In this document: piece by piece, positions 1-39,009 of the stretch
Layout of the letters: each line of letters begins with the position of its first letter
Position numbering within the stretch: position 1 is the stretch's first letter
Assembly: GCA_029262065.1 (NCBI GenBank)
Contig: JAJDAC010000047.1
Coordinates: forward strand, 1-39,009
Direction of reading: 5' to 3'
DNA length: 39,009 nt
Source of the DNA: Candidatus Krumholzibacteriota bacterium
GTDB lineage: Bacteria; Krumholzibacteriota; Krumholzibacteriia; JAJRXK01
Notes under the pieces: model-generated
Databases searched by the model: none
Told to the model about the DNA's origin: nothing
Seen by the model: the letters and a program-made list of their open reading frames with translations, nothing else
Position numbers and translations under genes: made by a program

Positions 1-26
1 CCGACCCAAATGGTAGAATTCTGCAT
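1..26 (-). CDS. 5' end of a leftward gene, truncated by the window edge
   Basis: Only eight complete codons are visible (MQNSTIWV), read leftward from an ATG at 26-24. The start is supported by a perfect GGAGG (positions 38-34) seven bases before the ATG, as strong as any ribosome site in the window. Nothing can be said about function. If real, it is divergent from the operon beginning at 393, so 27-392 is a shared upstream region. Confidence 0.45.
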
Positions 27-144
27 GGTTGGACCTCCGTAAGTTCAAGCGACTACGTGTCGCCTGCGGCTCTGGATGTTCGGTTAACACCTCTATCCAA
101 CCCGCGATCATCGCGGGGGTCCAGCCGTTCCATAGGGTCTAAGC

Positions 145-244
145 CACGCGAGCTCCGGCGCCAAGAACCACCAGGGTTCCCGCGCTGGCTCTCTTCACGC
201 GAGCTCCGGCGCCAAGAACCACCAGGGTTCCCGCGCTGGCTCTC
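145..244. repeat. Tandem pair of identical 49-nt hairpin-forming repeats
   Basis: Positions 145-193 and 196-244 are identical, with a two-base spacer (TT). Each unit can fold: GAGC 150-153 with GCTC 188-191, GGCGC 157-161 with GCGCT 182-186 (one G-U pair), and GAACC 165-169 with GGTTC 175-179 around the loop ACCAG. The second copy is the same shifted by 51 bases. The perfect identity points to a recent duplication. No other copy was noticed in the window. Confidence 0.85.
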
Positions 245-267
245 CCGCGTAGCCAATTGGAGAAACA

Positions 268-299
268 GGGGTACCGGCCCAAAGCCGGTGCCCCTTTTC
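268..299 (+). terminator. Rho-independent terminator in the operon upstream region
   Basis: An 11-bp stem GGGGTACCGGC (268-278) pairs with GCCGGTGCCCC (284-294), with one T-G wobble and the loop CCAAA. It is followed by TTTTCTTT, which fits rightward termination; the other side lacks a T-run. It lies about 95 bases before the first operon ATG, so it either ends a short upstream RNA or attenuates the operon leader. Confidence 0.7.
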
Positions 300-392
300 T
301 TTCACCCCGACCGACCCCGGATTCGTTGACCCACCCTGCCGTTGGGGCTAATCTCCGCTACAGGATCCCCCGTCCTGGTGCTAATAAACTCC

Positions 393-2342
393 ATGAATAC
401 CCCGCGCGCGGTTTGCGCCTTATTTGCGCTTGTCGGCCCCCTGCTACTCGCTTCGGATGCACCCGGCGAGCGACGGATACCTACGGGACCGCCTCAGGTT
501 TCCGGCAAGAGCGTCGTGCTCGACCGGTCCACCACCATCGGTAACCTGGGCCTGCGACTCACCAACCTCGGCTGGTTCGGCAACCTGCTCAGCCAGACCG
601 TGTCGCAACCGTCGTGTGAATGGCCGCTGAACAGCAACGTCGAGCACATGTACCTGGGTGGCGTGTGGGTTGGTGGCATCAGCACCGAGGGTGAAGTCCT
701 GGTTTCCGCCGGAGCCGAGGACACGGGTTCGGGTCAGGCTTCACCAAAGCAGGAGTTTGGGCCACGCCTCACCGACACGGTTGTGTCGCTGAGCAGCAAT
801 CCGCTCAGTCCCAACTTTTCCACGCGCGCGCTCGCCGATCAGCACTTCGAAATGGTCTACGACGACTTCAACACGTCGGGTGGTGGTTCGCCGCAGGATC
901 CGCACATTCCCATGGGCGTCCGCGTCTACGCCACCGCGCTGGCCTATGCGCCTTCCTACGCCGACGATTTCGTGATTCTGCGTTTCGAAGTGGAGAACAT
1001 CAGCGGCCAGGAACTGACCGATGTATTCGTGGGTTTCTACGCCGAGCTGACCGTGGGCAACACCACGGTCACGATTCCCCAGGGAACACCCAGCTGGAAT
1101 TTCTACGACGACCTGAATGGTTTCGTGGGACCAGGCGAGTTGCCGGACGACCCCGACATCCGTCTGATGCACTGCCATGACAACGACGGTGAAGAAGGGA
1201 AGGCCGTATCGTGGGTCGGAGTCCGACTGCTGGGAACCGACGCTCCCGAAGAAATCTTCAGTTACCGACAGTGGCGCTTCGGCAGCATTCCCCGCTTCGA
1301 TGTCGACAAGTATGCCTACATGTCGTCGGGTCAGATCGATCAGGGGGTTGCCCAAGACGGCACGAACTTCGACGTCGCTGGCAACTGGATCTCCATGTTT
1401 GCCGCGGGCCCCTGGCCCACGTTGTTTCCCGACGACCGCGCCACCTTCACCATGGCCATTGTCGCCGGCCGTGACAGTACCGACATGGTGTTGAACAGCC
1501 AGATCGCGCAGTCCACGTTCGACCAGGGGTTCAAGTTGCCGGCGGGACCACCCAGTCCCGTGCTTGAGATATCCACCGTCGACAACGCGGTCATCCTCGA
1601 GTGGGACCCCGGAACCAACACCCTCGAAGGACAACAGTACGATCCCACGACCGCGTCGCCGGAGTTCCATCGGAGTGAGTTCACCAACGAGTACGATTTC
1701 CAGGGGTACCGCATCTATCGCATTCTGGGCGACACGATCGACGAAGATCCTTTTACGCAAGCTTCGCTGGTCGCCGAGTTCGACCGTACCGAGTGGCCCG
1801 ACGGACGACCCGACAATATCGGTTTCAATGTGGGCCTACCGCCCATGGAGAACGGGAAGCGTCGTTTCGTCGATCGCGGTGTGTTGAACGGTTTTTCGTA
1901 CTACTACGCCGTTACCAGCTACGCGTCGGCCAACCCGCGACTGGAACTCCCCATGCTGGAGAGCGGCTTCAACGAGAACGCCACGGTGGTTACTCCCGGA
2001 TCCGCTCCCGGTGGCGGTGGATCGACGGCAAGGGTGGGCGTGTATCCCAACCCGTACCGGGGATCCAGTCGTTTCGACGGCCGACTCCCCGGCGGCGAAC
2101 CCTCTGAACTGGGTCGCAACATCTACTTCACCAACGTGCCGCGGCGCGCGACCATCTCCATCTACAATCTCAGCGGTGCCCGCGTCGATTCCATCGAACG
2201 CGACGATGCCACCACCGGACAGGTCGCGTGGAACATGCTAAGCGAGAACACGCGGCCCATCGCATCGGGGCTATACGTGTTCGTGGTGGAAGATCTTGAG
2301 ACCGGTGAAACCCAACGCGGCAAACTGGTGATCCTGAAATGA
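393..2342 (+). CDS. Exported surface protein with C-terminal T9SS/FlgD-type sorting domain
   Basis: This 649-residue protein starts with a signal peptide (MNTPRAVCALFALVGPLLLA). I chose the ATG at 393 because an upstream in-frame start at 342 would put an unlikely extension before it. The body is rich in Asp, Gly and aromatic beta-strand patterns and I do not recognise a catalytic family. The last 95 or so residues are a FlgD/T9SS-like domain: VYPNPYRG near its start, ISIYNLSGARVDSI in the middle, SGLYVFVVED and the ending GKLVILK. In FCB bacteria such domains direct cargo through type IX secretion to the outer surface. It is the first gene of an operon; its TGA overlaps the next ATG (ATGA). 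Confidence 0.85.
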   Translation: MNTPRAVCALFALVGPLLLASDAPGERRIPTGPPQVSGKSVVLDRSTTIGNLGLRLTNLGWFGNLLSQTVSQPSCEWPLNSNVEHMYLGGVWVGGISTEGEVLVSAGAEDTGSGQASPKQEFGPRLTDTVVSLSSNPLSPNFSTRALADQHFEMVYDDFNTSGGGSPQDPHIPMGVRVYATALAYAPSYADDFVILRFEVENISGQELTDVFVGFYAELTVGNTTVTIPQGTPSWNFYDDLNGFVGPGELPDDPDIRLMHCHDNDGEEGKAVSWVGVRLLGTDAPEEIFSYRQWRFGSIPRFDVDKYAYMSSGQIDQGVAQDGTNFDVAGNWISMFAAGPWPTLFPDDRATFTMAIVAGRDSTDMVLNSQIAQSTFDQGFKLPAGPPSPVLEISTVDNAVILEWDPGTNTLEGQQYDPTTASPEFHRSEFTNEYDFQGYRIYRILGDTIDEDPFTQASLVAEFDRTEWPDGRPDNIGFNVGLPPMENGKRRFVDRGVLNGFSYYYAVTSYASANPRLELPMLESGFNENATVVTPGSAPGGGGSTARVGVYPNPYRGSSRFDGRLPGGEPSELGRNIYFTNVPRRATISIYNLSGARVDSIERDDATTGQVAWNMLSENTRPIASGLYVFVVEDLETGETQRGKLVILK

Positions 2343-3853
2343 GGCGCACACTGGGCCACCTGGTTGCCTGTGTGGGTGCGGCCATGGTGTTCGTCTCGTG
2401 CACGAACGACGCGTTCGATCCCGAAACCCTTCCCAACCAACCTCCCGTGGCCCGGGTCTGGGTGTCGGGGCCGGACATCCAACCCACCAGCTACAATGAT
2501 GCCACGTTCTACTGGTCGGGGACCGACATCGACGGAACCGTGGAAGGGTTCCACGTGTCCATCGCCGACCGCGGAATGGATCCCAGCACCTGGACGTACA
2601 CGGACAAGGACGAGAGTACAGCCACCTACTCCACCGATGACTCCGGCCAGGCCTTCGCCGTGCTCTACGTCGTGGCCCAGGACGATCGTGGCGCGCTGAG
2701 CGACACCGTTTCGGTGGACATTCCGTTGATCAACTCACCGCCGGTACTGGAATTCCGGGCCGACTTCGAACCTCTTCTCGAGAGTTTCGGAGCCGCTTCC
2801 TTCGATTTCTTTGGATTCGATCTCGACGGCAACGAGACCTTGCTGCCCTGGGTGGAGTATCGCTTCGAAGGAAGTGATCCCGACCTGGTGTTCGAGTTGG
2901 ACGATCCCCTGGCCCACCCCACGTTGGGTTGGGTACGCGAAGATCGCCCGCCAACCCGCTTCTCGTTGCAGCTTCGGGAAATCCCCCCCGGCGACCCTGG
3001 TGCCGCTTTTGCCCAAACCATATACGTGCGCATTGGCGACGTAGCCGGGTCGTTCAACGTACTGGAACACACGTGGACCGTATTCGAGGCTATCGGCAAG
3101 GTACTTCTGGTCGACGACTCGCTCACGGCCGTCACCCGCGACGCCTTCTATCGTGACGCGTTGGACGCCGCCCTGCCCGGCGCGCACAGCCGCTGGGATA
3201 TTGCCAACGGCCTGCCCCCCCGCGACGACGATCTACGACTCACGTTGGAGCAATTCGAACTGCTGGTGTGGTACACGGGAAATTCCGAGAGCCAGAACTT
3301 GCTGCGAGCCCAGGCCGTCTTGACCCAGTACCTGACCGATCGCGATCCCGGGACCGAGGGCGACCAACCCGGCCGCCTGTTGTTGGAAACCCCCGTCATC
3401 CTGGGAAATGGTTCATCGTTGTCACCGGCGTTCCGGGCGCGTTTCGGCATTGCCAACGAGCCCTTGCCGCGCAATCCGCTGGCAACCTATACCGGCGCGG
3501 TTGAGGCCGCCCTCGGTGATATCGATATCGCCAGCGAGGTGCCCGAGTTGCCACCTTTGGTTTCCGACGGAACCAACTACGAGGGTGGACCCGGACGCTA
3601 CTTCGGACTGTCCGGGCTGGACGTGGCCGCCGATGCGGCCGCCCTCTGGACGTTCGAGCCCTACGCATGGGGTGGCGACCGTGACTTTTCTTGCCGACCC
3701 GATTGCATGCCGGTAGTAGGCGTACGCCGCCCCGCCACGGGTCAGGCCAACACGGTGTTGCTGTCGTTCCAGTTGGAGTTCGCCAATGCCCTGGGCAATG
3801 CGCCGCAGGCAGTGGGCGCCATCATCACCGACATCCTGGGATTTGCACCATGA
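2339..3853 (+). CDS. Ig-like lipoprotein with possible GATase/flavodoxin-like domain
   Basis: This 504-residue protein has a lipoprotein signal ending VFVSC (Cys21). An Ig/fibronectin-like region follows (about 30-130: PPVARVWVSGPDIQP, FYWSGTDIDGTVEGFHVSI). Around residues 250-370 an alpha/beta pattern begins GKVLLVDDS and includes LLVWYTGNS; this resembles the inactive amidotransferase-like domains of envelope proteins in related phyla, and no Cys-His-Glu triad is evident. The ATG overlaps the upstream stop and the stop overlaps the next ATG, which suggests translational coupling on both sides. By position it could be a surface partner of the TonB receptor that follows; that role is inference. 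Confidence 0.8.
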   Translation: MRRTLGHLVACVGAAMVFVSCTNDAFDPETLPNQPPVARVWVSGPDIQPTSYNDATFYWSGTDIDGTVEGFHVSIADRGMDPSTWTYTDKDESTATYSTDDSGQAFAVLYVVAQDDRGALSDTVSVDIPLINSPPVLEFRADFEPLLESFGAASFDFFGFDLDGNETLLPWVEYRFEGSDPDLVFELDDPLAHPTLGWVREDRPPTRFSLQLREIPPGDPGAAFAQTIYVRIGDVAGSFNVLEHTWTVFEAIGKVLLVDDSLTAVTRDAFYRDALDAALPGAHSRWDIANGLPPRDDDLRLTLEQFELLVWYTGNSESQNLLRAQAVLTQYLTDRDPGTEGDQPGRLLLETPVILGNGSSLSPAFRARFGIANEPLPRNPLATYTGAVEAALGDIDIASEVPELPPLVSDGTNYEGGPGRYFGLSGLDVAADAAALWTFEPYAWGGDRDFSCRPDCMPVVGVRRPATGQANTVLLSFQLEFANALGNAPQAVGAIITDILGFAP

Positions 3854-6783
3854 TCGCGGGGAAGGGCACCATGCCAAGTCGCCATGCGATTTTCATCGGG
3901 CTGTTGCATTCGATGTTGGCCCTCTCATTGTTGAGCGCCGCGCCCCTCCTGGCCCAGGAAACGAACGGCGAATTTCTCGTACACCTGAAACCCGGTGAAG
4001 CGCGGAACGGAGCGCTGATCCTGGTCCAGGGCAAGATCATGGCGAAGGACCGCACGGTACCGCTGTCGTATACCAACGTATTCATCGAAGGTACCGGCAT
4101 TGGCACCATGGCTTCGGGTGACGGTCGCTTTTGGCTGCGCGGCCTGGCTCCGGGTACCTACACTCTCAAGGCCCAGTACATCAGCTACGAAGTGGGCGAG
4201 TACACATTCACCGTCGAACCGGGTGACCTGCTTCAGATAGAGTATTGGCTCGAACCGCGGGCCTGGCGGCTGGACACGTTCGAAGTCCAGGCTGAACGCG
4301 CCCTCCTGGACATTGCCGAGACCGGCACCGCCCGCCGCTTGTCTGCTCGCGAAATCGAGAACCTGCCGGTGGATGGCCTGGTGGAAATGGTGGCGCTGCA
4401 ACCCGGCGTGACCCTGGAAGACAACGAGATCCATGTGCGCGGTGGTCGTTCCGACGACACCTCGTTCGTGGTCGACGGTATCGGCGTGAAAGACCCGCTT
4501 TCGGCGGGCCGCTACGGCGTTGGCTTCAATGAAGACCTCATCAACGAAATAGAAGTGCTCACGGGGGGCTTCTCGGCCGAGTACGGGCAGGCCGTCAGCG
4601 GCGTCGTAAACGTCTCCACCAAGGAAGGCGGCGAGCGTTTCGAGGGCAAGATCAGCTACAAGAGCGATGATCTGGCGCCCGAGGCGAACTACTACAACAC
4701 CGACAACGTGCGCGCGACCTTCTCGGGTCCCAACCCCATATGGAAGGGCTTGAAGGCACTGGGCGTACCGCTTCCTGGCGAACAATATTTGATCGTCAGC
4801 GGAAGCTCGGACCTCACCGACACACACCTTCCCACCGCATCACTTACGAATGAGCTGCGGTCGCCGATTCTGGGCGAGTTCTGGTCACCGCGTGCCGACA
4901 ACCAGTGGAGCGGATTGGCCAAGCTCACGTGGAAGTTCGACCCCAGCAAGAAACTGAACTTCACCTACAGCAACCAGCAGGAAGTAAGCCTGGGGTACTC
5001 GCTCCCCAGTGAGGGTTTCCCACGCAAGTTCCAGGACATCCTGAACAACTACAACGTGTTCACCGCGCAGAACATCGTGGGGCAGGCCAACTGGAAACAC
5101 GTCCTGGGAGAAGAGAGCTACTACGAGATCAACGTGGGCCGACAATTCAACCGACTCCACAGCAACCGCAACGGCGTTGACGACTTCACCACCTACATAG
5201 GCCCCACGGAGAACGTCATCCGGCTGCAGTCGGAGGAAGAGTGCCCGCCGGTGGAAGAGGATCCTCTATGCGGCCCCAGCTACACCGCGGGAGCCCACAT
5301 CGGCGGCGATACCGATCGCTGGCACGATCACTACAGCGACTCATGGACGCTGAAGGCCGACTACGCCTTCTTGACGGGCCAGTTCAGTCAGTTCAAGACC
5401 GGCATCGAATACACGTACAGCGAAATGCAACTCATCGACCTGCAGCGCGAACTGGGCAGTCCCCCACCGGGATTCCTGGCCCGCAGCCAGGATGTCTTTC
5501 GCGTGCATCCGCAGACCGCGGCGGGATACCTGCAGGATCGGATCAGTTACAAGGGCCTGGTGCTCAACCTGGGCGCACGACTGGACGCGTGGGCGCCTGG
5601 CCGCGAGGTCGACGACGTCATGAGTCGACCCGAAGACTTCGTGTTCATATTCGACGACATGAAAACCAAGTACGAGGACGACACCTACTCGGTTCTGGGT
5701 CGTCGCTGGAAGGCCCGCATCAGTCCCCGCGTGGGCGTGAGCTTCCCCGTGTCCAAACGCGACAAATTCTTCTTCAATTACGGGCACTTCAATCAGTGGC
5801 CGCGATACAACTACGTGTACGCGCAGCTCGAGACCTCGTTTGCCACCGATCTCCAGCTTCTGGGTAACCCGAACCTGGACCCCAAGGCCACGGTCCAGTA
5901 CGAAACCGGCATCCAACACGAGTTCGACGGCCTTTGGAGCGCGGGGCTCACGTTCTACAGCAACGACATCTTCGGATACGCCCAGGCGGTAAGCCTCGAT
6001 ACCATCGTCATCGATCCGGTGGATACACCCGACCCCAATGATCAGGTGGCCGTGACCGCCGAGCCGGTACGGTATTTCAACGCCGACGCCGCCCGTTCCA
6101 TCGGCGTGGAATTCTCGATCATCAAACGCGCCACGCGGTGGTTGAACGGCAGCTTCAGTTTCGAATTCCAACGCACCACGGGCACCAACAGCTCGGCCAA
6201 CACCAACTTCCTCACGGCTCAACTGGGCCAGGCCAGCGAAGAGTTCGTTCGCGAGCAGAATATCCGGAACGTACCCCTGCTGTGGGATCGACCCTGGTCG
6301 GCCACCATGAACCTGGGATTCTCGGTGGGACCACGCGACCGGCCGAGCTTCTTCGGTTGGAAACTACCGCCTCGCTGGAGCGCCAACGTGTTGCTACGCG
6401 CGTGGTCGGGCGTGCGCTACACCGAAATGGAGTTCGGCGAAAACGGCAACCCGCAGACCAGCGCCAACATCAACCATAGGCTTGGCCCCTACCGTAGCGC
6501 CGTGGACATCAAGTTCAACAAGTACTGGGACCTTCCAAATCGCCACCGCGTCTCCATGTTCATCGAAGCCCGCAACGTGTTCGACCACGACAATTTCCGA
6601 CGCGTGAACCCCTGGACGGGTGACGGCTATCACCTGGGCAACTGGGACGGCGGAATTGCGGCTGACCGCAACAATGGCTCGCCGCGTTCGGTGCGCGACG
6701 TGAACTACCAAAGCGATTTCGTCGACCCCTCCTACCGCACCGACCCACGCATGTTCCTGACGGGGGTGAGCTACAAATGGTAA
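3850..6783 (+). CDS. TonB-dependent outer-membrane receptor with carboxypeptidase-regulatory-like N-domain
   Basis: The protein has about 977 residues: signal peptide ending LLAQ, a CarboxypepD-regulatory-like beta-sandwich (about 45-130: VQGKIMAKD, IEGTGIGTMASGDGRFWLRG), a plug domain (about 150-260: LPVDGLVEMVALQPGVTLEDN, VRGGRSDDTSFVVDGIG, INEIEVLTGGFSAEYGQAVSG) and a long aromatic-rich beta-barrel ending FLTGVSYKW. The terminal aromatic is typical of outer-membrane barrels. The start at 3850 overlaps the upstream stop (ATGA); the in-frame ATG at 3871 is an alternative preceded by a purine-rich stretch. Architecture matches SusC/OmpA-related receptors that import large ligands or serve as envelope scaffolds. 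The substrate is unknown and no classical SusD gene is adjacent. Confidence 0.93.
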   Translation: MIAGKGTMPSRHAIFIGLLHSMLALSLLSAAPLLAQETNGEFLVHLKPGEARNGALILVQGKIMAKDRTVPLSYTNVFIEGTGIGTMASGDGRFWLRGLAPGTYTLKAQYISYEVGEYTFTVEPGDLLQIEYWLEPRAWRLDTFEVQAERALLDIAETGTARRLSAREIENLPVDGLVEMVALQPGVTLEDNEIHVRGGRSDDTSFVVDGIGVKDPLSAGRYGVGFNEDLINEIEVLTGGFSAEYGQAVSGVVNVSTKEGGERFEGKISYKSDDLAPEANYYNTDNVRATFSGPNPIWKGLKALGVPLPGEQYLIVSGSSDLTDTHLPTASLTNELRSPILGEFWSPRADNQWSGLAKLTWKFDPSKKLNFTYSNQQEVSLGYSLPSEGFPRKFQDILNNYNVFTAQNIVGQANWKHVLGEESYYEINVGRQFNRLHSNRNGVDDFTTYIGPTENVIRLQSEEECPPVEEDPLCGPSYTAGAHIGGDTDRWHDHYSDSWTLKADYAFLTGQFSQFKTGIEYTYSEMQLIDLQRELGSPPPGFLARSQDVFRVHPQTAAGYLQDRISYKGLVLNLGARLDAWAPGREVDDVMSRPEDFVFIFDDMKTKYEDDTYSVLGRRWKARISPRVGVSFPVSKRDKFFFNYGHFNQWPRYNYVYAQLETSFATDLQLLGNPNLDPKATVQYETGIQHEFDGLWSAGLTFYSNDIFGYAQAVSLDTIVIDPVDTPDPNDQVAVTAEPVRYFNADAARSIGVEFSIIKRATRWLNGSFSFEFQRTTGTNSSANTNFLTAQLGQASEEFVREQNIRNVPLLWDRPWSATMNLGFSVGPRDRPSFFGWKLPPRWSANVLLRAWSGVRYTEMEFGENGNPQTSANINHRLGPYRSAVDIKFNKYWDLPNRHRVSMFIEARNVFDHDNFRRVNPWTGDGYHLGNWDGGIAADRNNGSPRSVRDVNYQSDFVDPSYRTDPRMFLTGVSYKW

Positions 6784-7760
6784 CCCGGCTCCTTGTCGCC
6801 GTGCTCGTGGCGTTGACCGTCAGTGCAACCGACGCACGGTCCCAACTCATCCAACTGTTCGGCGAGGAACGAGTAGGCTCCAGCGGCGGGCAATTCCTAC
6901 GCGTTCCAGTAGGTGCGCGTGAGATTGCCATGGGAGGCGGTATGGCCGCCACCGTGACCGGGGCCAGCTCACTGTTCTGGAATCCCGCGGCCATGAGCAG
7001 CGTGCGCCGAAGCGGACGGCTTTTCGTGAGTCACATGGAGTACACGGCCGACATCAACATCAACCACGTGGGCTACGTACGGCGCATGGGTTCTTGGCAA
7101 CTCGGGCTCAGCGGTGGTTTGCTTTCGAGCGGGGAAATCCTACGGACCACCGAGCTTCATCCCAACGGCGCGGGGTTCACGTTTACCGCCAACCAGTTCC
7201 TGTTGGGCCTTTCGCTGGGACGCCAACTGACCGACCGGTTCAGCTTCGCCGCCACCGGTAAGCTACTACAGGAAAACCTCGACGAGTTCGAGAACCGGGC
7301 CTTCATGGTCGATCTGGGAGCGCTGTACTACGTGGGTTTCCGCCGCGCTCGCATTGGCTTTGCGGTGCGCAACTTCGGCGGCGACCTTCGCCTGAACGGC
7401 TCCGCCCCCAGCACGGGCAGCCTTTCCAGCGAGTGGCAGTCATTCCCGGCGCCGACCGTCGCCGTGTTCGGCTTTGCCTACGACGTAGGCACGGCGGCAG
7501 CGCAACGGCTCACGCTCTCGCTCGACTTCAGTCATCCCAGCGACCAGGCCGAATCGTTGATCGTGGGCGGCGAACTGGGCATGTGGAACGCATTGTTCCT
7601 GCGGGGCGGCTATCGCAGCCAGGTGTCCGAGGGCGGCGTATCGCTGGGCTTTGGACTGCGCGTGCTTCAGCGTGCCTCCACGCTTCGCTTCGGCTACGCG
7701 TTTGACGACCGCGGAAATTTCGGTGGCATCCACGTGTTCAGCCTCGAGGTCGGCCAGTGA
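6777..7760 (+). CDS. PorV/PorQ-family outer-membrane beta-barrel protein
   Basis: This 327-residue protein starts with a signal peptide (MVTRLLVAVLVALTVSATDA). The family signature follows: GGQFLRVPVGAREIAMGGGMAATVTGASSLFWNPAAMS at about 37-75, then alternating barrel strands ending FGGIHVFSLEVGQ. PorV-like proteins are FadL-type barrels; in type IX secretion PorV receives CTD-bearing cargo and hands it to the attachment complex. Here it overlaps the TonB receptor stop (ATGGTAA) and shares an operon with a CTD-bearing protein, which supports a cargo-shuttle role, though that is inference. No other secretion core gene is in the window. Confidence 0.85.
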   Translation: MVTRLLVAVLVALTVSATDARSQLIQLFGEERVGSSGGQFLRVPVGAREIAMGGGMAATVTGASSLFWNPAAMSSVRRSGRLFVSHMEYTADININHVGYVRRMGSWQLGLSGGLLSSGEILRTTELHPNGAGFTFTANQFLLGLSLGRQLTDRFSFAATGKLLQENLDEFENRAFMVDLGALYYVGFRRARIGFAVRNFGGDLRLNGSAPSTGSLSSEWQSFPAPTVAVFGFAYDVGTAAAQRLTLSLDFSHPSDQAESLIVGGELGMWNALFLRGGYRSQVSEGGVSLGFGLRVLQRASTLRFGYAFDDRGNFGGIHVFSLEVGQ

Positions 7761-7780
7761 TCACAGGCGAGAGAGAGTCC

Positions 7781-8890
7781 ATGCGACCGTGGGCGGCCAC
7801 CGCGGGGCTCCTTCTGGGACTGACGCTGCTGACATCGGCATGCGGCGAGAAGATCACGCTGCCCGAGGCAGTGGGCATTCCCACCTCGAGCGAGTACCTG
7901 GAACAGCCCAGTTGGCAGCTCACCGATCCCACCGATGTCATGGAAGCCGACGGGCGTATCTTCGTCACCGAAGGTGAACCGGGAACCATCAACCGATACT
8001 CGACGTCCCAGGAGCTACAATCCAGCGAGAGTGGATTGGTAAACCCGGTGGCCATGGGGCTTCACCGCGATTCGCGTACGATCCTGGTGGCCGAAGCGGG
8101 CGATGCCGGCACGACTCCGCGCATCTCGTTCTTCAGCCAGGCGGATCTGGCGCCGCTGGGCAACCTCGACCTGGACGGCATTGCGATGAGCGTCGCCGGA
8201 ATCGCGGTGGATCTGGCGGTGTTGTACGTAAGCGACCCCGATTCGGGTGTGGTGCACCGCTTTGCCTTCAACGGTGTGGATCGTACGATCGAGACACGCG
8301 GTCTGGTCTGCAACAACCAGGGCAGTGTCGAGAGCCCCCAGTTCGTGTTCCAACCCGAGGGTCTGGCCCTGACGCCGGAAGGAAGATTGCTGGTGTGTGA
8401 CGCGGACTCCACCCGCAATTGGGTGCTCCAGTTCGACCCCAGTCCGCCCATGGGCGACGACAGCGGTTTTGGCCAGGCCGTCCCCTTTCGCGAATCGGGA
8501 TGCGCCAATCCGCCGGTAGACACCTTCGTTTTGGGCGCGGCCCCCGGATGCGGACAGCCCTTCGTGGAGGGCCCGAGTAGCGCACCCGGTGGACTCTCAG
8601 CCCCCTCGGGCATTGCGTTCGACACTGATGGACGGATGTACGTCGCCGATCGCGGCAACGATCGAGCCCAACGCTTCGACACAAGCGGACAATTCAACCT
8701 GTTGTTTGGCGACGGCGCCGGCGGTGTGGCTCCGCTGGGCTCGCCGCGCCGTATTGCTACCTGGCTGGGAAGCACTTCCCGTGACGGAATCCCCATTATC
8801 ATTCCGGGCGCACGGGTCTACGTGGTGGACGAAGCCGCCGCCCAGCTACGAATTTTCGAAGACAAACGCTGGACCGATTTCCAAAGCTGA
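7781..8890 (+). CDS. NHL-type beta-propeller lipoprotein
   Basis: This 369-residue protein starts at the ATG at 7781, preceded by a purine-rich GGCGAGAGAGAG. A GTG at 7757 overlapping the previous stop is possible but would give an odd N-terminus. The lipoprotein signal is MRPWAATAGLLLGLTLLTSAC, with Cys21 as the lipidated residue. The rest shows NHL/SMP-30-like propeller blades: PTDVMEADGRIFVTEGEPGTI, AGIAVDLAVLYVSDPDSGVV, PEGLALTPEGRLLVCDADS, PSGIAFDTDGRMYVADRGNDRAQRF. Propellers of this kind usually bind proteins or sugars. It sits in the coupled operon just after the PorV-like gene and is probably an accessory lipoprotein of the same envelope complex. Confidence 0.85.
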   Translation: MRPWAATAGLLLGLTLLTSACGEKITLPEAVGIPTSSEYLEQPSWQLTDPTDVMEADGRIFVTEGEPGTINRYSTSQELQSSESGLVNPVAMGLHRDSRTILVAEAGDAGTTPRISFFSQADLAPLGNLDLDGIAMSVAGIAVDLAVLYVSDPDSGVVHRFAFNGVDRTIETRGLVCNNQGSVESPQFVFQPEGLALTPEGRLLVCDADSTRNWVLQFDPSPPMGDDSGFGQAVPFRESGCANPPVDTFVLGAAPGCGQPFVEGPSSAPGGLSAPSGIAFDTDGRMYVADRGNDRAQRFDTSGQFNLLFGDGAGGVAPLGSPRRIATWLGSTSRDGIPIIIPGARVYVVDEAAAQLRIFEDKRWTDFQS

Positions 8891-8913
8891 CCATTCCCTC
8901 GAAAGGACCTCCC

Positions 8914-9516
8914 ATGCGCACGATGCAACTGGCCGGCACGCTGATTTGTTCCCTGAGCCTGCTCGCCGTTTGCGCAGCCCCCCCCACGCTCGCGCAGGAT
9001 GAAAAGGATCGTACCCAGACGCGGCCGGCCAAGGTCATGGTCGAGGTACCCGTGGAGATCGTCGAGGTAGACGACGGAGACACGGTGCGGCTGCACTGGG
9101 CCTCCGAAGAGGCCGAGATCATTCGTATTCTGGGCATCGACACGCCCGAAACGCAGCACGTGGAGCACAACATTCCGTATGACCAGTCGTTTGGTCGTGA
9201 AGCCGCGGGCTTCGCCAAGGGCGCGTTCTCCACGGCCACCTCGGTGCAGTTGATCCGCGCCGACATGACCGACCCCTACGGCCGAACCCTGGGCTACCTG
9301 TACGTGAACGGAAAGAACTACTCGGTGCTGGTGGTATCGCACCGGCTCGCGGTCGAGTCGGTCAGTCACTACGGCGACAACGGACTACCCGAGGCCGCGA
9401 AGGAAGTACTCGACGCGGCGGCAACGGCCGGTCCGGTACCGTTCGAAGCTCCCTACAAGTTTCGTGGGCGCATGCGCGACGTTTCGCAACACATGCGCGA
9501 GGGCGGAACCGAGTAG
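8914..9516 (+). CDS. Secreted staphylococcal-nuclease-like (thermonuclease) protein
   Basis: This 200-residue protein has a signal peptide ending TLAQ and an AAAGGA ribosome site before its ATG. The SNase fold is clear: VDDGDTVRL (Asp54 for the calcium ligand), RILGIDTPE (Arg71, Asp76, Thr77, Glu79, matching Arg35, Asp40, Thr41, Glu43 of staphylococcal nuclease) and DPYGRTLGYLYVNG (Arg124, matching Arg87). All catalytic and calcium positions are kept, so it should be an active calcium-dependent phosphodiesterase cutting DNA or RNA outside the cytoplasm. It follows the propeller lipoprotein by 23 bases and is probably the last gene of the operon. Confidence 0.88.
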   Translation: MRTMQLAGTLICSLSLLAVCAAPPTLAQDEKDRTQTRPAKVMVEVPVEIVEVDDGDTVRLHWASEEAEIIRILGIDTPETQHVEHNIPYDQSFGREAAGFAKGAFSTATSVQLIRADMTDPYGRTLGYLYVNGKNYSVLVVSHRLAVESVSHYGDNGLPEAAKEVLDAAATAGPVPFEAPYKFRGRMRDVSQHMREGGTE

Positions 9517-9527
9517 CCCGACTTCAG

Positions 9528-10214
9528 CTAGAATACCAGCCCGGCCGAAATCGTCGCGCCCCAGGCGTGAGTGGTGCGGCCGGGAATGAGATCGCTCTCG
9601 GGATCCCAGCGCCAGTGCACACTTCGAAGCTCGCCGCTGAGTTCGAGGAATCGCCAGGTTCCGGTCATGCCCACCGAGGCCTCCAGCGCCTTGTCCGAAT
9701 CGGCGAACGCCACCGGAGGCTGATCGGGAATTCCCCTCAGAGCCTCGTCGGGCGACAGCAGAACCCATCCGAAACCAACCCGCGCGGTGGGCACAAACTG
9801 CCACACCTTCCAACGGTTGATCCGGAATCCCATCGTAATCATGTCAATCCGCACGCTCACCGGCGGCAGGATGACCGGCGCGGGAGCATCGGGGTCTTCG
9901 ACCAGTGCGCTGCCGCCAACATCGACCTGGGTCCTGGAATCGGCATGCAGCCGTGACCAGACGACCTCGAAGCTGGGATGGGGCCGCAACCCCAACCGGA
10001 AGCCCTTCATGGGTTCGTCCCTCAGCCGCAGAGCCACGGCCACGGGTGCGTTTTCGCGCGGATCGAAGCCAAGGTAATTGGCAAGGTCACCCATGCGAAA
10101 CGCACCGACCTCGACCCCACCGATCACGCGAACGCGTTCGGCTCGGCTCGGAACCACACTCACCAGGAGCAGTGCGGCAACCAGCAAACCCTGCCGTATC
10201 TTGTTTTCCACCAT
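9528..10214 (-). CDS. Predicted outer-membrane beta-barrel protein, unknown function
   Basis: The protein has 228 residues with a signal peptide (MVENKIRQGLLVAALLLVSVVPSRA). The mature part alternates hydrophobic and polar residues as in small barrels, and ends GATISAGLVF with a terminal Phe, the usual C-terminal signal for outer-membrane assembly. The stretch VRVIGGVEVGAFRMGDLANYLGFD resembles the first strands of OmpA-like or porin-like barrels, but I cannot name a family. It is convergent with the nuclease gene, with 11 bases between the two stops. Confidence 0.75.
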   Translation of the reverse strand: MVENKIRQGLLVAALLLVSVVPSRAERVRVIGGVEVGAFRMGDLANYLGFDPRENAPVAVALRLRDEPMKGFRLGLRPHPSFEVVWSRLHADSRTQVDVGGSALVEDPDAPAPVILPPVSVRIDMITMGFRINRWKVWQFVPTARVGFGWVLLSPDEALRGIPDQPPVAFADSDKALEASVGMTGTWRFLELSGELRSVHWRWDPESDLIPGRTTHAWGATISAGLVF

Positions 10215-10277
10215 TGGCTTGGACTGGTCCCCGTGACATGGTACAGGCGAAGCGAAGAGTTAGGCTAGCACGCGCAC

Positions 10278-10486
10278 CCAGCCCGGACAACGCTGGAGAA
10301 AACGGCACTTTTCTTGTGACTTTGGAGCCCGTAACTGGTCCTGGGTGCTGAACGGCGGGATGAATACCGCCGCACTATTTGCCCCCGCGAAGCGGGATAC
10401 AGATCCCGGTAGGAGCGCCCGATCCGCAAGGTTCGGCTACCGGTGAGGCCGCGGTCGGGGCAATAGTCCTGACCGCGGTTTTTTTT
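10278..10486 (+). ncRNA. Candidate structured RNA or riboswitch-like leader
   Basis: No gene is supported in 10215-10600, but the rightward strand has a series of stems: CCAGC/GCTGG (278-282 with 292-296 after 10000), CGGCGG/CCGCCG (10353-10358 with 10367-10372), CCCGC/GCGGG (10384-10388 with 10392-10396), CGGGAT/ATCCCG (10393-10398 with 10403-10408), CCGGTAG/CTACCGG (10406-10412 with 10437-10443), then a terminator. The CGGGAT stem shares bases with both neighbours, so two alternative folds exist, as in switches. It may be a free small RNA or the leader of the lipoprotein gene at 10601. No known riboswitch consensus was recognised. Confidence 0.35.
10449..10486 (+). terminator. Strong intrinsic terminator without an upstream coding gene
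   Basis: A perfect 8-bp stem CCGCGGTC (10449-10456) / GACCGCGG (10471-10478) with a 14-base loop is followed by eight T residues (10479-10486). It ends rightward transcription. The nearest upstream gene is on the other strand, so it must end a short non-coding transcript or attenuate transcription into the gene at 10601. Confidence 0.85.
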
Positions 10487-10600
10487 GCCCGAAACGTCCC
10501 AACCCAAGATGGCACTGAACTTGATTGCGTCCCCATTGGATTCGAGCCATCTACGGCTCCATTTCAGCATGCCGCGAGGGCATAACCAGGAGGACGCCTA

Positions 10601-10954
10601 GTGGATCGCAGGAACTTTCTAGCTCGCATGGGCCAGGTCGCGGCCTTTTCATCCATGGCCATCGTGGTTGCCGCGTGCGGCGAAGACGAAACCGTAGCCC
10701 CCACCCCGTCCACCAGCATCGACGGCAACGTGAGCAACGTGGCTGGTCACACCCACACCGTCGAGGTAACCCAGGCGCAGTTGAACGCTGGCGGTACGCT
10801 ATTCTTGACCATGCAGGGCGGCGGAGACCACATACACAGTGTGGAACTTAACCCCACGCAGGTATCCCAACTGGCGGGCGGTTCGTCGGTCACGGTTACC
10901 TCCGAGAACGGCGGAAACCCAGGGCATTCGCATTCGGTGACGTTCACGCCCTAG
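10601..10954 (+). CDS. Small Tat-type lipoprotein with three HxH motifs
   Basis: This 117-residue protein starts at GTG, eight bases after a strong AGGAGG. The N-terminus MDRRNFLARMGQ has a twin-arginine RRNFL signal, followed by a hydrophobic stretch and a lipobox VVAAC (Cys26). The mature part contains three related repeats: GHTHTVEVT (His50, His52), DHIHSVELN (His77, His79) and GHSHSVTFTP (His109, His111). Paired histidines on beta-strands suggest a metal site (copper or zinc), and Tat export would suit a protein folding with its metal inside the cell. No enzyme family is recognised. The next gene, convergent, is a ZIP-like metal permease, which fits metal handling. Confidence 0.82.
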   Translation: MDRRNFLARMGQVAAFSSMAIVVAACGEDETVAPTPSTSIDGNVSNVAGHTHTVEVTQAQLNAGGTLFLTMQGGGDHIHSVELNPTQVSQLAGGSSVTVTSENGGNPGHSHSVTFTP

Positions 10955-11001
10955 GAACCCGGGTCCCGTTGCACGCGAAGCGCTAGACCGGCGCAGCCTG
11001 C

Positions 11002-12369
11002 CTATTCGAACAACTTGAATGCGGTGGCCGCGAGAAAACCAACGAGGGTGGCCAACCCCACGCGTGAGCCGGACCCGCCAAGGTGTACGGCCTCGGGGAT
11101 CATGGTCGAAGCAATGGCCGTGAGCATGGCGCCCGCGGCCATTCCTTCTATACCCACGAAGGCGACGTGGGGTACGGCCTCACCGATGGCGAATCCAATC
11201 CCGGCACCGATCGCTGTCATGATGAACAATCCAAGCCACATGGAAACGATGCGCATGTTGCCCCAGCCCTGGTCTTTCATGGCCAGTGAACTGGAGAGCG
11301 CCTCGGGGAAGTTCGACAGGAACAGTCCGGCGATCAGCGTGTACGGAATGACCTGCGCGAACTGAAGCGGCTCGGTCGCGTCCTGGTGCCCAGCCACGAC
11401 GGCCAGCAACCCCGACCCGATGACGAGACTCTCGGGAATCCCGTCGATCGTCAGGCCCAACCAAACGGCCAGCCCCGCGCCGCCGTGCTTTTCCGACAGA
11501 TCGCGCATCAACTGGGGCGTGGGCGGTTGTGCACCCACGCGCAGCGCCGCCAACGCCTCCATGCCCCATCGCTGCTCTTCTTCGCCGCGTTCACGATCAC
11601 GTTCACGGATTTCTTCAAGCCGTTCCTGTGCGAGGGCTCGAAACCGCTGATCGAATTCGGGGCTCTTGGCCCGCCACCGTTCGAAATGTTCGCGTGGCAA
11701 CCGATAGGCCTCGACAATACCGTTCGCCGTGGCGGTCGCTGATCTTGGCAATCCACTTATCAACGGCAGTTCGCCCAGGATCCCTCCAACCCCCAGGGAT
11801 CGCAGCAGAGTACCCGATCGATTCAGGTCAACACTTCCGCTCAACACGAAGTAGCAGCTGTCCGGCGTATCGCCCTCGGCGTAGAGTTGATGACCGTCGG
11901 CGAAGACGACAGTTTCCACCCCGACCACGAACTCACTGACTTCGTCGGCGGGCAAGGAACGAATCAGCGGAATCGCACAGATGTTCTTGACCATGGTCGC
12001 CCGGCGAGCTCGCTCGCTACGCGCCACGTGGTTGAGCGTGGTGGATACCTTTCTCAGGAATGCGCCACGCTCATCCAATACACGGTCCAGCACGACGAAC
12101 AGGAATCCGCCGGCTAGAGCGCCCGCGAGAAAAACGTAGAAGGCGCGCACGGCTCCGTGCTCGCCCGAGGTAAGGGCTTCGGCGTTGGGAGCAACCAGGT
12201 CGAGGGTAAGGGCGGCAATGAGTGCGCCAGCCCCAAAGGCGCCGAGCGAGGCTGCGACACTAGCCCGGGGGCGAGTCCAAAGACCTATTACCGAACCCAG
12301 CGGCAAGGATGCCGCGCTCAGGGCGCCCAGGGCAACAGCCCAGAGCACGGTTACATTCTCGGAAGCCAT
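11002..12369 (-). CDS. ZIP-like metal permease with inserted cyclic-nucleotide-binding domain
   Basis: The protein has 455 residues. Three membrane segments (about 8-30, 37-60, 75-97) come before a soluble insert, and about five follow (300-325, 338-365, 374-397, 402-425, 434-453). The helices carry ZIP-like motifs: TIDGIPES (307-314), SNFPEA (352-357) and STMIPEA (421-427), the latter resembling the metal-site helices of ZIP transporters. The insert (about 129-240) is a cNMP-binding fold: YAEGDTPDSCYFVLSGSVDL and the phosphate cassette GELPLISGLPRSATATA with Glu200 and Arg209 in the expected places. A charged coiled linker (243-268) joins it to helix 4. Metal transport gated by cAMP or cGMP is a plausible but untested inference. 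Confidence 0.85.
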   Translation of the reverse strand: MASENVTVLWAVALGALSAASLPLGSVIGLWTRPRASVAASLGAFGAGALIAALTLDLVAPNAEALTSGEHGAVRAFYVFLAGALAGGFLFVVLDRVLDERGAFLRKVSTTLNHVARSERARRATMVKNICAIPLIRSLPADEVSEFVVGVETVVFADGHQLYAEGDTPDSCYFVLSGSVDLNRSGTLLRSLGVGGILGELPLISGLPRSATATANGIVEAYRLPREHFERWRAKSPEFDQRFRALAQERLEEIRERDRERGEEEQRWGMEALAALRVGAQPPTPQLMRDLSEKHGGAGLAVWLGLTIDGIPESLVIGSGLLAVVAGHQDATEPLQFAQVIPYTLIAGLFLSNFPEALSSSLAMKDQGWGNMRIVSMWLGLFIMTAIGAGIGFAIGEAVPHVAFVGIEGMAAGAMLTAIASTMIPEAVHLGGSGSRVGLATLVGFLAATAFKLFE

Positions 12370-12420
12370 ACTCGCCGGCCTTTCGGAATCGTGTCCCGAT
12401 CGACCTAATCACAGGTCCAA

Positions 12421-14736
12421 CTATTTCGCCAGAACCATTGGACGACTCGACCGGTGACGGCCGCCGTCGGACCCCGTCCAGTCCAGAACCAGTCGGTATA
12501 CCCCCGAGGCCTGCTTTTCACCGCTCCACGTTACGTGTTGCTCGCCAGCTTCCTGCCACGCATCCATGAGCTGGGCCACCTGGCGACCACGTGCGTCATG
12601 AACCACCAGACGAACGTGGCCGGCACGGGCGAGGTCGAACTGGATGTTCGTACGAGGGTTGAATGGGTTGGGATGATTCGGCCGCAAGCGGGCCGGTGCA
12701 ATGGCGTTCGGCAACGGCGCCGCGACCGGCACATCAAGCGGAGTCTTCAACACGAAACCGTCCGGTGGCGAGCTCAGGCTTCCTTGCAGCGGATTCTGGT
12801 TGGTTACGTCCTCTCCCGGAAACGACGACGAACTGGTGCGGCCGGTGATGTACGATGCGCCCGCGGCGTCCACATCGATGGCGTTGCCCACGTCACTGGA
12901 CAACCCGCCGTAGAACGTTTCGAAGTCCCAGAATGCGCCGCTGGCAATGACCTGGACGAAGAAGATGTCCTGGCCGTCCACCCCTACCACGTTGGCTCGC
13001 CCTTGGCGATCCACGGCCACGCCGTTGCCCTGGCGACCGCCCAGAATGAGCGAGTAGAGCACCGCGGTTGCGTCGGAATTGAGCTTGGTGAGCGGCGCGA
13101 CCGCGTTCGCTGGCGATGGTCCGTTGGTCACCGGATAATCGGTGGAAACGGTAGATCCCGTCACGTACACGTTGCCGTCGGAATCCAGGTCTACCCCGTA
13201 GGCGAAGTCGTCGTCATTTCCGCCGAAATAGGTGCACCAGGTCAGACCGCCCGTGGAGTCCAACTTGTAGAGAAACATGTCTTCCACGTTGCCCTTCACC
13301 GGCTGCACCACGCCCGCCGTGGTCGGAAGGTTGGCATCCCCAGTGAACCCCACAATGTGACTGTTGCCCAGGTAGTCCACGGCTACGCCCCACACGAACA
13401 CGAACGGGTCACCGCCAAGGAACGTAGCGTAGCGAAGACTCGCCCCGTCGGCGTTGATGCCAAGGGCGAAAGGGCCCGGGCCAGCAATGGGAAGCGCGTT
13501 GAACGTGGGAAAGTTGGCCGACTGCGTCGTGCCAGCCACGTAGGCATTGCCACCGGAGTCCACACCGATGTCGGGCCGCTCCTGCTCGCTGTCGGCCCGT
13601 TCCAGCTGGTCGCCGCCATAGTAGGTGGAGTACACCAGGTCCGAACCCGCGGCGTTGAGTTTCAACACGAACAGGTCGGTATCCCCACCGTAAACAGGCT
13701 GAATGGCGCCGACCAACGGAAAGCTCTCGTCCGGAATGGTGAGAACGTCATCGACCGAGTCGGTGGTTCCTACTACGTAGGCGTTGCCCTGGGCGTCGAT
13801 GTCGATCCCGTAGCCCACGTCCCGGCCACCACCGCTGATGTAGGTGGAGTAGATGACACTCGAACCCGTGGGATCGAGCTTGGTAACGAACACATCACTG
13901 GGGTCAGAGAATCCACCCACTCGCCCGACTTCGTCGTAGGCGCCGGTGCTCGTGACAAAATTGGTGGAGCTGGTACTACCCGTTACGTATGCGTGGCCCT
14001 GAGCGTCGACGACAATGTCAAAACCCTCGTCCGTTCCGTTGCCACCCAGATACGTGCAATACTCGACCATGGGGTCGATGATCAGCTCACGCGTTGGGTC
14101 GTACTCTCCCAGCTCGAAACCAAAGCTCCCGTCCTCATTCCTCACGTAGTTCGATTCGACCAAGCGCCTCTTACCAGCCACGAGCTGGTAGCTGATGGGA
14201 TGATGAAAGCGCAGGAGTCCGCCAGGCGTTTCGATCGACAGCGCGCCCTGATCCACGTGCGCGGCGTGCGACAGGGCAATCGTAATCGATTCGGGGTCGG
14301 AACCAGGAGCCGCAACGAAATCAAACTCAAGTACACCCTGCCGACCGTAGTAAACGAGATCGATGCCGGGGTACACCTGTTGGTATCGAACGTTGGACAG
14401 ATGGGCCACGTTGCGAATCCAGTGCTCGGGGTTCGAGCCCCGCAGATAGTGGCTCACTCCCTCTGTGCCAACACCGCTGGAAGCAGCCCGTGCGTTGGCG
14501 CCAAGCAGAGACATGCGCAGCGAAGTTGGGTACCCGGCCGCGGCCCCGCGCGTGGTCAGGGCAAGTGCGTCGGGTCGCAGTAGGGCGGTGAAGCCGCGAC
14601 CATGGGAAACGAATTCCACGCCGTCGGGCACCTGCCCCAGATTGGCTTCGAAATGCAGGTTGGGCTTGGCGATCGCCGACGGAGGGAGAAGAAGAGCGAG
14701 AACGAAGACGGCTGGCACCAGTGAGTTTGTTTTCAC
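12421..14736 (-). CDS. SBBP beta-propeller surface protein with C-terminal sorting domain
   Basis: The protein has 771 residues. I chose the GTG at 14736, preceded by GGAG seven or so bases away, because it begins a clean signal peptide (MKTNSLVPAVFVLALLLPPSAIA); the longer frame upstream lacks one. An N-terminal domain (about 25-230, FEANLGQVPDGVEFVSHGRG) of the type found before SBBP repeats is followed by about seven SBBP blades with the pattern YSTYxGG...GNAYVxGTT. The C-terminal domain begins HPNPFNPRTNIQF, includes VVHDARGRQVAQL and ASGVYRLVL, and ends MVLAK. It should be exported and held at the surface; its ligand is unknown. It probably has its own promoter. Confidence 0.88.
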   Translation of the reverse strand: MKTNSLVPAVFVLALLLPPSAIAKPNLHFEANLGQVPDGVEFVSHGRGFTALLRPDALALTTRGAAAGYPTSLRMSLLGANARAASSGVGTEGVSHYLRGSNPEHWIRNVAHLSNVRYQQVYPGIDLVYYGRQGVLEFDFVAAPGSDPESITIALSHAAHVDQGALSIETPGGLLRFHHPISYQLVAGKRRLVESNYVRNEDGSFGFELGEYDPTRELIIDPMVEYCTYLGGNGTDEGFDIVVDAQGHAYVTGSTSSTNFVTSTGAYDEVGRVGGFSDPSDVFVTKLDPTGSSVIYSTYISGGGRDVGYGIDIDAQGNAYVVGTTDSVDDVLTIPDESFPLVGAIQPVYGGDTDLFVLKLNAAGSDLVYSTYYGGDQLERADSEQERPDIGVDSGGNAYVAGTTQSANFPTFNALPIAGPGPFALGINADGASLRYATFLGGDPFVFVWGVAVDYLGNSHIVGFTGDANLPTTAGVVQPVKGNVEDMFLYKLDSTGGLTWCTYFGGNDDDFAYGVDLDSDGNVYVTGSTVSTDYPVTNGPSPANAVAPLTKLNSDATAVLYSLILGGRQGNGVAVDRQGRANVVGVDGQDIFFVQVIASGAFWDFETFYGGLSSDVGNAIDVDAAGASYITGRTSSSSFPGEDVTNQNPLQGSLSSPPDGFVLKTPLDVPVAAPLPNAIAPARLRPNHPNPFNPRTNIQFDLARAGHVRLVVHDARGRQVAQLMDAWQEAGEQHVTWSGEKQASGVYRLVLDWTGSDGGRHRSSRPMVLAK

Positions 14737-14974
14737 GCCGGACTCCAGAGTTGGAGGTAGACACAGAGCGCTTGTGCACCGGCTTATAGGATAACACAGT
14801 CTAGATATTGACTTTTGTCTACTCTCATTCGGCTCCCATTCCGAAGAAAACCTCCACTTCCCTGTGATCGGGTCACACCCAGGGCTGTCCAACGACCTAG
14901 AAGCAGACTGGTCTCCGACTCGCAGCCCGCAGATCAACGCACCAGAGCCCTAGGCTCCCGACTGGAGAAATTTC

Positions 14975-16393
14975 ATGAGAACTGCCATTTGTTTCCTGAG
15001 TGTATTGTTCTGCACCGCACTGAGTGTGCCGGCCGCGCTGGCCGGCGGCTACGAGATCCTCTACGACACACGTTCGGGCTCGGGTTGGTACGGCGGCGAC
15101 GATCGCGCCGGAATCTCGCCACGGGACATCGGCGGCGGGCAGAGCGTGCTCGTGGAAGCCGATATCGTGCTGAACAGCTTCTCGTTCTTCTTCGCAACGC
15201 GGTTCGATTTCGCAGAGAATCCGGACAACGCGGGACATGAGGTTACGCTGACGCTGAACGTACGCAACCAGAGTGGGACCACCCTGAGAACGGTGGACCT
15301 CACCCTACCGAACACCTACAGCGGGGGTTGGGCCACCTGGACGGGAATCGACCTTGCGGTGGACGCCGGCACCACCCTCATCTTCACTTCGTACCTGAAC
15401 GGGGCGTACGATACGCTTCAGGTCTACAACTCCCATGCGAGTGACACGGCGTCGGGTTACGCCAACGGTACGCGCTATACGAAGAGTGGCACGGGCGACG
15501 CCGACATGGAGCAATGGAGTGGTTGGAACCCCCATTCGTGGGACGCGATGTTCTGGCTGCAGGGAACCACCGTGGGCCCGGACCTGGAGATCGTCTCGTT
15601 CACCGCTCCCGCCACCGCCGAGCCCGAAGCTGGCATTGGTGGCCAGATCATGCTGCGCGTGAGGAACGCAGGTAGTACAGACATCACTACGCCGGTCAGC
15701 GCGGGGTTCTACGTTTCCAGTGACGCCACCATCACGACCAGCGATCAACTGCTGCTGGGCGGACGCGAGAGTATCGCCAGCCTGGTCGCCGGTGCGGAAG
15801 TCGACGTACCCCTGTTTACCGGGGCGCGGATCCCTGCCAGTTGGCCACTGGGAGATGCCTTCCTGGGAGTAGTGCTCGACGAATCCAATCTGGTGGCCGA
15901 ATCCAACGAGACCAACAACACCGCGTCCTCGGCCGTGCTCGTGAGTGCGCCGCAACCGGATCTGGAGATCGTGTCGTTCAGCGCACCCAACAACGCCGTG
16001 CCCGGCACTGCAATCGGCGGTCAGATTCTCCTGCGCATTCGCAATCGCGGAACGCAGGACATCACCGAATCCATCGGTGTGGGCTTCTACGTTTCGACCG
16101 ATGACGTCATCACGACGGCCGACCAACTGCTGGTTGGCGGCCGCGAGGGCGCGGGCACTCTGGCCGCCGGTGCGGAAGTAGATGTCGAGCTCTTCGCCGG
16201 CGCGTCGATTCCGGCCGACTTTCCGCTGGAACCGGCTTTCCTGGGGGTGATTGTCGATGAGTTCGACAACATCGACGAAAGCGACGAAGGCAACAACACC
16301 GCCGTATCGGCCGTCAACGTGGTGGCGGTGCCCGTTCCGTCCGAGTCGTGGGGCACGCTCAAGAGCATGTACGGCAGTGGCAGAACGCAATAA
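14975..16393 (+). CDS. Secreted protein with two CARDB domains
   Basis: This 472-residue protein starts with a signal peptide (MRTAICFLSVLFCTALSVPAALA) and has GGAG eight bases before the ATG. An N-terminal beta domain (about 24-200, GGYEILYDTRSGSGWYGGDD) is of unknown function. Two similar CARDB repeats follow (about 203-325 and 327-448), each beginning PDLEIVSF and with GGQI[ML]LR[VI]RN, FYVS[ST]D and an ESNET/ESDEGNN ending; they fold like cell-adhesion Ig domains. Instead of the PNPFNP-type domain seen in its neighbours it ends with a short PSESWGTLKSMYGSGRTQ tail. It is probably exported and adhesive or scaffolding. Confidence 0.87.
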   Translation: MRTAICFLSVLFCTALSVPAALAGGYEILYDTRSGSGWYGGDDRAGISPRDIGGGQSVLVEADIVLNSFSFFFATRFDFAENPDNAGHEVTLTLNVRNQSGTTLRTVDLTLPNTYSGGWATWTGIDLAVDAGTTLIFTSYLNGAYDTLQVYNSHASDTASGYANGTRYTKSGTGDADMEQWSGWNPHSWDAMFWLQGTTVGPDLEIVSFTAPATAEPEAGIGGQIMLRVRNAGSTDITTPVSAGFYVSSDATITTSDQLLLGGRESIASLVAGAEVDVPLFTGARIPASWPLGDAFLGVVLDESNLVAESNETNNTASSAVLVSAPQPDLEIVSFSAPNNAVPGTAIGGQILLRIRNRGTQDITESIGVGFYVSTDDVITTADQLLVGGREGAGTLAAGAEVDVELFAGASIPADFPLEPAFLGVIVDEFDNIDESDEGNNTAVSAVNVVAVPVPSESWGTLKSMYGSGRTQ

Positions 16394-16517
16394 CTGATCC
16401 TGGCGAAGGGATAGACGCTCGCAGTACCGGTTGTGTCTGCGGGCGTCCGTCGTTAGTATCTGGCGCACTTCGTATCGTGGAGGCCCCCAGCGAGAGTGCG
16501 AATCGCGCAAGCTGCCC

Positions 16518-17048
16518 ATGGATAGGCTCAGCGAACTGGAAGGCACTGTGCTGGGGATCGTCTGGTCCGATAGCCCCATCACCCGTTACGCCATACGAAC
16601 CAGGTTCCTGAACTCGCGAAGTTCGCACTTCAGCGGCAGCTCCGGCGCCGTGTATCCCCTTGTTGCCCGCCTCCTTGCGTCCGGCCTGCTATCGGCAGAA
16701 CAGAGCCAGCAGGGGAAGCGCCCCCGCACGCTCTATCGCCTGACGCAGCTCGGCGAACGATCCCTGAGAGACTGGATTGTGAACGTCGAAGGCTGGATGG
16801 CGGCCGTCGAGTTCGATCCAATTCGTGCGCGAGTCTTTTTCCTGGCATCACTGCCGAAACGCAGTCGGCGCAAGTTCCTGCGCGAGGCTGGCGATCGCCT
16901 TGACGCTGAAATCACCGAAACCATCACCCACGTGAAAGCACTGACCGAGACCAAAGACACCTGGGCAGCCTGGGGAGCACGCGGTGCGCTGGGAGTGCTG
17001 CGAGCGCGCAGGAAGTGGCTGCGAGAGATCGAGGCCGACGAATCATAG
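16518..17048 (+). CDS. PadR-family winged-helix transcriptional regulator
   Basis: The 176-residue protein starts at MDRLSELEGTVLGIVW. The N-terminal 90 or so residues are a winged helix: ITRYAIRTRFLNSRSSHFSGSSGAVYPLVARLL, then GLLSAEQSQQGKRPRTLYRLTQLGERSL, which is the PadR pattern (recognition helix followed by the basic wing). The C-terminal half is helical (ETITHVKALTETKDTW) and probably dimerises. Such proteins repress neighbouring or distant genes in response to small ligands. The start at 16518 has a weak ribosome site and is chosen because earlier codons give an Arg/Cys-rich, unlikely extension. No obvious target operon adjoins it. Confidence 0.88.
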   Translation: MDRLSELEGTVLGIVWSDSPITRYAIRTRFLNSRSSHFSGSSGAVYPLVARLLASGLLSAEQSQQGKRPRTLYRLTQLGERSLRDWIVNVEGWMAAVEFDPIRARVFFLASLPKRSRRKFLREAGDRLDAEITETITHVKALTETKDTWAAWGARGALGVLRARRKWLREIEADES

Positions 17049-17073
17049 TGGCACACTGGAGTGGCACACTGGT
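17048..17073. repeat. Tandem duplicate of a 12-base sequence
   Basis: GTGGCACACTGG occurs at 17048-17059 and again at 17061-17072, in the gap between the PadR stop and the stop of the convergent gene. It looks like replication slippage and no role is proposed. Confidence 0.8.
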
Positions 17074-17771
17074 CAGGTGCCCGAATCGACCCTCCCGACA
17101 ATTGCCGAAACGCCGATGGTGACGCGAAACCCGGAGTAGTCCAACGGAGTATCGACACTCGATGACTCCAGTTCGAATGAACTCAGCCGGGCGTGCGTGT
17201 AGCCCACTTGAAAGCCGAACGAGAAGTGGCGATTCATCGGAACCGATGCCCACAGGCTTCCGCCGATCTGCTTATCCGAACCATCTATGGCATTGGCATC
17301 ACCCAGTGAATCCGTCAGCAGTCTGATATCTCCGTTGGTCTCGATCCACCCTCCATGGACGCGCGCGTCTATGTCCCAGCGCCCGAGCTTGGCAACGCGG
17401 TAGCCGATCCCAAACGAGTAGTAGTCACTGGCCAGGGAGTACAGAACGATTGCGTCTGGGTTGCTCCGGTCTTCTCCGGTGGGTGAAATGCCAGCCCACT
17501 GTCCGAAGAACTGAAACCCGCTGTTCAACGTCATGCCCACGGTGAACGTCGCCAGAATCGAGTGCCTTGACTTGAACAGATTCAATTCGGGGAGAGTTCC
17601 GTGGGATCCTATCGATTGAGGTTCTATGCCGACGGCCGTCCCGCCCAGACTCCAGTCGGCGAATGCCTCAGTGGCCTGGACCCGCGCGGGTGCCAGCAAC
17701 GTGGTGATGAGCGCCGCGGCGGCGACACGGGCGAGTATCCTCTGAGGTCGTGCCAATTTGATCCCTCGCAT
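17073..17771 (-). CDS. Predicted outer-membrane beta-barrel protein
   Basis: The protein has 232 residues with a long signal peptide (hydrophobic core VAAAALITTLLAPARVQA). The mature region has short amphipathic beta strands with aromatic girdles: FTVGMTLNSGFQFFGQWAG, YSFGIGYRVAKLGRWDIDARVHGGW, FSFGFQVGYTHARLSSFEL, FRVTIGVSAIVG. This is what small outer-membrane barrels look like, but the protein does not end with an aromatic residue and I cannot name a family. It is convergent with the PadR gene and divergent from the FG-GAP gene at 17958. Confidence 0.72.
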   Translation of the reverse strand: MRGIKLARPQRILARVAAAALITTLLAPARVQATEAFADWSLGGTAVGIEPQSIGSHGTLPELNLFKSRHSILATFTVGMTLNSGFQFFGQWAGISPTGEDRSNPDAIVLYSLASDYYSFGIGYRVAKLGRWDIDARVHGGWIETNGDIRLLTDSLGDANAIDGSDKQIGGSLWASVPMNRHFSFGFQVGYTHARLSSFELESSSVDTPLDYSGFRVTIGVSAIVGRVDSGT

Positions 17772-17957
17772 ACCGGTGGGTGGCAGAGCATTTCAGGGGG
17801 ACAGAACAAAAATACGGACACCGGGTGGCGGTATCAAGTCCGCTGACCCCGGCGCCCATGGGTTTGCTGACAGCTCTACATAAACCAAGTGGCCGCTTTC
17901 ACCGCTAGTCCGCGCGACTACCAGTAAGCACATTTCCCCGCTTTCTGGAGTACTCCC

Positions 17958-20900
17958 ATGTCACGGCTCTCACTACTCGTCTTGGCTCTGATTCTCGCCC
18001 CCTACTCGGCCGACGCAGTGTACGATTTCGACTTCGATTGGTACGAAACTGGGACGATCGGTGACGGCTGGGGAGACGCGGTCTGCACCGCCGGCGACGT
18101 CAACGGTGACGGGTACTCCGACATTCTGGTGGGCGCTCCACACTTCGGCGACAGCCCGCTCTGGGGCCAGGGCAAGGTCTACCTGTACTACGGTTCGGCC
18201 ACGGGTCCTGCGTCGACTCCCGACTGGGACTTCACCGTAAACATCGCCTTCGGCCAGATCGGCTGGTCGGTAGCGCCCGGCGGCGATATGAACGGCGACG
18301 GCTTTGCCGACTTTGTGGTGGGGGCACCGGGCCACTCCGGCGGCAACCCTTCGGAAGGCCGGCTCTATTTCTTTCTGGGAGGCCCGTCTGGCCCCACCTG
18401 GTTCACCCAGGCCGAGGTCAACGAAGACGACGCTCGGTTGGGCCACTCGGTTGCATACGCTGGCGACGTCAACGGCGACGGATATGACGATGTGATCGCC
18501 GGCGCCCCTGGCTGGGGCGGGTTCGGGTCACCGTTCTACATTCCGGTACAGGGCCGAGCCTATGTCTACTACGGCGGACCCGGCGGACCTGACGGGACGT
18601 CCGACTGGAATCGCGCCGGCGGCGACACCGACGGCGAGTTCGGTTGGAGCGTGGCTGGACTGGGCGACGTAAACGGCGATGGCTATTCCGACATCATGGT
18701 TGGCAAACCCCAGTACGATCCCGGCATCATCGACACCGACTACGGCCAGGTGGTTTGTTACTACGGATCGGCCACCGGGCCCTCCAGCAGTCCGGATTGG
18801 ACACAGACCGGCGCGTTCTCAGGCGATGAATTTGGTCGCGTGGTTGAATTCGCAGGGGACTTCAACGGCGACGGATTCGCCGACGCGCTCATTGGTGTAC
18901 CCGACTACAACGGCGGTGCCGGCGGTGTATACATTGCCTCAGGCGCCCCTGGCGGCCTGAGCACCGCGGCGCTTCTGAGAATCGGCTACAGCAGCAACTG
19001 GGGTGGCGCGGTTTCGAACATTGGGGACTTCAACGGCGACAGTCGGACCGATTTCGTCGTGGGCGGCGGAATTGATGACAATGCCTACATCTATTTTGGG
19101 AACCCGTTGTCGGGCCTGGAGAATTTCATTATTGGGTCCAATCAGTTCGCCGATGTCGTGGGATCGGCAGGCGATGTCAATGGCGATGGGCTGGGCGACT
19201 TCATGGTGGTCGATCCCTTGGACCAAGGTGGGGCCGGATCGATACGACTGTATCTGGGCGGCCGTGAGATCAACTACTCCGTTCCCCAGATGGCCAGTCG
19301 CGATGGAAACCCTTCCGATGAACTCGGCGCGGCCATGGCCAATGCCGGCGACGTAGACGGTGACGGGATGGACGACATGCTGTTGGGTGCGCCGGGGGCA
19401 TCGGGGTCAGGAGAAGCACAGCTCTACTATGGCACCCGATATTCTCTATCACCCACCCCCGAATGGACTGCATCGGGTAGTGGCGGCGGTCGCTTCGGAG
19501 CATCCGCAGCACCCGCCGGCGACGTGAACGGCGACGGATACGCCGACATCGTGGTGGGCGATCCCATTCTGCAGGAAATTCATGTGTTTCACGGTTCCCC
19601 CACCGGACTCGCCACCACCTCCGACTGGTCACACCAGTTCTCCGTGGGTGGCGCTGACTTTGGGCACGCGGTATGCGGCGCGGGCGATCTCAACGGCGAC
19701 GGATACGCTGACATTGCCGCCGGGGCACCCTCGTACGACGGCGGGCTTTCCGACCAGGGTTTCGTGCGTGTGTTCTTCGGATCCCCCGCGGGAATTCTCT
19801 CATCGGGCTACGTCGACCTTGTTTCCTCTTTCGGTGACGCAGCCTTTGGCTCCACCCTGAACATCATCGGCGACGCAAATGGAGATGGCTTCGATGACCT
19901 GGCCGTGGGATCGCCATGCTTTGGAGTTACCGGGACGGGCGGGAACGGGCGCGTATCGGTATACATGGGCTCGGCCACCGGCCAGTTGGGAACGGTGCAT
20001 CACTTCGACGGCACAGCCAACGGAGACCAACTCGGCTTCTCTCTCGCGGGCGGCGACCTGGATGGCAACGGATACGCCGATCTGGTGGCCGGTGCCCCGT
20101 TCGCCGATGGTGTGATCGCCGATGCCGGCATCGTTCACGTGTATTTTGGTGGGCCCACCCCTTTCTCGACACAGCTTGGCTTTCCCGCCTCGGGAGTCAC
20201 TACCGATACGGAGTTCGGTCGAGCGTTGGCAGGACTTGGCGACTACGATGGCCAGGGCAGAACGCTGCTGGTTGCCGCTCGTTTGAACGTCAACCAGATG
20301 TGGACAATGGTCGACGTATACGAACTGCAGGGCCTGACGATGGTACGCCGCAGTGCATTCGAGATCGACTATGCACCCGACGACATTCAGATCACGAGCG
20401 TTGGCGACTTGGACGCCGACGGTTCACCCGATCTGGGCTACGGCTTGCCCTTTTCGCGCAACGGCGAAGGGCAAGCACGAGTCTACGGACCATTTCCTCA
20501 CCGCTACATCCTGCCGCCATCGCCCAACGCGCGGATGGCGACCACGCTGGGCGATCCCATCGCTCTGCGCGGTATTCTCGATGCGGGAGAAGACCTTCGT
20601 TTCCACGCGCGCGGTTGGCTACCCACCGGGCGTACCCCTTTGCGACTCGAGTGGATGATCGGTGAAGAGCGTCAGGCATACACCCTCCAAGGGTTTGGCT
20701 CGTGGACACCCAGCGCTACGCACATCGGAGGGACAGACATATTCGCCGACCATGATGGAGTGCTGCTCCCTGGCCTTCGCTATCGTTGGCGGGTGCGGGT
20801 GCGGTCGACAAACCCGTTCGTGCCATCAGGACCGTGGATGACCAACCAGCCCAACAGCGACTCGCTGTACGGCCTGCGGGTCATCGACACTCTCACCGCG

Positions 20901-21200
20901 GCGGACGGCGCTCCCCGCCGCGGTATAGGGTCCTTGGTCGGCGCATTCCCCAATCCGTTCAACCCCATGACGCGCCTACAGGTGAACCTGGAATCCGGGC
21001 GGAACACCTCTCTGGAGATCTTTGATGTTCGGGGACGGCTTGTGAGAACGCTGCATCACGGTTGGTTGGGCGGTGGAACCCATTACCTACCGTGGGATGG
21101 GTCCGATGAAGTGGGACAGACGGTAGCGTCGGGCGTGTACCACGCGCGTTTGCAGGTCGGGTCCAGTACGAGTCAGGTGAAGCTGACGGTGCTGAAGTGA
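17958..21200 (+). CDS. FG-GAP/integrin-alpha-like repeat protein with C-terminal sorting domain
   Basis: The 1080-residue protein has a signal peptide (MSRLSLLVLALILAPYSADA) and TGGAG upstream of the ATG. About a dozen FG-GAP repeats follow, each with a calcium-binding DxNGDG loop (GDVNGDGYSDILVGAP, GDLNGDGYADIAAGAP and similar) and a YYG or FFG strand; they should form one or two integrin-like propellers. An Ig-like region (about 870-980) comes next. The C-terminal domain starts FPNPFNPMTRLQV, includes LEIFDVRGRLVRTL and SGVYHARL, and ends VKLTVLK. It is likely an outer-surface calcium-dependent adhesion or scaffold protein. It converges with the next gene, with four bases between the stops. 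Confidence 0.9.
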   Translation: MSRLSLLVLALILAPYSADAVYDFDFDWYETGTIGDGWGDAVCTAGDVNGDGYSDILVGAPHFGDSPLWGQGKVYLYYGSATGPASTPDWDFTVNIAFGQIGWSVAPGGDMNGDGFADFVVGAPGHSGGNPSEGRLYFFLGGPSGPTWFTQAEVNEDDARLGHSVAYAGDVNGDGYDDVIAGAPGWGGFGSPFYIPVQGRAYVYYGGPGGPDGTSDWNRAGGDTDGEFGWSVAGLGDVNGDGYSDIMVGKPQYDPGIIDTDYGQVVCYYGSATGPSSSPDWTQTGAFSGDEFGRVVEFAGDFNGDGFADALIGVPDYNGGAGGVYIASGAPGGLSTAALLRIGYSSNWGGAVSNIGDFNGDSRTDFVVGGGIDDNAYIYFGNPLSGLENFIIGSNQFADVVGSAGDVNGDGLGDFMVVDPLDQGGAGSIRLYLGGREINYSVPQMASRDGNPSDELGAAMANAGDVDGDGMDDMLLGAPGASGSGEAQLYYGTRYSLSPTPEWTASGSGGGRFGASAAPAGDVNGDGYADIVVGDPILQEIHVFHGSPTGLATTSDWSHQFSVGGADFGHAVCGAGDLNGDGYADIAAGAPSYDGGLSDQGFVRVFFGSPAGILSSGYVDLVSSFGDAAFGSTLNIIGDANGDGFDDLAVGSPCFGVTGTGGNGRVSVYMGSATGQLGTVHHFDGTANGDQLGFSLAGGDLDGNGYADLVAGAPFADGVIADAGIVHVYFGGPTPFSTQLGFPASGVTTDTEFGRALAGLGDYDGQGRTLLVAARLNVNQMWTMVDVYELQGLTMVRRSAFEIDYAPDDIQITSVGDLDADGSPDLGYGLPFSRNGEGQARVYGPFPHRYILPPSPNARMATTLGDPIALRGILDAGEDLRFHARGWLPTGRTPLRLEWMIGEERQAYTLQGFGSWTPSATHIGGTDIFADHDGVLLPGLRYRWRVRVRSTNPFVPSGPWMTNQPNSDSLYGLRVIDTLTAADGAPRRGIGSLVGAFPNPFNPMTRLQVNLESGRNTSLEIFDVRGRLVRTLHHGWLGGGTHYLPWDGSDEVGQTVASGVYHARLQVGSSTSQVKLTVLK

Positions 21201-21204
21201 TGAC

Positions 21205-21648
21205 CTAGAAGTCGCCTGAAATCGACGCCCCCCACTCTCTCCTACCCGCGTCGTACCCGAGCGCGGGTCGCAGCGGCAATTCGTAATAGTGCCGCTGGCC
21301 GTCGGTCAGCTTTGCAACCACAACGCCCAGCAGCGCTCCCGCCGGGATCAGCATCAACGCGCCGAGTTGCCGCGTCAGATCGTCACGGCCGGGAGTCGAA
21401 ATCGGTTCCCAATCATCGTCGTTCCGCGTGATCACCAGTGCCGCCATGGTTCCGGCCAAAGCGCCAACCGCGGCGAAAGCCAGCGTGCGACCATGGCCGG
21501 AGCCACCAGCTCCGAGACTGACGGCCGAGGACTCGAGCCGAAGCGGCTCGAGCTCGCGCGGGACATCGTCGGTGGCCTGGGCAGAGGTAGAAGAAAGCGC
21601 GCAGCTCAATGCCATGATCGCGCAAATCACCTGATTGGAACGTCGCAT
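21205..21648 (-). CDS. Small exported or membrane protein of unknown function
   Basis: The protein has 147 residues with a signal peptide (MRRSNQVICAIMALSCALSSTSAQA) and two further hydrophobic segments (TLAFAAVGALAGTMAALVI and LGALMLIPAGALLGVVVAKL) joined by an acidic loop. The end, RREWGASISGDF, is beta-like with a terminal Phe. The Gly/Ala-rich pairs resemble glycine-zipper segments, but no family is recognised. Confidence 0.65.
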   Translation of the reverse strand: MRRSNQVICAIMALSCALSSTSAQATDDVPRELEPLRLESSAVSLGAGGSGHGRTLAFAAVGALAGTMAALVITRNDDDWEPISTPGRDDLTRQLGALMLIPAGALLGVVVAKLTDGQRHYYELPLRPALGYDAGRREWGASISGDF

Positions 21649-21869
21649 CTAGGGTCTCCCGTGCGTTCGAGTTACCCGTTGGAAGACCAAGAATCGTGCC
21701 CCGGAACCTAAACCCTCCGCCTCGCCTATGTTGTTGTTCAGAAATGCATTGGCGCAGCACGGACGTTGGCGGGATTGGCGTGGACGTGTTCGCGAAGATA
21801 CACTCTGTATCTGCGAGATTCACACGGGGCATGCTCTGGTATGCTGGCCCGCCCTTCCTGGGACGCGAA

Positions 21870-22757
21870 GTGAACCCCGACGCTACCGGCTCATGGCCGA
21901 TGCCACCGCCCTACGACTTCTTCAACACCACGCGCATGCTGCGCACGGGTCACCGCGACCCCACGTTGCAGCGGGAACCCGACGGCCTGTGGCGAACGGC
22001 CCACACCGACGATGGCCCAGCCACGGTTCGCTTGACGGTAGGCGAACATCTCCAGGCAAAGGCCTGGGGCCCCGGTGCCGAGCAGGTAATGCAGGATGTG
22101 CCCTACTGGGCGGGTCTGCACGAAGAACCCTGGAAGCTGCCATCACATCCGGCGACCGACCGACTGTTGAAACAACACTCGGGGTTACGCGGTACAGACA
22201 CCCGCAATATGTTCGAAGCGTTGACCAACGCCATCGTGCATCAACTGATTACGTGGAACGAGGCGGCCGCGATCTGGCGGCGCCTGTGTGAGGAGTTGGG
22301 CGTGCGTGCGCCTGGGCCCGTCGATATGCGACTGTCGCCAACGCCGCGGGCAATCCTGGGCGCGGGGCCGGATCGGCTGCGGTCTACCGGCATGGGTGGT
22401 CGACAATCGAGAGCGTTGATGGAGTTGGCGCGCGTTCCTCACGTGGCCAAACGAGCCGGCGGTCTACCCACGTCCGATGCTCTCGAGCTATTACAGAAGA
22501 TTCCGGGCATCGGCCCGTGGAGCGCGAGCTACGCGCTGGGCCTGTTCGGAGGACGACCAGAACCGGTGCCGCTCGGTGACTACAACCTACCCAACACGCT
22601 GGCCTGGGTTCTCGCGGGCGAACCGCGGGCCACGGAAGAACGCATGCTCGAACTGCTCGAACCGTTCGAGGGACATGCCTATCGGGTGGTGCGCCTGGTG
22701 TTCGCGGCGGGAATCAAGCCCCCCCGTAGGGGACCGCGACGCGCCCGGCGATGGTAA
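21870..22757 (+). CDS. HhH-GPD superfamily DNA glycosylase (AlkA/MAG-like)
   Basis: The helix-hairpin-helix and catalytic signature of base-excision glycosylases is plain: LQKIPGIGPWSASYALGLF (about 208-226) followed by PLGDYNL with Asp237 as the expected catalytic aspartate. Upstream, NMFEALTNAIVHQLITWNEAAAIW matches the helix that begins the HhH-GPD domain. It should excise alkylated or otherwise damaged bases in the cytoplasm. The start is uncertain: GTG 21870 after GGGACGCGAA and ATG 21900 (MPPPYDFF) are both reasonable, and I give 21870. Longer starts back to 21696 add a Cys-rich, unlikely stretch. It ends with a basic tail (PPRRGPRRARRW). Confidence 0.88.
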   Translation: MNPDATGSWPMPPPYDFFNTTRMLRTGHRDPTLQREPDGLWRTAHTDDGPATVRLTVGEHLQAKAWGPGAEQVMQDVPYWAGLHEEPWKLPSHPATDRLLKQHSGLRGTDTRNMFEALTNAIVHQLITWNEAAAIWRRLCEELGVRAPGPVDMRLSPTPRAILGAGPDRLRSTGMGGRQSRALMELARVPHVAKRAGGLPTSDALELLQKIPGIGPWSASYALGLFGGRPEPVPLGDYNLPNTLAWVLAGEPRATEERMLELLEPFEGHAYRVVRLVFAAGIKPPRRGPRRARRW

Positions 22758-22764
22758 TGGCCGC

Positions 22765-24696
22765 TCATTTGGAAACCGGCGGCAGCCCCGCACTTCGCGT
22801 GTAGAGGATCTTCAGTTCGGTACCCACCAGAACACCGTCGGTTGGCGACGTCATCCACACCGACCGTACATGCGACGAACCCCATACCCCGCTGCTCACA
22901 CGCGCCCACGAAGCGCCGCCGTCGTTCGTGGTCAGTACTTCGCCCGACGTTCCCACGCCGATGCCCACGTCGGGCGTACCAAAATGCACATCCCAGATGA
23001 CGCGCGGCGCGATGCCCAGCTCCCACGTGACGGCTCCGTCACGGGTATATACAATCTGCGAGGACTGGGTGGTTCCCCACCCGTATACACCGTTGTAGAA
23101 ATGGATCGAGCGAATCGACTTGCTCGTGCCCGAATCGCGTTCCGACCAGTTTTGCCCCATGTCAGGGGTAAAGACGATCTTCCCGGATTCGCTCCCCAGC
23201 AGGGCGATGGATCCGGTCAACGCGCAGACATCGTAGAAATTCCTGGCCGCGGTCACGCCTCGATCGATGCGCGACCAGGACTGGCCGCGGTTGTGGCTCA
23301 CCAGAATCGTCTCGTCCAGGCCGATTCGGTCGCCCACGATCATTACGCTCGTGGCGCTGAATTGTGCGACGCCCCACAACGTAACGACATCGATCGGTAG
23401 TGTGACGGGGCTCCAGCTCTGCCCGCCGTTCGTGCTGCGAATAGCCGCCAGGTTTCGCCCGACCGCAAAAGCAACCCCGTCCTTCAACGAGACGCTGTAG
23501 AGATCCTCGGTCGTGCCACTTGACTGATCTGACCAGGTCACTCCGTTGTCGGTTGTGCGCACCACCGAGCCATCGCTGCCGACGGCGATCCCAAGCCCGG
23601 CATCGTCCAGTACCACATCGAACAGCTGCTTGCTGAAGGCGTCCTCATTGGGAAGGTGATTCGAGGTCGTTTGCCACGTGACGCCTTCGTCGGCCGACAC
23701 GCTCATACGTCCATCCCAACCGGCAATGGCGAGTCGGTTTCCACGTTGGGTAACATCGCGCGGGGAAATGTTGGCACCCAACGGCCCGTGCTCCCATACG
23801 GAATCGGAAAACCGTCCCAGATGGGGAGTGTCGTTCTCCATGTAGAGCACGATTCCATTGGCAGCGTCTTCAAAGGCAAGGCCCAGAATCGTGCCCTTGG
23901 CCAGGATGTGACTCCAGTCACCGGGCCCCAAGCTCTCGTAGAGCGATCCCTGGGCGGTGCCCAGTACAACCTTGTCATCGGCCAGACGTGAGATGTGCGT
24001 CACCTTGTCGGTCCATACGGTGTCAAGGAGAGTCCACGTTGCCCCAGCGTCGTCGCTTCGCAACACGGTAGCATCGTCGCCCGCGGCCCATCCGATACTC
24101 GGCGAACTAAACAAGACCGTGTTGAGAGTCATGACCGATGGCGGCGAATAGACGCTGGCCCACGTGGTCCCACCGTCGTTGCTCCGATGAATGCTGCCGC
24201 CGTCGTCCACGACGAAACCGTTGTCTTCGTCGTGGAAGTAGACCGATCGAATGTCGTAGATCGTATTCACGGACCGATCAATCCATGTGGCACCTCCATC
24301 CATGGTGTACGAGACCTGGCCCGCTCCGCCCACTACCCACCCCCGGTTGGCGTCAACGAAGAACAGGTCGAACAGCCGGCCGTTGGTTTGTACCTGGACT
24401 TCGAACGCACGGTAGGCCACCTCCCAGGTGTTGCCGGCATCGGAGCTCTTCAACACCGACCCACCGTCACTGACCGCGAAAAGCACCGAGTCCGACGCGT
24501 ATTCAATACGATTCACCGGCGCGCCCTGGGGCCTGGGATTGGCCCAGTTCCAGGCGCCCACCTGATTGAGTTGCCCTGCCGGTGGGGTGGGATTCGGACC
24601 GGGGCCAGTAGCCGGAGTGGAGCTGCCGCACCCTGTTGTTGCGGCCAGGTAGGCGCAGAACATCAGTAGGCAAGGGAGGTTGATCTTCAGGTTCAC
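22765..24696 (-). CDS. Ycf48-like / BNR Asp-box propeller lipoprotein
   Basis: The 643-residue protein starts at the GTG at 24696, with CGGAG eight bases away, giving MNLKINLPCLLMFCAYLAATTGC with a lipobox before Cys23. A Pro/Gly/Thr linker follows. The rest has about eleven Asp-box motifs of the S-x-D-x-G-x-T-W type (SDAGNTWEV, DGGATWIDRS, NDGGTTWASV, DDAGATWTLL, ADEGVTWQTT, TDNGVTWSDQS and more), as in Ycf48 photosystem-assembly factors and sialidase/sortilin propellers. Catalytic sialidase residues are not apparent, so it is probably a binding or scaffold protein anchored in the envelope. It converges with the glycosylase, with seven bases between. Confidence 0.88.
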   Translation of the reverse strand: MNLKINLPCLLMFCAYLAATTGCGSSTPATGPGPNPTPPAGQLNQVGAWNWANPRPQGAPVNRIEYASDSVLFAVSDGGSVLKSSDAGNTWEVAYRAFEVQVQTNGRLFDLFFVDANRGWVVGGAGQVSYTMDGGATWIDRSVNTIYDIRSVYFHDEDNGFVVDDGGSIHRSNDGGTTWASVYSPPSVMTLNTVLFSSPSIGWAAGDDATVLRSDDAGATWTLLDTVWTDKVTHISRLADDKVVLGTAQGSLYESLGPGDWSHILAKGTILGLAFEDAANGIVLYMENDTPHLGRFSDSVWEHGPLGANISPRDVTQRGNRLAIAGWDGRMSVSADEGVTWQTTSNHLPNEDAFSKQLFDVVLDDAGLGIAVGSDGSVVRTTDNGVTWSDQSSGTTEDLYSVSLKDGVAFAVGRNLAAIRSTNGGQSWSPVTLPIDVVTLWGVAQFSATSVMIVGDRIGLDETILVSHNRGQSWSRIDRGVTAARNFYDVCALTGSIALLGSESGKIVFTPDMGQNWSERDSGTSKSIRSIHFYNGVYGWGTTQSSQIVYTRDGAVTWELGIAPRVIWDVHFGTPDVGIGVGTSGEVLTTNDGGASWARVSSGVWGSSHVRSVWMTSPTDGVLVGTELKILYTRSAGLPPVSK

Positions 24697-24940
24697 GACG
24701 ACAGCTCCGGAGTGGATACGAAATGGTAGATAGACGGCGACCAGCCGAGACAAGAAAGGTGCCTCGATAGACCGTGGTCCTTGTATGTAGAGAAGGCCAC
24801 TGGCCCGAAGAAGCGCACAAGGTACCCGGCATGCGACTGCGGCCGAGAGATCACGGGCTCCCAGACCGATTGGATTGATTTCAGCGGGCCGATGTAGCAA
24901 CCTGTGAACCGGCCCGCCACGGCTGGAAGGCACAAAAAGC

Positions 24941-26164
24941 ATGAATCGACGTAAGTTCGTTTTCAGTACGACCGTGGCCCTGGGAATCGCCGTGTGTGCA
25001 CCTTCGTTGCTGCTTGGCGAGTCACGAGAGAAGTGGCACCTGTCTCAGGAATTCCTCGATGCCCTGCCGGGCCTCATGGATAAGGCACTCGTGCCCGGCC
25101 TGGCCATCGCGCTCGTGGAAGATGGGAGCGTCGTGTCGGTCAAGACCGCCGGCGTGATGAATCGCGAGAGCAAACAACCGATCGACGAAGAGACCGTGTT
25201 CGAGGCGGCGTCACTCAGCAAACCGATGTTCGCGTACACCGTCTTGCGCTTGACTGATAGCGGGCTTATCGATCTGGATCGTCCGCTCGACAGCTACCTT
25301 GCATCGTCCTCCGTTTCAGCGGATGACAAGGCCAAGCAGATCACCGCACGGCACGTTCTGAGCCACTCCTCCGGCTTCATGAACTGGCGCTTCAACGAAG
25401 GTGCGGAGTTGTCGGTGACCTTCCCTCCCGGCTCGCAATTCTCCTACTCGGGCGAAGGCTACATCTACCTGCAACGTGTGGTGGAAGAGATCACCGGCCG
25501 CGGGCTGGAATCGGTCATGCGCGAGTACCTGTTCGAACCACTGGGTCTGAAGAAAAGCAGCTACGTCTGGAGTGAGGCTCGCGAGAGCGACATGGCGCGC
25601 GGGTACCGCAAGCCCCACGAAAGCACCGAGGGCGACAGTTGGGGCGTCGCCTCGGGCAAGAAGCGACTGGCATTGAGCCGCGAGTGGCAGAAGCCTTTGG
25701 ATACGTGGAGGTACGCCGACATGGTCAAAGCGCACCCTCACATCTATGAACAGTTTCCGCCGTTTCCCACCTTCTTCTCCCCCAACGTGGCGGGAAGCCT
25801 ATTCACCACCGCCGGTGAATACGCCCGGTTCATGATGCTGTTCATGGCCCAACCAAACGGCGGGGAAATCGCGAAGAAACTGGAACTCGCCCCCACCACC
25901 CGTGACGACATGTTGACCGCTCAGGTGAACATCAACGAGTCGTTGGGGTGGGGATTGGGCTGGGGTGTCGAGACGGTGGGCGACACCAAGTACTTCTGGC
26001 ACTGGGGCGACAATGTGCACTTCAAGAACCTGGTGATCGGAGATCCAACTCGCGGGCGGGCTTTGGTGATCCTGACCACGAGCACCACGGGAAATCGACT
26101 CTGGGAGCCGATCGTGAGCCACGTCACCGGTGAGGAGCACCCGCTGCTGAAATGGGTGGAGTAG
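24941..26164 (+). CDS. Beta-lactamase-fold serine hydrolase (class C / esterase type)
   Basis: This 407-residue protein has a twin-arginine-like signal (MNRRKFVFSTTVALGIAVCAPS). The active-site motifs of the class C beta-lactamase/DD-peptidase family are present: SLSK (Ser91, Lys94), YSG (Tyr169, in the place of YxN) and HWG in the WHWGDN segment near 355. Its substrate might be a peptidoglycan peptide or an ester; sequence alone does not decide. The Gly instead of Asn after Tyr is common in esterase-like members. It is divergent from the Ycf48-like gene, with 244 bases between that hold both promoters. Confidence 0.9.
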   Translation: MNRRKFVFSTTVALGIAVCAPSLLLGESREKWHLSQEFLDALPGLMDKALVPGLAIALVEDGSVVSVKTAGVMNRESKQPIDEETVFEAASLSKPMFAYTVLRLTDSGLIDLDRPLDSYLASSSVSADDKAKQITARHVLSHSSGFMNWRFNEGAELSVTFPPGSQFSYSGEGYIYLQRVVEEITGRGLESVMREYLFEPLGLKKSSYVWSEARESDMARGYRKPHESTEGDSWGVASGKKRLALSREWQKPLDTWRYADMVKAHPHIYEQFPPFPTFFSPNVAGSLFTTAGEYARFMMLFMAQPNGGEIAKKLELAPTTRDDMLTAQVNINESLGWGLGWGVETVGDTKYFWHWGDNVHFKNLVIGDPTRGRALVILTTSTTGNRLWEPIVSHVTGEEHPLLKWVE

Positions 26165-26196
26165 CCTGGCCGCTGATTATTGGACCAGGTCGCGGG

Positions 26197-28077
26197 TTAC
26201 TTCAACAAGACCAGTCTGATGGTCTGGGACTCGTGGCCAGCATCGAGCCGACAGAAATACACGCCGCCCGCGACCGTTCGCCCGGTGTCGTCTTTGCCGT
26301 TCCACGTGCGCTGGTGCGAGCCCTCGCCAATCGCTTCGGCGGCGGCCAGCCCCTTCACGCGTCGTCCCTGCGCGTCGTAGATCGTGAGATCAACGTTGGC
26401 CGCGCCTTGAAGTTCGAAACGAACGGTCGTACGCGGATTGAACGGATTCGGATAGGACTCGAATCCGACGATCGCGGCCTGCAGGTCGGGCAGAACCGCC
26501 GTGGGCACCGTTACCACGTCGAAGTAGTTCACATTGAATTCTCCGCCCAGGGGCACGAACCGCATGACCTGGGTGCCGGCCGCGAGCGTGGCCGTGAAGG
26601 CAACGTCGGTCCAGGTCTGCCAGCCGCCGGTAGCAGGCACCGTTACGCTTCCAGTTTGGTCCACCCCGTTGAAACTGACGCTGAACGTTCCTCCGGTTGC
26701 GAACGAGGCCACGCGCGCCTCGAACCCGTAGGTTCCGGCCGTGGGAACCGTGACCGTGTATTCCATCCACTCACCAACCGCCAGCCAGCCCACGTCGTAG
26801 CCACCGCCGGTGTCGGCGCACACCTCGACATCCACGCCTTCCGCGATTCGGTACTGTCCGCCGTTGTTGCCTGGATCCACATCGTGGTAGGCAACACCCT
26901 CGCCACCGTTGTCGAAGTCTTCGGCCTCGATGCGCGTGGGAAACTCGATGCCACCGGCGGGGAACGCCGCCTGACCGCAGCCCGTACCTACCGTGATATC
27001 GGCGGTAGCGTCGTTCGTACCGCCCAGATCGTCGATGACACGCGCGACAATTTGGTAGCAACCGTCAGTCACCGAACTCCAGAGATAGCTGTAGGGTGCC
27101 GTGGTGTCCTCGCCTAGAAGGACCGAGCCATTGTAGAACTCGACTTTGGCGACGGATCCATCGTTGTCCGAGGCGGTGGCATCGATGGTGACATCACCGG
27201 CCGGAAGCGTGCCGCCCGAGCTGGGAGATGTTATGGCCACCGTGGGTGCTTCGTTGACGATGTCTTCATATACGCGAACGTAGTCCACGAGGAATTCCTG
27301 TGGAAAGCTCGCGGTGACGCAGCCCGGGGATATGCAGCCGGTGTAGTTGCCCCCTACCGCCGAGTTCAGGATGATGTAGAACTCCTGGTCGAAAGGCGCT
27401 TGCGGGTTGCCCGGGGCCGCATTGGTAAACCACTGCGCACTGGTCTTGGTGGAAAAGAGCACGCCGTCCACGTACCAACGCATGACGTCGGGCTCCCACT
27501 CGATGGCGTAGATGTGGAAGTCGTCGGCGAAGTTGGCGCCGCCCAGCGAGTAGGATCCGCCCGAGTACGTATTATCGGGCCATGAACCACCGTAGTGCAG
27601 GGTTCCCGCTACCGATGTGGTGCCGTTCGACGCCTCCATGATGTCGATCTCGCCGCTCGAGGCCCAGCCTCCGTACACATCGTCTTGCGGCAGCATCCAG
27701 AACGCCGGCCACATGCCACCGCCGGTGGGAATCTTGGCCCGCATCTCCACTCGGCCATATAGAAAGGTCTGCTTGCCCCGGGTGGTGATCTTGCCCGAAG
27801 TGAAACTGGATCCGCCGAAGGATTGATCCCGCGCGGTCAGTACGAGGTTGCCGCCGGACACGGTGACATTCTCAGCCCGATAGTATTCGAGCTCGTTGTT
27901 GCCCCACCCACACAGATTCGGACACCCGGTGCCGATGTCGGGAGCCCAATTGTTGGTGTCCAAGGTGGTCCCGTTGAACTCGTCGGACCATACGAGCGAG
28001 TAGGTCGCCATGCCAGGGCTGGACAGACCAAGGACTGCAGCCATCACTATCAGGGAAACTCTGACCATGGTTTTCAT
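26197..28077 (-). CDS. GH16 endo-beta-glucanase with Ig, CBM6-like and sorting domains
   Basis: The 626-residue protein has a signal peptide ending GMAT. The GH16 domain (about 28-272) has LVWSDEFNG, NNELEYY, GRVEMRAKIP and the active-site motif GEIDIMEAS, in which Glu143 (nucleophile), Asp145 and Glu148 (acid/base) are all kept. It probably hydrolyses beta-1,3 or mixed-linkage glucans such as laminarin. A bacterial Ig-like domain (about 274-372: PTVAITSPSSGGTLPAGDVTI) and a CBM6-like sugar-binding domain (about 383-520: RIEAEDFDNGGEGVAYHDVD) follow. The C-terminal domain starts YPNPFNPRTTVRF and ends IRLVLLK. It should be exported and surface-bound. Confidence 0.95.
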   Translation of the reverse strand: MKTMVRVSLIVMAAVLGLSSPGMATYSLVWSDEFNGTTLDTNNWAPDIGTGCPNLCGWGNNELEYYRAENVTVSGGNLVLTARDQSFGGSSFTSGKITTRGKQTFLYGRVEMRAKIPTGGGMWPAFWMLPQDDVYGGWASSGEIDIMEASNGTTSVAGTLHYGGSWPDNTYSGGSYSLGGANFADDFHIYAIEWEPDVMRWYVDGVLFSTKTSAQWFTNAAPGNPQAPFDQEFYIILNSAVGGNYTGCISPGCVTASFPQEFLVDYVRVYEDIVNEAPTVAITSPSSGGTLPAGDVTIDATASDNDGSVAKVEFYNGSVLLGEDTTAPYSYLWSSVTDGCYQIVARVIDDLGGTNDATADITVGTGCGQAAFPAGGIEFPTRIEAEDFDNGGEGVAYHDVDPGNNGGQYRIAEGVDVEVCADTGGGYDVGWLAVGEWMEYTVTVPTAGTYGFEARVASFATGGTFSVSFNGVDQTGSVTVPATGGWQTWTDVAFTATLAAGTQVMRFVPLGGEFNVNYFDVVTVPTAVLPDLQAAIVGFESYPNPFNPRTTVRFELQGAANVDLTIYDAQGRRVKGLAAAEAIGEGSHQRTWNGKDDTGRTVAGGVYFCRLDAGHESQTIRLVLLK

Positions 28078-28190
28078 GCCTCATCTTCTGTTTGGTCTTG
28101 TTCGGTAGTGGACGCGCGGAGCATCGACTGAAACCAGAATACACTATGTTCGGCTCGCAAACAAAGTAGCCGGGCACGGCGCCGCTCGCA

Positions 28191-28814
28191 TCACTCGTCA
28201 GCCGTTTCGTCGCCCTCGATCTCTGCCTTCAGCTGCCGCATTCGTTGCAGCACCCGGTGACGCGCGTTGTAGACCGCTTTCACGTCGATTTCCAACTCAG
28301 TCGCCGCCTGCTCAGGCGTGTGCCCTTTCAGGACCGTGAGTTCGAAGGCCGCGAACGTTCGCCGGGAAGTCTCCGCCTGGGCTCGACGCAGGCTCTCGCG
28401 GAGTAGGAACTCCTCCCAGTGTCGCTGCCATAGGTCCCACGAGCCGGGGTCCGACTCCGACCCGGAGACGCCGAAAGCGTCCATCTTCTGCTGGTGCCGG
28501 TGTCCACGCTCGCGGAAACGCAGCACATGGTTCTGAGCGATACCGAACAACCAACTCGACAGACGGCCGCGTTCGCGATCGTAGCGGCGGTCGCGGTACA
28601 TCTCCACGAAGGCAACCAGGATATCCTGGACCAGGTCCTCGGCATCCGCCGCCCGAATCCCTCGGCTCAGAACGAAACTGCGCACCGGAATCTGGAACCG
28701 CCCCAGGAATCCATCCCAGGCGGCCTGGTTACCGGGTTGTTCCAGGCCGTTCAGGAGTGTCGTGGTGGTTTTCCAGTCCAATATCCCACCAGGGAATGAG
28801 AAATCCGAAGCCAT
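28191..28814 (-). CDS. ECF-type RNA polymerase sigma factor
   Basis: The protein has 207 residues. Sigma region 2 spans about 30-105 (DAEDLVQDILVAFVEMYRDRRYD, then RLSSWLFGIAQNHVLRFRERG), binding core polymerase and the -10 element. Region 4 (about 145-200) carries a helix-turn-helix: TVLKGHTPEQAATELEIDVKAVYNARHRVLQRMRQL, for the -35 element. It is divergent from a kinase that carries an anti-sigma-like zinc motif, with 158 bases between, so phosphorylation or direct binding by that kinase may control it. ECF factors paired with Hanks kinases are known in several phyla. Confidence 0.93.
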   Translation of the reverse strand: MASDFSFPGGILDWKTTTTLLNGLEQPGNQAAWDGFLGRFQIPVRSFVLSRGIRAADAEDLVQDILVAFVEMYRDRRYDRERGRLSSWLFGIAQNHVLRFRERGHRHQQKMDAFGVSGSESDPGSWDLWQRHWEEFLLRESLRRAQAETSRRTFAAFELTVLKGHTPEQAATELEIDVKAVYNARHRVLQRMRQLKAEIEGDETADE

Positions 28815-28972
28815 CGCGGGAACCCACTACGGAGCCCTGACACTCACTTGGAGACGCCCCGGCAAGACCGCAATTGTGGGGGAAGCATACATGAGAACCC
28901 CGATCCCCCGCTCGGTCACCTTGGTGCGGTAGAATCCCGGGGCCACGAGGGTTACGCCGAAAGGCTTGGGTC

Positions 28973-31264
28973 ATGCGGTGTCCGGACCTACAAACACTCG
29001 AAGAGGTTGCCCGGGATCAATCCGACCCGGGCGCCGCCCGCTTGGTGCTTGATCACTGCGCCGATTGCGCGACCTGTCGTCGGAGCCTGTCGGAAGTCAC
29101 CGAAAATCGTGACCTCGAGGGTACCCTTCGGCAAATGATCCAGCGCGACAACCGTCTCCCGCCCCGAGTGGGAGGCTTCGAGGTGTTGGGTGAACTGGGC
29201 CGCGGGGCAATGGGCGTGGTCCTGTTGGCGCGCCAAGAATCTCCGAATCGTCGCGTCGCGCTGAAACTCCTGCCGGCACTTCAGTCTACGCCAGAGCATC
29301 GCCGTCGTTTCGCGGACGAAGTCGAACTCCTGGGCCGCCTGCGGCATCCAGGCATTGCGCACATCTACGAGGCTGGCATCGCAGATGTGGGACTCGAACA
29401 GGTGCCCTACTTCGCCATGGAATACGTGGACGGAATCCGCGTCGATCGGTTCGTGGACGAGGAAAACTGGGGCGAGAAAGACCGTGTCGAACTCGTGGCC
29501 AAGATCGCCGACGCGGTCCATCACGCCCACGCACGCGGGGTTCTGCATCGCGATCTCAAACCGGGCAACATCCTTGTCGACACGACCGAAGGTACGCCGC
29601 GCCCGAAGGTGCTGGACTTCGGCGTCGCGCGAGCGCTGGATCGCTACGAGAGCGACCGGGCCGAAGCGACCCTCGCGGGGCAGTTGGTGGGCACGATACC
29701 GTTCATGAGTCCCGAACAGGTGGGTGGCAACCCGGAAGATCTCGACGCGCGGTCGGACGTCTACGCGTTGGGCGTGATCGCCTACCTGCTGCTTTCGGGC
29801 GAGTATCCGCTGGATCTGGCGGCGTGCGACACGTTCGAGTCAGCCCGTCGTATCCGCGAGACCCACCCCGCGCCCTTGCGCGGTAACGGGTTCCGGGTGC
29901 GATCCGACGTCGCAACCGTGATCCACACCGCTTTGCGCAAGATACCCGCGGAACGCTACCAGTCGGCTTCCGAGTTCGCCGCCGACCTACGCCGGGCGAT
30001 TCGGGACGAGCCCATCGCAGCGCGTCCTCTGCGCGCGACCTACCAGCTCTCGAAGCTCATCCAACGTTACCGCCTGGCCTTCGCGGCGGGACTGGTCGCG
30101 GTACTTGTGGTGGCAAGTCTCGCGGTGATCATGTCCGTTTTCTATCACCGCTCGCGAGAATCCGAGCGGCTGGCGAAAGTCGAAACGCAGAGTGCCGAGA
30201 GCGTGGCCGACTTCCTGTACAACATCTTTGGCGAGGCAGTGCCGCGCACACGGAGTGCCGACGACGTCACCGCTCGTGAGTTGATCGAGGCGGGGATCGA
30301 GAGAGTCGAGTCATTGGAAGCATCGCCGGAGGTTCAAGGCCGATTGCTCTTCGCGCTTGGCTCGCTTTGTCGGCAGATGATTCTATTCGACCAGGGTGAT
30401 CGCCTCCTGGAGCGTTCGGTCGCGCTGCGCCGGCAGGCATATGGACCAGCGCACGTATTGGTGGCGCAGTCGATCGATGGCCTGGGCCGCATCGCCCTCG
30501 ACCGTGGCGACGCCGCCGCGGCCGAAGCTCGCTTTCGCGAAGCGCTCGGCGTCTATCGCGCGGCCGATGCGCCGGATGAACTTGTCAGTTCATCCATGAA
30601 CTACCTGGGCATGTCCTTGAAGGCGCAGGCTCGCTACGACGATGCAGTCGAAGTGCTGCGCGAGGCGCTGGACCTTGCCCACAAGGCACATGGATCCGAC
30701 AACGACGAAGTGGCGACAGTGGCCAACAACCTGGCCGTGGTCTACACGCAGCTGGAAAAGTTCGACCTGGCGCTCTCCATGTTCGAGCAGACCCACCGCG
30801 TGCTCGCGCGAACGCTGGGCGAGAATCACGTCCGAGTGGGATCCAGCCACGCGAATCTCGGAGCGGTGCTGCTGAAGCTGGGGCAAGCCGGGGATGCTGA
30901 GCCCCACTTCCGCCGTGCGCTGCAGATCCAGAGTACCGTGCTGGGAGAGAACCACCCCGGCGTAGCCGGTCAGTGGCACCGACTAGGAGTGTGTCTCGAT
31001 CAACTGGATCGGCTAGACGAGGCCGAGGCGGCCCTACGCTCAGCAATTGTGATTCGGGAGGCGACCATCCCTGATCACTGGTTCACGTTCGAGTCCGCGA
31101 GTTTCCTGGGTGTCATTCTGGCAAGGATGGGCCGGAACGAAGAAGCAGAAGAGTACCTACGTCGCGGGGCAAACGGAATCGTGGAACGCCGGGGAGCGGA
31201 CGACCCGTTCGCCCTGCGAGCGCTCAGACGGTTGGAAGATCTTGTGCGTGACGAGACAAACTGA
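28973..31264 (+). CDS. Hanks-type Ser/Thr kinase with anti-sigma-like zinc motif and C-terminal TPRs
   Basis: The 763-residue protein has an N-terminal segment MRCPDLQ...LDHCADCATC whose His28-x3-Cys32-x2-Cys35 spacing matches zinc-binding anti-sigma domains (Cys3 could be the fourth ligand). The kinase domain spans about 69-346: glycine loop GELGRGAMG, Lys98 in VALKLL, HRDLKPGN (Asp194), DFGVAR, SPEQ, all intact, so it should be active. A membrane helix lies at about 369-389 (FAAGLVAVLVVASLAVIMSVF). The outer or periplasmic part (about 425-763) is TPR, of the kinesin-light-chain type. It thus combines sensor, kinase and sigma-binding parts. It is divergent from the ECF gene at 28191-28814. 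Confidence 0.93.
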   Translation: MRCPDLQTLEEVARDQSDPGAARLVLDHCADCATCRRSLSEVTENRDLEGTLRQMIQRDNRLPPRVGGFEVLGELGRGAMGVVLLARQESPNRRVALKLLPALQSTPEHRRRFADEVELLGRLRHPGIAHIYEAGIADVGLEQVPYFAMEYVDGIRVDRFVDEENWGEKDRVELVAKIADAVHHAHARGVLHRDLKPGNILVDTTEGTPRPKVLDFGVARALDRYESDRAEATLAGQLVGTIPFMSPEQVGGNPEDLDARSDVYALGVIAYLLLSGEYPLDLAACDTFESARRIRETHPAPLRGNGFRVRSDVATVIHTALRKIPAERYQSASEFAADLRRAIRDEPIAARPLRATYQLSKLIQRYRLAFAAGLVAVLVVASLAVIMSVFYHRSRESERLAKVETQSAESVADFLYNIFGEAVPRTRSADDVTARELIEAGIERVESLEASPEVQGRLLFALGSLCRQMILFDQGDRLLERSVALRRQAYGPAHVLVAQSIDGLGRIALDRGDAAAAEARFREALGVYRAADAPDELVSSSMNYLGMSLKAQARYDDAVEVLREALDLAHKAHGSDNDEVATVANNLAVVYTQLEKFDLALSMFEQTHRVLARTLGENHVRVGSSHANLGAVLLKLGQAGDAEPHFRRALQIQSTVLGENHPGVAGQWHRLGVCLDQLDRLDEAEAALRSAIVIREATIPDHWFTFESASFLGVILARMGRNEEAEEYLRRGANGIVERRGADDPFALRALRRLEDLVRDETN

Positions 31265-31283
31265 GCCTTCGACGGGTTTCAAG

Positions 31284-32465
31284 TCAGGGCGTCACGTGCG
31301 TTGCCAAGAACGACTCGATGCCTTTCCAGACGTCTTCGCAATTGGGATTGTGCTCGGAGTGCAAGGTCGAGGATCCGTGGCGCCCGCCCTGCTGGCGATG
31401 GAGAACTTTGTCTTGGGACGCCAACTGCTCGAAGGTGGCCGCGCGTTCCTCGGTGAACTCGCTCTCGGGCCAGGTCATGAACACGGGCACGTGCACTTGT
31501 TCGGCCCAGCTCGGCTCACCGTTGGAACCACGCTGCACATAGCCGCGGCCCGGTGACATGGCAATGGCCGCGGCCACTTCCGCCGGGCGATCGGCGATCA
31601 CCGAAAACAGGCGCCCCGCGGTGTAGCTGCTACCCCACAGCACGATCTTGCCGCCGAAGCCCCGCGCGCGGACTTGCGCGATCACGCCCTCGATATCCAG
31701 TTTGGCCTGCGCGCCTCCGCCCCGGTCGTTATCCTTGGCCTGCCAGGCTGCTTCGGTCTCGTTGTCACGGCCGTACTTGCGAGCTCCGCCGCGCAGATCG
31801 AGTGCCAGGCATTGGTATCCCCACTGCGCCAGGCGCGGGGCAATGGGAACGTACTCAGCGTGGTTGGAGCCAGACTGGTGACACAAGATGATCAACGAAG
31901 CGCGGTTGTCGTACAGCTCGATCGCGTCGCCCTGCTTTGAACGCGCACGGTAGGCAACTCCCGTAACCGGCTCGCCGTCGGTTGCGACGAACGATATGGG
32001 CTCGGCCCACTCGTGCTGTGTATACACAGGTGCCTGGTAGAGGGTTGCAAACCGCGGGTCCTTGCGAAGGTTATCCAGATCGGAATCGGTCTCGATGTCA
32101 CCGCCATCAAAACCCGCGGCCATGGATCGCTTCAGACAGTCGAGGCCTTCGTCGATCTGATTCGCCAGAGAATACGCACACGCCGCGTTGTACCAGGAAA
32201 ATTCAACCGCGAAACCGTTCTCGGCCGCGGCGCGAAACGCCTGCGCGGATTCTTCATTCGCCCCGGTTTGGAGAAGGGCGATACCCATCGGATACCAGAC
32301 GGATCCGTCCTCGGGATTCTCGGCCAGAATCTCACGGCCGCGCTCGATGGCTTTGGCGAAGTTTTCTTGGCGAACCAGCTCACCGATCTCGTCGGCCGGA
32401 GATTGAGCCAGAGCCACGGGGACGGCAAACAGGAAAAGCAGAATCGTCAGGCGCAGAATCAACAT
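31284..32465 (-). CDS. Exported TPR-alpha/beta hydrolase fusion
   Basis: This protein has about 393 residues. I start at the ATG at 32465 because AGGAG lies five bases before it; an earlier in-frame start at 32486 is poorer. The signal peptide is MLILRLTILLFLFAVPVALA. TPR-like helices cover about 25-135 (NFAKAIERGREILAENPEDG, ESAQAFRAAAENGFAVEFSWYNAACAY). The hydrolase part (about 150-393) has LIILCHQSGSNHAEY (oxyanion region), GYQCLALDLRGG, the nucleophile elbow LWGSSYTAG and a possible catalytic His in GGRHGSS. It resembles dienelactone-hydrolase-like esterases. The substrate is unknown. It converges with the kinase gene. Confidence 0.8.
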   Translation of the reverse strand: MLILRLTILLFLFAVPVALAQSPADEIGELVRQENFAKAIERGREILAENPEDGSVWYPMGIALLQTGANEESAQAFRAAAENGFAVEFSWYNAACAYSLANQIDEGLDCLKRSMAAGFDGGDIETDSDLDNLRKDPRFATLYQAPVYTQHEWAEPISFVATDGEPVTGVAYRARSKQGDAIELYDNRASLIILCHQSGSNHAEYVPIAPRLAQWGYQCLALDLRGGARKYGRDNETEAAWQAKDNDRGGGAQAKLDIEGVIAQVRARGFGGKIVLWGSSYTAGRLFSVIADRPAEVAAAIAMSPGRGYVQRGSNGEPSWAEQVHVPVFMTWPESEFTEERAATFEQLASQDKVLHRQQGGRHGSSTLHSEHNPNCEDVWKGIESFLATHVTP

Positions 32466-32536
32466 GATCTCTCCTCTTGAGGACACGGCGGGTGGGCAGT
32501 CAGGGTGCTCGGTCAGGATGCTTGGTCATGGCGTCA

Positions 32537-33685
32537 TCATTTCAGCAACACGACGCTCCCTCGTCCAACCTCGCCCACGGAATCCACTACCAACACGCGA
32601 TAGACTCCGCTGGCCAGGCTCTGCCCGTCGTCGCCCGTTCCATCCCACACGATCTCGTGGAGGCCCGGCGCTCGGTCGCCAAGGTCCATCCTGCGCACGG
32701 TGCGTCCTGCGGTGTCGGCGACCATGAGCCGAACCATCCCGGGTTGACCCAGCTCGAAACGCAACCGCGTGGAAGGATTGAATGGGTTTGGGTAGTTCGC
32801 CAGCACCCGCGTGTGCGCCACCACGGGAGTCGGATCAGTTCCAGTAACGTCTCCTGGTAACGCCGGGGCACCCGCCTCTATCCACGCGTAGTACCACACG
32901 CTGGCCAGGTCGATGCAAGCCTGCTGAATCCACACGGTGGTTTCATCGCCAATCTCCAGCCACAAACGGTCGTAGTATGCGTTGCTGTTGGTGTTGCCGG
33001 CCGCCGCCTCGGCGATCAGATCCGCGTCGAGGATCTGCTGCACACCCGGGTACAACCCGTCGATCCAGGTGAACACCTGGCCGAGGGGATCCTGGATCTG
33101 GTAGACGCTGCCCACCGCGGGCTCGAGATCATTCAGGTGCCGGCTGGTCATCTCGCTTTCATGACGGGAGTGAATGCCGTTCTGGCCCGTCAGCTGTCCA
33201 TTGAAGTTCAGCGTGAGATGCATCGGATTGTGGGTGTCGGCGATGTAGTGCCCGATGTCGGCGGCCGATGCCACCGCGTTGGTCCAATCTTCGTTCTGAA
33301 AATGGGTAATCAGGTCCTGGACCGCGGCGTCGATCGCCCACGGCACGGTGCCGTTGCCATCCACCCGCGACTGACCGTACTGGGCCACCATGTCGTCATA
33401 GGCCTGCGGCAACGTGCCGGTGAAGAACTCAGGGTAGTCGTCGATGTCTATGTAGTGTTTGATCGACTCACCCGGGACGCAGCACTTGCGCTCGTCGGCC
33501 GCGGTGGCCAGGGATTCCAGGTCGTCAACCCACTGGGCGAAGCCCTGGAACGACGGCGGCAGATGGCCAGTGGCCGCGCGGTTCACCATGCGATGAACGG
33601 CGAAGCCGTAGGCTTGGACGGTGGCCGGAATGCAAAGAGCAACGGCGCAGAGGATTGCCGGGATCCGGCGGGAGGCAATGGACAT
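32537..33685 (-). CDS. Zinc phospholipase C / S1-P1 nuclease-like enzyme with sorting domain
   Basis: The 382-residue protein has a signal peptide ending ATVQA; the mature chain would begin YGFAVH. Zinc ligands follow the order of this superfamily: His31, His41, Asp64, His77, then HxxxD with His146 and Asp150 plus His156 (HYIADTHNPMH), then HSRHE with His172 and Glu176. The HxxxE ending is that of bacterial phospholipase C (P1 nuclease has HxxxD), and the mature N-terminus is Tyr in place of the usual Trp. It should be a three-zinc phosphodiesterase or phospholipase. The C-terminal domain starts YPNPFNPSTRLRF and ends GSVVLLK, so the enzyme is predicted to be surface-exposed. Confidence 0.85.
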   Translation of the reverse strand: MSIASRRIPAILCAVALCIPATVQAYGFAVHRMVNRAATGHLPPSFQGFAQWVDDLESLATAADERKCCVPGESIKHYIDIDDYPEFFTGTLPQAYDDMVAQYGQSRVDGNGTVPWAIDAAVQDLITHFQNEDWTNAVASAADIGHYIADTHNPMHLTLNFNGQLTGQNGIHSRHESEMTSRHLNDLEPAVGSVYQIQDPLGQVFTWIDGLYPGVQQILDADLIAEAAAGNTNSNAYYDRLWLEIGDETTVWIQQACIDLASVWYYAWIEAGAPALPGDVTGTDPTPVVAHTRVLANYPNPFNPSTRLRFELGQPGMVRLMVADTAGRTVRRMDLGDRAPGLHEIVWDGTGDDGQSLASGVYRVLVVDSVGEVGRGSVVLLK

Positions 33686-33755
33686 CGACGCGTACCTTCG
33701 GGAACGGGACTACACAGCCTGCTTCAGACTACCATATGTATCCGTACTGGCGGCT

Positions 33756-36086
33756 TCACCGATTTTCCGCGGGCTCGTTTATTCCGCGCAGCTCGTCGGC
33801 CTGGGCACGGATGTTCTTGGCCGTGGCATCGTGTCCCAATTCCGACAACGCATCGGCGTATTCATCCAGGATGACCAGCATTTCCGGATGGTCCTTTCCG
33901 AGCGCTTCCTGTCTTAGAGTCTTCGCTCGATCGAACAATTCGAGCGACCGCTCCGGCTCATCGAGCCGAAGGAGAACGTGGGCCAGTCCGTTCAACGGAT
34001 ACGTCAGGTCCAGATGGTCTGGCCCCAGCGTGCGCTCTCGAAACGAGAGTGCCTCCGTGTACTTCCCGCGTGCCGCTTCCCACTCGCCCATCTCGGCCAG
34101 AAGTTCCGCCAGGTTGGTCAAACCGTAGCCCACCAGGGGGTGATCGGGATCGAGCGTCTCGCTCCAGACATCGAGGGCACGTTCGTACGATGCGCGCGCG
34201 TTTGCATGCTCACCCACCCACGTCTCGACGTTGCCCAGGTTCACAAGCGCGCTGCCGACATCGGCGTGCCGCGGCCCATTCACGGCTTCCTGGATGGCTA
34301 GAGCACGTTCGTACATCCGGCGGGCATCCTCGGATCGACCAACCTCAAAATAGATGTTGCCTAGATTGGTCGATGAGTCCGCCACCAAAGCACTCTCGGG
34401 TTGAACACGCTCACGGATCGCCAACGCCCGTTCGGTGAGAGGGATGGCCGCGTCGTGATCACCCAGGCGACGCACGGCGATCGCCAGATTGTTCAGACTC
34501 TGGGCTACATTCAGATCGTTCGGGCCCAACTGCTCCTCGCGGATCTCGAGCGCGCGCGCGAAGAGCGGCTTCGCATCGGCCAGGCGACCGGTCTGGGCCA
34601 GGAATACCGCGACCTTGTTCACACTGTCGGCAACTTCGACCGCTTCGGGACCAAGCTCCTCCTCGCGTACGGATAGTGCGTCTCGGAGCAGGGACTCGGC
34701 CGCGTCATATTCCCCCAGATTCGTGTACACCTCGCCGATGGTCCCCATGAGGCTGGCTCGAACCAACGGTGTGTCTGTGAGGTCTTCACGGATGCGATCG
34801 GCCCCCGCATCCAAAAGTTCCCTGGCGGTTACGTCGCGCGACTCTGCATCGCTGGGATTCGAAAACTGGAACATCTCGGTCAGAAACGTGGCGATTCGTT
34901 GGGAGGTTTCCGCTTCTTGCCGGGCGTTTGTTTCGGCGGCCAGCGCGCGCTTCTCGGCCGCGATCGCGCGTTGCAAACCGATCGCAAGGCCGGCGATTCC
35001 CACCACCAGCGCAAACCCCAACAACGCCACCGCCGCCACCGCTGCACGGTGTCGACGCACGAACTTTCTGGCTCGATACACGGTCCCGGGCGAACCGGCT
35101 TCGACCGGCTGATCGTTCAGGTGTCGTCGAATGTCATCGGCCAGCTCGGCCGGTGAACCGTACCGACGGGTGCGGTCCTTCTCCAGTGCCTTCATCGTGA
35201 TCCAGTCGAGGTCCCCCGCCAGCTCGCGTTTGAGCGCACCTGGCTCAGTTTGTCTTTTCCTGGCCATTTGTTTCGACTCGTCGTTCAGAGTCGACAACCG
35301 CGTCGATGGCTTGAGGGGCTCTTCCTCACGAAGTTTGCGCACCATGGCTTCGTAGCCGAGCTTCACGAGATCATGGCGGTCAAAGGGAGTCGTGCCGACA
35401 AGCAACTCGTAGAGCAGAACGCCGAGCGAGTAGACATCCGTTCTTGTATCGACGTCTTGGCCGGTCATCTCTGCTTGTTCCGGGCTCATGTACGCCGGCG
35501 TGCCGATCATCGTGCCCAGCTGCGTGTGCATGGTCCGGTCGGTGAGTCTCTGGCCCGTGGCTTTCGCCACGCCGAAGTCGATGATCTTCGGGTGCGGCTC
35601 GTTATCTTGAATTGTAACCAGTACGTTGCTGGGCTTGAGATCCCGATGAATCACGGCCTTCTGGTGTGCGTGCTGTACGCCTTCGCACACTTGCGTGAAC
35701 AGGAGGAGACGCTGGTGGCTGCTGAGCATGTGGCGATCGCAATGCTCGGTAATAGGAACACCCCGCACGTATTCCATGACGAAATAGGGACGCCCTTCGG
35801 GCGTGGCGGCAGCATCGTAGATCTTGGCAATCGCCGGGTGATCCATCATGGCCAGCGCCTGACGTTCGGCCTCGAAACGCGCCACCACTTGCGCGGTGTC
35901 CATCCCCGGTTTGATGAGCTTGAGGGCAACTTGCCGCTGTATGGGCTCTTGCTGTTCGGCCAGCCACACTTCGCCCATGCCGCCTTCGCCAATTTTCTCG
36001 CGAAGTACATACGCACCGATGCGACGGGATTCAGCGTGGCCTTCGGGAAGGCGACGCGTCGCTTCCGAGTCCTCTGGTCTTTGCAT
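33756..36086 (-). CDS. Hanks-type Ser/Thr kinase with C-terminal TPR array
   Basis: The 776-residue protein has a kinase domain (about 26-325): [11 protein letters not shown] loop, Lys56 in [14 protein letters not shown] (Asp149), [16 protein letters not shown], with all key residues intact. A transmembrane helix is at about 349-371 ([22 protein letters not shown]), then a coiled region ([18 protein letters not shown]), then kinesin-light-chain type TPRs (about 430-765). Both kinases in the window share a DVTAREL segment at the start of the TPR part, so they are relatives. The likely role is sensing by the TPR part and phosphorylation of cytoplasmic targets. It has no sigma factor next to it; a candidate TATAAT promoter lies upstream at 36138. 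Confidence 0.95.
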
Positions 36087-36391
36087 GACACACCCCGAGC
36101 GTAGGGACGCAAGGCCCTACGGCTGCAGGGCCTGGGAATTATATAGGGCGCTGATGCGGATCCAAAGGGAACGCGCGAGCGACCAGTCGCGAAAATTAGC
36201 GTTCCGTGCGGTGGCCTCGCCAGACCTGACGAACAGCCAGGAACCTAAACGGCTTACTGGCAACGATTTATGATTTTCTTCTTTTGGCAGCTCATATGCA
36301 CTGCACACCGGACGAAGGCCAGGCGATCGTACCATTTCGGTTCTCGGGCTTTCCTCGTGTTCAGAGTGCAGCCAGCAACCGGACCAGAACC
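36087..36391. other. Intergenic region with a leftward promoter
   Basis: No gene is supported in these 305 bases. It holds a perfect leftward -10 element (36143-36138) for the kinase, and an AT-rich stretch around 36266-36300 that may contain the promoter of the small lipoprotein. A leftward frame of 72 codons (36117-36335) has no protein-like features. Confidence 0.6.
36138..36165 (-). promoter_or_regulatory. Candidate sigma-70 promoter for the kinase-TPR gene
   Basis: Read leftward, TATAAT (36143-36138) matches the consensus -10 fully, and TTGGAT (36165-36160) 16 bases upstream matches three of six -35 positions. The start of transcription would be near 36131, about 45 bases before the kinase ATG at 36086. 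Confidence 0.5.
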
Positions 36392-36706
36392 ATGAGCAAG
36401 CAGCGGAACCACCCCAGAGTCAAAGAAGCCCAGCGACGACTGTCGGTGGTGTTGTACGGACTCTGGCTGCTGGCCGTTCCTGGTCTGACCACGGGTTGCG
36501 CCGAACCGACTCCGGTCACACGCCAGGCGCACGAGTTGTCGGCCGAACCCAACTCCACGGCGGAATCCCACGAGGTCGTCATCCGATGCCGACGCAGAAC
36601 GCTGCGTGGCCTTCGCGCCCTGACCGGGGAACAATCTCCAGATACGATGATCTTCGCCGCGGTTGGCCGACATCGGTCAGTGGGCGCGGCGATCAACGAG
36701 TCCTAA
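36392..36706 (+). CDS. Small putative lipoprotein
   Basis: The 104-residue product starts at MSKQRNHPRVKEAQRRLSVV. A basic n-region is followed by a hydrophobic stretch (VLYGLWLLAVPGLTTGC) ending in a possible lipobox with Cys34, then a short polar tail that is unlike known domains. No ribosome site stands out and the tail (RCRRRTLRGLRAL) is very basic, so it may not be translated. Its TAA overlaps the TAG of the convergent S41 peptidase gene (stops at 36704-36706 and 36705-36703). Confidence 0.42.
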   Translation: MSKQRNHPRVKEAQRRLSVVLYGLWLLAVPGLTTGCAEPTPVTRQAHELSAEPNSTAESHEVVIRCRRRTLRGLRALTGEQSPDTMIFAAVGRHRSVGAAINES

Positions 36707-38139
36707 CGTCGCTTCGATGTTTCCCACGTTCCCTGCATCCCAAGCACCTGCAACTCCCGGATCGAACCGTCGGCTCCACGCACAAACTTGATCCGCGCCT
36801 GCGGTACCCGCTTCAGCGACCAAACCTCGGGCTCGTCGGCGGAGACCATCTTCAGCTTCGGACCACCCTGGCGCTGCAGCCACAGGCCATCGTCTTCCAG
36901 GAAGATGGTGCGGTTGTCGTAGTCTCCGGCGTACTCGGCCAATGCCTTGGGATCGATTGCCTCGGGCTCGTCGGCGCGCGCCAGCTGCGCGTCGAGGTCC
37001 GCGACAAGCGAACGTAGATTGGCCGAACTCGCCAGGGCGGGACCGCGATCCAGGATCTTCTCAAGCGCGAGCTTATGGGCCACCGGGAGCGCTTTTTCCG
37101 AGTCGCACTCAATGTCCGGGACTACGCCGACGGCTTCCCAGCCGCCGCCGGTCTTCGGATGTACCGGTCTGAACTTCGGAACGAAGATGTTGAAGCCACT
37201 CGGGAGCTCATGCACGCTGCCGCCGTGGCCCGCACCTGCGGTTTTCTGCCCCACGAGCGTTGCACGGTCGTGATGCTTCAGGTTGTAGGAAAACTCTTCA
37301 CAACCCGAACCGGTGAACTCGCTGATGAGAATCCAGACGTCCACGTCGGGACGACGTTTCCCAGGAACTTCGGCCAGCGTGTAGGCCGAGTCCGGCTCAG
37401 CATTCGCACGATAGTAGGTGAGCAGGTGCATAGGCTCGGGGGGATAGAAGTAACTGGTGATGAAGTGAACCATCTCTGGGGTACCACCCATGCAGGTTCG
37501 CAGATCGAAGATGACGGCATCGGCGTCGGCCACGGTCGCCATCGCGTTGACGGCGTCATCTTTCTGTAGCTCCAACGGAACGAACAGGCGGATATCGACA
37601 TAGCCGACGTTTCCCGGCAACATCCTGGCGCTGGGAATACCGCGCCGGTTGGCGAAGACGCCACCATCGGTACCACCGGTGTCGGGAGCGCCACTGCCCG
37701 GGGCGCCACTGCCCGGGGCGCCACCCACTCTCCGCACCATTCGTCGTGCGCCTCCGCCGTTGCCCCATCCAATGCGGAGATGCTTGTCGTTCGTCAGGTC
37801 CTGCATGTCCTGGGTCACGGCCGCCGCGAACGACTCCTTGGTGGTTTCGACGTCGTAGGCGCCCGCCGCGAGATTCTCGCGGAGCATGATCGCCACGAGT
37901 TCGGCGGTCTCAGGAATCACATAGAGTTCGTCGAGAAGCTCGATCGACTTCTCGATGATCTCGGTGCGCAACTCGGGCGTGACGGCATCGGAATCGTCGG
38001 CCCTCGCGACGGTGGGTGCGAGAGCAACAGCAACCACCGAAAGAAACACGCAACAAAGAGCAATTGCGCAGCGGTTCCATACAGGTCGCATCGTGTTGCC
38101 TTGGGCCCGGGCGCTGGTGGTTGGAATAATCGATTGCAT
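36703..38139 (-). CDS. S41 family (tail-specific / IRBP-like) serine peptidase
   Basis: The 478-residue protein has its start at the ATG at 38139, preceded by GGAG with a five-base gap; the ATG at 38091 (MRPVWNRCAIALCC) would give a shorter signal peptide and is an alternative. The signal ends VARA. An N-terminal helical region (about 50-130: IIEKSIELLDELYVIPETAELVA) resembles that of retinol-binding-protein-type S41 members. The peptidase core has NVGYVDIRLFVP, DADAVIFDLRTCMGGTPEMVHFI and ISEFTGSGCEEFSYN, where the Ser before GCEEF occupies the nucleophile site, then VGQKTAGAGHGG. A Gly/Ala/Pro/Ser-rich insert sits near 140-160. No PDZ domain is apparent. It should be an envelope peptidase. 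Confidence 0.88.
   Translation of the reverse strand: MQSIIPTTSARAQGNTMRPVWNRCAIALCCVFLSVVAVALAPTVARADDSDAVTPELRTEIIEKSIELLDELYVIPETAELVAIMLRENLAAGAYDVETTKESFAAAVTQDMQDLTNDKHLRIGWGNGGGARRMVRRVGGAPGSGAPGSGAPDTGGTDGGVFANRRGIPSARMLPGNVGYVDIRLFVPLELQKDDAVNAMATVADADAVIFDLRTCMGGTPEMVHFITSYFYPPEPMHLLTYYRANAEPDSAYTLAEVPGKRRPDVDVWILISEFTGSGCEEFSYNLKHHDRATLVGQKTAGAGHGGSVHELPSGFNIFVPKFRPVHPKTGGGWEAVGVVPDIECDSEKALPVAHKLALEKILDRGPALASSANLRSLVADLDAQLARADEPEAIDPKALAEYAGDYDNRTIFLEDDGLWLQRQGGPKLKMVSADEPEVWSLKRVPQARIKFVRGADGSIRELQVLGMQGTWETSKRR
37689..37724. repeat. 15-base tandem repeat inside the S41 gene
   Basis: The unit CGCCACTGCCCGGGG appears at 37689-37703 and 37704-37718 and a partial copy at 37719-37724. 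It encodes the GSGAP repeats of a flexible linker, in frame (five codons per unit), so repeat number could vary without loss of frame. Confidence 0.8.
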
Positions 38140-38524
38140 CAAGTCTCCAAGTTTCGAGTCGGGTTTGCTCTGTGGCGGACGTTAGGTCGAAGGGGGCCAC
38201 GCCGACCACGTTTGTTCTGGCCCCGTCGGTGTATATGAGCCGGTGCATATAATACGATTCGTACTATCAATAGTTCCAAGTCCGTGAGGTATTTTTGAGG
38301 CCTAGGGCGATGATGCGACCGCTTGTGGACGGCAAAGTTCACCCGGGTAACACATTGCCAACAATATATTTACATTTGACGGCGACTGAGATTCCGAGTC
38401 TCCCGGGTGTGTTTTTTTGACAAACTACTTACTGATATCGTACTATATATCAACACGATCATCACCGTGTCGGTCCGTCCCTAGCCAGCGCCGGCAGCCC
38501 TAATTGGAAAAGGACGTGCCTGGC
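38140..38524. other. AT-rich intergenic region between divergent genes
   Basis: This 385-base stretch is noticeably richer in A and T than the rest of the window, mainly at 38230-38300 and 38350-38460. It carries a near-consensus rightward promoter (38417-38446) and a possible leftward -10 (TATTAT, 38254-38249) for the S41 gene. A leftward 67-codon frame in it has no protein-like features. I see no gene here. Confidence 0.65.
38417..38446 (+). promoter_or_regulatory. Strong sigma-70-like promoter for the FG-GAP gene
   Basis: TTGACA (38417-38422) is a perfect -35 box after a T-run, and TACTAT (38441-38446) follows after 18 bases with four of six -10 matches. Transcription would start near 38453, giving a leader of about 70 bases before the ATG at 38525. 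Confidence 0.6.
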
Positions 38525-39009
38525 ATGGCTACCCGCTGGATGCCCCTGACACTGCTTGCCCTCCTCGCTCTGGCCGGAACGCCGCAAGTCGCGGTTGCTT
38601 CGTTTTCGTTTGTAGAGACCCCCACCATCCTGCCCAATGTTCGAACCAGCATGCCCATGGGCGACTACGACGCCGATGGAGATATGGATGTAGCATCTCC
38701 GGGCACCGGAACCATCTATCGAAACGACGGCGGTGTACTGGTCGCCGCCGCCTCCGTCGCTCCAGTCTTCTCGTTTCCCAGCGCCTGGGGCGATTACGAC
38801 GGAGATGGAGACCTCGACATTGCCATTTCCGGATCGAATACTCCCGGCGACCTCATTAGGGTCTACCGCAACGACGCCGGCAGCTTCGTGGATATTGGCG
38901 CCACCTTCCCACTGACGGAAGGTGCCCTGGTGTACTGGATCGACTACGACAACGACGGAGACCTCGACCTGTTCGCGGCACGGCGTGAGGACCCCTCCAC
39001 GATATTCCG
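38525..39009 (+). CDS. FG-GAP/VCBS repeat surface protein, 3' end beyond the window
   Basis: At least 161 residues are visible and the frame is open at the window edge. It starts with a signal peptide (MATRWMPLTLLALLALAGTPQVAVA); AAGGAC upstream is the ribosome site. Three FG-GAP/VCBS repeats follow, each with an Asp-rich calcium loop: GDYDADGDMDVASPG, GDYDGDGDLDIAISG, IDYDNDGDLDLFAAR. This is the shorter VCBS type, unlike the GDVNGDGY type of the gene at 17958. By analogy a C-terminal sorting domain is likely but not seen. It is probably an exported calcium-binding surface protein. Confidence 0.85.
   Translation, partial: MATRWMPLTLLALLALAGTPQVAVASFSFVETPTILPNVRTSMPMGDYDADGDMDVASPGTGTIYRNDGGVLVAAASVAPVFSFPSAWGDYDGDGDLDIAISGSNTPGDLIRVYRNDAGSFVDIGATFPLTEGALVYWIDYDNDGDLDLFAARREDPSTIF

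Follow-up and report, generated by a model that had tools for sequence, protein, structure and literature searches.

Research on T9SS has centred on Bacteroidota. Barrels of the PorV/PorQ family act as shuttles or anchors of T9SS proteins in the literature examined. In Porphyromonas gingivalis, PorQ anchors PorZ, and the C-terminal domain (CTD) of PorZ is left uncleaved (PMC8545088, PMC5562754, PMC10202324). Type B cargo is kept by cognate PorP-like barrels (PMC9143113, PMC12618676), and a review has put forward the hypothesis that cognate PorV-like barrels may shield CTDs from sortase (PMC10202324). The literature searched, which covers few subscription papers and preprints, held no description of the five-gene arrangement considered here, where a PorV/PorQ-family barrel is encoded between a TonB-dependent receptor and a propeller lipoprotein, downstream of a CTD protein.

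Gene layout and products of the operon

The arrangement lies in a window of 39,009 nucleotides, which is one whole contig of a Candidatus Krumholzibacteriota assembly (5.77 Mb in 59 contigs). The original prediction, made from the sequence alone, placed six genes at 393-9516 with overlaps at 2339, 3850 and 6777, and all six ORFs and the three overlaps are indeed present (Table 1). A fourth junction had been described as close, at 7781; that position is an in-frame ATG in P0005, and the GTG start at 7757 gives an overlap of 4 nt. The junctions from P0001 through P0005 overlap by 4, 4, 7, and 4 nt in turn, and P0006 starts 23 nt past the end of P0005.

Table 1. Coordinates of the operon and of features next to it (positions in the window).
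Feature	Position	Strand	Description
Terminator-like hairpin	267..295	+	12 pairs, T-rich tail; upstream of operon
P0001	393..2342	+	Signal peptide, beta-supersandwich (~36-384), Fn3-like region, T9SS-type C-terminal domain (~546-649)
P0001 C-terminal domain	2028..2339	+	CTD class of TonB-PorV modules, by module-tail profile
P0002	2339..3853	+	Lipoprotein; two Ig-like domains, ThuA/GATase-like domain (residues 250-504)
P0003	3850..6783	+	TonB-dependent receptor: N-terminal CarboxypepD, TonB-box-like DTFEVQAER, plug, barrel with terminal Trp
P0004	6777..7760	+	PorV/PorQ-family outer-membrane barrel
P0005	7757..8890	+	Lipoprotein with NHL-type beta-propeller repeats; GTG start
P0006	8914..9516	+	Secreted SNase-family nuclease; neighbour, outside conserved unit

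Around the operon, matches to terminator-like hairpins are no commoner than in shuffled sequence. The intergenic stretch before it (145-244) has two identical 49-nt direct repeats, whose starts are 51 nt apart. Elsewhere in the window, four more proteins have ordinary T9SS/FlgD-type tails (12421-14937 and 26197-28077, both on the minus strand; 17958-21200, plus; 32537-33685, minus), one of them with a beta-glucanase-like domain. By eye, large serine/threonine kinase-like proteins with repeat regions are encoded at 28191-31264 and 33756-36086, the former adjoined by a sigma-factor-like gene.

The receptor, barrel, and propeller lipoprotein of the original prediction are all recognized by curated models. 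In P0003, the plug (PF07715, 37.9 bits against a cut-off of 23.9) identifies a TonB-dependent receptor, the barrel matches OMP_b-brl_3 (45.6 against 27), and the CarboxypepD domain is also over its Pfam cut-off. P0004 is a member of the PorV/PorQ family (NF033709, 170.6 against 90). P0005 is an NHL-repeat propeller protein (PF01436, 43 against 20) with a CGEKI-like motif, and its Cys29 is invariant.

Comparing the sequences of the two upstream proteins with solved structures brought no useful match for either, and a Pfam scan of P0002 had no match. In P0002, predicted as an Ig lipoprotein, the lipoprotein Cys21 is invariant in alignment A4. Its model (pLDDT 88.4, pTM 0.81) has the two Ig-like domains expected and a C-terminal domain that had been missed, which resembles ThuA/glutamine-amidotransferase structures (Z 14). 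That domain lacks the catalytic Cys of class I glutamine amidotransferases: none of the ten alignment rows inspected has a Cys in the stretch that corresponds to the nucleophile position, as placed by the fold match. In the model of P0001 (pLDDT 82.7, pTM 0.70), the N-terminal beta-supersandwich resembles the N-domains of glucoamylase (GH15), GH94, and GH116 enzymes (Z 15-20). The modelled folds of P0001 and P0002 are compatible with carbohydrate binding, a fold match alone proving no function.

The nuclease had been proposed as a released product or ligand processor of the assembly. P0006 has an SNase domain over the cut-off, but it was rejected as a member of the unit and that role was given up, since tblastn found no match to it in 34 relative or paralogue loci and it is thus a neighbour that is not conserved with the operon.

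Conservation of gene order and overlaps

P0003 orthologues were sought in 58 related genomes that sample eight families of the class. Three families (f1, f4, and f5) and a single f2 genome gave such orthologues, and the remaining families have only a paralogue that matches over a shorter length. Around the f1 and f5 matches, the five genes stand in the order P0001-P0002-P0003-P0004-P0005 with 30-66% identity, in f5 throughout the family. The f4 and f2 loci still have receptor and barrel side by side, mostly with the CTD gene nearby. The exception in f1 is G001, where ~11 kb containing other genes separates the P0001 orthologue from the rest of the operon, within one contig.

The scan was widened to one genome per species, and the best 80 of 222 relatives gave 80 loci. 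With profiles made from the Krumholzibacteriia alignments, the same five families were found clustered in loci, among these best 80, from KSB1, Calditrichota (Calditrichaeota), Neomarinimicrobiota, and LCP-89, the phylum names being approximate since they are submitters' titles on uncultured assemblies. Several loci with other phylum titles group by identity with Krumholzibacteriia. In the other phyla, again among the best 80, 22 loci have the same relative order and three are rotated (TonB-PorV-NHL-CTD-LipIg), with identities in the five families of ~20-37%. The NHL matches at distant loci are weak with our own profile (23-81 bits), and the four distant NHL proteins that were checked all pass the Pfam cut-off for NHL repeats. 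The original prediction had depended on the gene order extending beyond the source genome, as it does in f1, in all of f5, and in other phyla. Ligand hints were also sought in the conserved chromosomal neighbours; none was found, and by eye the neighbours look housekeeping.

The overlaps are conserved along with the order. When the in-frame downstream start nearest to a 4-nt overlap was taken at each junction, a method that favours starts near -4 and in which, by our own rough estimate, the frame would fit by chance in about 1 of 6 cases, the Krumholzibacteriia junctions were at -4 in 24/24 loci for P0001/P0002 (CTD>LipIg), at -4 in 25/25 for P0002/P0003 (LipIg>TonB), at -7 or -4 in 30/30 for P0003/P0004 (TonB>PorV), and at -4 or -1 in 26/26 for P0004/P0005 (PorV>NHL). 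In distant loci, the last three junctions are mostly <100 nt. Relatives with 30-66% identity repeat both the gene order and the overlaps, which is more than chance would give, and from the conserved overlaps equal production of its products appears plausible. The genes could instead be loosely associated surface genes that are co-inherited under a common regulation of outer-membrane proteins, their products forming no complex. The displaced CTD gene of G001 and the rotated order in three loci are what such an association would allow, but every readable junction within the five genes in Krumholzibacteriia is an overlap and the same families are retained across phyla at the low identities given above. 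We consider this explanation quite unlikely.

Many distant loci have an extra gene of ~850-1030 codons between the P0001 and P0002 orthologues. Its product has an ordinary T9SS tail together with OB-fold or DUF5689 regions, and partly matches an extracellular nuclease model, over the N-terminal portion of that model. The operons of KSB1, Calditrichota, Neomarinimicrobiota, and LCP-89 usually have such a second, OB-fold T9SS cargo inserted. In one relative's operon (L169), an alkaline phosphatase gene (3110-4288) lies between two T9SS cargo genes.

Secretion genes, the barrel and the tail of P0001

The source genome has T9SS core genes. SprA is present as several stretches (507.7 bits with neighbouring stretches), and SprA matches were found in 58/58 genomes. 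PorU is at C14:86247-89684 (490 bits), with a PorV-family gene directly downstream at 89902. The GldM model had no match in the source genome, but its control likewise had no match anywhere. TonB_C has seven matches in the source genome. SusD_RagB has none in the whole genome, with a control match in Bacteroides; the partner by which a SusCD system is defined is therefore not detected, in agreement with the original prediction of an assembly without SusD and distinct from classical SusCD.

In Myxococcus, the TonB-dependent receptor Oar is required for PopC secretion and the TonB box is needed (PMC6434023). P0003, with its N-terminal CarboxypepD extension and TonB-box-like motif, could likewise secrete or display a protein, the lipoproteins and barrel assisting. 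However, importers such as SusC share this architecture (PMC6434023), so sequence alone cannot separate export of the Oar kind from import. Here, moreover, the cargo comes with its own T9SS-type tail and a barrel of the shuttle type, in a genome that encodes SprA; an exporting P0003 appears improbable to us.

P0004 is well below both equivalog cut-offs of its family, scoring 92.3 bits against 220 for PorQ (NF033711) and 48 against 250 for PorV (NF033710). For the PorU-linked copy (G000:C14:89902), the PorV model gives 115 bits and the PorQ model 55, and since even this copy reaches only 115, the NF033710 cut-off may be unsuited to the phylum. In a tree of 81 barrels, those of all five-gene modules are on one side of a branch (support 92, not starred); the opposite side holds the PorU-linked copies together with the barrels from smaller paralogous modules. 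Judged by scores and tree, P0004 is a separate paralogue of the PorU-linked PorV, nearer to PorQ than to PorV.

PorV-family matches number 2 to 17 per genome. The source genome also has two smaller paralogous modules (L058 and L059; G000:C12 and C38), which consist of a TonB receptor, a PorV-family barrel, and a protein of the same CTD class as P0001. At L202 (G000:C14:19000-38900; 2389-16316), the gene for a 2288-aa protein whose tail is T9SS-like is followed by a PorV-family gene and then, after one other gene, by a run resembling ExbB, ExbD, ExbD, and TonB. At L200 (G000:C46:162000-181900; 6096-10618), the gene for a 1158-aa relative of inactivated M6 metalloproteases directly precedes another PorV-family gene.

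The description of P0001 as a CTD cargo protein is correct in that its tail is of the T9SS/FlgD type, but the tail is below curated cut-offs. With TIGR04183 it scores 18.6 bits, not the >23 of type A T9SS cargo, and only 5/49 P0001 orthologues match that model at E 0.01. No match to the type B model (TIGR04131), which is possibly absent from the library, was returned for the 49 orthologues at E 0.01, and no PorP match was returned either. The commonest curated match is the PorZ C-terminal domain (40/49 orthologues). PorZ itself (NF052228) is defined by a full-length match with two propellers at >260 bits, and P0001 matches the C-terminal part only, with 16.6 bits. This model also matches many ordinary tails in the source genome and is thus not specific; with 64 genome places matching it, a specifically PorZ-type tail by curated model was dropped.

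We therefore turn to our own tail profiles, one made from P0001-family tails and a generic one from the tails of the inserted cargo, both run on T9SS-tail proteins of the source genome and relatives. The P0001 tail scores 113 bits with the module-tail profile and 26 with the generic one. Tails of TonB-PorV modules, including those of the C12 and C38 paralogous modules and of other families' modules outside the profile building, score 56-129 and 12-27, respectively. The other tails of the source genome, that of PorU included, give nothing or <25 with the module profile and mostly 40-98 with the generic one. The one intermediate is a C46 protein (47 bits module, 36 generic), which sets the maximum of the module-tail profile for other T9SS tails. 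On these profile scores, the tail class of P0001 is distinct from ordinary CTDs.

The class extends beyond the modules. Alignment A8 found 82 places with a module-type tail in 23 genomes, and the surroundings of 60 regions with 62 proteins were taken, omitting the twelve strongest and ten that were weakest or already known. A PorV paralogue directly adjoins 24 of the 62 proteins, with a TonB receptor as well in 21 of these 24. The other 38 have neither a PorV nor a TonB neighbour in the stretch taken, some stretches being short, and the tail alone therefore does not define a module.

Barrel and tail together raise the possibility of a complex with an accessory or attachment role in T9SS, comparable to PorU-PorV-PorQ-PorZ, which would process, glycosylate, or anchor other T9SS cargo, the TonB receptor giving energy or a cofactor and taking up no nutrient. 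The PorQ-like barrel fits this, as do the tail, for which PorZ is the nearest curated model, and the presence of a beta-propeller protein, PorZ itself being one (PMC8545088); in other phyla, a second, ordinary-tail T9SS cargo is found inside the operon. However, PorU and its PorV are encoded elsewhere, the propeller lies on a lipoprotein of its own that has no CTD, and the five-gene-type receptor occurs in 4/8 families sampled whereas SprA is in all 58 genomes. We regard such an accessory complex as unlikely.

A proposed surface complex and its place among known systems

The reading we prefer, with confidence about evenly balanced, is a five-gene TonB-dependent surface complex in which P0001, exported by T9SS and uncleaved, is held on a dedicated PorQ-like barrel. 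The five products would form one assembly at the outer membrane. P0001 would be exported through SprA, and its CTD, not being cut by PorU, would remain bound to P0004, in the way that PorQ retains PorZ and PorP/SprF retains type B cargo. Retained P0001 and the lipoproteins P0002 and P0005 would make up the extracellular ligand-binding part above P0003, which would use TonB to import the ligand, probably glycan-containing, to the periplasm. The T9SS-anchored P0001 would then be in the role of the lipidated SusD in SusCD. Retention of P0001 on P0004 in the service of P0003 is proposed by analogy with PorQ-PorZ and type B cargo, and the weakest steps of the mechanism are physical association and transport direction. 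As far as it could be tested, the surface assembly of the original prediction, other than SusCD, is supported by the conserved order and by the genome having no detectable SusD.

More tentatively, and with our judgment falling just short of balance, several FCB-group phyla may have a second route to a TonB-dependent surface receptor, with a ligand-binder that T9SS exports by way of a distinct CTD class and that stays uncleaved on a dedicated PorQ-type barrel belonging to the receptor complex. If so, a conserved operon that combines a TonB receptor with a PorV/PorQ barrel and its distinct class of CTD would tie protein secretion to nutrient uptake, and it would help to explain the numbers of PorV-family matches per genome in uncultured phyla. 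The operon also makes it testable whether cognate PorV-like barrels shield CTDs from sortase, as hypothesized (PMC10202324).

Each of the known systems shares part of the arrangement. In SusCD and kindred TonB-dependent uptake complexes of Bacteroidota, a CarboxypepD-extended TonB receptor, surface lipoproteins, and tight gene coupling are found as in the module. However, the module's genome has no detectable SusD, the exposed partner is T9SS-tailed, and a PorQ-like barrel is in the unit. In PorQ-PorZ of P. gingivalis, which gives the closest curated matches, a PorV/PorQ-family barrel also stands beside a CTD protein, but the module scores far under the equivalog cut-offs, a TonB receptor is linked, and the propeller is a separate lipoprotein. 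In Oar of Myxococcus xanthus, the TonB receptor is N-extended and has a possible role with a surface protein, as in the module; unlike Oar, which is reported in PopC export, the module is in a genome with T9SS genes and CTD cargo. In the type B CTD/PorP-SprF system of Flavobacterium johnsoniae, a distinct CTD class is linked to a dedicated barrel, as it is here, and both have additional unlinked cargo of the same class, the 38 module-tail proteins without PorV or TonB neighbours resembling the orphan type B cargo of F. johnsoniae (PMC12618676). The module differs from the type B system in that its barrel is of the PorV/PorQ family, its CTD belongs to another class, and the unit includes a TonB receptor.
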